NCBI GenBank assembly: GCA_016748015.1
Contig: JAAOMT010000521.1
Coordinates: 187,024 to 251,023, forward strand
Source: Geosiphon pyriformis
Lineage: Eukaryota > Glomeromycota > Glomeromycetes > Archaeosporales > Geosiphonaceae
Length of the DNA stretch: 64,000 nucleotides
Direction of reading: 5' to 3'
The position numbers and the translations under genes are program-made. The notes under the pieces are model-generated. The model saw nothing but the letters and a program-made list of their open reading frames with translations. It was not told the DNA's origin and searched no databases. Positions within the stretch are counted from its first letter, which is position 1. Each line of letters opens with the position of its first letter. This document shows, piece by piece, positions 1-64,000 of this stretch.

Positions 1-214
1 TCAAAAAACTGACAATTGAAAATTGTTTTTTTTTTTTTTTGGCAGTCCTGTAGCAATAGTTACGTAACTGAAGACATATCTCATCATAATGGACCCTACC
101 TTGGAAATATGATGGGTGATTGCCCTGTTGAAAATTTTCTTTAATAAATAAATAATTATATATTATATATATTATATATTGGATATTTTTATTTCTACAT
201 TGGGGGAAATCTGG

Positions 215-217
<3 letters not shown>

Positions 218-281
<64 letters not shown>

Positions 282-316
282 TTATTTTATTTTATTTTAT
301 TTTATTTTTTTTTTTT
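218..316. repeat. Poly-T tract of about 60 bases followed by ATTTT repeats
   Basis: An uninterrupted run of about 60 T is followed by several ATTTT units and a second T run. The exact length is likely to vary between copies and to be unreliable in an assembly. Confidence 0.9.
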
Positions 317-805
317 TGAAAATATAACATTTAAAAGATCGTTGAAATTTGTAAGTTTATAGGAATCTTTTTAATCTTGAAAAGAATTTTTTTATTTTGT
401 TTGATAATAAAATAATATTTCAATATCTGTCCCAAAAAATCTAGATATATTTCATTTTTTTTATTACAATTTCCTATCCTGTTTAACTATCGATTGAAAA
501 CGTTAAAATTTTTTCAGATATTTCAATAAATTCTAGTAATTCTGTTATTTAATGAAAGGATATGCTTCTTTGATATCGCTCGATCTTGAAGTTATTTTTT
601 TGCCAAAGTACATCTCACTTTATTAGACAATAACTTTTTCATTGTCTTTCAATTATTTCATTTAATTATCAAAATCAAAACTTTTGAAATGATAACTGAA
701 AAATTATTTTTTTCCTTCAAACACCATAACGTGGGGGTAAAACAATACAATACAATAACATGTCCATTTTACGTGAAACTTTATAAAAATATTTTAACGA
801 AGATC

Positions 806-935
806 GTGTGTGTGTATATGTGCGCATGTATGTGCGTATGTGCGTGTGTGCGTGTGTATGTGTGTGTGTATGTGTGTGTGTATGTGTGTGTGTATGTGTG
901 TGTGTATGTGTGTGTATGTGTGGGTGCGTGTATGT
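806..935. repeat. TG-rich minisatellite, about 10-bp period
   Basis: Alternating TG is interrupted regularly by TATG, giving an approximate 10-bp unit repeated about ten times. Both strands show open frames (Cys/Val and Thr/His repeats) that reflect the repeat and not a gene. Confidence 0.9.
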
Positions 936-2079
936 GATACTGATTCTGCTTAAACCAATAAAATACATGAAACTTAACTGTAAATACCAAAATATCAAAA
1001 ATTAAACCAATAGAATTTTTGATGACTGAATCGAGATTTTCGGGGGCTAGATTTAAAGAATCTTTTTTTTATTTTATTTTATTTTATTTTATTTTATATT
1101 GTTTCACTAAAGATCTCCTAATCGACCTTTTTGTAGAGAACATTGATTGAAAAATCTTAGTTACATGAAATTTGGAAGCTTTAAATTCATTAAAATTTTT
1201 TCATCAATTGTTTATAAAATATTTTTACAGTATTGAATTTTTATTTAAAATTCTATCACTCAAGTGAGAAATAAAATTTAATAAATTAATATACAACTAT
1301 ATTTTTTTTTTTTGGCAGTAATTTTATTAATCTTTTTATTGTTACAATTTATATATATTTTCTAATCTCAAGCTTTTTACAATTATTATTTTTTAAAAAT
1401 ATACAAATGTAGATCTTATATTCTTGGTTATAAGCATTTATATTTTTTAAATATTATAAAAAAAAATTTTTTTTTTTTTTTAAAGATATATATATTGATT
1501 AACCAAATTAAAAATGTAAAGAGAATTTTAAATCGAGTTTAAATTATTCAATAATTTTATATCATAAAAAAATTAAATAAATTCGAAAATATTTTTTTAA
1601 TGAAAAAGAAACATATATAAGTAGATGAAGAAGGAAAGAAAAAATAAAATAAAATATATCAACATTTTCTAATTATCACTTTTTTTTTTATCTTTGAAAC
1701 CAAAAGAATTGCTTCTTTAATGAAATTTATTCCCAAATTTTATCATTAAATTGTTATCTTGAACTGTGTTTAGGTATCCTTCCCTCCCTCCCCCCCCCCC
1801 AAAAAAATATATTTGATTGTCCAAAAAAGTGAAAATCTTCCTAAAATAATTAACTATTAGAAATATTTTTTTTGGTGTCTCTCAAAATACAAACCTTTTT
1901 ATTTCAAAAGATGATAAAAAATATTACAAAGCTCAAAAGTTTCATTAAAAACATAAGAAATTTTCTGTCAAGATCCATTAATTTCCAAAAATACACGTGT
2001 AATCTTTGATATTCATCAAACAAACAAACACACACACACACACACTCACACCAAACATTTCAACATCTAACAGGAAAAA

Positions 2080-3115
2080 AATTTTAAATGTAAAAAATAT
2101 TAAATAAAAACAAATTTCTTATTAATCTTATTGTCATTTTCTCTTTTAATTTTATCATTCAATTTTTATTCAAACTAATCAGTCTTTAAAAGTATCATTT
2201 TATTTAAAAAGTTTAGAGCAGGCGAATATTCATCATAACCAAAGTCAAGAATTGTATAGATCAATCTTCTCATCATCCATTCTTGGTCCTAGTCCTTCGA
2301 CATTACTCAACAATCGTGCAGTGAATAAAGTATGAACTGACAAAATATCAATGGGAAACTCGAAGCACTCAAATGATATCCTATCAAATAGAAGGACACC
2401 AATCCAGTCGATTGATTCTGGTCGACAAAAATTTGCAAACCAATTTTTTAGCTATTCGTAAGGTGGTATTTAATAGAATTATCGCTATCTTACTCACTAA
2501 AGTCGTTTCTGCAATCATCTTTGTGGGAAATTCAATTGAAGGTGGTACGTTTTACAATGAAAAAGGTTTATAAAAATTAAAACGAAAATTAATTAATTTC
2601 CCTTTGAATTTACAGCTTATGCAACAATCGTTGCACTGACATGGAAATTAAAAGTAATTTTGATGGATGAACTTTGGTAAATATTCTAATATTATATTTT
2701 CTTACTTGTACATCTCAGTCACTACATTCGGTGCCCCGAGGGTTAGTAACTTTCTATTTACCTGACTGGTCAACCAACTATTGAAAGTTCAACGAATCAC
2801 CTATTTTAACGATCACTTTCCACATTTTTCACCGCGTGAGGTTGGAAATTTCTTTTTGGAACATTTTGTGACAGAGTATTGTATCTTGCCAAGATCATGT
2901 TAATGTTCAACAGAAAAAAAAATGAGATTAACATTGTTACTGATGGCTAGATGTCAATTAAATCCAACTTCTTTTTATTATTTTTTTGATTTTCAAAGTA
3001 ATGCAATGCTGGTCAGTCAATTGATAATGTACCCAGGTGATTTTATACATAAAGGACCATATTTTGGATTAACAATGAATGATTGCAAATATATTAAGTC
3101 TAGTCAATTTTGACT
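2080..3115 (+). pseudogene. P1: decayed class 3 lipase-like gene
   Basis: This is a broken copy of the A/D lipase-like gene. A partial exon 1 (from about 2220), exon 3 (about 2335-2556), pieces of exon 4 (about 2616-2900) and exon 5 (about 2998-3090) can be aligned by eye with gene A. Exon 2 is missing. Exon 4 carries an in-frame TAA where A has a Glu codon after the Ser-Cys pair, and about 100 bp following it are deleted. The nucleophile motif reads G-N-S-I-E-G-G: Ser is present, but the preceding His and following Gly are changed. Its 3' flank (about 3120-3480) matches the 3' flank of gene A (about 7020-7490), so P1 and A look like an old tandem duplicate. Confidence 0.85.
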
Positions 3116-5351
3116 AATTATTGAAATTCAAAATTAATATTCAAAATTTAAAAATAGGCAAATCTTTTAAATATAATTTTATCATTTCACATGACTTGCA
3201 AATCTGCATATTTTAATTAATAAATTTTTGATATCACCCCTTCTATTGATCTATATATAGACTTTTGAAAACTTTAATTAATTAAACATTTTAATTAAGA
3301 ATCATAATAAAGAATACAGTCATGGGATTATTAAACTTATTCGATTCATGATCACCCATAATCAAATCTAAAACAACCTTCTAATTTTAGAATAATATAT
3401 ATATACATATTATTTCGAAAAATAGATTATTATAATGATTCTTATACAAATTGAAATTTAATTTTGACATAATAACAGCTTTATTAATTTTTGTTAAAAA
3501 TCGTAATTTTGAGAATAATTGCATCAGCTGATTATATTTATGTGGCCTTTGTTCTTTTATTATTTTCTAGTATTTGTTAGCTTGTTACTTTGATTTATAA
3601 CAATATTGAAATTTATATTGAAATTTTTGAAATCATTTATTTTTACAAATTTGTATCGAAAATTCATAAATAATTTATTAAATATTTTACTAATAATTTT
3701 TAATTTAGTTTAAATTTGCTTTTTATTTTAATTAAAAAATAACAGAAATAATTATAAATTTTATTAGATTTCTTTTTAATTTAAAATCATGATTTTAGAA
3801 TTGACTCATCTTTTATTATAAAATATATGTTTTGATAAATTTTTAGCTTTAAATGAATAAATGATTAACAAAAGATAATTTTTTTTTAATTAAAATATCT
3901 AATTTAAAAACTTTTTTATGTTATTTATTTATAATTCTTGGCAAAAAATACTGTCTTGAAATTCTCAATTTGTAATATTAAATTCTAAAATACAAAAAAA
4001 ACTTTGAATGATTAAACCTAAATGCAAATAACATTTTTTTTAAAAAGACTGGTTCAAATGGCAGATAAATTTGGTTGTTTATGATGTTTCAAGTAGAGGA
4101 AATATATTTTTGGCTAATTACAGAACCTATCATTGAAAACAATCTTTTTTTTTTTATTTTTTACAGATATATTTGAGATTTAAATTCTACTAATAACAGT
4201 TGTTCTTAATTATAAAAAAAGATATGACATTAATTTACGTTCAAGAACCATTGTTCAAATTGAAAATCAAGTTTTATAAAATTTTTAACATTTTAAAAGA
4301 TCGAGAAATTTATATAAGGTGTAGCCTGCTCCTTATCGAATCGATCTATCTTCTATTAACCTCTAATAAATATTCTCAAGTCTCTTTATTTCTTTATATT
4401 TGATTTGTGTTTTGATTAAAGTTTTAAAGTTATAAATATTTAACTTCAATTAATTATAAAGGATTTTTAAGGGATGTTGTTTGAAGGTAAAAGTCATGAA
4501 CTAGGCGAAAAATAAATCTGGCAAATTTAGATGAGTATTTTTTTGACAATAATTTTATTAGTCTTTTTGTTACAAAATATTAATTATGTTATTTCAAGCT
4601 CCTTACAATTAATATTTATTTAAGATACATAAGTAATCTTATGTCCTTGGTTATAAAAAATAGTTTTTATTCTGAAAATAGATGATCATAAATTGGATAT
4701 CAGGAAATTTTGATTCTTTTGAATTAAACTTATCAAGATAAAAATGTTTTTATCTCTATTTTCCATTTTTTGTTGAAACTTATTAAAATGCCTTATTCGC
4801 TTTTAATATGTATGGCTCTATTGTAAATTTTTTAAATAAAAATATTGATTTATGTTTAATTAATGTTAACTTTGAATTTGAAATAGAACATTTACTCATC
4901 ATGTCTTTTAAAAAGAAAGGTAAATGTTTCTTTATATTTAAATCGGGAGTATTGCTTTTATCATCTTAAGCTGTGTTTTAAAATATTTGACTATTAGAAA
5001 TATTTTTTTGGTATTTCACAAATGCAAGCTTTCATTTATTGATTTCTTTCCCTAGCTTTTTGGATATTGGTTGAGTCAGTTTTGGACTATAGATTGATTT
5101 TTTCATTGGATAGAGAAACTGATTCTCATGCATCTAATTTTTTCAAGTTAAAAAAAATTAACATTACTTTTTTTCTCAAATTGTAGCCTTTATTTTCATT
5201 AGTTCCGAGACCTTTCGCATTTGTTCGCAAGAAGATCCTTGATGTCTGTCAAACAAACAGACCCCGATCGTACATTCCGTGTGTTTATATAAATAACTTT
5301 TATTTTTTTGGTTTCCGAATACTTCAAGATCTAGCAGGAAAAAAATTTGAA
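3116..5351. other. Non-coding flank, partly inside the left inverted-repeat arm
   Basis: No gene is seen. From about 3990 onward the sequence is the reverse complement of the stretch ending near 22655. A small open frame at 4200-4403 has AT-driven composition and no recognisable motif. Confidence 0.6.
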
Positions 5352-6913
5352 ATGTACAAAATTTTCAATACCACAAATTTCTTAATAATATTATTGATAT
5401 TTTCCCTTTTAATTTTATTCTATAAAAGTTTTTCAATTTTTATTCAAACTCATCAATCTTTAAAAGTACAATTTTTATCATGGCCGAGTTTAAAAAGTTT
5501 GAAACAGGCGAATATACATTATAATCTAAGTCAAGAATTTTATAAATCAATCTTATCATCAATCCCTGGTCCTGGTCCTATTTCCTCGATATTACTCAAT
5601 AATCGTGCATTGAATGGAAAATCAAAACAATTGATTGATCTTAAACAGGATATTAATTTTTTTCGTGAATTAAAGTTGACGGCGCATTACGCCAATCTTA
5701 TATATTGCCCAGCGGACGGAATACCACCGGCAAATCCTAATAGCCGTTTGGAAGGTTTTAAATTATTTAGTTAAATTTGAAAATTATAAAAGGCTAATTT
5801 AATTAGTCTTGTTATTCTATCTTGAAGTTGGTATGGATTTAGAAGAATTCAGCAGAACATTGATTGTATACTTTAAGGGTAACAAAATTTATGTAAATCA
5901 AAATTTTCATCATCATCAACAACAAATTCTAATGAAATGAGAAATAATATGTTGAATTATTTAATTCACTAATCAAAGGACCTGAACTGACAAAAAATCA
6001 ATGGGCAACTCGAAGCACTCAACTAATACCCTATCAAATAGAAGATATCCAATCCAATCAATTGATTCTGGTCGAGAAAGATTGGCAAACCGAATATTCA
6101 GCTGTTCATCCGTTGGTATTTAGTACAATTATCAATGCGCTAATCGTCAGATTAAATGGTCAATCGCCAATTCAGAGAATCTTCTTTGTGGGACATGCAA
6201 TTGGTGGTGGTACGTTTTACAATGAAAAAAAATTAAAAAAATTTATAGAAAAAATTATTGATTTTCCAAAAAAAATTTACAGCTTATGCAACAATTGCTG
6301 GACTGACATGGAGAATTGAATCATTTTTGATGGACAGTCTTCATAATTATCCTCAAATTCAATTTTCTGCCTTGAAAATCTCAGCCATTACATTCGGTGC
6401 CCCGAGGGTTGGTAATGTTGTATTTGCCCGACTGGTCAACCAACTATTGAAAGTTCAACGAATAACTTATTTTAACGATCACGTTCCACATTTCCCCCCG
6501 CATGAGGTTGGAAATAACCTTTTGGAACATTTTGAGACAGAATATTGGATCTTGCCAAGTTCATGTGAGTGTTTAACAGAGGATAATAATGGAGAATATT
6601 CATTCTATGAGTGTAGGGGGTTTGACTATGGCGAAAAAAATTGGAAATACCATGATGAGTTATTTCCTAAAATCACGTTCCCGAATGGGGAAATGATTAT
6701 GTCTGGAGAAAATGAGGTTAGTCTTGATTAATCTCGTTACTGATGGCTAGAGGTCAATTAAAGCCAACTTCTTTTTATAATTTTTTATTTTCAAAGGAAT
6801 GCAATGCTGCTCAGTCAATCGATAATGTAACGGGTGATTTTATACATAAAGGACCATATTTTGGGGTAACAATGAATGATTGTAGTCCGAATAATATTCA
6901 ATTAAATCTTTGA
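5352..6913 (+). CDS. Lipase-like protein A (class 3 fold, Ser nucleophile replaced by Ala)
   Basis: Class 3 lipases hydrolyse acylglycerols with a Ser-Asp-His triad. Five exons are predicted: 5352-5754, 5828-5878, 5979-6209, 6283-6716 and 6797-6913. All junctions are GT-AG with consistent phase, giving 411 aa. Residues 9-27 form a hydrophobic segment (signal peptide or signal anchor), so it probably acts in the secretory pathway or at the cell surface. The motif is G-H-A-I-G-G, so the nucleophile position is Ala225 (codon 6197-6199). ITFGAPRVGN, Asp294 (FNDHVPHFPP) and His311 (EHFETEYW) are kept. A Cys-bearing C-terminal tail (ECNAAQSIDN, MNDC) is shared by all five paralogues. Hydrolysis by the usual mechanism is not expected. 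A binding or pseudoenzyme role is inference. Gene D is its inverted duplicate. Confidence 0.85.
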
Positions 6914-7559
6914 TGTTTGATTTTTGATTTTTATGGTACTTTTGAAATTCCAACTTATAAAAATACTTGAAAATTACACTAATTCGGTAAGAATGATTTA
7001 AATTAGAAAAGCAGCATTCAAATATAATAAGTCTAGTTAATTTTAACTAAATATCGAAATTGAAAAACTTGGCAAAGCAATCTTTGATTAAAAATCAATA
7101 TTCTAAATATAATAAAAATTTGATTTTAATATTTCACATGACTTGAATAACTTTTGAAAGTTTATTTTAACTAAAGCAAATTTGCATATTTTTGATATTA
7201 CCACTCCTATTAATCTATATAGACTTTTGAAAACTTTAATTAATTAAAGACAAACCAAGATTCTTTAAACATTCTGAAAATGTCGTAATTAAAGATCATA
7301 TTAAAGAATTCAGTCATTGGATTATTAAACTTATTCGATCCATGATCACCCATAATCAAATCTAAAACAACCTTCTTCTAGCTTTAGAATTTATGAAAAT
7401 AATATATTTACGTGTCATTTCGAATATTCCTTTGAAAAATAATTTATTAAAATGATTCTTAAACAAACTGAAATTTCATTTTGACATAATAATTTCCTCA
7501 AAAAAGCTCCAAACAATTATCTCAAAACTTCTCATATGTTTTTTCCTAATTTTACAAAG

Positions 7560-8475
7560 TGTACTAACTACCCTGATATCCACAATGGCCTTCCAATTGG
7601 ATATCTTGCATGAATGGCACGACATAGCTTATATGCCAATATGGGTATTGTGTTGTGAATCATGGAATCGAACATCTTATAGCTGAAGATGTGATTTTAA
7701 GAAAAATAGAAAAGATTAATTTATGAATAAGGTTTACTATCAAATTACTCACCGAATTTTAAATTCATCCTGTAGCTAATGGGTAAGAAACTTGAACTCA
7801 GGAGATATAATAATTTATTTCAAAGATGATTTATTAAAAGCTCAACTTCCACAAGACATAATTCCCTAGTTATATTTATTGTCGACCGATTGTCTTTGAA
7901 TCCTTCTCTCCAGATTAATCATTTATGGTTTAACCAAGTGTTAAGCATAGAAGATAAATATTTAGTAAAATTTGCTAGCTCTTATTTGAATAAAATCGGG
8001 CAAAAATATACTTAATTGGATATGGTGTTGGAGGAGGTGAGATGAGTGAATTGATTAATGAGTTAAGGTTTATAATTAATAGTAAAAAATTTTAAATCAA
8101 CCTATGCGATCTCGGCACTTTTATGGAAAATCGATAACCACCCGAAATATCTCTGAAATTTTTTAGTTCATCATAAGACAGAGTTTTAGCTAGGAAAGAC
8201 ATCTTGTTTACAAGATGTGCCAGAGATTTATAGGCTTACTCTGTTTTTTTATAAAGGTTATTATTGGGAAAGAAATGAGCTTTCAATAAATAATTTACAT
8301 CCTAGTAGAGCAAGTTTTGGTGAAAACGAGGTATGTTTTGTTCAAAAGGAATCCATTAAAATTTTTTACATATATTTCTATTTGCATCTGAAATTGATTC
8401 TCATTTTTTAGAAATGTAATTCAGGACAAACAATTCTGATGACCATATTTTGGTGTAACGATGAATTATCTCAAT
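7560..8475 (+). pseudogene. P2: decayed lipase-like copy related to gene C
   Basis: This is a broken relative of gene C. Exon 1 sequence is at about 7575-7695. A fused exon 2/3 with no intron between is at about 7795-8045, exon 4 remnants are at about 8100-8330 and exon 5 is near 8411-8470. Several in-frame stops are present. The part of exon 4 that would hold TFGxPRxGN and the catalytic Asp is deleted. The motif region reads G-Y-G-V-G-G. It lies downstream of A as C lies downstream of D, which supports the inverted duplication. Confidence 0.8.
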
Positions 8476-8489
8476 ATAAAAAATTTAAG

Positions 8490-9597
8490 TGTTTGAAGAT
8501 CTAATATTTAATTTCAGATTGAATTAGTATTCAATTTCTTTGGGTCAAAATAAATTTTATATTATATATATAATTTCTTGATTTGATTAATATTATTTAT
8601 TTCATATATTTTAATTTTTTTTTAATTTGTTATAATTTGATAATATTAATTCTGTTGAGTTTTTTATATAATCTAATTTTTTATTTTTTAAATATTTTAA
8701 TATGTATATATATATATATATAATCAAAGAGTACAAACAATTGTAAATCTAAAATATGTGTTAAAGTTCTTCAGTTCATTAATTAATACAAAGTGGTATT
8801 TTAAATGCTAAAATATATGTGATTTAAAATAAATAATATTATATTACTATTGGCTAATAAGCTTTTACTTAATATTAAAAACTTTACCAAAAACACTCAG
8901 ATTATTTTTAATATTATTTAAAGTAATTTTAAGAAAATATATTAAAAAAAGCAATAACAATAAAAACAAAACTAGACACAAAACCACAAAAAGCTTTGTA
9001 ATTTTAAGAATAAAAAGAGAAAATAATTTAATAAACTTAAATTTTGTACAATAATATTTAAAAAAGCTTAAATACAAACTTTATATGAAAATATTTTACA
9101 TTATTTTTATTAATGATTTTAGTTTTAACATAAGCCAAAAAATATTATTAGATATTAAAATAAAAACCACTTATTTAAAAAACTTTTGATATTTTATAAT
9201 AATTTTTAACTATCATCAGAAACAACATTTTTTTAAAAAAAAAAAAGTGTTTTAGTTTCTAGTTAATCAGTTCAATTTTTTATATCAAATAATCCAATAA
9301 ATAAATTAATAGAAGTTATATAGAAAAAAATAATTTTTTTAGCTTTTAGAAATGGTAATAATTGACTAAAATTCAACACATTAGAAAACAATACCAAATA
9401 CAAAAAAATTTATAATTAACTTGAAAAAAGATAAAAGAATTGTTTTTTACTATTTCGGCTTTTTTTGTCATTTGAGCGACTAAAAGAAGAAAATAACAGC
9501 TTGTTTACCAGCTTATAATTGAAAACCCCGAGGCTTTTTAAGATGGTAATAATTATACTAAGACTATTTTTAATGTGTCACTTTGAAGAGACTTCAG
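8490..9597. other. AT-rich stretch with no gene seen
   Basis: AT microsatellite near 8701-8722, poly-A and poly-T patches, and no conserved motif. The open frame on the minus strand at 8865-9077 is Leu/Phe/Ile-rich and fits AT composition better than a gene. Confidence 0.6.
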
Positions 9598-10646
9598 AAG
9601 AAGAAATATTTTAATTTAAAGCCAAAAAAAAATGCTTTTAGTTTTTTTTACTCTTTGCTCCAGTTGTGGTATAAAATTACAAAAGAAAAAGGGCTTTTTA
9701 TCTTTTATTTTCATTTTTATATTAAATGTTTTATTAAATATACTTATTATAATTTTTAAATTATTTATAATTAATAATATAATATTATAATATAATTTAC
9801 AAGCATTCTTAAATCTTGTTATATATATTTAAATATTGACAAAGCTAATATGTAGCAATTTTTAAAATTATTATTCTAAATAAAAAAATTAAAGATTAAA
9901 TATTATAAATAATGTATAATTAACAAAAATTAACATGAAATTATGATGAAATTTTATATACAGACTACAAAAAAGTTTTGAGTTAATATTTTGATGTAAA
10001 TTACAAAATAAATAAATTAATAAAAATAAAAATATTTATTTAATAAATCTTAAAAAATTGCATAATACTGTTATGTTTATTTATTATTATTTTATTTAAA
10101 ATAATTCTTAATTTAATTGCTAAATAAATTATCGGTTTTTTATAAAACACGATTTCAAATTAAAAATTTTTTGCTTAATAACAAATTAATTTGGCAAACT
10201 CTAAATCTGATTCTTTATTTATAGTTAAAAATGGTTATTATGGAGAAAATGTAAAGTTTACCTAAATAAGATAAGGTAAAAGGGGGTAATTTGGAAAATC
10301 AAGGTTTTAGCAAAATAAAATTCGCATGCGAGAATAAAACCCATGAAAGTATGTCATTTTGATACAATCCACCACAAAATTATTAACTTCGAAACAATAC
10401 AAATACCTTACGAAACTCCAAGAAATTCGAATTTAAGCTCTTCGGCTTAAGTGCATGAAATAAATATTATTAGATAACTCAAAATATAGGTCAAAGAGAT
10501 TAACAATGATTATTTCTAAACACTTTTTTCTGTGTAACCTTAGATTTTTAACCAAATTCTCTTTTATTTTATATTTTATACGATATTAAATAATATGATA
10601 TATTTGTTAAATTCAAATTGTATGACTTATTTTTTTGACTTTAAAC
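9598..10646 (+). repeat. R-block copy 1 (matches 41948-42984, same orientation)
   Basis: About 1.05 kb closely matches 41948-42984 in direct orientation with small indels. In the second copy the block runs straight into a pogo-like transposase relic. Here it stops about 20 bp before the conserved 5' flank of a Sel1 gene. It is probably the 5' part of a transposon or a flank carried with it. No coding potential is seen inside. Confidence 0.8.
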
Positions 10647-10666
10647 AAACAGATAATGTATTTCCA

Positions 10667-10998
10667 GAAGTTTTGTCAAAAAAAGTCATATCAATGAGCT
10701 ATTGAAATAAGAAATCACCAATCAAAAGTGTAGGTTTTCATTTAAATTGACAATTAGACAATCATAGCCTCTACGCCCTTTACAGTTATTCGATCTCCAC
10801 CCGTTTAAGCAATTTAAATGAGGGATTGAAGTCGCGTCTATTTTCAGAACTTTCTAGCATTTCAGATTTCTTCAAGACCTAGCCTTTTCGGGATTGTGTG
10901 CAAACCTTATTTATTAGCAAGACGAACTCTTTAAAAATTCTTCCTTGCCCTTACAAAATATTTCAAGTTTGACAATCCATTTTTGTTACTTGAAAATA
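10667..10998 (+). promoter_or_regulatory. Conserved 5' flank of Sel1 gene (copy 1)
   Basis: About 330 bp upstream of the start codon nearly match, in inverted orientation, the flank at 40289-40624. A diverged trace of the same region (the words TCCCGAAAA, GCTAGG and TTCTGAAAATAGAC) also precedes the Sel1 pseudogene near 32510-32565. This probably contains promoter and 5' leader; no specific factor site is recognised. Confidence 0.5.
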
Positions 10999-11730
10999 AT
11001 GTCTTCAACTTCATCAAACGAAAATGCAACTTCACCCCTCGATTGGTTAGAAGGAGCATTTATTGTCATCAATGAAAATTTGGCCCTATTTCCAGCTAGT
11101 GAATATTCAAAAGTTGCTGACTTGGTGAAAAAATATCTTGTACACAATCAGAAAACACCTGAAAACTTATTCAATTATTTGGATAATAAAAGTTCAAAGC
11201 GTTCAATAGACTATATTTTGTTCGGCTTTTGTTCAGAGCATGGGATTGGAACTGTTCCCAATTTCACAAAAGCATTTTTAGAATTCCAGAAAGCAGCGAA
11301 TTCAAAAGATTCTCTTGGACAATTCTTCTTAGGACATTGTTATGAAAAGGGAATTGGTACCTCTCAAGATCAAGAAAAAGCATTTGAACTCTATTCAAAA
11401 GCAGCAGAGGCGGGAGATACGACTGCACAAAGATCTTTTGGAAATTGTTATTTTTATGGATGGGGAACAAAGAAAAATTACGAAAAAGCCTTTGAACTCT
11501 ATTCAAAAGCAGCAGAGGCGGGTAATACACTTGGACAATACAATCTTGCAATTTGTTATGCTAATGGATGGGGAACAAAGAAAAATGACGAAAAAGCATT
11601 TGACCTCTATTCAAAAGCAGCAGAGGTGGGAAATACGACTGCACAAAGATCTTTTGGAAATTGTTATTTTTATGGATGGGGAACAAAGAAAAATCACGAA
11701 AAAGCATTTGAACTCTATTCAAACTCATAA
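10999..11730 (+). CDS. Sel1-repeat protein, short copy (243 aa)
   Basis: The single-exon frame starts at the ATG shared with the second copy (MSSTSSNENATS); an upstream in-frame ATG at 10945 is not shared. After about 75 N-terminal residues come five Sel1 units of 36 aa (consensus xAQYNLxxCYxxGxGTxKNxEKAFELYSKAAEAGNT, here described only by pattern). Sel1 units form alpha-alpha hairpin solenoids that act as protein-protein scaffolds. Beyond about 11723 similarity to the long copy (39062-40288) ends in mid-unit, after the residues FELYS, and a stop follows two codons later. The protein is therefore probably truncated at a duplication breakpoint. Units 3 and 5 are almost identical, suggesting recent unit duplication. 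The partner is unknown. Confidence 0.85.
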   Translation: MSSTSSNENATSPLDWLEGAFIVINENLALFPASEYSKVADLVKKYLVHNQKTPENLFNYLDNKSSKRSIDYILFGFCSEHGIGTVPNFTKAFLEFQKAANSKDSLGQFFLGHCYEKGIGTSQDQEKAFELYSKAAEAGDTTAQRSFGNCYFYGWGTKKNYEKAFELYSKAAEAGNTLGQYNLAICYANGWGTKKNDEKAFDLYSKAAEVGNTTAQRSFGNCYFYGWGTKKNHEKAFELYSNS

Positions 11731-13765
11731 TAAACCAAGTTCAGATAAAAATAACACTTTAATTTTAATCTATTAATATTCACCACCACTACAAATAATA
11801 ATATTAAAAATGTATTAAAAATTTTAATTTTAATTAATCAATTGTACAAAATATAAATTATGAAAATAACATAAAGCTAATTATTTTTGTTATAACTTGT
11901 TTAAACAACTTTTTAAGCTTAAAAAAAAGCAGGTTATGTTAATTTCTTTCTGAAAAAAAATATCAAAAAAGGTTGCATTAATTATTTATAATTAAAAATG
12001 TCATTAAATTTATAATATATAGAAAGTATATTTTATTTTGAAATTTTTATATATATTGATATAGCATGTAGGTTTCAAAATAAATTGTTAAATAAACAAT
12101 TTTTTTGTAACTTTGAAAAAATTCAGTTTTATATTGAGTTTACTTTTTACCATAATTTCTTGGTTAATAATATTTAATTTTTTTCATTTTTTTATGTAGA
12201 TTCTTTTCATATTAAAGAAATTATCACTAAATTGTTAACTCTTATCCGATTATTTTTATCTTCAAATTTTCAAATTTATTTTTTATATCAGACATTTACA
12301 CATGTGAAGACAGATGTTTTGGAAGCACATTTAATCAAACGAATAAAGACTATCTTGTTATCGTCAATAATAATTTTGTAAAAGTTACACAGTAAAATCA
12401 AGTCCTTAAGAATTCTAGAAATGTTTAGCAATTTAAATATAGATATATGTACATTTTTTAGTTTTTTACTTTCTAGGAAATTTATATTAAAAATTAATTA
12501 TTCATTTATTCATCCATTTGTTCGTTTATTCATTTTTTTTTGAATGTTTGAAAGGATAAAAAGAATTCATGCAGGTAAGGCGGTTTATTGTTTGATTTTT
12601 ATTAGAAATTCTCGATTGTCATTATTTATCTAAAATACTTACCCTGATTGGACTACTTGCAAATATTGATAACCTAGATTTTTTATGTTTTGAAGTATGT
12701 CAACTTGGTTTTATTAATGTCCCAATATCCGGAAGAGCTAAATATTTATTTTTTTGTAAAGTAATATTGTTAATTTTGTAAATAAAAATATTCTGCAACT
12801 GATTTTTCAAATACTTTTTAACCAAATGAGAAATTTCATGTTTGATCAAGTCAAAATATCTAACATTATTTATTTTTCAACTAGATTATTTATTATCAAA
12901 ATGCTTTTCGTGTATGATATTATAATTTTAATGAAGCCTTTATAAGCTCAATAATTCTAAGTTTAATTTTATTACTCTAATCTATAGTGCCTTGATTTGG
13001 TTCCATTTTCAATCACATGTTTACCGATTTAACATTATGAAACAAATAAATTAACTCTCTTTAAATGGACATTTAGTCAATTTGTCTTTATAATTTAAAT
13101 GTTTTTTTTTTTAATTTAAATATAAGATAATTGACTATTAATCAAAACTTTTTATTTATATATTATTTTTTACTTAAATATTTGAATTGATGTATAAACA
13201 ATGATTTTTGAAAATGTATTTTTTGAGTTAATGATGATAAAAATTTTTATAAAAAACTTATAATATTAATAATAATAACAAAACTTATATCTGGTCACCT
13301 TTTCATCTGCGATCACAAATGGGTATAAAATTCAGTGCTGATTTGAATTTGTTGAAAACACATTTCTTTAGGGACTGCATATTAAAATATCAATATTTTT
13401 TAGCAAATTTTTACGGTTTGTCCAATCATTCACTGATTGGTCAGGGAATCACCTGATGTCAAATTTTAGCTGTCGCACTCTCTAGTAATTGGGTTAAGAG
13501 GGAAAAAATACCATTATCTTTGCTAAACCTAATATTTCACGTAAATTTTTCAGATAACTCTCATGTAAGGGTTTTCATTTGCTTCAAAATATTTTGGCTA
13601 TTATAAATTTATATACAAAAAAATATTTTTTTTATTAATAACTTTAAAATTAACTTGAATGCATAAAAAATTGGCGTTATTTTATGTTAACTTTATATTT
13701 AGTTTTCAAATTTTAACACTCACAGTGAGATCACATTTTCAAAATTGTGGAAATATTATTCTCTA
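11731..13765. other. AT-rich intergenic region, no gene seen
   Basis: About 2 kb between the Sel1 gene and the 3' end of the minus-strand gene at 13766. No long frame, RNA-gene fold or ordered repeat was recognised. Confidence 0.6.
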
Positions 13766-15146
13766 TTAGAAAAAATATAAAATAACCCATAAAGTAACCA
13801 TAGCGAGCCCCGCCCCTAAAAAAGCTAATTTCAAGATACCAGTAGAATATTTCACTTTCTCCCGACTCTTCTTCATATAACCCAACCAGTCGGCCTTTTC
13901 TACAATGCGTATTGAATCACCTTCCATCACTAATTGCAGAAACTCCGATCTTTCGATTTCGTTAGGAGCATTCAAATAATTCATTGGGATTCTTGTGAGA
14001 AAATTATTAATTTGTGTCGTAGTGAGGGACTGATCTTTTTGTAAATTACGACGACACGATTGAATTGCGAAAGTCAAAGGAATATCGAAACTGGTGATTA
14101 TCATGGTTGATGTGGATGGAGAGAGGTGTTCGTATTGAAGTTGAAAATCACGATCATTTGAATTTACTTGGATCTTTACTGCAAGTCCTTTAGGTATAAT
14201 ATCAATTTCTAAAGCAATTTTTCAAATTCAATAGAAGATTAACTTTTACTTTTAAACCAGAAATTCTCTTCTTAAATTTAAATCCAAAATTTTAAATTTC
14301 AAAATACAAACCTTCAACCCTACTTTTTTTCAACTGTCGAGAATAAGTTTCAACTCCAATTTCTTTGTCGAGATTCGCAATAGTTAATTGAATTTTACGA
14401 TCAAACTCTTCTAAAATCTCAAAAGTGCCACCATTTTCATCAGTAAAAAATCCTACAATCACATCAAGAAATGAGCCTTTGGTCTCAGAATCTTTGAATT
14501 CCGATTTGACTTTTGGAACAAATTTCTTGAATTCATGGGCCAAAATTTTTGTTCTTTGTCCGGATCTTTCGTCCGAATGAATTTTGATATCTACATTTTT
14601 TAAAAAAACAATCGCTTGAATTCCATATACTGATGTTAACTCAATTCGAATTAATCCCGAAATTCCAAATTTTTCTTCTGACTCGGTTTGGCAGCAATCG
14701 GTTTTTATGGTAAATTTAGGCATAAGAAGTGAGGATTGATCTATGAATGAGGTAATCAGTGTTCTTTCACTCTCTGAAAATTCTAGATTTAGCCTCTTTC
14801 TAAAACCATTCTCGGATTGATTCTGAACCCTATCAACGAGGTAAAATTTTTCCACTTCAAAAATAGTTTCCAAAATCCAATTATCCTGTTTAACACCAGT
14901 CCATTTAAATCTAAGGATACCCCAATCAAGGGTAAGATGCATCCCTTCGATACGGCAAAATTTCATTCTTTGAGCCTCGTGTATGGAATATTTAATCTTA
15001 GTATTTTGATATTTACGTTCTTGTAATGAAATCCAATTCATGCATTCGATTGATTTCAATTCTATCACACGGCGTTTATTGGCCAGTGCGGTAAAGAATA
15101 GCTGGCAGAGGGTTAGGGTTAGACCGGCATTGTCAAAGATTTCCAT
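13766..15146 (-). CDS. Unrecognised tail-anchored protein (425 aa, two exons)
   Basis: Exons complement(14312-15146) and complement(13766-14208) join in phase 1 across a 103-bp GT-AG intron. The N-terminus (MEIFDNAGLTLTLCQLFF) is mildly hydrophobic. The middle is a mixed alpha/beta-like soluble region without a motif I recognise. The C-terminus ends in one membrane segment (about the last 22 residues, LKLAFLGAGLAMVTLWVILY), preceded by Lys/Arg, which suggests a tail-anchored membrane protein facing the cytosol. Codon use is less AT-biased than the surroundings, and the long intact frame argues for a real gene. It sits near the centre of the inverted duplication and is not itself duplicated here. 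Function is unknown. Confidence 0.75.
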
Positions 15147-15538
15147 TTTTTATCAGGAGTGAATATTTTATCAAGTTATTATGTGGCAGCAGTTATCTCA
15201 AGAAAAGATTTTATCAAAGAGAAACCATTTTCAATTGACAGGTGATGCCTCCAATTATCTGCATATGACACTTCCCTGAAAGAGAATTTTGTGTTTCCAA
15301 GGATTAGCAAAATTTCAAGCTAAACTACTTCAAGTTATCCAACGAGCCTATCATTATACATACCCAAAGTGATCATCGGGATTAAAATTTTTTTTTGCTA
15401 TCTCTTTATTTATATTATTGTGTATTTCGAATTATAAATATCTTTTAAAGATCATCTTTTTCGGAAATAAATGAATGTTTCATCAGAACAATTATTTAAT
15501 TTTGAGCCATAATTGAACAAGCAATCCAATTTTTTAAT

Positions 15539-17034
15539 ATGATCCCAAAAGAAAAATCTCGCGAGCGTAATTACAATACCTCAATCAATGGGATTTTTTT
15601 TTATGCTTTTTCATTTCTCTTATATCTATCTCTTATTTTATTATGCATTTCATTTTCACAAAGATATTCTCATCTGTCCAAGACAAGATTTGTAATGACG
15701 AATAACTTGGAAATTCAATGGCAAAAATTCAATCAATCAAAAATTTCAATAGAAAATTACTTCAAGACGAAACGTTCCACATTATATCCAGCAAAAAAGC
15801 CAGCCATACGTCTGAACCCAATCACAAGATCAATGGCTTACTTGATTAACCAGGCGTATTGTCAAGCTCAAACAAAATCTCAAAATCAAGAAGGTGAAAA
15901 GAAAATTATATTTTTTGTGTGGTGTCTTTTCTTTTGATGATTAACATTTAAAAATTATTCTGGAAATTTCTACTAGTTTTGATTTATACCAAAGTAATTG
16001 GAAAAGGATTGGTAATAATTTTTGTCGGTGAGTCATTTTAATAAAAGTATCTTGAAAACTTGATGATGAACAATTTTCTAAAGTTGATATTTTTCTTTAT
16101 TTGCATGGCTTTATTTGAATCAGGCCGTCTCTATACAAAAGAGCAATGGGCAAGCTTTCAACCAAATTTTGTTCCCTTTGTTGCTGAAGGTCTCGAGCCA
16201 AATAAATTAGTTTTAGTTAATGAAGATTGGTATAATACTGTGAAAAGTATAAGGGGCTCTTTATATAAAAAAATTAATTCAAATCTCTTTGATTATTATC
16301 CTAATATTGAAAGAATTTATTTTATTGGACACGGCGTTGGTGGTGGTGAGATTTAAAATCTCAAAAATCAATTTTTATTTCTCTTGAATTGATTTTTCAA
16401 TTTAAAACTCTAACGTAATATTATTTTAAATATTTTATAGCTTATGCAGCAATTGCAAGCCTGCTTTGGAAATTAGAATATTATAAATCAAATCACCGTA
16501 AAAAATCATATTTTGATCAGTGGGCTAATATTAAAGCTATCACATTTGGAGCTCCAAGGCTTGGAAATGTCCCTTTTGCAAAATTCATGAACCTCATATT
16601 AGAAGTTAAGAGGTTCACTTTGGGAAATGATCATGTGCCACATTTTCCTCCATCCCAATACAAGCATTTGATTTTAGGACATTCAGAAACTGAAATTTGG
16701 ATCGAAATTCTAGATTGTGATTGTAATGAATCGAAGGAAAATTATTGGGAGTGTCAAGGATTTGATCATGGTGCTAAACTATGGAAACAAGTTGCGAGGT
16801 CATTTGACAAGATTTCATGGGATGCTGGATATTTTGGAGAGAATCAGGTTAATTTTGAATATCATTTTAATATTTTGATAAATCAAAATAGGCATATAAT
16901 TATTTTGGTAAATTTCTCAGGAATGCAATATCGGACAATCAATCGTTAACGTTCCAGGATATTTCATACACAGTGGACCTTATGGTGGGTACACGATAGA
17001 TGATTGTGATTCCACTAAATCCTACGAGATTTGA
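15539..17034 (+). CDS. Lipase-like protein B (Ser nucleophile replaced by Gly)
   Basis: Five exons are predicted: 15539-15893, 15977-16027, 16124-16345, 16441-16847 and 16921-17034, all GT-AG and phase-consistent, giving 382 aa. The N-terminus has about 20 polar residues and then a hydrophobic segment (about 20-41), so a signal anchor is likely. The nucleophile motif is G-H-G-V-G-G with Gly206 (codon 16333-16335). ITFGAPRLGN, Asp273 (GNDHVPHFPP) and His290 (GHSETEIW) are kept. The second exon is 51 nt, as in A, D and E, and intron phases are the same. The tail ECNIGQS and DDC matches the family. B lies between the arms of the inverted duplication and is the most divergent plus-strand member. 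Loss of hydrolase activity is predicted; the role is unknown. Confidence 0.85.
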
Positions 17035-17526
17035 AATAAAGCATTCCAGATATATTTATATGGGTCAGCTTAGATTAAGCCCTAAAGTTCAAGTAACTCT
17101 GTGTGATTAATTGAAGATAATGGGTTAAATTAGGAAGGGATAAATATTTTAAAAGCATATATGTCAAAAAAATTAATATTTTTTTGGGAAATATAAAAGT
17201 CTTCGTATGAATAAATTAAGAGATTTTTGAATTTTTTTCTTAATTCGAGATTTTGAATGTTTTGTGGAATTTTCATTTCGCTCACAAGCATGTTTGTTTG
17301 AATTTTTTGTGAAATCATTAAATTCTGCAGTACAGGCAATTTTTAAGACTTTAAAAGTTGAGACTCGAATAAAAATAGGGCAAGAATTATTTAAGGAGAT
17401 CTTGAGGAATTTTTTCACCCATTATATAATTTATTACCATCCAGAAGTAATTCCAATAATTTGAGATAGACAACCTAATTAGAGATTCTTTGGTTGAATA
17501 ATTCGGTTCTCATTATCTATTAAATT
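17035..17526. other. Intergenic between convergent genes B and C
   Basis: About 0.5 kb between the 3' ends of two convergent genes. Open frames on both strands here overlap one another and show no motif. Confidence 0.55.
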
Positions 17527-18898
17527 TTATATTGAAAAGTTACTGCAATCATTCATTGTCACACCAAAATATGGCCCCATATGAGGTACCTCATCCTCAT
17601 CAGAAATTATTTGCCCTGCGTTACATTCCTAGAGAATTGAGAATCAATTTCAGATAAAAATAGATATATATATATATATATATTTAATATATTCTAATGG
17701 ATCACTTTTGAACAAAGCATACCTCGTTTTCACCAAAACTTACTCTACTAGGATATAAATTATCCATTGAAAGCTCATCTCTCTCCCAATTATAACCCTT
17801 ACACAAAAACAGATTAAGCCCATCAATCTGTGGAACATCTTGGGAACATTCACAAGATGTCTCTCCCAGCCAAAGCTCTGTCTCATGATGACTTAAAAAA
17901 TGTACGAAATATTTTCGTGGTGGATAATGTGGCAAAAAATCATTTGTATGTGTGATGCGATTTACAATGAGTTTCTCATTGATTAATTGAGCTAAACGAG
18001 TGTTTCCAATACGTGGTTGACCAAATGTGACTACTTGATAGCCGCTTGAAGAGTAGAAACCTTTTGGATAGTCAAAGTCGGTTTCGATTTTCCATAAAAG
18101 TGCTGAAATAACCGCATAGGCTGATTTAAAATTCCTGCTATTAATAACAAATCTTAACTCAGAATAATCAGTTCACTCATCCTCATCTCACCTCCTCCAA
18201 CACCATGCCCAATAAAGTATACTATTGCCGGATTTTCTTCCAATATGAACTGGCGTATTTTATTAAACATTTTATCTTTTATGCTTAACACTTCGTCAAA
18301 CCATAAACGATCAATCTGTAAAGAAGGATTTAAACGCAATCTGTCGACAATAAATGGAACTAGAGAATTTCGTCTTGTGGCAAGTTGAGCTTTTGTCCAT
18401 AAATCACCTTTGAAATAAACTATTATATCTCGTGAGCTTAAGTCTCTTACCACATTGGCTACCAGGGGAATTTAAAATTCTGTGAGTGGTTTTGAGAGTA
18501 AACCTTATTTAAATTTGAATCAATTAATTTTTTTATTTCTTACCTACAATCAAATCATTAGCTATAAGATGCTCGATTCCATTATTCACAACACAATATC
18601 CTAGATTGGCATATGACGCATGTCGTCCCATTCGTGCAAGATATCCAATCGAAAGGTCAGTCAAAATTTGTTTTGGTGGATGTCCAGGTAGTTGGTTAGT
18701 ACGCTTTGTAAAATTAGAAAAAAAGGCATGAGAAGTTTTGAGATTATTGTTTTGAGCTTTTTCGAGGAAATTATTAGGCCATATCGTGTCAAAATGAAAT
18801 TTCAGTTTGTTTAAATCTAAATAGGGTAAAAAAATCAGAATGATAAGTAAATTTATTAGATATTTCTTCCATTGAACTTTCTTGAAATCGCCTAACAT
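17527..18898 (-). CDS. Lipase-like protein C (Ser to Gly; one intron lost)
   Basis: Four exons are predicted: complement 18544-18898, 18192-18458, 17723-18120 and 17527-17628, with GT-AG sites and consistent phase, giving 373 aa. The start at 18898 puts about 12 residues before the membrane segment YLINLLIILIFLPYL; an upstream ATG at 18940 is possible. The second exon fuses what are exons 2 and 3 in A, B, D and E. The motif is G-H-G-V-G-G, with Gly204 (codon 18204-18202) at the nucleophile position. VTFGQPRIGN, Asp268 (THTNDFLPHYPP) and His285 (SHHETELW) are kept; these are the most canonical class 3 motifs in the cluster apart from the missing Ser. P2 and P3 are relatives. An AT microsatellite (about 17664-17686) lies in the last intron. 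Confidence 0.85.
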
Positions 18899-19349
18899 AG
18901 GGTAATATTTTCGTTGCAGTAGAAAAATCATTGTAATCATCTTTTTTTCATTACTTAAGGTGAAGGATATCAAACTATAAAATTTTCCTAAATTCTAAAA
19001 CTAGATGTTTTTAAATTTGATTGCCGGATATCGTGATATATTATGATTATTAATCATGGCATTTTTCAGGATTTTAAAAGAATCTTGGTTCTAATCTTGG
19101 TTTGCTTTTTAATTAATTAAAGTTATCAAAAGTCCATATAGATCGATGGGAACGGTGAAATGATAAAATCAAGATTCTATTATTTTTAATCAAAGATTGC
19201 TTTGCCAAGTTTTTAATTTTCGGTAATTAGTTAAAATTGAGTAGACTTATGATATTTGAAAGCTGCTCTTTTAATTTAAATCATTCTTATCAAATTAGTG
19301 TAATTTTAAAGTATTTTTATGAGTTGGAATTTCAAAAACGCCTTAAAAA

Positions 19350-20912
19350 TCAAATATCAAAGAATAATTGAATATTATTCGGACTACAATCATTCATTGT
19401 TACCCCAAAATATGGTCCTTTATGTATAAAATCACCCGGTACATTATCGATTGACTGACCAGCATTGCATTCCTTGAATCAAAAATAATAAAAATAAGTT
19501 CGCTTCAATTGACCTCTAGCTATCAGTAACAATATTTATCAAGACTAACCTCATTTTCTCCAGACATAATCATGTCCCCCTCCGGGTACAAGAGTTTGGG
19601 ATAAAACTCATGGTGTTTCCAATTTTTTTCGCCATAGTCAAACCCTCTACACTCATAGAATGAATATTCTCCATTATTTTCCTCTGTTAAACACTCACAT
19701 GAACTTGGCAAGATCCAATATTCTGTCTCAAAATGTTCCAAAAGGATATTTCCAACCTCATGCGGGGGAAAATGTGGAACGTAATCGTTAAAATAGGTGA
19801 TTCGTTGAACTTTCAATAGTTGATTGACCAGTCGGGCAAATACAACGTTACCCATCCTCGGGGCACCGAATGTAATTGTTGAGATTTTCAAGGCAGAAAA
19901 TTTAATTTGAGGATATTTACGAAGACTGTCCATCAACAATGATTCAATTCTCCATGTCAATCCAGCGATTGTTGCATAAGCTGTAAATTTTTTTTGGAAT
20001 TTTAGTAATTTTTTCCTTTAAATTTTTATAACTTTTTTTCATTGTAAAACGTACCACCACCAATTGCATGTCCCACAAAGAAGATTCTTTGAGCTGGCAA
20101 TTGAGCATTTAACCTGGCGATTAGTCCATTGAGAATTGCACTAAATACCAAACCATGAACAGCTAAAAAATCGTTTTGCCATTCTTTCTCGACCAGAACC
20201 AATTGATTAGGTCGGATTTGTTCTATTTCATAGGGTACTAGTTGAGTGCTTCGAGTCGCCCATTGATCTTTTGTCAGTTCAGGTCCTTTGATTAGTGAAT
20301 TCAATAATTCAACATATTATTTCTCATTTCATTAGAATTTATTGTTGATGATGATGAAAATTTTGATTTACATAAATTTTGTTACCCTTAAAGTATACAA
20401 TCAATGTTCTGCTGAATTCTTCTAAATCCATACCAACTTCAAGATAGAATAACAAGACTAATTAAATTAGCCTTTTATAATTTTCAAATTTAACTAAATA
20501 ATTTAAAACCTTCCAAACGGCTATTAGGATTTGCCGGTGGTATTCCGTCCGCTGGGCAATATATAAGATTGGCGTAATGCGCCGTCAACTTTAATTCACG
20601 AAAAAAATTAATATCCTGTTTAAGATCAATCAATTGTTTTGATTTTCCATTCAATGCACGATTATTGAGTAATATCGAGGAAATAGGACCAGGACCAGGG
20701 ATTGATGATAAGATTGATTTATAAAATTCTTGACTTAGATTATAATGTATATTCGCCTGTTTCAAACTTTTTAAACTCGGCCATGATAAAAATTGTACTT
20801 TTAAAGATTGATGAGTTTGAATAAAAATTGAAAAACTTTTATAGAATAAAATTAAAAGGGAAAATATCAATAATATTATTAAGAAATTTGTGGTATTGAA
20901 AATTTTGTACAT
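19350..20912 (-). CDS. Lipase-like protein D (Ser to Ala; inverted duplicate of A)
   Basis: Five exons are predicted: complement 20510-20912, 20386-20436, 20055-20285, 19550-19980 and 19350-19472, giving 412 aa. The frame opened by exon 1 (140 residues read past the splice site) is identical to that of A. Exon 3 differs from A at about 20 of 78 residues, while exon 4 is close again. The motif is G-H-A-I-G-G with Ala225 (codon 20067-20065). Asp294 (FNDYVPHFPP) and His311 are kept, as is TFGAPRMGN. The N-terminal hydrophobic segment is the same as in A. The C-terminus ends a few residues later than in A. It is predicted to lack ordinary lipase chemistry. The intact frame and motifs suggest it is maintained, although the duplication may simply be recent. 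Confidence 0.85.
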
Positions 20913-22654
20913 TTCAAATTTTTTTCCTGCTAGATCTTGAAGTATCCGGAATCCAAAAAATAAAAGTTATTTATATAAACACACGGAATATACAGTTTGT
21001 TTGACAGGCATCAAGGATCTACTTGCTAACAAACAAATGAATTTTGATAGAGGGTATCTCGTGTTTTTATGAAGCTTTTTTGAGGTTTTTAATATTTAGC
21101 ATTGATTTTAATCTTTTAAAATCAAATGTGAAAGGTCTTGGAACGAATGAAAATAAAGGCTAAAATTGAGAGAAAAGTAATGTTTATTTTTTTTACTTTG
21201 AAAAAATTAGATGCATAATAATCAGTTTCTCTATGACATGAAAAAATCAATCTATAGTCCAAAACTGACTCAACCAATATCCAAAAAGCTAGGGAAAGAA
21301 ATCAAATAAATGAAAGCTTGTATTTGTGAAACACCAAAAAAATATTTCTAATAGTCAAATACTTTAAAACACAGTTTAAGATCATAAATACATAATAAAT
21401 ATCTTTAAAAAGCAATACTCCCGCTTCAAATATAAAGAAGCATTTATCTTTCTTTTTAAAAGAGATGATGAAAAAACGGTCTATTTTACATTGAAAGTTG
21501 ATTTTTAACTAAACATAAATCAATTTTTATATTTAAAAAAGTTATAATAGAGCTATACATATTAAAAGCGAACAAGTATTTTTTAATAAATTTTAACAAA
21601 AAAAGGAAAATAGAATTAAAGGCATTTTTTCTTGATAAGTTTATGTTATTTTTTGTTTTGCTGTTTTGTGATGACTACTTTAAATCTTATTTTTTCTTTC
21701 TGCGCCCACTCATATCTGCTCGCTTTCCATTGAAAGACATTTCGGGTGTGTATTATTATATAAATTATTGAATAATTTACACCGACCTAGAGTGTTTTCC
21801 ATTTTTAATTTGGTTAATATAAATTTAATTTTCTTGCAGTGATTGGAAGGAAGCGGTATTTTGAAAAAAAAAAATTTTTTATCAAAGATTATTGGAAAAG
21901 AAAACCATATTTAAAAGTTTCATTTGAACGAAGCAATTTTCATGATATCCAATTTACTATCTATTTTCAGAATAAAAACTATTTTTTATAACTAAGAATA
22001 TAAGATTACGCATGTATTTTAAATAAATATTAATTGTAAGAAGTATGAGATGACATAATTAATATTTTGTAACGAAAAGACTAATAAAATTATTGTCAAA
22101 AAAATACTCATCTAAATTTGCCAGATTTATTTTTTGCCTAGTTCATGACTTTTACCTTCAAACAACATCCGTTAAAAATTCTTTATAATCAATTTAAGTA
22201 AAAGATTTATAACTTTAAAACTTCAATTAAAATTCTATTGAAATAATAAGCATATTTTTTTTATAAATTAAATATAAAGAAATAACGAGACTTGAGAATA
22301 TTTATTAGAAGTTAATAAAAGATAAACCGATTTGATAAGGAGCAAGCTACACCTTATATAAATTTCGCAATCTTTTAGAAAGTATTGAAAATTTCATAAA
22401 ACTTGATTTCATATCTTTTTTTATTACTAAGAACAACTGTTATTGGTAGAATTATAATTTCAAATAGTATCTGTCAAAAAAATAAAAAAAAGATTATTGT
22501 CAATTGTAGGTTCTGTAATTAACCAAAAATATATATTTCCTATACTTGAAACATCAAAGGCAACCAAATTTATTTGCCATTTGAACCAGTCTTTTTAAAA
22601 AAAATGGTATTTGCATTTAGTTTTAATCATTGAAAGTTTTTTTTGTATTTCGTC
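20913..22654. other. 5' flank of gene D within the right arm
   Basis: No gene is seen. The sequence mirrors about 3992-5351 with small indels. Confidence 0.6.
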
Positions 22655-22960
22655 TTGTGAAAATTTGAGCTTTTTTTCATTAATTACCTTTAAAATAAAG
22701 TTATTATGTCTTGTGCAAGATACCCAATCAAAAGGTCAGCCAAAATTTTTTTTGAAGGATATTTAGGTACGCTTTTTAAAATTGTGAAAAATATTAAAAG
22801 TTTTGAGATTATTGTTTTGAACTTTTTCGAGGAAAATATTAGGCTATATTTACTTTAAAAACAGAGATTTAAATCTAAATAGTGTAAAAATAAAAATAAG
22901 AGGTGATTTTAGATTTGATTACGGGATATTGTGATCAATAAATCCAAACAAAAAATTTGA
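22655..22960 (-). pseudogene. P3: fused fragments of a C-like lipase gene
   Basis: Two short tracts resemble gene C. About 22660-22715 matches the start of the fused exon 2/3 (around 18365-18425), and about 22715-22860 matches part of exon 1 (around 18640-18785). The intron and intervening exon sequence between them are gone, and frameshifts are present. Similarity continues weakly to about 22960. This is a dead remnant. Confidence 0.65.
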
Positions 22961-23726
22961 GATTCAATTTTGAAATTTGTTAGTATTTAATCTATTTAAA
23001 GCTTAATAACTTTTTAAATAAAAAAACACAAATTGTCAACACAACAAATATAAAAAAATATTGGAAATGTAAATTATTTTTTAGATTATTTTCAGTCAAA
23101 TATATATTTTTTTCTTTATTGCTTTCTCGCTTTCTATTAATAGATTTGTTTTTTAGGATGATTTTAAATATATTATATCTTTGAATATCAAAATTCAAAA
23201 ACTTTGCAAAGTTATCTTTTATTAAAAAATTAATATCCTAAATTTAAAAAATTGGCAAAATTTGTAAATTTTCAATAGAATTTTGATTCTATTATTTCAC
23301 AAGATTTGAAAGTTTATTTGAACTAAAGCAAAACCTGCATTTTAAAGTATTTTAGTTACAGGTTTAAAATTAATAAAAAGGTATTATATTAAAAAAAAAA
23401 CTTGAATATTCAATCAAATCTTTGAAAAATTTTCATCCAAGGTAATCTCTATTTTAATAAAAATATATTAATGGTTTCAATAAGATACAAAGAAAATCAA
23501 AAAATTTTTTAAATAGGATAGTACACCGTTTTTTAAGTCAATAAAAACAATTGTATACTCAATATTTATTTCCCTTTAGTGCTTTTTTTAATCCATTTTA
23601 CATTCGAAAGAATTTTCAAGAGTTGGAATTTTATAGATAAACGCTTTTATGTTTATTGAAATTAAAAGTCTCCCAATTGGTGTAATTTAAAAGTATTCTC
23701 TATGATTTGGAGGTTCAAAAAGTACC

Positions 23727-25052
23727 TTAATCATTATACATTGAAAGATTTAATTGAATATTATTCGGGCTACAATCATTCATTGTTATCCCAAAATATG
23801 GTCCTTTATGTATAAAATTACCCGGCACATTATCGATTGACTGTCCAGCATTACAATTCTTTTAAAGTCAAAAATGATAAAAATAAGTTCTCTTTCATTG
23901 ACATTTATCCATAAGTAACAATATTAATCAAAGACTAACCTCATTTTCTCCAGACATGACAGTGTTCTGAAACAACTTTTCATAAGATAACTGACCACGG
24001 TAAAAATGCATTACATTAGGGTATCTATAACCTATACACTCATACAATGAATATTCGCCATTATTTTCCTCTGTTGAACAATTGCATGAAGAAATCCAAT
24101 ACTCTATCTCAGAATGTTCCCAAAGGTGATTTCCAACCCCACGCCGTGGAAAATGTGGAACATGATCGTTAAAATAGGTGATTCGCTCAACATTCAATAT
24201 TTGGTTGACCATTCGGGCAAATATACGGTTACCAACCCTCGGGGCACCAAATGTAATGGCTGAGATTGCCAAGGGATAATCAGGTATGGCATAATATGGT
24301 ACAAATACCCATGACAGTGCAGCGATTATTGCATAAGCTGTAAATTCATTTTTTTTGGAAATTAATAATTTTCCTTTGAATTTTTATAAACCTTTTTGAT
24401 TGTAAAACGTACCACCACCAATTGAATGCCCCACAAAGTGGATTTTATAAATTGAAAATCGATTATCGTCTAATACAGGGCTTAATCTTTTAAATAACGA
24501 TTCACGCTCACGTAAAAAATTATTTTGCCAATATTCATCAACCAAGATCAATGAATTGAGTTTCTTTCCTGCTGGTTTTAAGGTTGTTAGCTGAGTGTTT
24601 CGAGTTTCCCATTGATTTTTTGTCAGTTCAGGTCCTTTGATGAGCGAATTAAATAATTCAAGATTTAATTCCTTATTTCGTAGTTGTTGTTATTGTTATT
24701 ATTGATAAAAAATTTGATTTATATAACTTTTATTACCCTTAAAAGACACAACTATTGCTTTGCTGGATTCATGTACGTTAATGCTAACTTCAAATTAGAA
24801 TAATAAAATTAATTAAATGAACCTTTTAAAATTCTCAAATTTAACTAAAAAATTTAAACCTTTAAAATGGGGATTAAAATATCCCAATGGCCTTCTGTTC
24901 GCTTCGCAATATATAAGATTCGAATAATGTGCCGCCAAGGTAAATTTTTGAAAAATATCTCTAGGAAGATCTATCAAATGTTGTGAATTTCCATTAGGCG
25001 AAAATATTAATAATATTAATAAGTAATTGGTTGGGTTGAAAATTTTATACAT
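23727..25052 (-). CDS. Lipase-like protein E (canonical GHSIGG kept, N-terminal deletion)
   Basis: Five exons are predicted: complement 24860-25052, 24737-24787, 24413-24634, 23940-24337 and 23727-23858, with GT-AG and consistent phase, giving 331 aa. This is the only complete member with the canonical nucleophile: G-H-S-I-G-G with Ser152 (codon 24425-24423), plus ITFGAPRVGN, Asp213 (FNDHVPHFPR) and His230 (EHSEIEYW). Exon 1 starts MYKIF like A and D, but jumps from the first membrane segment (LLILLIFS) to the sequence equivalent to A residue about 88, removing some 70-75 residues. What remains of the hydrophobic start is short (about 10-18). It could be an active but altered lipase, or inactive through the deletion. 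The start at 25052 is chosen by similarity; an open frame upstream to 25190 is not conserved. Confidence 0.8.
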
Positions 25053-28000
25053 TTCAAACCTATCCTTGCTGTATCTTAAAGTATCCAATAAAATTCTAAA
25101 AATTAAAATTTTATATAAACCACATGGAATGCAGGATCGGTGTATGTGTTTGCTTGATAGATAGCAAGGATAATAAATGTGAAATTGCAAACAAATGAGG
25201 ATTTCTCATGTTTCTATTAAGCTTTTTTCAGCTTTAGAAGTATATAGCATTGATTTTAATCTTTTCAAATCATATATAAATAAAAATTTTTGTGATACAC
25301 CAAAAAAAATTTATTTAATAATAGATTATATTAGGGGAAAATTGTGATACCTAAACACAATTTTAAGATAACGGTTTTAATAATAATAAGCCTAGAATAG
25401 ATTTTGTTAAGAACCAATTTTTCAGCTTCAAACCTAAAAATAATTTTAAAAAAGAGATGTAAATATTAAAAGTAAGCAACAAGTCATTTTAATAAAGCAT
25501 TTTTCTTGCTGATAAGTTTACATTTTTATTAAACCAACTACATGTATTTTTTTTGCTGTTTTTATTATGATTACTTAAATTTAGTTTTTTTTCTTTCTGC
25601 GTCCACTTACATCTGTTCCCTTTCCATTGGAAAATATTTTCGGCTGTTTTTTTTGTGACATGATCATGATTGAATAATTTACACCAACCTATCCATCTAT
25701 TTTCAGAATAAAAAACTCTTGTTTATTAAATTAGCATATGTTCTCTTTTTCCGTCCATAGATTAAAATCATAGAAAGTTAGCAATTTTTTTACAAACTCT
25801 TAATAAAATAAAGGAAGTGGACATTATTGATCAGTGAATTTTTGCAATTTAATTTGTTTTTTTACCATTTAAATACCTATGAATTATCCAATAATATTGC
25901 TGCAAAAATAACCAATTGTTATGTGCTTACAATACAACTTTTGACAACCAGGTACAAGTTATATTACAACAATACAAAATAAAAGCAGCTCTGATTATAT
26001 GTTTTTTTGTCAACACTCAACAGTTGTACTGTCTTTTATAAAAGTTTTTAACAATAAAAAAATCTTCTAATAAAGAATAACTGGAGTATAACTGGCAGTT
26101 TTTGCTTATCTAAAGCCAGATAATATCTTATAAACCTGTGACAAATAACAAGGACTTTTAATTATTGTATTTGAAATTCTAATATATAATTTACATTTTG
26201 AGACCGAAAATAACACTGAATAATCTAATCTTTAATATGAAAAACATTGCTAACAATCAGGCGGCTTCTAAACAAACCTTGTACTTATGCAGAATTCTAG
26301 TTTTTTTTAATGTGTAGTATCGAAATTTGTTTGATTTCCAAAAATAACAATAATGCTTACACTAATCTCAAAATAAAGTATATATATATTCCTAACAGAA
26401 TAAATTAACCAAATGATAACTTTTATTCAATTAAGGTAATTGTTTTGCAGTGTTTTTCTTTCATTAGTTCAATATTGATTCTCAATTAGAGTCTAAATAT
26501 TCATTTTCCCCCTTTATTTACAAATAATAGAACTATTAGTTTTATTTAGGTTAAAAATAGCAAATGAAATTTGGAAATATATATAACTTATAGATTTTTA
26601 TCGCAAATGGTAATTATTTGCAGCATAATAAATTTTTTTTTGGTTTATCATTATAATTTTATTATTAGGTTAATTCCATATTTTTTGGTAAAAAATTTAA
26701 TTCAAGTTAATAAAAATTATTCAATGTTATTCAAAAATCTAAGCAATTATTATTTAAAACAAACCAAATGGGTAAAAAAATGTTAAAGTGCAATTTAAAA
26801 ATATGAAAATTTTTACTTGTTTGATTAAAAAACATTAAGCTAACTATACTTTTGCTTGGTTTTTTTAAAAAATGAAATTATAATTATTTTTCATTAAAAA
26901 AATTCATTATTATGGTTTTATTATAAACCTTCAAATTGATATTTAATTTTATGAATAAATGAATTTGTATATTTAGTTTTACCTAAGAAATTTTATATTT
27001 TATTTCCACACTCATAACCATAATTTGGCTTATTTTCTATGTAATAAAGTGATTTATCTTTAATAGTCTAAGACTTAGTTTAATCAAAAAAAAAATTTAA
27101 TTTAGCAGCAATATAAACATCTGTTTTCAGAATTTCAATCATAGATTTTTATATGTGGTTTTAGAGGCTTTTACTTTGCATAAAAGATTCTATTTATGAT
27201 GTCTACTACTTCAGATCATATATAGAGTTTAGCTATTTTCACAGTCTTTATTCGATTTCTACCATTCTTTTCATACTACCATTTTGTAAAAAAGCTCAAA
27301 CCAGCATATTTGGAAAAACAGCTATCATCAAAAGGCAAACTCGAATTACCTAAAAATTTACAGAACTTTTGCATAAACAAACCAAACTCGGATTACCAAA
27401 GGTAATGCTTTACCATTCTCAAAATAGATCAAGAAATTTAAAGTCGTTCAATTATTTAAAGTGTGAAGAAATTTGTTTGGAAAAAAAATTTATTCCAAAA
27501 CTCAACATATCTAATATGTTGACCTTGCTGAATAAACAATTTATTCCAATTAGAATAATCCTAGTATTTCTCATTTTAAATTTTTAACTACAGCTATGAA
27601 TTATCAAGTTTTTAATAATCTCTTGGTCGGCAATTACCAAACCTCGCTCTGGCAAATAATAATATTCTTCTTTCAATTCTCCGCTCTAATAATCAAAACG
27701 TTCCTAGTATAAATCCCAATGATACTTCCTCGTTTAAATGGCTTCAATATCATCTGTAGACGTATTCAAACTTCGATAGTTATTCAAATCAACAAAAGTT
27801 TTTCAAATTTTTATTTAATTTTAAAATTTAAAATAATAATTATCAACATAGCTTCAAGAAATATAGAGTCTTTAATATTAATACAATAATAACAATTACA
27901 ATTAAACTAAATTTTTTTAAGTTCAATAGTAATATAAGTGAAGATTTTGTTTCTTTCCAAAGTTCGACTAAAAAATAGTGTAAGCATTAGGTGAGATTCA

Positions 28001-29049
28001 ATTTGATAAAAATTAAATGTTCAAAATTAAATTATACTCATACACATTTAACTCGGAGTTCAAAAGTTTCATCTAAAAACTGTATATGAATAAATGCTAA
28101 TACGAGTGAACCATTCATTTTTAACTATTATATTGAGGTCTTTTGTGATTTCCAGAATCACTTATTGAAGTCGTAATATATATTCTGGCATCCTGATTCT
28201 GATTCTGATTCTGATTTATTAGACTTATGATCAATAATTTCGACACAACTAGACTTGTAATCTTCAAAGGTTCTGAAAGATTTATATTCATGTTCATTTA
28301 ATTTTGGTGAAATTCATGGTTCCATGATCATTTAGACACACGGATTCAATCACCATAGCTTAAAATCAACAACCACCACCCATTACGTATTTCAATTAGA
28401 TATTGACATCAAAACTTTTTAATAGAAAATAAACAATAAACCTTTTTTGCTTTCTTGTCATTGGGGTTCTAAAAGATTTGATTCAAACAAAATAAACAAA
28501 TGAATGATAATTAATCTTTAAATAAATTTCCCAGTAATCAAAAAAGTAAAAATAACTACATTTATCTGCTCCGAATTGATTCAATTAAAATATTAAGTGC
28601 GCCTACTGATCATACCATCTTTATCAACAATATATTATGTCGTCCCTTGTAGATCGACTATGACAAAGTTAACAACAGAAATATCCACATAGACTAAATC
28701 AGGTCGTTGTTACTTGGTGACAATGGGGCGATCATTCGAAGAAATGGGTCTGCTGACCAAACCATCTTTGTCAGAAAAGCAAAACGTCGTCAAGAAACCA
28801 TTTATTGATATCATCACTCTTAATACGATAATTGTTTTCAGAACGCAAACAAAAATTGGAAGATCAAATAGCAATCTAACTATTAAATACTTTAACCATA
28901 TTTTGTCATATACACTATCATTCATATATTTTCAATGGGTTTGATATGTAATGACTCATAAAAAAAGTGTGGTATAATCAAAAATATCTAGCAGAAAAAT
29001 AAATGAGAATAAATATTATATGTAGTAAAAATTTACTATCTTTAATCAA

Positions 29050-29406
29050 TTGTCAAATTTTGTGATAAAAAAACTTTTTTTCAGAGTCTTATATTTGTTA
29101 AAATTATTCATTGTCTTATTAGCGGCTGAAAACAACACTTTGCCGCCAAAGCTGATCTCTTCAATTATTAATCATTTGATTAATAATAAAAATCCAAAAT
29201 TTGTAATTGCAGATGCAAAATTTAGTCTTGATAATTGTTTTTTTAACTGCTTTTTTTTAACAGCTGCTAACTTCTTTGAATCAGTCACAATTGCAGTCTC
29301 ATGTGGTGCAAAATATAGATTTATTTTTGATATTTTTACAACTAATGTTATAATTAACAGAATTAAATTTTCCGAAATTCTGTGTCAAAATAGTTGTTCA
29401 AAGTAG
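29050..29406 (+). pseudogene. Possible transposase-derived fragment
   Basis: A 118-codon frame contains a stretch beginning LPPKLISSIINHL and then FVIADAKFS. This pattern (a short helix, then a hydrophobic strand ending in A-D) resembles the catalytic-Asp strand of DDE-type transposases of the piggyBac/IS4 kind. There is no start context, no partner exons and no terminal repeats recognised, and the C-terminal half is Phe/Ile-rich. It could equally be an unrelated short gene or chance. Confidence 0.25.
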
Positions 29407-31289
29407 CATTTTGAGTTAATTGTGCAAACTTTGAATTTTTTATTCGAGAAAATGAGGCTAAATCGCTCTGAAAGCCTAAAAAGATTTTGTTTAAATTATA
29501 AAAAAAGTATAAAGTTAATAAAGAAGCAATTAGAGTAGTTTTAGATGGTGTAAAATATTTTTAATCATTTTGGGTGGCTATTCACATATAAAAAGTGTGT
29601 AACTATATTTGTTTTACAACAAATTTTGTAAATAAAGATTGTAAAAAAATTACATTCAATAAATAAAACAATATATATATATATTATATTAAATAAATTA
29701 TTAATAATGCACAAAACGATATTGTTAATTTTAAATTTAATTTGTAAAAAACAATATTTTTATTAAAAATCAGTAATTTTTAAAATTGAAAAATATATAT
29801 TCTTTCAATAATATCTAGTATTGCATGATTTTTTGATATTTATTTATTTACTTTTATTTTGTTTTATCTTGCTTTTAATTTTTTTTTACTACTTTTACCA
29901 TTTTACTTTCAAATACATTATCTTTTGAATTGTTCCAATATCAAAATAAATTATTCAAATAACATAATCTGATTTCAGAAAGCAAGTAATTCTCTTGTTT
30001 TAACTCCTATAGAGAGTAAATTTTAAGTATGGAAAGAGTCTACAAAAACAAATTATAGTTACTCTAACTTTAGATTCAGCTATTTTTTTGTTGTCAGAGT
30101 GTTTTTATTATAAATTTTCCAAGATAATAATTTATTACAGTTTCTATTAATTAACAAATCAAAAAATTACAAAAACAAATTATTCATAATTTGATTTGCT
30201 TATGACAAATATTAAAAAAATTTAAATTTTTATTCTAAGAAAGCAATGAAAAATAATTTTTATAAACATCTAATTTTATAATGAAAATACATTTTTTTGT
30301 TGAATTCATATAGTCAATATAAAATTATTTAAATAATATGACTTTTCTTCAACATCCAATAATTTACTAGATATGGACAGATTGTAATTTATTAATTCTA
30401 ACTTTTATTTATATTTACAATTTTTAAATCATTTTATAAATTTATAATGTACTTTCCAATTTAAAAATTATTCATGGTAAAATAATAATAAATAAATAAT
30501 TTAAAAATTAGTGTTAAGCGTGCACTCAAAAAAATTAAATATACAGTAAAATATTGTACATAATATTTTTGTTTTTATGCTTTGATTATTATAAAAAATT
30601 ATAAACTTATTCAATAAATATTGAGTGTCTTGAGCTTTTTTCTAGGTAATCATGATTGTGGCATCAGAGTATAAAATTATAGCTAAAACTTTATGTTCAG
30701 ATCGAATTTACTTTTGTGCACAATTCTACCATTTGCAAATTATAAAATCGCAACATGAGTAATATTTAGTAAATTTGTTAGTGTAGCTATATTATTGGGA
30801 TCAAAAAATTTTACTTGTCTTAATTAATACATAAATCTCTCGCCAGTCAAAAATACAATTTGCCGCGATTTTTTTATTCTAAAAAATTTCTTTAATTGCT
30901 GAAATTATTGGCCGATATTCAAAGGAATACATATGATCTTTTTACTTGTATAGTGTGTTTGTGTAAAAACTTTAATTGATTTGCCTTTTGTATGTCTAGA
31001 AATTGAAGGTAATTTTTCATTGATCAAGATATTATTTTTTGGAATCTGTCCATATTTTTTTTAAGAATCTTAATATTGTATCCCCAACGTTATAAGAAAG
31101 CTCGTATTAAATCGTCTAATTAACAGTAACAATTAAATGTAATAAAAAGTTACTAACTTCAAAATAAATTTGATTTGAAACACTTGCAAATCAACATCAA
31201 TATAATCATAAAATCAATTCAAAATACTTTGATCTTTAAATTTACATTTTACAAAATGAAGACCAAAATATTCATTAAATTAAAGTTGA

Positions 31290-31545
31290 CGACAATTTTG
31301 GGAAATATTCATGTGTAAATAATGGCGAATTCGGAAAATTGCAGGTTGTGTAAATAATGTCACAATCGAAAAATATTGATGGAGAACTTGGGAACAATGA
31401 GGGAATTCGGGAAATATCAATGGAAATTTTAGGAAATTGTAATGCGAACACAGGAAATATAAATTGCAGATTGTATAATAGCAGAATTGGGAAATCTTGC
31501 AAATTATGTAGATATCTGTGTAAATAATAGCAGATTTGGACCTGA
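31290..31545. repeat. Diverged minisatellite-like region
   Basis: Degenerate copies of words such as TGTGTAAATAATAGC, TTGCAGATTG and AATTGGGAAAT recur several times within about 250 bp. The region is locally richer in G than its surroundings. Antisense frames here are by-products of the repeats. Confidence 0.45.
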
Positions 31546-32049
31546 AATACGACATCAAATTTCGATATTGAATTTGTAAATTCAAATTGACATTGGCCTT
31601 TCAGTCCTGCCTTATAGTAATCAACAAAAGATTATTATTAATGGAAGACATACTTAAAAATCATCGAAACTCATGGATGTTACGCCAACTGAAATCGCCT
31701 GATTTCAATGATAGTCTGTATTGGTGAAAATCAAATCAACGGTCCAAAATATTCATAAAATTAATAACCTTTTCATGTTTATAAAATTTCAATATACAGC
31801 ATTTGGAAAGCCTGTATTATTTATTCCTTATTCACTATTGTCTTTTAAGCTCTATTTATAGTCTTGAAAACATTTTTATTATCAAATAACATAAACATTA
31901 AAATATTTTTAACGGCGGAAATAATATTGTCAAGTTTTATTATAATAATATTTTTTAAAATGATTTAATTTAAAAAAAATCAAAAGGCAAAACTTTTTGA
32001 AGTTAGAAAAACATTAATATTTCCTAAAAACTTTATTTATTTTACCTAT

Positions 32050-32530
32050 GCTTTAAAATAGAGTTTAAATGTTTTTGACAGATTTCTTGTTGTTCCCATC
32101 CTTTTTTTATAACAAAATTCAAGATTTAATAATGCTTTTGTATTACCCATCTCTGCTGCTTTTGAATAGAGTCAAATGCTTTTTCATCATTTTTCATCAT
32201 TCCTTCTACATTAGCATAACAAATTCCAAGATTTAATTATCCATCTAAATCTCCTGATTTTGCTACTTTTAAATAGCGTTAAATGCTTTTTCCTCATTTT
32301 TTGATTGCCCTTGAGATGTTTTTTGAAAAAATGGCTAAATTTTCTTTTTGATAACAATGAAATCTTCTTTAAGACAATTGGAGGCAAAATCGCGTTTTCA
32401 ATCAATTAATTGAAAGACATGGTTTTCAAACAACGCAAAGGGATTATCGAATTTCAAATAATTTGTATAGGGAAAGAAAGATTTCTATATTAATCAATTT
32501 AAATCATATTCCCGAAAACGCTAGGCCATG
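32050..32530 (-). pseudogene. Decayed Sel1-repeat gene
   Basis: Read on the minus strand, about 32060-32320 holds degenerate Sel1 units (a motif like CYKKGMGTT, then repeated traces of KAF-LYS-KAA) separated by frameshifts and stops. Upstream, about 32505-32570 keeps words from the 5' flank of the two longer Sel1 genes (TCCCGAAAA, GCTAGG, TTCTGAAAATAGAC). The coding start is not preserved. Confidence 0.7.
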
Positions 32531-32655
32531 CAATGTTAGAATATGAAAGAAATTTCTGAAAATAGACAGTTATCCGATTGATATTTTTTAACGAATAGAG
32601 GATTATTTTAAAAATACAGCTTGTTATCAAGATTAAATAAAATCCTTTTGAAGGA

Positions 32656-32695
32656 AACTAAATAATTTTCATTTTTCAATGAAAATTATTTAGTT
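32656..32695. repeat. Perfect 18-bp inverted repeat with 4-nt loop
   Basis: AACTAAATAATTTTCATT at 32656-32673 is followed by the loop TTTC and then the exact reverse complement at 32678-32695. It lies between the decayed Sel1 gene and the Sel1 gene at 33149. It could be a hairpin in a transcript or a small transposon trace; function is unknown. Confidence 0.85.
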
Positions 32696-33039
32696 CTCAC
32701 TTTGAAGGACAATATTAATAACATCTTGAAACATATATGTTGTTATGATTATCATTTTACTCCTGCAAAAATGTGCTTAAAAATTAAGCTTTATCTAAAT
32801 TGGGCCGCAACAATCTTAATAATTTAACCCCCGAGATCTACAACGTTACAAAGAAACAACGTCTTACCAAAAATAAACCATCTTCTCATTGTCTCTTCAG
32901 CGCACAATGCTGGGTATTACTAACAAATTGGCATAACTCGGATCATGTACTACCTTTTCTTTGTTTTGTGCCTATTTAGGAATCAATGAGAAATTTTCTA
33001 TAAATATAGTTAATTTTTTAGATTCAAAAAATAACAAAA

Positions 33040-33145
33040 AAACCATCTAATTTTAATAATAAACCGAAAATCAAAAATCTCATCAAATCTCAATAATAAC
33101 AAAAATCCACCAATTTCAATAATAACAAAAAATCCATCAAATTTC
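33040..33145 (+). repeat. Imperfect tandem repeat in the 5' leader of a Sel1 gene
   Basis: Roughly three copies of a 33-35 bp unit built from TTTCAATAATAACAAAAATCC-like sequence lie directly before the ATG at 33149. This would form an A/C-rich leader; a role in translation is possible but unproven. Confidence 0.45.
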
Positions 33146-33148
33146 AAA

Positions 33149-34051
33149 ATGATTTCAAATCTCCATCCAGAAAATTATATCAATGGTCCCTTGAACCAGA
33201 TCGCAAAAAGTTTCCTTGAGTCGATCGATCGTGGAGAAACTTACTGTAATATCGCGCTCGACATCCAAAACAATCTTGAAAGTCACAATCTTTCCCTGGA
33301 ATATCTAATTGAAAAACTCACGATTAGAACACATTATGTTCGACAGTTTAGATGCCTCCTCGGATTCTGTCATCAGTATATCAAGGAATGTTTTGATCCG
33401 ATAAAAGCATTTGAAGCTTACGAGGTTTCTTCCGATAGTGGTTACTCGTATGGCCATCTATTCCTTGGAATCTGTTTCGAGACTGAATTTGGCGTGAAAA
33501 AAAATCCAGAAAGAGCTTTCGAATTGTACCTGATGTCTGCGAATGATGGTAATGGACATTCCCAATATAGGCTTGCACGGTGTTATCAGCGTGAAATAGG
33601 AACCATTGCTGATATGGAAAAATCATTAGAATGGTTTCTTAGATCAGCTGAATCTGGTCACTTAGGTGCCCAAAATAACGCCGGATGCTTTTACAAATCA
33701 GGATTAGGTACCCAGCGAGATCTTGTCAAAGCTTTCTATTGGTATCAAACAGCAGCCAGGGCTGGTCTTCCCTGTGCTCAATTTAATTTGGCCGAGTGCT
33801 TTCGAGAGGCACAGGGTACAAAAAGGGATGATAAAAGAGCATTATATTGGTACAAGAAAGCTGCAGCGGGTGATGATTTTAATGCCAAAATTCAGCTGGC
33901 TAACCTCGATAAAGAACAGGTCATCAAAAAGGAGGAGAAATACGCATCAAACGTTTATTTGAGCTCGGCAAGTTGTGGTAATCCTCAGGCTCAATTTGTT
34001 CCAAAGGAAATGTACAAAAATCGAAAATATGTTCTGGATCACGAACTGTGA
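33149..34051 (+). CDS. Sel1-repeat protein (300 aa), divergent from the duplicated pair
   Basis: Intact single-exon frame with ATG context AAAATG. About 90 N-terminal residues (MISNLHPENYINGPL) are followed by about five Sel1 units between residues 95 and 265. Recognisable cores are LGICFE, LARCYQ, AGCFYKSGLGT and LAECF, each followed by AFELY, SLEWF, AFYWY or ALYWYKKAA. Sel1 solenoids act as adaptors; in fungi of this type they are abundant and often linked to signalling. Base composition is clearly less AT-rich than the flanks, and codon use differs from the 10999 and 39062 genes, so it is a distinct and older family member. The partner is unknown. Confidence 0.9.
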   Translation: MISNLHPENYINGPLNQIAKSFLESIDRGETYCNIALDIQNNLESHNLSLEYLIEKLTIRTHYVRQFRCLLGFCHQYIKECFDPIKAFEAYEVSSDSGYSYGHLFLGICFETEFGVKKNPERAFELYLMSANDGNGHSQYRLARCYQREIGTIADMEKSLEWFLRSAESGHLGAQNNAGCFYKSGLGTQRDLVKAFYWYQTAARAGLPCAQFNLAECFREAQGTKRDDKRALYWYKKAAAGDDFNAKIQLANLDKEQVIKKEEKYASNVYLSSASCGNPQAQFVPKEMYKNRKYVLDHEL

Positions 34052-37000
34052 CTCCCGTTAATCCGAAGTTGAATTAACTGTACGGTTGCCGACAGAAGAA
34101 GCTGAACACGAAAAAAATGGCGAAATATGAATATCTCGCCAAAATTTAATAAAATACATTGGCTAAAATGACAAATATTATTTTTCTTCTAATACAACAA
34201 ACTTATTTGCAATAATATAATGTTGAAATTATTTGTAAGTTATAAAATGACCTTTAAATTATAACTCCTAAATTATTAATAATGTGTATTTTGCAAAATA
34301 TTTGTAAATAAGATTTTAAATTAATTATAAGCTTATCAGTAGTTATAGAAAATAAATTTTGATATTTTCTTTTAACATTATAAATGTAATTACTTTACTG
34401 TACAAACTTAAAGGTTTGCCAGGTTTAATTTAATCTTTAGAGCTGGAATAAAACAAGAATACTCTCTTTTTTTTAGTATATTCAATACTTTTATTATTGA
34501 ATGATAATACTCTACAAATGTGGTGGTTTTTGAGAAAAAAGTTGCATTTTTTCTGATTCGGTTTTAAATTATTTCAAAAGTAAAACTAATTTGAAAACTT
34601 TGTTTAAAGATAATTCGGATAATTGATTAGTAATTATTTAGATATGAATTTAATTATTCAAAGAATTAAAGAGAAGTGGGATTTAATAAAAGATTATAAA
34701 ACAAAAATAAAATACTTGATTAAATTATTTTTTATTGTTTTCAATATAAACTTAAATTAAAAAAGTGAAAAAATTAAGCAATAAAATGCTATTTAGTGCA
34801 ATTACCCATATAATAAATAACAAAATAAATTTTTGAAACTTTTACAAAAAGCACTATTTTTATGTTATAGGTTGGATTAACAAATTAACAGATAACAGGA
34901 GTTAAAATACCTTAAAAAATTATAACATAAAAGCAAATTAAATGTTCCAGTAATATAATTAATGAATCTCTTTTTGCCGTTGAATTTGTTTAAAAACAAA
35001 AATTTTAAAAATTTCAAAGCTGCCATGTTTACATTTCAGAACAATAATAATAATAATAATAATAATAATATTTGATATTAATTAAACCAAGGGTTTTTTT
35101 AATAAAAATTATATATATATAGTAGTTAAAAAATTAAAGATAAAATATAAGAATAAAAACGAGAATTTAATAAACAAATATTCTATAAATTGTCATTAAT
35201 ATATTTATATTATTTTGAATTAAAATTATTTACTATTTTAAAATTATATTAAATTAAATATTCAATTATTATAACAAAACTCTCAGAATTTATGGTCTAT
35301 TATTAATAATTTTATTCTTCCTAGTAATGTGACTAGTAAAGAATGAGAAAGAAAATTCCACAAGCCAAAGAAATAATTGGAAATCAGGTTGGGTCAAAAA
35401 ATCATTTTTGACAGTATAAGTTCAACCAGCTGAAATTATAAATTTTATTCTGTCTCACATTATAAGAAAAAACCAAAAAGTTAGAGAATATTCACTTTTC
35501 TCCTTTGATTAATAAACTAAAATATAAAAATTTTATATCAGAAAAATCTTAATATGTAAGTAATAGGTTATTTGATAAATGCTAATTAATGTAAATTCAA
35601 GATGTCGTTTCGGTTTCATGCTTTTGAATCAGCTTAACGTATTTAAGAAGCAGTGATTATGCTCCTCTCAGAACTACTAGTTTAGGCAAAAGGACAATGG
35701 GAAACTGGTTTGACGCCTTTGTGTACTAAAGCTACTTGGATTATTTATAGTTAAACAATAATGCTTCAAGGGAAAGGGAATATGAAAAAACTGATCATAG
35801 TGATTTACACTCGAATAATATTTTACATTGGATTAACTGATGAGCAAACAATGAATCATTAAAGTTAGAAACAACAGCAAACAATAGAAGGGAATATTAT
35901 TTGTTATCACTTATGAAACGAATAAGATTAATCTCATTATAGAGCTTAAAAATTATGATGTCCGATCACGATTAGCTATTAAATATAATAGATAATAAAA
36001 GAAATAAGTTTTAAACAAGAGAATAAATTTTATTAATGATCAATGATAGATGTAATTTCTTACTTTCAGGCAAATACACAAATTCTTTTGTAAAGTAAAT
36101 TTTTAATGTATTATAATAATTAAATCAATAAATTAATTATGTCTAAATTATATAAAATAACCTTTAGAAAAATTAACCATTTGTACAGTTAAAGATTGAC
36201 TTGTATAAATTGCTCCTGGATACTGTATAGGAACTTTATTTCAAATTTTCTAAATATTAAATCAATTTACAAGTTATGCTTTAATAATAGATATTTTTAT
36301 GAAAATAAATAATTTTTTTGTCACTGTAGTTTATTTAACACTAAAACAGAAGAGTTTTATTAACGGCCACTTTTAGTTTCTTTTTTGTTAGCTCTCGGGT
36401 TCCAGTTTCTCTTTTAGCTAGGCTAATTTACCATTTCAATATGTTAAATTCAAACCTATAGTAAATGCATATTAGAACTTGAATTCAATATAAATTAACG
36501 ATTTGAGCATTACACTACCATTTGATAAAATTATATTCGATCTTTTAGTCGAAACTTTTAAATACCGAGAATAAGCAACCCGCCTCGAATTCGATCCAAA
36601 ATTGACCACGTAGAGGGTTACTTATTTATTTTTTATTTCAAAATAATTAATTAGAAAATAATCTGGAATTTATTAAAATTTATTTTTAAGTTACCATGTG
36701 TTTTATATAATTTCTCAAAAAGTGTTAAAAAAACATGTTTCATGTAATTAATCAATTAATCCAGATTAAGTAAATTTATTAACTATAATATTTGAAAAAT
36801 TTCACTATTTTTGGATATTTTTTAATTACAAACTAAAAAAAAATTGTTCAAATTTATGATTGAGGTCTTTTATAGTTTTGAAAGGTATTTTTATAAATTT
36901 AATAAAAGAATAAATAATTCAGTCAATAATTCGATCAAAAATTAAATTAACAATCAAGTTATGACTAAAACACTAAAAAATTAAATAAAATAAGAAATAT

Positions 37001-39061
37001 AAGTTTTACTAAATTGAAATTTAATTATAACAGTAATTGAAAAAATAAACTAAAACTATTTTCAAATTAATAATTAGAGCATTATCAAATTTAAACAGAG
37101 ATTAATAGTTCAAATTCATTGATTTAATAGAGTTTTAAAGTTAAAGATTTTGGCCAAGGAAATGATAATTAAAAAAAATTAATTCAACATTTTTAATGTT
37201 AATTGCTTTAAAATTTTTAGAATTAATTAACAAAAGCATCTTGTTGTTTATTTAATTTATTAAAAAAAAATTTATTGTAAGATATTATTTTCCAAGGTTT
37301 AAACTTAATTTTAATGAATAATTGCACTTCAACAATGTCACTCACTCTGATTAAGAGATATTTGACTAAAGAAGAGATAATTGGGTATTTTTTATTCGTC
37401 AAAAATAAATAACTGAACGTTGAGTCAATTTGCTATTAATAATTCTCCCTTATCTTTTTAGGCTTTAAATTATATTCCTTACCGATTTAATCCTGCAATC
37501 TCGTCCACTAAAATTAAAATATGTCACTCACTTCGCTATTGTACCTTATATTTCTAACTTTATCAATAATAATATGTGGTTGTTTAGGATATCAAAATGT
37601 CATCTGCCAAAATTCATGGCTGCATATTTTTAAACCTTAATCTTTTAATATTAAAATTTTTGCAAAAATGAACTACATTAAAATTATTTGGTTGTAATTG
37701 ATGAATCTCAAATGGTAATTTTAAATCGAATTATAAAAGGTATTTTACAGCTTGTCGAATAAATTTACTCAATATAGTAATTTTATAACCAGGAGACATT
37801 AGAATATTTTTTTGAATTTTCAAAAAACAATAATTTTTATTATATTGAATTAAAGTTTCGAAAATTTGTGTTGTAAGCTCGAGCTCCAGAGTAAGAAAAA
37901 AAGCCAAAAAATTGAGAAAAATATTAGCATAATTGTATCATGATAAAATGCTATATTGATTTTTATGTGAAAACCCTGGACATTCATAAACTATTGACTG
38001 ATTACAATCACAATCAAAACCCGCAACCCAATACTCAGGATATATTGTACATCGGTAACCAAATATTTCGAGAAATGGGAAAAACTCGGTGGTATGTGTA
38101 TTGGTTGATATTTGAATATGTTAGTTAATATTAATTATGTTTGATTATAGATCACAATGAGCCATATCAAAAGAATAAATTCTATAAAGTCTAGCAACTA
38201 TGGCCTATTTAATCATTAACTTATCAAACCAAAAAGTAAAATTTTAATTTATATATGCCTTTTTGAAGACCTTATTGCCATTTTACAATGATTATTTTAT
38301 AAATTTTATTGCTACTTCCTTTCTTTCCCTTTCAAATTATTATTTTTCCTTTCACAATTCATTTTACTATAATTTTTTATGCTATATAAATGCTTTTATG
38401 GAATTCAAGAATAATAAACAACTATAATATGATAGTTATTATTTTTATTTATGGTGAAATAAAGAGTGAATTTTTAGTTATTTAATTATTTTATGTGATT
38501 CATTTAAATCTTACTATTTCATTTCAAAGGATTATAAATTTTCAAAAAGTGTTATAAAATAAATTAATTACTATAATTCTGATTATATACTCTTTTTTCA
38601 ACTGGAAATCTAAAAAATCTATGCAATTATAAATTTTTAATTAATTTGTAAGTCTGATTGTTTAATTCAATTAAACTTTTATCAAAGGTTTAAACAACAT
38701 AAACGATAATTTTAATCTTGATATATATTTTTTATTGCTTAAAAACAAATATAAAACCAAGAACATTTTATTACAGATGCAGCCCGCATATGACCAGCCA
38801 CCCAGATTTAATATAAATTAAATAAAATTGATTATTGTAAATATAGATAAAAAATTAAAATAATTATTATAAATAAAAAGAGTGTTTGATTAAAAAAATA
38901 ATTAAGTATTAACAATAATGCTGTAATTTAAAGAATGATTAACTGAAAAAATAATTCATTAATAGATAAGAATAATTTAATTAAAAGTAATGATAGTATA
39001 ATTAGAAAAAATGATAATGTGACTAGAAAGAAATAAAAAATTTCAGCAAATAAAAGAAATC
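34052..39061. other. Five-kilobase AT-rich region with no gene seen
   Basis: Contains an AAT run near 35045-35070 and many AT-rich tracts. The one frame of note (37940-38128) is short, without motif or conserved splice sites. Confidence 0.6.
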
Positions 39062-40288
39062 TTAATCCAATTCAGTATCAAAACAAAGTTCAAGATTGTA
39101 TTGTGCAGCAGTATTTCCTTCTTTTGCTAATTTTAAATAGAGTTTCAATGCTTTTGCCACATTTTTTGTTGTTCCCCATCCATTGAAATAATAATCTCCA
39201 AGCTTCAATTGTGCACTTATATTTCCTGCCTCGGCTGCTTTTAAATAGAGTTTAAATGCTTTTTCTGAATTTTTTGTCGTTCCTTCTCCATTAGCATAAC
39301 AGATTGCGGCGTTGTATTGTGCAAGTGTATTTCCTGCCTCGGCTGCTTTGAAATAGAGTTTAAATGCTTTTTCTAAATTTTTTGTCGTTCCCCTTCCATT
39401 AGCATAACAGATTGCGGCGTTGTATTGTCCAAGTGTATTACCCGCCTCTGCTGCTTTTGAATAGAGTTCAAATGCTTTTTCTGAATTTTCTGTCGTTCCT
39501 TCTCCATAAGCATAACAAAGTGCAAGATTGCATTGCGCATTTAAATATCCCACCTCTGCTGCTTTTGAAAAATATTCAAATGCTTTTTCTGAATTTTTTG
39601 TCGTTCCTTCTCCATTAGCATAACAAAGTGCAAGATTGTATTGTGCAAGTGTATTACCCGTCTTTGCAGCTTTCGAATAGAGTTCAAATGCTTTTTCTGA
39701 ATTTTTTGTCGTTCCTTCTCCATTAGCATAACAAATCGCAAGATTATATTGTCCAAGTGTATTACCCGCCTCTGCTGCTTTTGAATAGAGTTCAAATGCT
39801 TTTTCGTGATTTTTCTTTGTTCCCCATCCATAAAAATAACAATTTCCAAAAGATCTTTGTGCAGTCGTATCTCCCGCCTCTGCTGCTTTTGAATAGAGTT
39901 CAAATGCTTTTCCTTGATCTTGAGAGGTACCAATTCCCTTTTCATAACAATGTCCTAAGAAGAATTGTCCAAGAGAATCTTTTGAATTCGCTGCTTTCTG
40001 GAATCCTAAAAATGCTTTTGTGAAATTGGGAACAGTTCCAAGCCCATGCTCTGAACAAAAGCCGAACAAAATATAGTCTATTGAACGCTTTGAACTTTTA
40101 TTATCCAAATAATTGAATAAGTTTTCAGGTGTTTTCTGATTGTGTACAAGATATTTTTTCACCAAGTCAGCAACTTTTGAATATTCACTAGCTGGAAATA
40201 GGGCCAAATTTTCATTGATGACAATAAATGCTCCTTCTAACCAATCGAGGGGTGAAGTTGCATTTTCGTTTGATGAAGTTGAAGACAT
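39062..40288 (-). CDS. Sel1-repeat protein, long copy (408 aa)
   Basis: Single-exon frame starting at the ATG at 40288 (MSSTSSNENATS); three further in-frame codons upstream begin with TTG and are not needed. The N-terminal 75 residues match the 10999 gene almost exactly. Nine complete 36-aa Sel1 units follow, plus a partial tenth that ends the protein (FDTELD). Units 4-8 share the variant CYANGEGTTKN or close forms, showing local unit amplification. The gene is an inverted duplicate of 10999-11730 together with about 330 bp of 5' flank. Function is as a helical scaffold; the partner is not known. The long intact frame suggests this is the functional copy. Confidence 0.9.
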   Translation of the reverse strand: MSSTSSNENATSPLDWLEGAFIVINENLALFPASEYSKVADLVKKYLVHNQKTPENLFNYLDNKSSKRSIDYILFGFCSEHGLGTVPNFTKAFLGFQKAANSKDSLGQFFLGHCYEKGIGTSQDQGKAFELYSKAAEAGDTTAQRSFGNCYFYGWGTKKNHEKAFELYSKAAEAGNTLGQYNLAICYANGEGTTKNSEKAFELYSKAAKTGNTLAQYNLALCYANGEGTTKNSEKAFEYFSKAAEVGYLNAQCNLALCYAYGEGTTENSEKAFELYSKAAEAGNTLGQYNAAICYANGRGTTKNLEKAFKLYFKAAEAGNTLAQYNAAICYANGEGTTKNSEKAFKLYLKAAEAGNISAQLKLGDYYFNGWGTTKNVAKALKLYLKLAKEGNTAAQYNLELCFDTELD

Positions 40289-40624
40289 AATTTTCAAGTA
40301 ACAAAAATGGATTTCAAACTTGAAATATTTTGTAAGGGCAAGGAAGAATTTTTAAAGAGTTCGTCTTGCTAATAAATAAGGTTTGCACACAATCCCGAAA
40401 AGGCTAGGTCTTGAAGAAATCTGAAACGCTAGAAAGTTCTGAAAATAGACGCGACTTCAATCCCTCATTTAAATTGCTTAAACGGGTGGAGATCGAATAA
40501 CTGTAAAGGGTAAAGAGGCTATGATTGTCTAATTGTCAATTTAAATGAAAACCTACACTTTTGATTGGTGATTTCTTATTTCAATAGCTCATTGATATGA
40601 TGTTTATATGACAAAACTTCTGGA
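40289..40624 (-). promoter_or_regulatory. Conserved 5' flank of Sel1 gene (copy 2)
   Basis: Near-identical to 10667-10998 in reverse orientation. Similarity ends at about 40624, where the sequence beyond differs from copy 1. Confidence 0.5.
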
Positions 40625-41947
40625 ATAAAGGTTCTGACATTGTGATAATTTAGCAAGTCTGTTAAAAAATGTGCCTATAATGATAATATTAGATTTGGTT
40701 TTAGCAAGCCTGAATTGGAATACAATAGAGGCTAAGTGGCTGTACATGAAAACAGACAAAATCAAAAATAGTAAGTCCAATATAAATTAATCTAAAAGAA
40801 AATTAGGATTAAATTAATTCAATACGTTCTAACTCTTTTCCCAATTACTAATTAACATCTAGCACATAATATTGGTTCTTATATGAAGGTAAATTTCGAA
40901 TAAACATTTGATAAAATTATGTTCTTGTTCCTTTATAGATTGTTCTTATATAAAGAAAAAATTGTTAATTAATCAATTGGTTTTATAAAAAAATGTTCTT
41001 TGTAAGAGATTGTTCTTTTATTGAGAGTTTTTTTATGGAGGTCTGACTGTATAAGAAATTTGTAAATAAATTATTGATTTATAATTTTAATATGGTAAAG
41101 ACTATATTAGTATAATATTTTAATGATTATATACAAGCTAATTTAATTAGCTTAACTTCTGTTATTTTTTTTACAGTTGGTTGTCAATTGCTTTAAAGAA
41201 AAAACTTTATAAGTCTAAATATTCAAGTATTGTTTATATTTGCTGTAGTTTATTAAAAAACTTTGATTATATTTTTTTGTATATTTTAAATTATATTATA
41301 AAAAATAGTATTATTGTTAATACTTTGGTAAAAAACAATTTGTCTAATTAATTAGTTATTAATTCTTTGGTAATTTAAATTTTACATAATATTAAAATTA
41401 ATAACTGTATATATATGGCTATTGTAAAAAATTTTGTGATTAAATTAGTTTTAAAACTGTTATATCTAGTATTAATTTTATATGTAATATAACTATATAT
41501 TATAAGTTAAATATATAATCATTAAATTTTAAATTCAGAGTTTTTATAAAAAATATGGTTTATTTACCAGTAATAATTTGATTTATTAAATTTTAATAAC
41601 TTATTTTTAAGTAATTTTTTAGTAAATTTTTGTAGTTTGAATTTTGATTTTAGTATTTTAGTTAATTTTAATTTTAAGGTTCTATTTTTTTATTTTCTTT
41701 TGGGTTTTATAATAGCAGATGTTTTTGGTAATATAAGTCTTGATTGGTTTAAGTGGCTGTTTATATGTAAAAAAGCATAAATTATACTTATTTTAGAATT
41801 TTATGTGATTGTATTATATTAAGTAATAATTGAACTGCATTAATTAAATAAAATAAAATAAAAAGCAAACAATTATTAATTTTAACAATAACAACATCCA
41901 AACCTTTATAAAAACTAAAAATAATAACAGTATATTTTAATTGTTAA
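40625..41947. other. AT-rich interval between Sel1 gene and R-block copy 2
   Basis: No gene is seen. A transposon-end-like sequence near 41015-41051 is listed separately. Confidence 0.5.
41015..41051 (-). repeat. Possible pogo/Tigger terminal inverted repeat
   Basis: Read on the minus strand the sequence begins TACAGTCAGACCTCCATAAA and continues with spaced GAAC words. CAGT...ACCTCCATA next to TA fits the ends of pogo/Tigger elements. Its orientation makes it the right end of something lying to its left, and the partner end was not found. A weaker relative (GAACACCTCTAAAATAGAAC) is at about 44762-44781. Confidence 0.35.
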
Positions 41948-42984
41948 GTAGAAGAAAAAATATTTTAATTTAAAGCCAAAAAGAATGCTTGTAGTTTTTT
42001 TTACTCTTTGCTCCAGTTGTGGTTATAAAATTACAAAAGAAAAAGGGCTTTTTATCTTTTATTTTTATTTTTATATTAAATGTTTTATTAAATATACTTA
42101 TTATAATTTTTTAAATTATTTATAATTAATAATATAATATTATACTATAATTTACAAGCATTCTTAAAACTTGTTATATATATTTAAATATTGACAAAGC
42201 TAATATGTAGCAATTTTTAAAATTATTATTCTAAATAAAAAAATTAAATATTAAATATTATAAATAATTTATAATTAACAAAAATTAACATGAAATTTTA
42301 TATACAGACCACAAAAAATTTTTGAGTTAATATTTTGATGTAAATTACAAAATAAATAAATTAATAAAAATAAAAATATTTATTTAATAAATCTTAAAAA
42401 ATTGCATAATACTGTTATGTTTATTTATTATTATTTTATTTAAAATAATTCTTAATTTAATTGCTAAATTAATTATCGGTTTTTTATAAAACATGATTTC
42501 AAATTAAAATTTTTTTGCTTAATAACACATTAATTTGGCAAACTCTAAATCTGATTCTTTTTTTATAGTTAAAAATGGTTATTCTGGAGAAAATGTAAAG
42601 TCTACCTAAATAAGATAAGGTAAAAGGGGGTAATTTGGAAAATCAAGGTTTTAGCAAAATAAAATTCGCATGCGAGAATAAACACGTGAAATTATGTCAT
42701 TTTGATACAATCCACCACAAATTATTAACTTCGGGACAATACAAAATACGAAACTCTAAGAAATTCCAATTTAAGCTCTTCGGCTTAAGTGCATGAAATA
42801 AATATTATTAGATAACTAAAAATATAGGTCAAGAGATTAACAACGATTATTTCTAAACACTTTTTTCTGTGTAACCATTAGATTTTTAACCAAATTCTCA
42901 TTTATTTTATATTTTATACGATATTAAATAATATGATATATTTGTTAAATTCAAATTGTATGACTTATTTTTTTGACTTTAAGC
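41948..42984 (+). repeat. R-block copy 2 (matches 9598-10646)
   Basis: Direct repeat of 9598-10646. Here it leads directly into the transposase relic at about 42991, suggesting it belongs to, or was moved with, that element. Confidence 0.8.
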
Positions 42985-42990
42985 AACAAA

Positions 42991-44657
42991 AATGAGCAGC
43001 AGTTAATGATGCTCTTTGTAAAGAAATTTGTCAATATTTCAAAAATTATTATGGCACGAAACATGATGATATCGTAGCTTACTTCAATCATAAATATCCG
43101 GAACTTCATATTTCTCATTTAACTGTCTCCAAGATAATCAAAGAGCATGCAAAGTGGTTGAATATTGAAATTAATAAAATCTCAGAAAAATCTATTCGAC
43201 ACAAAAGCATTAAATTTCTATTATTAGACCAAGCTTTAAGTTATTGGGTAGAACAAATAACTGCAGCCACTATCGAATTCAATGATCAACTAATTAAAGA
43301 GAAAGGAAAAGAATTTGCCAAATTTCTTGGTATGCACAAAAATAAAATACAATTCTCAAATAGATGGGTTCAAAAATTCAAAAAACGAAACCAGTTATAT
43401 GTTTACCGATTTCATGATGAAGCAGGAAGTGTATCAACTGAAAGTTTACCAGAAAAATGAAGAAAATTAAAAACCATTATATCCGAATTTGATCCTGCTG
43501 ACATATATAATGCTAATGAAACAGGATTATTTTTTTGTATGGAAAATCAAACACTTGCAAAACATCGAAATGCAAGAAAAAAATTGGTATATTATATTTA
43601 CTAATTGTTATCTTTATATTATTGTTATATTAAATTACTTGGGTTTTTTATAGGATAAATCTCGGATTACAATTCTTTTTGCTATAAATTCAACTGGATC
43701 TCACAAATTGCAACCTTTAGTAATTGGACATGCAAAAAATGCAAAATGCTTTAAAGGAATTAATACTTTCAACCTACTTGTAATTTACAAATTCAATTCC
43801 AAAGCATGGCTCAAATATATAAATGAAGACTTTCGAATTCAAAATCAGCATATATTACTTTTGGTTGATAATGCAATTTCTTATCATACTCAAATTGGAG
43901 AAGATTCATTCTAATTAACTAATATTACTTTGCACTTTTTTTCTTCAAATATTATATCATTTCTTCAACCAATGGATGCTGGCATTATTAAATTTTTTAA
44001 AGGCAAATATAAGTACTTATATTGTCAACATATTTTACATCAATTTGAACAAAAAATTAATATTGAATAGTTAAGTAATATAATATATACAGTATTATTA
44101 TCATTATATATTATATAATTTTATCTAATATTAATTTATTTTTTAGAAATAAATTAAACATAAAACAAGCAATTTATTATGTTGTTCAATCATGGTTTTA
44201 AGTAACATCTGTTACAATGCAAAACTGTTGGCAAAAAACGGATATTCTTTTCTATAATCAAGAATTAGAAATTCAAGAATCCGAAACATCAATTTCTATA
44301 GATATATTCAACAATTTACCATTAAATACATAACAATTAGTCAAAAATTTCGAAGATTATACTGTAGCAGTTGATAAATTATTGGCAACTGAAAATATTC
44401 TTGATAATAATAAAATTGTAGATATGGTTTTAGCTGATGCTCAATTTAAAACTAATACAATTAATAACTTGGAAGAAGAATTAAAAGAATTTCTACCTGT
44501 TATAATTATAATTACAGAAGCATATGAAGCATTCAAAAACATAATTAGATTTGAAAAGCAATTAACAGAAGAAAATTTTAGTATAAAAAACCAAAATTTA
44601 CATAGAAAAAAATTATATGTATATGAAAAAAAAAGGAAAATTCTAAAAAACAGATAA
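42991..44657 (+). pseudogene. Pogo/Tigger-like (DDE_1) transposase relic
   Basis: The order of remnants fits pogo/Tigger transposases. A CENP-B-type helix-turn-helix region is at about 43002-43160. A second DNA-binding part follows to about 43457 (WVQKFKKRNQL). The catalytic core runs from about 43458 to 44070, with YNANETGLFF, ITILFAINSTGSHKLQPL, LLLVDNAIS and LQPMDAGIIKFFK. An acidic-helical tail covers 44382-44657. In-frame stops occur after 43457 and 43911. The first catalytic Asp (ADET in active relatives) is Asn here (ANET, about 43513-43524), while the second and third Asp remain. A small interruption at about 43590-43652 may be an intron. The element is inactive. Confidence 0.85.
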
Positions 44658-45698
44658 CAACTAATCAATAATCAATATTTTAATAATAATAATAATAATA
44701 ATTAATTGATTTAATAAATAAATATAGTTTATTTAATAATAATTATAAAACTTTATAATAGAACACCTCTAAAATAGAACATAATTTGTATATTCTAACT
44801 GTGTTTTATTATAAAAATCTAATTGTACTTGGCTTTTTAATTAAAAAAACTAACAAAATTAACAAATTTTTTACAAATTAATAAAACAGATTAGCTTTTA
44901 GCAATAATATTGTTATAGTTAAAACTTTTACTTTTTAAACTTTATTTATTTACTTAATTATAATTAATTATATGTAATAATTATTAAATTTATTTATTAA
45001 TTATTTTAATTTTAAAATTAGTTATTAATATGATTATTAACTTAATTAATAACTTGATCATTGACTTGGTTATTAACTTGATTATTAATCTGATTATTAA
45101 CCAAATTATTAATGTAATTACTAATCTAGTTATTAGTTTCTTTTTAAAATATATAAATAAGACTTTTTAAAAAATATATTTACATTAGAATTTATATATA
45201 AATCAATACAATAATATTAATTCTTTATTTTTTTTTTACTATTTTTTCTTTTTTTTTCTTAATTTATATAATTATTAGTTTTTGTAAAGTATATTAAATA
45301 AATATTTACTAAAAAGTACAACTAATATTTGATATTAAATTCTAAGAGTGTTAATATAAAGCATAAAATTATACGAATATATTATTTTTTATTAATAGTA
45401 TGAATTATTTCTCTACTTTCAAATTCTCTTATTATTTTTTGAAAAAAATAATAACTAAGAAATTTATATCAAACTGTAATATTGGTAGTTTTTTTTTTTG
45501 TTAAATGGATTCAAATAAGTTGTAAAAACCAATAAAATTTTTTATTCTTAAAAAACAGTTTAAAGATAATTTTGGAGTTTAAGCTTAAGTTAAAGATGCT
45601 AAAAATAATTTAATAATAAGTGGTGCATTAGGTACTGTTTTTGTAAACTTTATAATTAAATTATATAATTCAGAACGTCGATTATAATACAGGAAAAA
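44658..45698. other. AT-rich intergenic region with simple repeats
   Basis: Contains an AAT run at about 44682-44702 and the tandem array listed at 45003-45140. No gene is seen. A short frame of 48 codons starting at ATG 45699 and the frame at 45841-46023 lie just beyond; neither has a recognisable motif. Confidence 0.5.
45003..45140. repeat. Imperfect tandem array, about 15-bp period
   Basis: Variants of TTATTAACTTGA and TTATTAATCTGA repeat about eight to nine times. Confidence 0.6.
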
Positions 45699-46134
45699 TG
45701 TTCGCAGATCGCTCAGAAGTCACGCGTAAATCACGGGACTACAAGATATCTTTGATCAAAACAACTAGAAAAAAATTCTGTCTACTCGTTACCCTACAAT
45801 TTGAAATTTCGCCCAGTAAAGAAACCATAGTATTTTCGAGATGACGGAGCATGGATGGCATAGATATTTCGACGACAATGATGTCAGTAATTGGAGTATC
45901 TTTAGGTTTCATGAAACATGGATTTGTCAAAATAAAGACGATCCAAAAAACCTACGCTATCAAAAGGCAAATGACGTTCCCACAAAAAGTCTACGTTTGC
46001 TTATTAATGATTTGAGAAGTTGAGTTGAAGAAACAGGGAGCTGCGAAACTTCTAGCAAACAAGGCGGCAAGTATATTATTATAGTAGAGTCAGCGAGTTC
46101 TATTTATACTTTTGTGGGAGTCGGTGAAGATGTG

Positions 46135-46270
46135 AACTGTTGTCCATACTAAGAGGAATTAACTTTTTGCTGACCCTCTGAATGCCTTCTTGGATGTGTG
46201 GCAACAGTTGCCCATGCTAAGAGGAATCAACTTTTTGCTGATCCTCTGAATGCCTTCTTGGATGCATGGC
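46135..46270 (+). repeat. 68-bp tandem duplication, two copies
   Basis: The two units differ at a few positions only (for example GTCCATACT against GCCCATGCT). As 68 is not a multiple of 3, the duplication breaks any reading frame that crosses it. Confidence 0.85.
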
Positions 46271-46800
46271 TTGTCACAATGCCAATATGCGTGGGATTAG
46301 AGTTAGGAAGGATTAGACTTATTTATTACATCACATTTTTTCTTACAAGGGCAAACGCAATCGTGGAACTGATATTGATGGATTTTGGACCCTCATAGAA
46401 TATAAGAATCTCGAGAAAGCAGCACTTTCAAAATTAAATTGTCAACAGGTTAGTCACGAAATTTGATTATATTCATTGAGGACAATTACAGAGCTGATTT
46501 TTCTGATTAAATACCATGATCAAGGTTAGAATGTCACGATATACTCAAGCGCTTTAACTGATGCTGCGATAACAAATTTAAGTAACATTATACCAGAAAG
46601 AAGTGTCTCTTTATTCGGAGGAAATCCGAATGGTGGTGTTTTTGCTCCTTCTGGTTGTGGATCAAGATTTTTATTTCCTTCTTGTCTTGTTGATGCTGTT
46701 TCTGAATAAAGACATTCAAAAGGTCATTTACTCAGCAAGACAGATGTTGACTCTACTCCAGACAAGCAAAATATGCATAGTAAGATTGTTTGGTGAGTTC
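46135..46800 (+). pseudogene. Broken coding region upstream of the EVSGPP-family gene
   Basis: Several coding-like pieces on the plus strand do not join cleanly. They are: a piece with NQLFADPLNAFLDAWL (about 46219-46290); an exon-like piece with RNRGTDIDGFWTLIEYKN (about 46351-46456, bounded by AG and GT sites); and a piece with NVTIYSSALTDAAI to GGNPNGGVFAPSGCGSR (about 46534-46707). The last piece meets an in-frame TAA at the sequence DAVSE. A 68-bp tandem duplication (46135-46202 and 46203-46270) shifts the first frame. These may be 5' exons of the following gene that have decayed, or a separate dead gene. Confidence 0.55.
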
Positions 46801-46874
46801 ATATATTCATAATAGGCAGCTGATTTGACCAAGTTAATTTGATACTTCTATCGTATGTTAGTTATCTTAACGCC

Positions 46875-48089
46875 ATGGAAAATTTGCTAAAGTATAATCG
46901 AGTTGTAAGCGATGTTCCACCTGTGTGGACAAAATCTCTGGAGTTTTATCTCGACAATGTTCTTAGGGTGAATATCCGTGGGTATTAGTTACTGACATGT
47001 TGGAAGCCAACAGATGTTTATATCTTTTGCTGTTAATTTGCAGAAAGAAGGAGATGAATTTAAGATTGCTGCAATGGAAAAAATAAATGGAGATGAAGGA
47101 AATTACTTTCGTTTGTACTGTGAAAAAATTCTGACTGATTTGTGAGTTTTATTTTGCCATTGTTTTTTTTAGATGACTAGTATTAAACTTTTCTTCTTAA
47201 TTCTAGCTATAATTTGGTCTAATATATCAAGAAAAATTGGCGAACGAAAGTATATTGTACAAAATATTTCTTCTCTCTTTAAATTTTATGAAACAATGTT
47301 CGGAAATATAAGCTTTGATTGGATAGAGTCGCATTCTCCTGCAGGCAAATTAACAAAATTGGCCAGCAACTTCGGCATTATTAAGGTAGACATGAGAGGT
47401 AAGCAACAAATGCTTATTTGTGATTTTACTATTAGATTTTTTAATTAATCCAACCAATTTTAAAAGAAGTCCGGTTATTGGATGATAAAGAAGTCTTTCA
47501 CATTGAAGTTTCGGGTCCGCCTTCATTATCATCAAAACAACATTGCATGGATGATACGAAAAAATTTCTGCATACGGACATCCTAAATTTGATCACCATC
47601 TTACTCGAACATCTTGATTTATCTGTTGAAGTCGCAACACAAATCAAAGTGTTCAGTTTTCAAGTTATGAGTATGTACTTTTTATTTATTATAAATAATA
47701 ATTTAATTTATTAATAATATATTGTGGTTGGTTATTAGAATATCGAATTACGTTTTATTCCTTAAATATGTTGAATGATGAATATTTTCTTTCATCAGAG
47801 TTATTTTCTGCTTTGTTTCCCTTCTCCTTCGATGCTAGAGCAAAGTACAAACAAATACTATTTCTTATGGGTGTTTTTCACGTAAGTAAAGTTATACATA
47901 TTGCTTATTAATTAACAGTGTTTTTATAATTCTTAGAATGAAGTTATAGAACAAATTTCTTTGATGCAAGATCTTGATTTAAACATTAATCGTTATGAAG
48001 GAAAGTTGGTTCGAGAAGTCTTGATTCCGATAGCATTGAAAGATCTTCTCCAGAGTGAAGAATCTGCATGCTTATTAGTGAAAAATTAA
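46875..48089 (+). CDS. EVSGPP-family protein, PD-(D/E)XK nuclease-like (285 aa, six exons)
   Basis: Exons are predicted at 46875-46967, 47044-47141, 47232-47398, 47467-47670, 47739-47881 and 47937-48089, with GT-AG sites and consistent phase. From the third exon the protein reads as a member of a large family I associate with Glomeromycotina genomes: ERKYIVQNISSLFKFYE, FDWIESHSPAGK, then I-K-V-D-M-R and, about 15 residues later, V-F-H-I-E-V-S-G-P-P, then a His and DDTKK. The spacing of D...ExS fits the core of PD-(D/E)XK nucleases, with Ser at the usual Lys position. DNA or RNA cleavage is therefore only a possibility. The true N-terminus may lie upstream in the broken region, so this model may be a truncated gene. 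Confidence 0.6.
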
Positions 48090-48777
48090 TAAAACGTTTA
48101 TTGTATTTCAGAGGAATGAGGCTTTGCTTTTCGGCTTGTTTATAATATAAATGAAATATTGTGTAAGTTAAACTTTCAGATTAAACAAAAATTTTCATAT
48201 AGCTGATTAACAATTTGCCAATTATCCAAAGATTGATGGTTTTAAACTTAAAATATTTGATTGGTTTGTATGACGTTTGATCTTTGATTCAGCCATCATG
48301 TACACTGGTAGAGCCATTTCAAAATCTGAAAAGTAGTTTATAGCACGGATGAACACTTCAGGTTTACCGTAACGCGTATTTCATATAATGGAACCAAGAT
48401 GTTAATGAACCCAAAATGGCAAACGGCTGAGGGGTTTGGATCGTCAATATTTTTGTAACCATTCAAACTACAATCATTTCAGATAGTACTATATTATTTA
48501 ATGTAAGTGATACATTTACCGAACTCCTTGAAACAATTTGAAAAAATTGTGAATAAACTTCAAACAACCAAAATCAGGCTGAAAATTTAATTGAAAATTA
48601 CTAAAAATGTTCATTCGCGTTTCAAAAGAGAAAATCTTAACCTTCGAGTGACATAATACACCAAACGAATTGAAAAACGGATTTCTTCACTTAAAATACT
48701 AGAAAATAGGAGTCCTATAAATTTACCACCTAAATCTTGAAAGCCCAATAACTACTTACAAGCTATAGTCCTAGACA
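48090..48777. other. Intergenic region, no gene seen
   Basis: Between the plus-strand EVSGPP-family gene and the 3' end of the minus-strand gene. Base composition is moderate; no motif is recognised. Confidence 0.5.
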
Positions 48778-48909
48778 TTAGTTAACAATGATATCACTTG
48801 TCATTTCCCCCATTTCGGGTCTAATCGGTGTCCCGTCCCAATCCCATCCAAGCGACCTGCCAAGGCGACGAGCCGCAAGTCTCATTTTAGCAGCTTGATT
48901 ATCGAATAT
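48778..48909 (-). CDS. Candidate terminal exon of the 590-aa gene
   Basis: A 44-codon minus-strand frame reads IFDNQAAKMRLAARRLG then RSLGWDWDGTPIRPEMGEM, ending with TAA. Its composition is clearly protein-like and unlike chance AT-rich frames. It lies just after an AG. No donor upstream gives a perfect GT-AG phase match: the GCAAGT at the end of the 590-aa frame would be a GC-AG site in another phase. The connection is therefore uncertain and may involve another small exon. Confidence 0.4.
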   Translation of the reverse strand: MFDNQAAKMRLAARRLGRSLGWDWDGTPIRPEMGEMTSDIIVN

Positions 48910-48979
48910 CTCAGGTTCCTCTATTTATTGATGAATATGATGACGACAACGATCGGAGCTAAAATAAAAAACCAGACAA

Positions 48980-50752
48980 TTATTCTAATGAAATTTTTGG
49001 TAAATACTTGCCTTCTTCTGTTAGTCTAAGCTCCGCAGCCTGTTCCAAGAATTTCTCATAGGCTGCATCATGACGAGAAGAAGCAGCGGCATTGGGACCA
49101 TTAAAACACATTTCACCAATATCTAACTCCTCCTTCTTCCCAGATTTGGATGCTTGGTGATGAATATATTCATATTTCAAATGTTGAGGGGATGCACATG
49201 GGTTCTCATCATTGAGCCTTGCTTTGTTATCAGAATCGAATGTTTGATCAAAGCTCAATTTCTCATGTGAAACTGGATCGGAATTTTCTGAATTGCAAGT
49301 AGAATTAGCATGATTCGCCACTAATAAATTTTTTGAATCATGATCCTGGTGGCTTTTCTTGTCCATGTTTAAGAACATTTCGTTAATAGGACCATTGCGG
49401 AAACCAGCTATGACCGATTGTTTCGACTTAAAGAATGACGATTTATGCATGGCAATTGCCTTAGTACTTGTTGATTTCGGCTTTGAAAAAGTATGATCTT
49501 TATAAAGGAGTAATTTAGGTTTTCTCTTTGGAGGGATTATGATGTGAATATTCCTGAAAATTCTAAAACCTAAGAATCGCTGAAGATCATGAAATAATCG
49601 ACCATCCATGATGGTTTCTTGTCTTAGAGTTTTCTGAATAAGCATTGCCTCATGGTTTTTTAAAGTATGTTTAAAATGGCTAGTGCTTCCATAAGTGATC
49701 AATTTAGTTTTGATCTTTGCAACAGAAATATTGCCAACTTCGATTAGAGCTGATCGTCTGGGATGACTACGCGGCGCAATGACCATCGATTGTAATTTGA
49801 GACTCATTTTAGATCTGGGCAATAACTCTAAACTTAAGAAAGAGTCTTTGATTTTATCCCACGTTTCCTGAACCGGATAGTAAGAAGGAATAAATTCTTC
49901 ATCTTTTTCAATAATTGCCGAGGTAATCTCTTCTAATAAAGTTGATACTTTTAAATTAAGTATAACGCCCTTCCTTAGGTTAAATATTGAAATCCAAGAA
50001 TTTTCCGTGTTAGAATTGATTCTATTTCTTAATTCAATTGCGGGTCTGCAGATTGTTTTAATTTCTGGTTTTTCGATTTGTTTGCTGGGCGCGACTATCG
50101 TACTTGCAACTAATTGCCTTCTATTTGGCAAAGAGGGGAACCTTGAAAGAGTGGTGACAGTGCGACTTGATAGACTAAGACGCTTGGATTCAAGAATAGC
50201 TTCAATCAAGAAATGTTCCTTTAGTGATAGGTCTTTTATAATATTAAGGCTAGCTCGAAGGGAGCGTCCATTTAATTTCTTTGTTTTTTTAAGGACGCAT
50301 GGGTCTACAGACGCTTTTTTTACTTGCGTTACCAAACACTTGTGAGTTGTTGTAGATGCCGTTGAAACGACGTATTCAAAAGGCTTTGGGTATAGAATAA
50401 GTGCCTTAGATTGTGAGGTTACTATTTCCTTCGCCTCATCGTGTAACCCATTTTTGACTATCAGTGTTTGGTGTTGGTTCACACCTTCAGATTTCAAAGA
50501 CTTGTATTGGGCTTGGGCAAAAAGTTTAATAGCTAATAGAATGGTAAAAATACCACCTAAATAGCAAGTTATTCCAATGTTAATAACTGTTTGAATGTCC
50601 ACCATTACTGAGAAAGTTGTTTGGAAAGGTGAGAAGTTTGTGGATGACACGCCTGAAAATTTTCTTCTTATGTGCACACAAAACACGTAAAACGTAAGAA
50701 TCATGTGCACAGATGACAAAGTGAACATGTGACGTCGCATGGGCGGACGCAT
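48980..50752 (-). CDS. Unrecognised membrane-anchored protein (about 590 aa)
   Basis: A long uninterrupted minus-strand frame. I place the start at the ATG at 50752 (MRPPMRRHMFTLSSVHM); the frame is open upstream to 50824 but begins there with TTG. Two N-terminal hydrophobic segments (about residues 9-26, and about 54-80 around VINIGITCYLGGIFTILLAI) suggest a membrane protein with a long cytosolic tail. The tail is basic and Ser/Lys-rich, then acidic towards the end, without a recognisable domain. The frame ends at 48980 with KYLPKISLE just past a possible donor. A candidate last exon is at 48778-48909. Function is unknown. Confidence 0.65.
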   Translation of the reverse strand: MRPPMRRHMFTLSSVHMILTFYVFCVHIRRKFSGVSSTNFSPFQTTFSVMVDIQTVINIGITCYLGGIFTILLAIKLFAQAQYKSLKSEGVNQHQTLIVKNGLHDEAKEIVTSQSKALILYPKPFEYVVSTASTTTHKCLVTQVKKASVDPCVLKKTKKLNGRSLRASLNIIKDLSLKEHFLIEAILESKRLSLSSRTVTTLSRFPSLPNRRQLVASTIVAPSKQIEKPEIKTICRPAIELRNRINSNTENSWISIFNLRKGVILNLKVSTLLEEITSAIIEKDEEFIPSYYPVQETWDKIKDSFLSLELLPRSKMSLKLQSMVIAPRSHPRRSALIEVGNISVAKIKTKLITYGSTSHFKHTLKNHEAMLIQKTLRQETIMDGRLFHDLQRFLGFRIFRNIHIIIPPKRKPKLLLYKDHTFSKPKSTSTKAIAMHKSSFFKSKQSVIAGFRNGPINEMFLNMDKKSHQDHDSKNLLVANHANSTCNSENSDPVSHEKLSFDQTFDSDNKARLNDENPCASPQHLKYEYIHHQASKSGKKEELDIGEMCFNGPNAAASSRHDAAYEKFLEQAAELRLTEEGKYLPKISLE

Positions 50753-52181
50753 TATAATTTTATGTGTAAGGATTTGACACGTCTTTTTCTTCCCTACCAC
50801 TTGTTTTGATTCGCCTTCCGCCAAATGGGGTTTTATCGATTTTTACAAGCGCCGGAGAAACAAAGGCAATTTTACCTTTTCTTTCAGGAGGGAATCGTTT
50901 CTGCTCAAAAGGACTCTGGATTTCTACAAAGAGCAATCTCCAGAAACTAAACGTTTGGCTAGCGAGGTAGCACAAACTACTTATGTCCGGAAACATATAG
51001 ATAAATATTTCCGACGAAAAAGCTTTCTTAAAATGTGTGATCTAAAACCCTATAGGAAGAATATCTTCCCGCCAAGTTCTGTGGCTTGGGATCTTTTCAA
51101 ATACCTATCTTCATTGGCTTATACAATATCCTATGGCTGTACAGTATCTACCACTAGTACTTTCGTCTCGTGATGAGGACGCGCCTTTTCGTCTTATAAT
51201 CTTCGTGATGCGCAGGAATCTCAGAAGTCTTATGACTACTACAACTACGAGGAACTTCTTCGTGCCGTTCCTCTTATGATCTTCATGATCATTGTAGTCT
51301 ATCCATAACTTTCACCACCTTAGTATTAGAAGTATTTACTACAAACAATTCCTTTTCCCCCAGAATCACCAATATCATCATCAACTTTCTGAAATTTGGA
51401 ATAACTATGTAAACAGTAAGTCTCCCACACTTAAATAGTTCTGATTTTGCCAACTGGTATAGACACAATGTCTTTGGTTCGATTGCATTCTAAATATTTA
51501 AACGATTAAAAAATATCGATTTATTAACCTAAAATATATATTAATTGTAAATGAATACCTATTTATTTTTTTCTAAATTATTAAGACCCATTTTTTGTGA
51601 AAAGAAAATGTTTGCAAAAATAAAAAAGAAATGCTATTTCAATTTTAATTAATAATAAAAAAAGCTATTTTATCATGTAAACCAATTAATTTTAAATTCT
51701 TAGGAAATTTCGTACCCCAAGCTAAAAGGTGGCTTCAGTTTCTCGATTGAAACGGTTTCAATGTAAAGATGATGCATTGAAATGCGTTTTTATTTTTCTT
51801 TAGAATAAATTGGGTGTTAATATTAATAATAACTCAAAATATCCAGAAAAAATCACCAGGCAAGGTTGAATGCCAGGGAAGAAAAAACCATTCTGGCATA
51901 TGGGGACTTGTAGTATCCCAGTAACGTAAACTGAGTCACGAGGGATAAAATTATTCACAAGGTCATCTCTCAGCTTACATTCTAGAATAAGTGGAGCTTA
52001 GTCAGTTGGTATCCAATTCTTGGATTCTATATCAATTATTAAAATTTCAAAGACTCATTTCTCAATCGAATTTTCTTCAAATCGATAAATTAAAAATACC
52101 CAATCTTTTGATAATTTGAAATAGCTTTATTCCATTCGTCTCGGATTGAAGGTTTTGCTTCGTTCCACATTTTTTTGGTGG
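50753..52181. other. Intergenic region with a patch of short imperfect repeats
   Basis: No gene is assigned. At about 51164-51300 two related tracts (TCGTCTTATAATCTTCGTGATG and TTCCTCTTATGATCTTCATGATC, given here in part) recur with GAGGA words nearby. Short frames on both strands at 50760-51173 overlap one another; part may be a 5' exon or leader of the minus-strand gene. Confidence 0.45.
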
Positions 52182-52640
52182 CTAAAACTTTGGCGAACTG
52201 TAGTAATCAATAACGGTAATCGCCAGACACTCTACACAACTAAATGTGATTGATTTTGCCTGTGGCCTTGGGTTTGTCACTTTATTGATGATACCACGTA
52301 CTGACACCAATTGACCTAAAAAAAATTGTAGAATAAAAATTCTATTGTGATATGAAAACTTACATACCAATAAGATTAACCCACTAAACTCGGTCATTGG
52401 TAGGTGATTCCTGAATCTAACGTTAATCTTGATCGGCAACGATGATTTATTTGAATGCACATTTTCTGGTGTAGGTCCTTGTTCAACAATTGGAAAAGAC
52501 ACTTATTGCGGTACAATTCAAGACAAGCAGTCGATAATTGAGAAAAGCTTTCAACCAGATGACATTTTTGAAGATCAATATCAATTTCTATGGCACGTGT
52601 TGATATTAGTTTTCCCTAATTAGAGTAGAGCTTTGAAAAT
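52182..52640 (-). pseudogene. Fragment resembling an MCM helicase N-terminal domain
   Basis: On the minus strand, after a hydrophobic stretch, a segment starting GQLVSVRGIINKVTNPRP and ending in C-V-E-C matches the pattern of the MCM OB-fold and zinc-finger strand (G-x-L-V-x-V-x-G-I-V...C-x-x-C). Upstream pieces (IKINVRFRNHLPMTEF and, in another frame, FSQLSTACLELYRN) also fit an MCM N-terminus. A GTATGT/TTTTAG pair would remove 52 bp but would break the phase. The fragment stops soon after the CxxC, and no helicase domain follows. A truncated, frame-broken copy is the simplest reading; which MCM cannot be told. Confidence 0.4.
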
Positions 52641-52819
52641 TTAGATTTCAGAAAAGGATAAAGCCTTGATTGTTATATTGTCACATCCATTTTGTTCAAG
52701 ATATTTTGATGATTGGTACTCTAAGACATACAAATTGTCAGTCAGTCAACTCAATTCATCTTAAAGGCAGATTTTATTACAAGTACCTTCTTGAGGCAAT
52801 TTATCGTCATTACAACTAT

Positions 52820-52933
<114 letters not shown>

Positions 52934-53745
52934 CGCTATCATTTCTTGATAAAGTTTGTGTTGCTGGTATCAGATATGTTTCCTTCGTATTGGAATCGAA
53001 GAATGGGTTCATTTTTGAGGTCTGAGAAGATAAAAGGTAAAGGTTTGATAAGAAGCTTGAAACTTTAAAGAAAAATTTCAAATGTAAAAATTACAAAATA
53101 TTAATTTTTATACTAATCAAATCAAATTATAATATTTGATTGATTAATATTTGAAATGAATACTAAAATAAGCTTATAATTAATTAAGATAATAAAAACT
53201 TGAATTTATTTAAATGGTTTGAGAACAGTAAAAACTGAATAAATTTTCTTTCAATGTTTTAATCACTTTGGTACAGCCAAATGAACTTAATAAATTGATT
53301 AATATTTATTTGTGACAACGATTGAGTTTATAATAGTTCATATTTTCAAAATTTAAAAAGATAAGTCTCTATCTGAAAAATCTTTAACCTTATTTTTAAC
53401 TTTATTAAATATTCATGTATAGTTGACTTTTATCAATTTGTTTTTTAAAAAGAAATAATTCCACTACCCAATCTGATATAAAGAGACAAAAATGGAAATC
53501 TTCTTAACAAATTATTCAAATTAAAGAAGTTAAAAATTCTCGGCACCCTTTTTTATTGATTGTCTTTGATAATTCTTTTGATCAATAAGAAATAGTTTGA
53601 TAAATTTGATGAGTGACGAAATAATACTTACGCCACAGGATTTTAAGATCAAATATTGAAATGCGTGATAAAATGGAATGATTTTTCACACTCTTTTATA
53701 ATTTGTTATTTCAAATAACTCTTAGAGCGAAGTTTTCAAAATAAA

Positions 53746-56201
53746 ATGCTGAATAGTTCAAATAATCAACAACAAAACGTGAACCATGCTATTGCCTTTC
53801 AGCATGCAGAGACCGTCCCTCCGTCTCCAGTCAAGGAAGATCAAGTCATAACTTCGGTTCTTCCTAATATTTCAGAGACAATAGGGGAAACTTTTTCTGG
53901 AGATATCCCGAAAAGCGAAAATCACATCGACGGGTTCAATGTTACGCAACCCAAAAATTCGCAACAAAATACTTCTAAAATTGTAAATTTTGCGATTGAA
54001 ATTTCTTTTTTTGAGATAGGCAAATCGCAATAGTCTATTTTCCCGCGCCAGAAAACCATATTCTCGCTTGTTTCTATACGATCCCTGATTTTGAATTTTC
54101 GATTTTTGACTCATATTAGAGGAAACTGATAAGTGTTCTTTGATTTCAATTGCAACCTATCTTTTTTGATTTTATAGACTGAGAGTCTTAAGATTCTTGA
54201 AAGTTTTTCTTTATCAACGTTTTTTGCCAACCTCTTTTTGCTGGAGAAAGATTTGAAATATTACAAACCTTTGCTCATGGCAGAAGATATCCCAATTTTT
54301 CAATCCATGCTGTGACTGAAGTTCTGAGCATAATCTCTGGATCGTGTAGAAACCTGCAAGAATGGTATTTTGTCCCGCAAAATACAATGCAACAACAAAA
54401 TTGGTTAACAAAAATATCATCGAATAAACTTTAGAAACAGCATACCACGGAAAAAATTTCTCCAGACGCTTCACCACTTTTCAAATATTCGAAATACCTG
54501 GGTACTTATTTATCCCAGCCCAAAATTGTGGACCAAGTAATCCCTTCCTCTTCAATGAAACAAAAAATTTCCCTCGGACCACTTTCTGTATCTTCTTCTC
54601 CAATGCTTCCTTCACGCACTTGGGACTATAAAAGGTTAATTACCAAAGTCATAAATATCGAACATTTACTGGAGAACGTTCAGGATAATAAAAATATGTG
54701 CCAAAACTGTAACGGAAATACCAAAGAATTATTGGGTAATTTATCGACTACGATATTAGATGAATTGCTGAGTTTGCGTGAACTGGCAACCCAAAATTTT
54801 CAGAAAGAGGAGTCAATAACGCGTGCAAGTACGTATCAACATTATTTTTGGTTTTGCGGCTTTAATTCTGGAATTTGACAGTAACCTACTCTAAAAAATT
54901 TATGAAATGCAGTCGAAAAATCACACCTTGACATGCAAAAATTATTTAAAGACGAATTGAGCCATCAATTTAGCATACACTTTACAGAATTTCACAATCA
55001 ACTTTTAACAAAAATGGACAATAAATACCAGGCACAGCGAGTACACCTTGAAAAGATATCGCATTTATATTCAAAAAGTATGGGCGAGATTCAAAAGGAA
55101 CTTGCATTCTATCGGCAAATGCTAGATTCTATATCAGAGGTTAGTAATAACTTTTTAACTTTAAAATTATTGCATTAAAGAACCTCTAGGCTCAAAAATA
55201 AATGCTTTCTGGTCAATTCAAAGCAAAATCGTTCCATTTTTCAACTTCATGAACGTTATTTATCTGAATTACAGAACAAAGGTGGGATATATTTATATAA
55301 TTTTTGAATCATGGTAAGTTCTATCAATCTATACTTTTTTTTTATAGAAATATTTAAAGAAACGAAAATGTTCGAGGATACGACCAAGGTCAAACAAGAG
55401 CATCAAGGAAACTTTCACGAATATCGTCAAAGCTCCATCGGCTCTATCCCTCATGTGCTTGGAGCAAAAGCCAATTTCTTCGATAACCATCGAGAGGATG
55501 ATGTTGGAAACGGAAAATACTTTGATGTCATTTCAAGAGGCGACATTAATAACAATACTCAGCAATGTTTATTTTTAAATAATTGGCCACAACCAAAGGT
55601 CAATATGGGAAGCCAGCTTCCAAGTGGACAAATTCCCCACGTAGATATGCATCCCTGGAAGCCCTCTTTAGGTCAATTTAATCAACACGAACAATTGGGA
55701 TTCCCCCTCCCTGTAGTTAATATTGAAGCCCCATGTTTTCGAAAACCAGAAATAAATGACTGCTTTGAATTACCGTCTCTAAAAAAACTGAGCGATGACA
55801 GGCAAAGGTGAAATATTTGATCCATTAAAGACGGTTTGATTGCTTTATTGAAAACCGCTTATATTTATAAATTTCAAAGTACACATTCTTCGGATTCCGA
55901 AAAATTATCTCTACAAAACATCTCTCAAAACCAACCAACTCAACCAGCAAACATAATTAATTGTTCCGATTTGACTTCCGTAAATCCAATTTCTTCATTA
56001 CCAGCGAAGTCGATTAACAAGGTAATTTCCATGATTTAAAATCTTTCTCTTGCATTTGGTTCAATTTCAATTTCTCCTGCAACTCTTATCCCTTTCCACC
56101 AGAACAAAAGGAAACTTATTATTGATGAAGATTCGGAAGAAGGAATGAAAACCAAACTGAATGGGGATAGCCGACTGAAGAAAATCCGCAACAATGTCTA
56201 A
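53746..56201 (+). CDS. Unrecognised coiled-coil nuclear-type protein, many exons
   Basis: A spliced gene. The clear 3' exons are about 54441-54828, 54913-55139, 55224-55281, 55348-55807, 55880-56021 and 56103-56201, all GT-AG and phase-consistent. The first exon is probably 53746-53982 (MLNSSNNQQQNVN, Gln/Ser-rich). Further coding pieces lie between, including one at about 54225-54365 with FEILQTFAHGRRYPNFS, but their junctions are unresolved. The middle (SRTWDYKRLITKVINIEHLL to MGEIQKELAFYRQM) is predicted to be coiled coil. The C-terminus has an acidic patch then a basic tail (NKRKLIIDEDSEEG, RLKKIRNNV) that looks like a nuclear localisation signal. A chromosome- or meiosis-related role would be a guess. 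Confidence 0.65.
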
Positions 56202-56390
56202 AAAAGCCCCTTTTGATATTCTATAAAAATGACTGATGTGTGTCAACTTAATTACGTCACATGTTATTATGATAAATACCTCATATTTTGATATTCCCAC
56301 GATCAAATCTGTGATTTATTCTTATACATGTATAAAACCGAGAAGCGGACTTTAAAATTATTAAACATCTAATTTAGCCTCAGTGTTAAA

Positions 56391-58032
56391 ATGCTGGCCG
56401 TGTCGGCCAAAGCGACGCAATTAATACAGTCTGTAATTGCTGCTTTTCCGCAGACTTTCTTCTTCTTGACACAGATCAAAAAACGCTTGCATTTAGAAAC
56501 ATCTCAAAAAAGCCCGAAATTGGGAAATGAAAGTTCTGCCCAAAGTGGTTTAGACATGCCAGTTCGACCAATTTATCTATCCCCGAAATTGCCTCTTGTT
56601 TTATGTCACGGTATCTAAAACTTTTATAAGAACATTGTGGTTAAAAGCTCGAATAAATTTAGGTTTCCTTAACTTTCACACCTTATCATTGTTAACTTCA
56701 CTTTTTTAGGGCTTTTTGGGTTTGATAAATTAGGTTTGACAACCTCTCGCATAAGTCTTTTATCCCTCCTTGCTCTTTTTGGTTGATATTGGGACTCTTG
56801 GACATAGGGCCAAGATCGTTTCCCCTTCTTCAAATACACTATTGGGGTGGAATTCAAGAAGCCTTGCAAAAAATCGGTGCGCAGGTTATTGTTACAAAGG
56901 TTCCCAGGTATCTATTCAAGTAAATCGTTTTTATTAGTGGGAAATGCCAATGGTTCCTAATTTAATCTGTTCTATTTATTTGTTAACCAATATTCTGCAG
57001 AACTGGTGGGATCAGATCGCGTGCCCGAGAATTGCATCGTACTTTGGAAAAAACCCTGGCTGGAAGTGAAATAAACCTTTTAGCACATTCAATGGTATAT
57101 GTAGTTTTTATAGAGTTCAAATATAAGAAGTATTTAGTAATTAATTGACTTACCGCTCCCTACATATGTAGGGTGGTCTTGATTGTCGATATCTTATCGC
57201 CCACTTGCCCCCTGAAAAATGCACAATTCGGTCATTGACCACAGTTGGAACGCCACATCGAGGAAGTCCTTTTATGGATTGGTGTAGGGATAATTTTGGG
57301 TTAGGCCTGGTTTCCGGCTCATTTGGAGCAGTCGCAAAAGCTGAGGATCCTTCTTCACTCCATCACGAGAACAATGACTATCAACCTACCCAAAAATCTA
57401 CTAAATCATCAATTTGTTCTCCAAATAGGCAGCATAATTCAATATCATCTCCCACTGAGCGTGATGAAAACTCTTTCAAAGGGTCCAAACCTTTAGAATC
57501 CTCTAACGATAAAAAATCTTCGACATCATCCTCTAAAAACAAAAAACTTTTTCCCAATATAAATATTCCTCATATTTCTATTCAAAACATGCCACTCCCA
57601 CATATCTCTCTGCCCAGTTTGAACGTCAATCTCCCTAATATTTTGTCATCTTCCATCCCATTGACTCGTACAGTTATTCAAGCTGTTGACGCACCAGCTT
57701 ATGCAAATCTTACCACTGAATATTGTATCAACCATTTCAATCCAAACACACCTAATGACCCGTCTGTAGCATACTACTCTTATGGTGCTGCAACTGATAT
57801 TCCAATCTGGTCACCCCTATATTTTCCACATCAAATAATCAAAGCAAAGGAGGGGCCTAATGATGGCTTAGTAAGTGTGAAATCTGCTAGATGGGGGAGA
57901 TATGTTAGGACCGTAGACTGTGACCATTGGGATCTGACGGATAGATGGCGGTTTAAATTTGGCAACGATCAATTTGACCCAGTAGAATTTTATTTAAGTG
58001 TGGCAACCTTTCTTGCACGGGAGGGATACTAG
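56391..58032 (+). CDS. TGL2: Tgl2-like triacylglycerol lipase (432 aa, five exons)
   Basis: Tgl2-type lipases are alpha/beta hydrolases that cleave acylglycerols; the yeast enzyme is mitochondrial. Exons are 56391-56610, 56710-56733 (only 24 nt), 56808-56907, 57001-57094 and 57172-58032, all phase-consistent. The N-terminal helix (LAVSAKATQLIQSVIAAF) may direct the protein to mitochondria. The oxyanion region VLCHGLFGFDKLG spans exons 1-2, and IHYWGGIQEAL follows. The nucleophile motif A-H-S-M-G-G is split by the fourth intron between Met and Gly. RSLTTVGTPHRGSPF follows. The acid residue is probably in EGPNDGLVSV, and the His in CDHWDLTDRW. A Ser/Lys-rich insertion (about residues 200-260 of the protein) is low complexity. 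Unlike the class 3 cluster at 2-25 kb, its triad is complete. Confidence 0.85.
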
Positions 58033-58614
58033 GTGATTAAATGTAATACCTGGAAATAAATATAGGATTTACATAAATGCTCCTCCCCCTCCAAAAAATA
58101 ATTTATGGTTTCTTGTAATTTCGGTTATTATATTCTTTGGATGGGTAAATTTAAAGAAAAATTCAGTGACCCATGGTTCATGGGATCGCGCAGACATAAT
58201 TGGTCAAAGATTTAGAATCTGATTATCTTTTAAAACTTCCGTATAAATTGAGAAATAAAGAATTGATGTCATTTTCAAGTTTCGAATTTAAAAGGTTTCA
58301 GGCCTTGGTTATTTTCGCTTTGTGACAAGAGAAAACCTATAGGGCAAAAATGGTGATATAAACATGTTTAAGCATTCAATTAAAAGGCTCTTGTGCGAAA
58401 TGCAATAACTTTGTGTTTGGGATGACGTTGCCTTGAAAGCCCGGTGTTCTAAAAACTATTGATATTGAGTGGCATAAATTTTGACCTGTTCCATTCTTGA
58501 ACTAATTGCAATTTCCCAGTCTATGATCTTTAGCTGATTCTAGATAATATATAGTAATTTAGGAGACGGATGATTATAAAACTTTTACCAAGTTCCTAGA
58601 TCCTTTCGAAAATG
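58033..58614. other. Intergenic between convergent genes
   Basis: Shared 3' region of the lipase gene (+) and the putative mitochondrial protein gene (-). No gene is seen; AATAAA-like words at about 58056 and 58252 could serve polyadenylation. Confidence 0.55.
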
Positions 58615-59448
58615 TTAAAAAGGTTCAGAATCAAGCTGGTTCAATCTCTCAATCAATTTTCTTTGCAAAGGGTCACTCAAAACAAATATTCCACTAGCAT
58701 TCACAATACGATGAGTTGGCATTGGTTGGTAAGTTCCCGGGACAATTTTACCACGCGTCACTTTCACCACGCCGAAAATATTTTCAGGAAAGGGTATACG
58801 TCCCCAAGGTACGGGCTCACGAGCATCTTCAAACAAACAAACTATGAGAAGAGTTCAGATTTATGACCAAAAATTATAGCCAATCGGTTCACTGACCTGT
58901 AACATGTAACCAACTGGGCAACGATAACATCATGAGATATGATAGCACAGTTGGTTGGATAGGATCCGGAGGTAAATTGATTTTAAGCCAATCCAAAAAT
59001 ATCGTTTAATTAAATTAAAGTTCTTAACATACCCTTCTCTTTGATATTTGGCTTGTGCTTTAAATGTTGGATCAGCATCAGCCACATGATCCTCAATGAC
59101 TTCATGTAAGAGATCAATAAATTCTTTGTTTTCTTTGAAATTTTGAGGCGTTGGCTTTGGAGCCAATTCAGCAAACGGGACCCAACCAATCGCTGATACG
59201 CTATATCTAGCTACTTTTTCCGGGTTACTCAGGAAAGAGAGCGCAAAATGAGTCAAATCAGATGTCGGATGGTAAAATAGGCCTTTATATGTATCATCTT
59301 CTATTACAGTTGCTGTTGGCGAGTTTCCGGGAAGGACGGTCGAAAAATCTCTTTTCAGTAGATAAGAAACAGACCGCGTTTGGAAGTAGCCAATAACAAT
59401 TTTTTTAAAGCTTTGAGAGGATTTAAGAGCAAACTTTGAGCCTTGCAT
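58615..59448 (-). CDS. Conserved putative mitochondrial protein (214 aa, with a 17-nt exon)
   Basis: Exons complement 59033-59448, 58897-58913 (17 nt) and 58615-58826 join with GT-AG sites to one frame. The N-terminus (MQGSKFALKSSQSFKKIV, then YFQTRSVSYLLKR) is basic and lacks acidic residues, like a mitochondrial presequence. The body has LTHFALSFLSNPEKVARYS and IGWVPFAELAPKP. Across the small exon come YQREGWLHVTDAR, PWGRIPFPENIFG and PGTYQPMPTHRIVNASG, a pattern I remember from conserved fungal proteins of unknown function. Skipping the 17-nt exon would break both frame and motif. A resemblance of THRIVN to alkyltransferase PxHRVIN motifs is probably superficial, as the active-site Cys motif is absent. 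Confidence 0.7.
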
Positions 59449-59762
59449 GGTTTCGCAAAATTTTATCTATTTCCGAAGCAGGAAAGCAATGTAAAAAACT
59501 GGACCTCTTTGGATCTGGCAGAATACTGCCAAGTGGCGGAAATCAGCGCATTCGCTTCCTATGTGGTTTTAGTTACAAGTGAGCAAGAGCCTCACGAACT
59601 GAAAATTTCTCTGCAAAATTTCTGTGTCACTAGACTCAAGATCAGATGCGTCAAGTCAACTGGGCGGCATATTCTATTGTCACGTGATTTGGAATCTGAG
59701 TATAAATAAATGACTTGGTTGTATCAAATTTTTCTTATTTTACTTATTTTACTTTAGTTAAA
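59449..59762. promoter_or_regulatory. Divergent promoter region, putative mitochondrial protein / eS21
   Basis: 314 bp separate the two divergent start codons. A pyrimidine-rich tract (about 59728-59757) directly precedes the eS21 start, as often seen at ribosomal protein genes. An 88-codon frame at 59443-59709 spans this region but has no motif and overlaps the other start. Confidence 0.45.
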
Positions 59763-60321
59763 ATGCAAAACGACCAAGGCCAACAGGTTGATCTCTATGT
59801 CCCACGAAAGTGGTACGTGCAAGAACCCAATATCCCGCCCTAAAAATAAAAGATTCTTTGGTTTCGAGAAAAAGGATAAATTACAAAGAGTAACCGGGAA
59901 TGTTTTTTTATTTATTGTTCACTTAAAAAAAAAAGCTCAGCGACCAACCGTCTCATATCCGCAAAAGATCATGCGGCAGTACAAATCAATATTGGTGACG
60001 TAGATCCACAAGGTCGATATACCGGAACCTTCACCACTTATGCCTTGTGTGGTTTCATCCGCGGTCAGGGAGAGTCCGACGATTCTTTAAATCGTCTGGC
60101 TACTAATGATGGCTGTGAGCATAATTGATGTCACGTTCTTGTAATATTTTAATTTAGTGGATGCTAATCATCTTTTGCTTTATGGGATTTGTGGATATCT
60201 ATCTAGTATTGAAAAAGTATGTTAATATTTCCGGGCTATTTAAAAAATGTTAATGGTTGAGACTTTTTATCTAACATTGTCTTTTAATTTTTTATACAGC
60301 GTTTGGAGCCCTCAACGTTGA
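59763..60321 (+). CDS. RPS21: Ribosomal protein eS21 (86 aa), four exons including a 10-nt micro-exon
   Basis: A component of the small (40S) cytosolic ribosomal subunit, involved in 18S rRNA maturation. Exons are 59763-59812, 59936-60114, 60207-60216 (10 nt) and 60300-60321. The N-terminus [17 protein letters not shown], then [29 protein letters not shown] and LNRLATNDG are diagnostic for eS21. The family ends with NDGLLKNVWS plus a few residues. This is obtained exactly (GLLKNVWSPQR) only if the 10-nt exon TATTGAAAAA is used; its flanks are AG and GTATGT. Length matches the family (83-87 aa). High expression is expected for a ribosomal protein. Confidence 0.95.
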
Positions 60322-60582
60322 TTCTTCTATAGTTGCTGTTAAAGAAATGGTGATCTTTCATTTTATTAATAGAACCCTCATTCCTTCTGGTCCATCTCAA
60401 GTTATTTATATACATTGATGATCTCTTACTTGATCATTTATTTGATAGTATATAAATGGAGGAATGTGCATGCAAGCTTTAATTAGGCTCATTAAAAATT
60501 AAATTAGAAATTCAAGTTTAAAATTATATAATCACAAGCATGTTATTTGCGATTCACTTGACCATTTGTTGAACATTATTAG

Positions 60583-60969
60583 GAAGGTTTCAAAATTCCG
60601 AAAAAGGACGAAATTGAATTAGATTCTGATGTATTCAAACAATATGCTCCGGTTGGAGGAAGTGATCAACATGGCAGTCTTCAAGCTTTGGGTTACATCT
60701 TGCAAAGCTCCATCCTTTTGTCCATCAGAACTTGGCTGATTAAAACCAAAGGTTTGCCTTTTCTTAGGACTTCATATCAGATGATTTTGGTGGAAATTGA
60801 CGAGGAATTCTTGAAAGATTTGTCGTTGGTGTAAGAAATGAATATGTCGAAGCTTTATTACATCAGGATTCGGGTCAAGGACTACTCTGCCGAATTCGCT
60901 GTCTCACGTCACGCTCTTCTGGGGCACGTGGCTTATAATACCATTGGACGTAACTCGTCCATGCTATGA
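60583..60969 (+). CDS. Unrecognised gene, 3' part (at least 116 aa)
   Basis: The exon-like frame 60583-60830 follows an AG and reads EGFKIPKKDEIELDSDVF, then QYAPVGGSDQHGSLQALG and IRTWLIKTKGLPFL. It joins across a very short (36 bp) GT-AG interval to 60867-60969, reading IRVKDYSAEFAVSRHALL to a TGA. The composition is clearly protein-like. A possible first exon starts at ATG 60347 (MVIFHFINRTLIPSG) and overlaps the last intron/exon boundary of the eS21 gene, but the link to 60583 is unresolved. No family is recognised. It is convergent with the minus-strand gene at 61023. Confidence 0.5.
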
Positions 60970-61022
60970 ATGGCAGAAAGTTTATTTAAAAACCTGGTCT
61001 GTTTGATTTACCTCATTAAAAT

Positions 61023-61352
61023 TTAATGAGAAATACCCCATAATGAAAATCTTCGTCCTATTTGCCGTGCTATTACGGGTAAAGCGAGGGTAAGAAGGAG
61101 AACTCGAAGGTCACGCCAGAACTCTTCCATGTGCAGGTCGAAGTCCAAGTCAGCGTCAGTGTCTTGCCCTTGAGGAGTTTGCAGGTCCTCAGAATCCTCT
61201 TGGTCATGTTCTCTTTGATTCTCAAGAGGCTGAGAAGAGGCAGAAATTCCCAACTGTTCATCTTCATCCTCTCTAAAGGTGTTTGCGGCTGCTTCATCAA
61301 GGTAGCCATGGTTGTCAACGGGAAACAGACGCGACCGTTCTTGAGTTGTCAT
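61023..61352 (-). CDS. Small acidic tail-anchored protein (109 aa)
   Basis: Intact single-exon frame. Residues 1-75 are polar and strongly acidic (REDEDEQLG, HDQEDSEDLQ, DTDADLDFDLHMEEF). The C-terminus has one hydrophobic segment (VLLLTLALPVIA) flanked by Arg (WRDLR before, RQIGRRF after). Basic flanks with a short membrane segment fit tail-anchored proteins of the mitochondrial outer membrane or ER. I do not recognise the family. It is divergent from the MED10 gene, with 339 bp between start codons. Confidence 0.65.
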   Translation of the reverse strand: MTTQERSRLFPVDNHGYLDEAAANTFREDEDEQLGISASSQPLENQREHDQEDSEDLQTPQGQDTDADLDFDLHMEEFWRDLRVLLLTLALPVIARQIGRRFSLWGISH

Positions 61353-61691
61353 GTTAAGGGGTTCGAGGTCTTGCCTGTAACATCAAAGATCTTCACTTCT
61401 TTATACTTTTTCATTATTATCACCTGATTGAGATTCTGCGGCCATGTCTCACGCCGCCGCATGATATTTATATCAACTTTTACAATAACATAAGTTCTGT
61501 CCGATTGCCAAAATAGGGAATAAAGACTGCGGTCTCTTCAAGATTTCGAACTGTTTATTTCTATTTTTGCAGAATGGTGTGAAAAAATCCACAATATGCA
61601 GCTAGCAGTTAAGTCAATACTATAACAAGAGGTCTCCCTTTTATCCACCAAATTTTTAATTCATAGCGTGTTTTTCTTACTTGTTTGTACT
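61353..61691. promoter_or_regulatory. Divergent promoter region, tail-anchored protein / MED10
   Basis: Intergenic space between two divergent genes. No specific binding site is recognised. Confidence 0.4.
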
Positions 61692-62620
61692 ATGGGACCC
61701 ATGATGATGGCAACAACATTTGATTCCGAATCTCAACAAACTCAAACCCAAACGCAAGCACAAATTCAGAATCAACAACCACAACCACAGTCAAACGGCT
61801 CTAGCAATCATAGTAGGCATAGTAGCATATCCAGTAACAATACATGTGATGACCCCGAACTTCAAGCTTTAACAGATTTGGAAAGACAACTCGAAAAATT
61901 GATAAACACATTTTGGAAGGCGGCAGTTAACATGTGTGATACTACAGACGACAAAGCAAACTTCAGTGACAATTTGTAGGTTTTAATATCTGTCGTTTCT
62001 TTGTACCAGGTTCTTCCTGTGTTTATACACACTGATTGGTAGTTGACTAACAAAAATATCGCGACTTATTTTGCGTTAGCCCAGAGATATTAAAAGAATT
62101 AAATTTGGTGGATGAATTCAACGATAGAATCACCACCCAGGTGCCGATCGAAGCACTCGAGTACCGTATCTCAATCTTCTCTATAATATCATAATCAATT
62201 CTTTCCTACATCGAGTGGAGAGATGAATTTGTGCAATTGGCCCTTTCACCATTACTTTGCTAAAAGATTACATGGACGTGGTTTTTTAAATATATAACTA
62301 TTTGGTTAGGTCTCTTGATAAGGGTGAAAATCCAGAAAATTTAATAACCGACTACCTAAAAAGTGTAATGGACCAAGAAACACTGATGAGGGAGAAAACA
62401 CAATCTATCCAGGTGAAGTACAGGCCGCAAGAAAATCAAATTTTGCGCTTTGTGTTCAAAGATCAAAGAGATTTCGCTTCGAGAAGTTTTTCTAATCAAT
62501 CTCAATTTCTTCTTGTAGGACTTATATGAAGCACTTTCTGATGCATTGGATAGAGGCCTTAACGAAACCTCCTCAGCTCTTAGGTCGAATGCTGAGTCGA
62601 GTCACAGTAACGGATTCTAA
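61692..62620 (+). CDS. MED10: Mediator complex subunit MED10/Nut2 (189 aa, four exons)
   Basis: MED10 belongs to the middle module of Mediator, which links activators to RNA polymerase II in the nucleus. Exons are 61692-61975, 62080-62160, 62310-62412 and 62519-62620, phase-consistent. The third junction uses donor GTACCG, which is weak but is the only one that keeps the frame. After a Gln/Ser-rich N-terminus (about 55 residues), the MED10 core reads LTDLERQLEKLINTFWKAA, then LVDEFNDRITTQVPIEALE, SLDKGENPENLITDYLKS and DLYEALSDALDRGLNE. The Gln-rich start (TQTQTQAQIQ) is longer than in yeast Nut2 or human MED10. The start codon is chosen as the first ATG giving a compact leader; an in-frame ATG at 61668 is possible. 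Confidence 0.88.
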
Positions 62621-63622
62621 CATTCACTTTCACCCCCGTGACGGACATCTAATTGGAACATCTGGAAGGTTGTTTGGTGACACTGCCGTTGGCTACAAAA
62701 AAAGTTGAAAGAATGTGTTGGCGAATATGATTTGCCTACGCTACCTCTAAATGCCGAATGGCATGTCATTACTACACCCTCTCTTCACACAGAAAAGTCA
62801 GTTCAAGCAAGAAAATGAGGCAATTGGCATATCAGCATACGCGTCTTTGCTCAATTGACTATATTTTTATGATCTGGCTGCAACCGAAATTCCTAATGAA
62901 CAATGAACAAGATTGGAATCAATTTGAATTTTTGATCCACGAAATGAACTTATTTCGGTGGAAATAATCATGTTAAATTTCAATAGAGAAATTTAATTAG
63001 ATTTAATTATTAAACAATTAATTGAAATAAAAGCCATCAAGAACACGAAAATTTTTACCTTAACAACTTATAAAGTGGAGGTGGTTTTGAATTGTAATTA
63101 CCTCTGGGACAACTCATTAAGGCTTATATAGCTCCTAAGCGCCCCTAACCAACAAATAAAATATATAAGGATCACTTTTGAACTTATGCTCTAAACCATC
63201 CTTTTTATTTAAGGATAGGAAGTCGAGGAAATAAACCCAAACGTCTAACCTTTGAACGAGGGAGGGTAGAGTAACCTAAAGCAATAAATTCGTCCGTTTA
63301 AAATGGAAACTAGATCGTAAAGTCAATCATGATTGCAAGGGACTAGGCATTTTTAAACCTTTATCTATTGTGAAAAAGACAAATGTTCGAGGATTGATAT
63401 TAAAAATCAGCGACAATTTTAAAACTAGTACAAATTGTGTAATGTTTTTTTGAACTTTTAGCAGAATCTTCGGAGGATAAATCATACTTTCGTTAGGCTG
63501 AATAAAAATTTATTATAGCAGCGTGAAAGCAAATTTGAATATCATATCCATGATACGTTATATGAGACTGGATTATCGAGAGACTAGCTCAAATTCACCA
63601 CTGATTTGGAGGCAAACGTTCG
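62621..63622. other. Intergenic region with one coding-like stretch
   Basis: At about 62716-62814 a plus-strand frame reads CVGEYDLPTLPLNAEWHV and onward to a stop, with protein-like composition, but no start, splice partner or family was found. The rest holds no recognised feature. Confidence 0.4.
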
Positions 63623-64000
63623 TCATGAGTAAGTCTTCAACATTTCTTCAAGCATATTCACTTCCTTTTGATCATCGTCATCACTCTCCCCTTCATCTAA
63701 GGGTTTTTGGATATTTAATTAGAACAAAAATTATCATAGTAATAATTTTCAAATTATTAATATTAAATGTTTACCTATTCCACTATTTACATCCGAAATT
63801 GTCATGGGATCACTAGAAAAAATATTAGTCCCATCTGATTTACTGTTTTCAACAGTTGGGTCGTTGATGTAGTCATCAAGAAATAGATATTGATTCACAT
63901 CAATTTCGTCCTCAGTAAGGTCTCCTGGTATGCTGCTTTGATTGACTATATCAAATATCGAGGCCCAGTAATCATCATTCTTTTGCTTGAATTTTAATTG
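63623..64000 (-). CDS. 3' end of an unrecognised acidic protein gene (cut by window edge)
   Basis: Two exons are visible on the minus strand: 63775-64000 (continuing past the window edge) and 63623-63696, joined by a GT-AG intron in phase 1. The visible protein is acidic, with NDDYWASIFDIVNQSS, PGDLTEDEIDVNQYLFLDDY and finally DEGESDDDDQKEVNMLEE. Acidic clusters with scattered aromatic residues resemble a transcriptional activation region, but this is only a resemblance. The N-terminal part, which would decide the family, is outside the window. Confidence 0.6.

What the first reader, a model, noticed from the sequence alone, without database searches (positions are those of the whole stretch)
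5352..20912. Four complete lipase-like genes with the catalytic Ser replaced while Asp and His remain
Seen directly: A and D have G-H-A-I-G-G, B and C have G-H-G-V-G-G. All four keep TFGxPRxGN, the ND-x-x-P-H Asp and the His before ETExW, and all have complete five- or four-exon frames. In class 3 lipases the residue between His and the following x-G is the nucleophile. Ser to Ala needs one base change and Ser (TCA) to Gly (GGT/GGC) at least two, so the loss probably happened at least twice. Intact frames in four copies suggest a retained non-hydrolytic role, such as lipid binding, decoy or regulator of an active paralogue. This is the best candidate here for an undescribed system.
Basis: partly seen in the sequence, partly recalled or inferred. 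Interest (0 to 1): 0.82.

Follow-up and report, generated by a model that had tools for sequence, protein, structure and literature searches.

The report
Huge fungal family of serine-less lipases
The four genes are real, but they are a small sample of a family of some 200 lipase-like genes in one fungal genome that lack the catalytic serine yet keep its two partner residues, which suggests that a fat-cutting enzyme was turned long ago into something else, most likely a lipid-binding protein.

Summary

The case is genome-wide. The window lies in a 124.7 Mb fungal genome. An elbow pattern finds 252 places (reversed control 0): 172 Gly, 23 Ala, 25 other, only 32 Ser. Of 61 prokaryotic relatives fetched without reference to the elbow, 59 were readable and 58 have Ser.

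In 66 genes read, Gly members keep Asp in 44 of 44 and His in 40 of 43, at 36% median exon-4 identity. Rooted on a solved lipase, FRGT/GHSLGG genes are basal and the window genes lie deep in a mainly Ser-less clade, with paralogue E's Ser (TCA) nested inside. One old loss is likelier than two local ones.

Best reading: non-hydrolytic lipid-binding proteins. The genome shows no type-I FAS signature and the window is rich in Sel1 repeats, as in arbuscular mycorrhizal fungi (inference). Function is untested.

The parts
5352..6913 (+). Gene A, 5 exons (5352-5754, 5828-5878, 5979-6209, 6283-6716, 6797-6913), 411 aa, GHAIGG; Ala codon 6197-6199, Asp 6477-6479, catalytic His 6845-6847, oxyanion-position Pro 5981-5983
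   Evidence: (Lipase_3 53.7 bits, cut-off 22)
15539..17034 (+). Gene B, 5 exons (15539-15893, 15977-16027, 16124-16345, 16441-16847, 16921-17034), 382 aa, GHGVGG; Gly codon 16333-16335, Asp 16629-16631, His 16969-16971
   Evidence: (62 bits)
17527..18931 (-). Gene C, 4 exons (18931-18544, 18458-18192, 18120-17723, 17628-17527), 384 aa, GHGVGG; Gly codon 18204-18202, Asp 17941-17939, His 17583-17581
   Evidence: (67 bits)
19350..20912 (-). Gene D, 5 exons (20912-20510, 20436-20386, 20285-20055, 19980-19550, 19472-19350), 412 aa, GHAIGG; Ala codon 20067-20065, Asp 19786-19784, His 19424-19422
   Evidence: 90% identical to A; not itself scanned against Pfam
23727..25052 (-). Gene E, 5 exons, 331 aa, GHSIGG: Ser (TCA 24425-24423), Asp 24167-24165, His 23810-23808, but Pro at the oxyanion position (FKGP, 24632-24630) and a shorter exon 1; Ser nested inside the Ser-less clade
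   Evidence: (68.7 bits)
2088..3110 (+). Decayed copy F (mirror of E): start codon followed at once by a stop, elbow reads GNSIEG
7440..8480 (+). Decayed copy of C: elbow GYGVGG at 8018, flanking frame with stops
1..144 (+). 3' end of a further family gene that starts before the window; its elbow is GHCVGG (Cys, TGT) at genome C301:186463
5350..5899 (+). Tract without any difference between A and D (mirrored near 20914-20365) with divergent flanks: recent conversion

Best explanation
A to D belong to a very large, genome-wide family of class 3 lipase-fold proteins that lost hydrolase function once, early, by replacement of the nucleophilic Ser (mostly by Gly) together with the oxyanion Thr, and then multiplied to some 200 copies under selection. 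They most likely work as secreted or N-terminally anchored lipid-binding proteins: the old acyl pocket and lid segment bind a fatty acid, lysolipid or sterol-like ligand, the kept Asp-His pair and the small elbow residue hold the ligand's polar end, and the exon-3 lid segment varies between copies. Shown here: fold family, missing Ser, kept Asp and His, family size, nested position, purifying selection on the core. Inferred: ancestral order of loss, secretion or anchoring, lipid binding, and that the host is an arbuscular mycorrhizal (fatty-acid auxotroph) fungus. Odds: the Ser-less family under constraint about 0.9; lipid binding as its job about 0.5.
For: Lipase_3 well over cut-off in the four window proteins scanned, A, B, C, E; profile matches to solved fungal lipases. 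252 elbow places: 172 Gly, 23 Ala, 28+4 Ser, 25 other; control 0. 66 genes read: 44 G, 15 S, 6 A, 1 C. Gly class: Asp 44 of 44, His 40 of 43, HxxE/W motifs 42-44 of 44, although median pairwise exon-4 identity is 36%, minimum 23%. In-phase splice after the elbow in 55 of 66. FxG-T: 5 of 9 readable Ser genes, all in the basal clade; 2 of 26 readable Gly genes, one of them doubtful; 0 of 5 readable Ala genes. Tree and AU tests. dN/dS of Gly or Ala pairs with unsaturated dS 0.36-0.84; core exon 4 0.21-0.62 in such pairs. Exon 3 against exon 4 in three young pairs pooled: p 0.03. Gly (GGN) persists in a 28% GC window. Hydrophobic N-terminal stretch in A-D. No PF08354, and only two PF00109 matches, close together on one contig.
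Against: No ligand, transcript or protein evidence. Youngest pairs evolve fast (A-D 0.73, C401 pair 0.84; exon 3 at 1.14-1.66), which relaxed constraint could also give. Strict model criteria (long HMM stretches in all three exons plus splice) were met by only 21 of 66 genes. F and the C copy are decayed. The pattern counts places, not proven genes. E's N-terminal stretch is weakly hydrophobic. Asp and His conservation would equally fit an unknown reaction.
Confidence: 0.5

Rival explanations
1. The family still catalyses something: without a nucleophile, the Asp-His pair acts as a general base on water or another group lodged in the space left by Ser.
For: Asp 44 of 44 and His 40 of 43 in the Gly class at 36% median identity: catalytic partners usually drift once catalysis is gone (general knowledge).
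Against: The oxyanion Ser/Thr is gone as well (2 of 26 readable Gly genes have Thr). Elbow residue also varies to Ala, Cys, Phe, Tyr, Glu, Asp, Asn, Ile. Asp and the His motif may be structural.
Confidence: 0.2
2. Fast-turnover surface or secreted decoys: variable lid on a constant scaffold, kept for diversity towards a host, competitor or self-recognition.
For: Exon 3 dN/dS 1.14-1.66 in young Ser-less pairs (and A-E) against 0.45-0.77 in exon 4; clusters, inverted repeats and conversion; N-terminal hydrophobic stretch.
Against: Exon 3 excess over 1 was not itself tested as significant; only the contrast with exon 4 was (p 0.03). Older pairs give exon 3 values of 0.54-0.67. Strict Asp-His retention is not needed for a decoy.
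Confidence: 0.2
3. Copies on the way to decay; Ser loss marks relaxed selection after gene amplification.
For: F, the C copy and probably L072 are broken; the young A/D/E group has dN/dS 0.72-0.79.
Against: 172 of 252 elbows share one residue, Gly; Asp and His kept; core dN/dS below 1; 55 of 66 keep the elbow splice in phase.
Confidence: 0.07
4. Independent recent losses at this locus only, with E the surviving active enzyme.
For: E keeps Ser, Asp and His.
Against: Window genes sit in a 22-row clade (100/98) whose other members are all Gly or Ala except E and L072; AU p 8e-5; E has FKGP; TCA differs from the AGY Ser of basal genes.
Confidence: 0.03

Closest known systems
Fungal class 3 lipases and feruloyl esterase A (Pfam PF01764; Thermomyces 1dt3, Rhizomucor 1tgl, 1uwc)
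   Same: Fold family, elbow GHxxGG, Asp in NDxVP, C-terminal catalytic His, TFGxPRxGN
   Different: No nucleophile Ser, no oxyanion Ser/Thr in A-D; extra Cys-rich C-terminal part and N-terminal hydrophobic stretch
Lipase_3 expansion of Entomophthorales (348 in E. muscae; PMC11105155, passages seen)
   Same: Very large PF01764 family in one early-diverging fungus
   Different: Reported as lipases; the passages I saw do not discuss the catalytic Ser. This genome has only 10 Peptidase_S8 matches
Non-catalytic insect lipases used as yolk proteins, and triad-deficient venom lipases (PMC7240578, passages seen)
   Same: Lipase homologues that lost catalytic residues and are proposed to bind or carry lipid
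   Different: Mostly PF00151-type lipases of insects (partly recalled); not 200-fold in one genome; not tested as relatives here
EDS1/PAD4/SAG101 of plants
   Same: Lipase-like core, weakly matched by the family profile
   Different: Window proteins are 331-412 aa and the four scanned (A, B, C, E) show no further Pfam domain over its cut-off
Serine protease homologue Vn50 with Ser replaced by Gly (PMC13301370, one passage seen)
   Same: Ser-to-Gly enzyme homologue working as a competitive binder
   Different: Unrelated protease fold; single protein

Membership tests
Pfam Lipase_3 (PF01764) as a sequence family | Domain score over curated cut-off | tested here: met
   A 53.7, B 62, C 67, E 68.7 bits, cut-off 22; D not scanned
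Class 3 lipase as an enzyme | Nucleophilic Ser in the elbow | tested here: not met
   Ala in A, D; Gly in B, C; Ser only in E
Class 3 lipase as an enzyme | Catalytic Asp | tested here: met
   A-E; 64 of 65 readable genes
Class 3 lipase as an enzyme | Catalytic His | tested here: met
   A-E; 56 of 60 readable genes, the other four Asn; alignment to 1tgl
Class 3 lipase as an enzyme | Oxyanion Ser/Thr after FxG | tested here: not met
   A, D, E Pro; B Arg; C Asp; FRGT only in basal Ser genes, apart from 2 of 26 Gly readings
Class 3 lipase as an enzyme | Ester hydrolysis | not testable with these tools
   No assay
EDS1/PAD4/SAG101 | C-terminal EP domain | tested here: not met
   Pfam scan of A, B, C, E shows only Lipase_3 over cut-off
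Insect yolk-protein lipases | Common descent | not tested
   Function analogy only

The most novel reading that the evidence does not exclude
A fungus without its own type-I fatty acid synthase has turned a lipase into a roughly 200-member set of Ser-less, Asp-His-keeping lipid-capture proteins with a fast-changing lid, that is, a dedicated system for gathering or sensing host or environmental lipids, in which Ser has even re-appeared from Ala (GCA to TCA) in a few copies.
Probability: 0.28. Interest if true: 0.88.

Novelty: new variant of a known kind. Interest (0 to 1): 0.72.

Why it matters
Lipase_3 counts in early-diverging fungi are read as digestive capacity. In this genome 220 of 252 elbow places lack the Ser, so such counts could mislead badly. 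Strict retention of Asp and His without a nucleophile across dozens of divergent paralogues is a clear natural test of what these residues do besides catalysis. If the organism is an arbuscular mycorrhizal fungus, as the missing FAS signature suggests, the family is a candidate for the open question of how such fungi capture host lipids.

Tried and rejected
Dead ends. Viral contigs hold no relative: 22 pattern matches, none confirmed. Literature searches listed no report of a Ser-less Lipase_3 expansion; the library holds open-licence PMC papers only, so this is weak. Organism: an 18S primer pattern gave one hit with one mismatch, Rfam confirms SSU and 5.8S, but I had no reference to place it. 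Subtilisins few, chitin synthases present, FAS absent, one small set of ketoacyl synthase exons. Glomeromycotina is inference from FAS loss and Sel1 (PMC4771724, PMC6123716, PMC7550596, passages seen). Against it: PMC7550596 says secreted lipase numbers are similar in saprotrophs and symbiotrophs. Structure prediction was not run: the tool asks for proteins that the DNA gives letter for letter, and these are spliced. Serine by chance or assembly error was rejected by the number of loci. Limits: 748 candidates, 150 scored, so family size is a lower bound. I listed 150 places in 118 regions, obtained 40 regions besides 30 loci, so the 66 genes are a partial sample; four of them were picked for Ala or TCA. 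The oxyanion reading is a regular expression that can read into introns.
Full report
What is there. Five intact lipase-like genes (A to E) and two decayed copies occupy the first 25 kb of the window, partly as mirror arms of an inverted repeat. Models with in-phase GT-AG introns give A 411, B 382, C 384, D 412 and E 331 residues. A, B, C and E score 53.7-68.7 bits against Lipase_3 (cut-off 22). Against solved structures B alone matches 1dt3 at 3.9e-7; a profile of ten relatives matches 1tgl at 1.7e-36 and aligns its DHLSYFG His with HxGPYFG of exon 5.

A and D are not independent. They show no difference over 5350-5899 while flanks differ by several percent; exons 1-2 are identical and exon 3 differs at 14% of nonsynonymous sites. 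This is a conversion tract in an inverted repeat.

Genome scale. The window is C301:187024-251023 of a 124,688,122-base genome in 406 contigs, with chitin synthases, so a fungus. Lipase_3 gives 163 matches; 748 candidates, 150 scored. The degenerate elbow pattern GH-x-x-GG plus splice donor gives 252 places, reversed control 0. By residue: Gly 172, Ser AGY 28, Ala 23 and Ser TCN 4, the remaining 25 something else. In the first 100 listed the rest are Phe, Tyr, Glu, Asp, Ile, Cys and Asn. Ser is thus 32 of 252. As a control I took prokaryotic relatives found by the TFGQPR peptide, not by the elbow: of 61, 59 were readable, 58 Ser and 1 Gly (L126).

Read genes. From loci fetched (partial, see limits) 66 genes had a readable elbow: 44 Gly, 15 Ser, 6 Ala, 1 Cys; four were fetched because of Ala or TCA. 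55 of 66 keep donor GGT and an in-phase acceptor; a stricter test with long exon matches passes 21 of 66. In the Gly class Asp is kept in 44 of 44 and His in 40 of 43 (three Asn), the His and Glu of HxxE in 44 of 44, at a median exon-4 identity of 36% over 946 pairs. FRGT, the usual oxyanion motif (recalled), is read in 5 Ser genes, all basal; 2 of 26 readable Gly genes have Thr there, one doubtful.

History. A maximum-likelihood tree of 68 rows, elbow residue masked, rooted on 1dt3, has two Ser clades at the base (6 and 2 rows) and then 59 rows (96/81, drawn open) with 44 G, 8 S, 6 A, 1 C. Window genes A to E form part of a nine-row group (100/99) in a 22-row clade (100/98) whose other rows are Gly or Ala, save L072 (TCA). 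Forcing all Ser into one clade is rejected (p 2e-5), E and L072 with the basal Ser genes too (8e-5), four nested AGY Ser genes too (9e-4); these groups were chosen after seeing the tree. The simplest account is one early loss of Ser with the oxyanion Thr, mostly to Gly, then Ala and occasional Ser again. GGY to AGY and GCA to TCA are single steps; an AT-rich genome would favour the former (inference). Nested Ser need not be active: E has FKGP, the C387 TCA gene lacks Asp, L072 is interrupted in exon 3 as far as three frames show. Multiple parallel losses inside the 59-row clade are not excluded.

Selection. dN/dS is 0.73 for A-D and 0.79 for A-E, 0.36-0.84 for other unsaturated Ser-less pairs. 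Exon 3 is looser than exon 4 in all seven Ser-less or mixed pairs tested: 1.45/0.62, 1.16/0.47, 1.14/0.45, 1.66/0.77, 0.54/0.21, 0.67/0.35, 0.63/0.43; the one Ser pair gives 0.48/0.41. Pooling three young pairs, replacement to silent changes differ between exons (p 0.03, counts rounded). Exon 3 above 1 was not tested for significance. Counting was by a simple method without a base-composition correction.

How it most likely works. Shown: a lipase fold family without nucleophile, Asp and His kept, core under constraint. Inferred: a lipid-binding protein, secreted or anchored by the N-terminal hydrophobic stretch (A-D). Precedents are insect non-catalytic lipases and yolk proteins (PMC7240578, passages) and the Ser-to-Gly protease homologue Vn50 (PMC13301370, one passage). 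The context fits: no PF08354 match and only two PF00109 matches suggest loss of type-I FAS, and the window has three Sel1 genes, both features reported for arbuscular mycorrhizal fungi (PMC4771724, PMC6123716, PMC7550596; passages). The organism is not identified, and one of those papers finds no lipase excess in symbiotrophs.

Known or new. Lipase_3 expansion as such is reported: 348 in Entomophthora muscae (PMC11105155, passages). In the passages seen the catalytic residue is not discussed. Ten literature searches listed no Ser-less Lipase_3 family of this size. I file it as a new variant of a known kind: pseudoenzyme expansion, unusual in scale and in its intact Asp-His pair.

Noticed in passing
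1-144 and genome C301:186463 (L036): The gene ending at the window's left edge has Cys (GHCVGG, TGT) at the nucleophile place with Asp and His motifs kept; a Cys hydrolase is conceivable.
   Followed up: partly
10918-11727 (+), 39065-40351 (-), 33035-34048 (+): Three Sel1-repeat genes; the first two lie in inverted repeats of 93-96%.
   Followed up: partly
9753-10214 and 42108-42558; 42996-43457: AT-rich direct repeat pair of 94-98% identity, and a Tc5-type transposase DNA-binding domain just beyond the second copy.
   Followed up: no
1-46000 against 46000-64000: Composition changes near 46 kb: mostly 19-33% GC to the left, 28-38% to the right; the lipase genes lie in the AT-rich part.
   Followed up: no
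L071: An 18S-5.8S rDNA copy whose 18S seems to carry many C-to-T and G-to-A like changes (judged from recall); it was the one place found by the primer pattern.
   Followed up: partly
L126: A Gemmatimonadetes MAG has a class 3 lipase relative with GHGLGG, the only non-Ser elbow among 59 readable prokaryotic loci.
   Followed up: no
14295-15149 (-) and 13769-14221 (-): Two open frames, probably one gene in two exons, between the lipase copies, without any Pfam match.
   Followed up: no
C401_1412201, C401_1499703, C370_2238198, C303_201083: All four genes without the catalytic His have Asn there, a repeated replacement.
   Followed up: no
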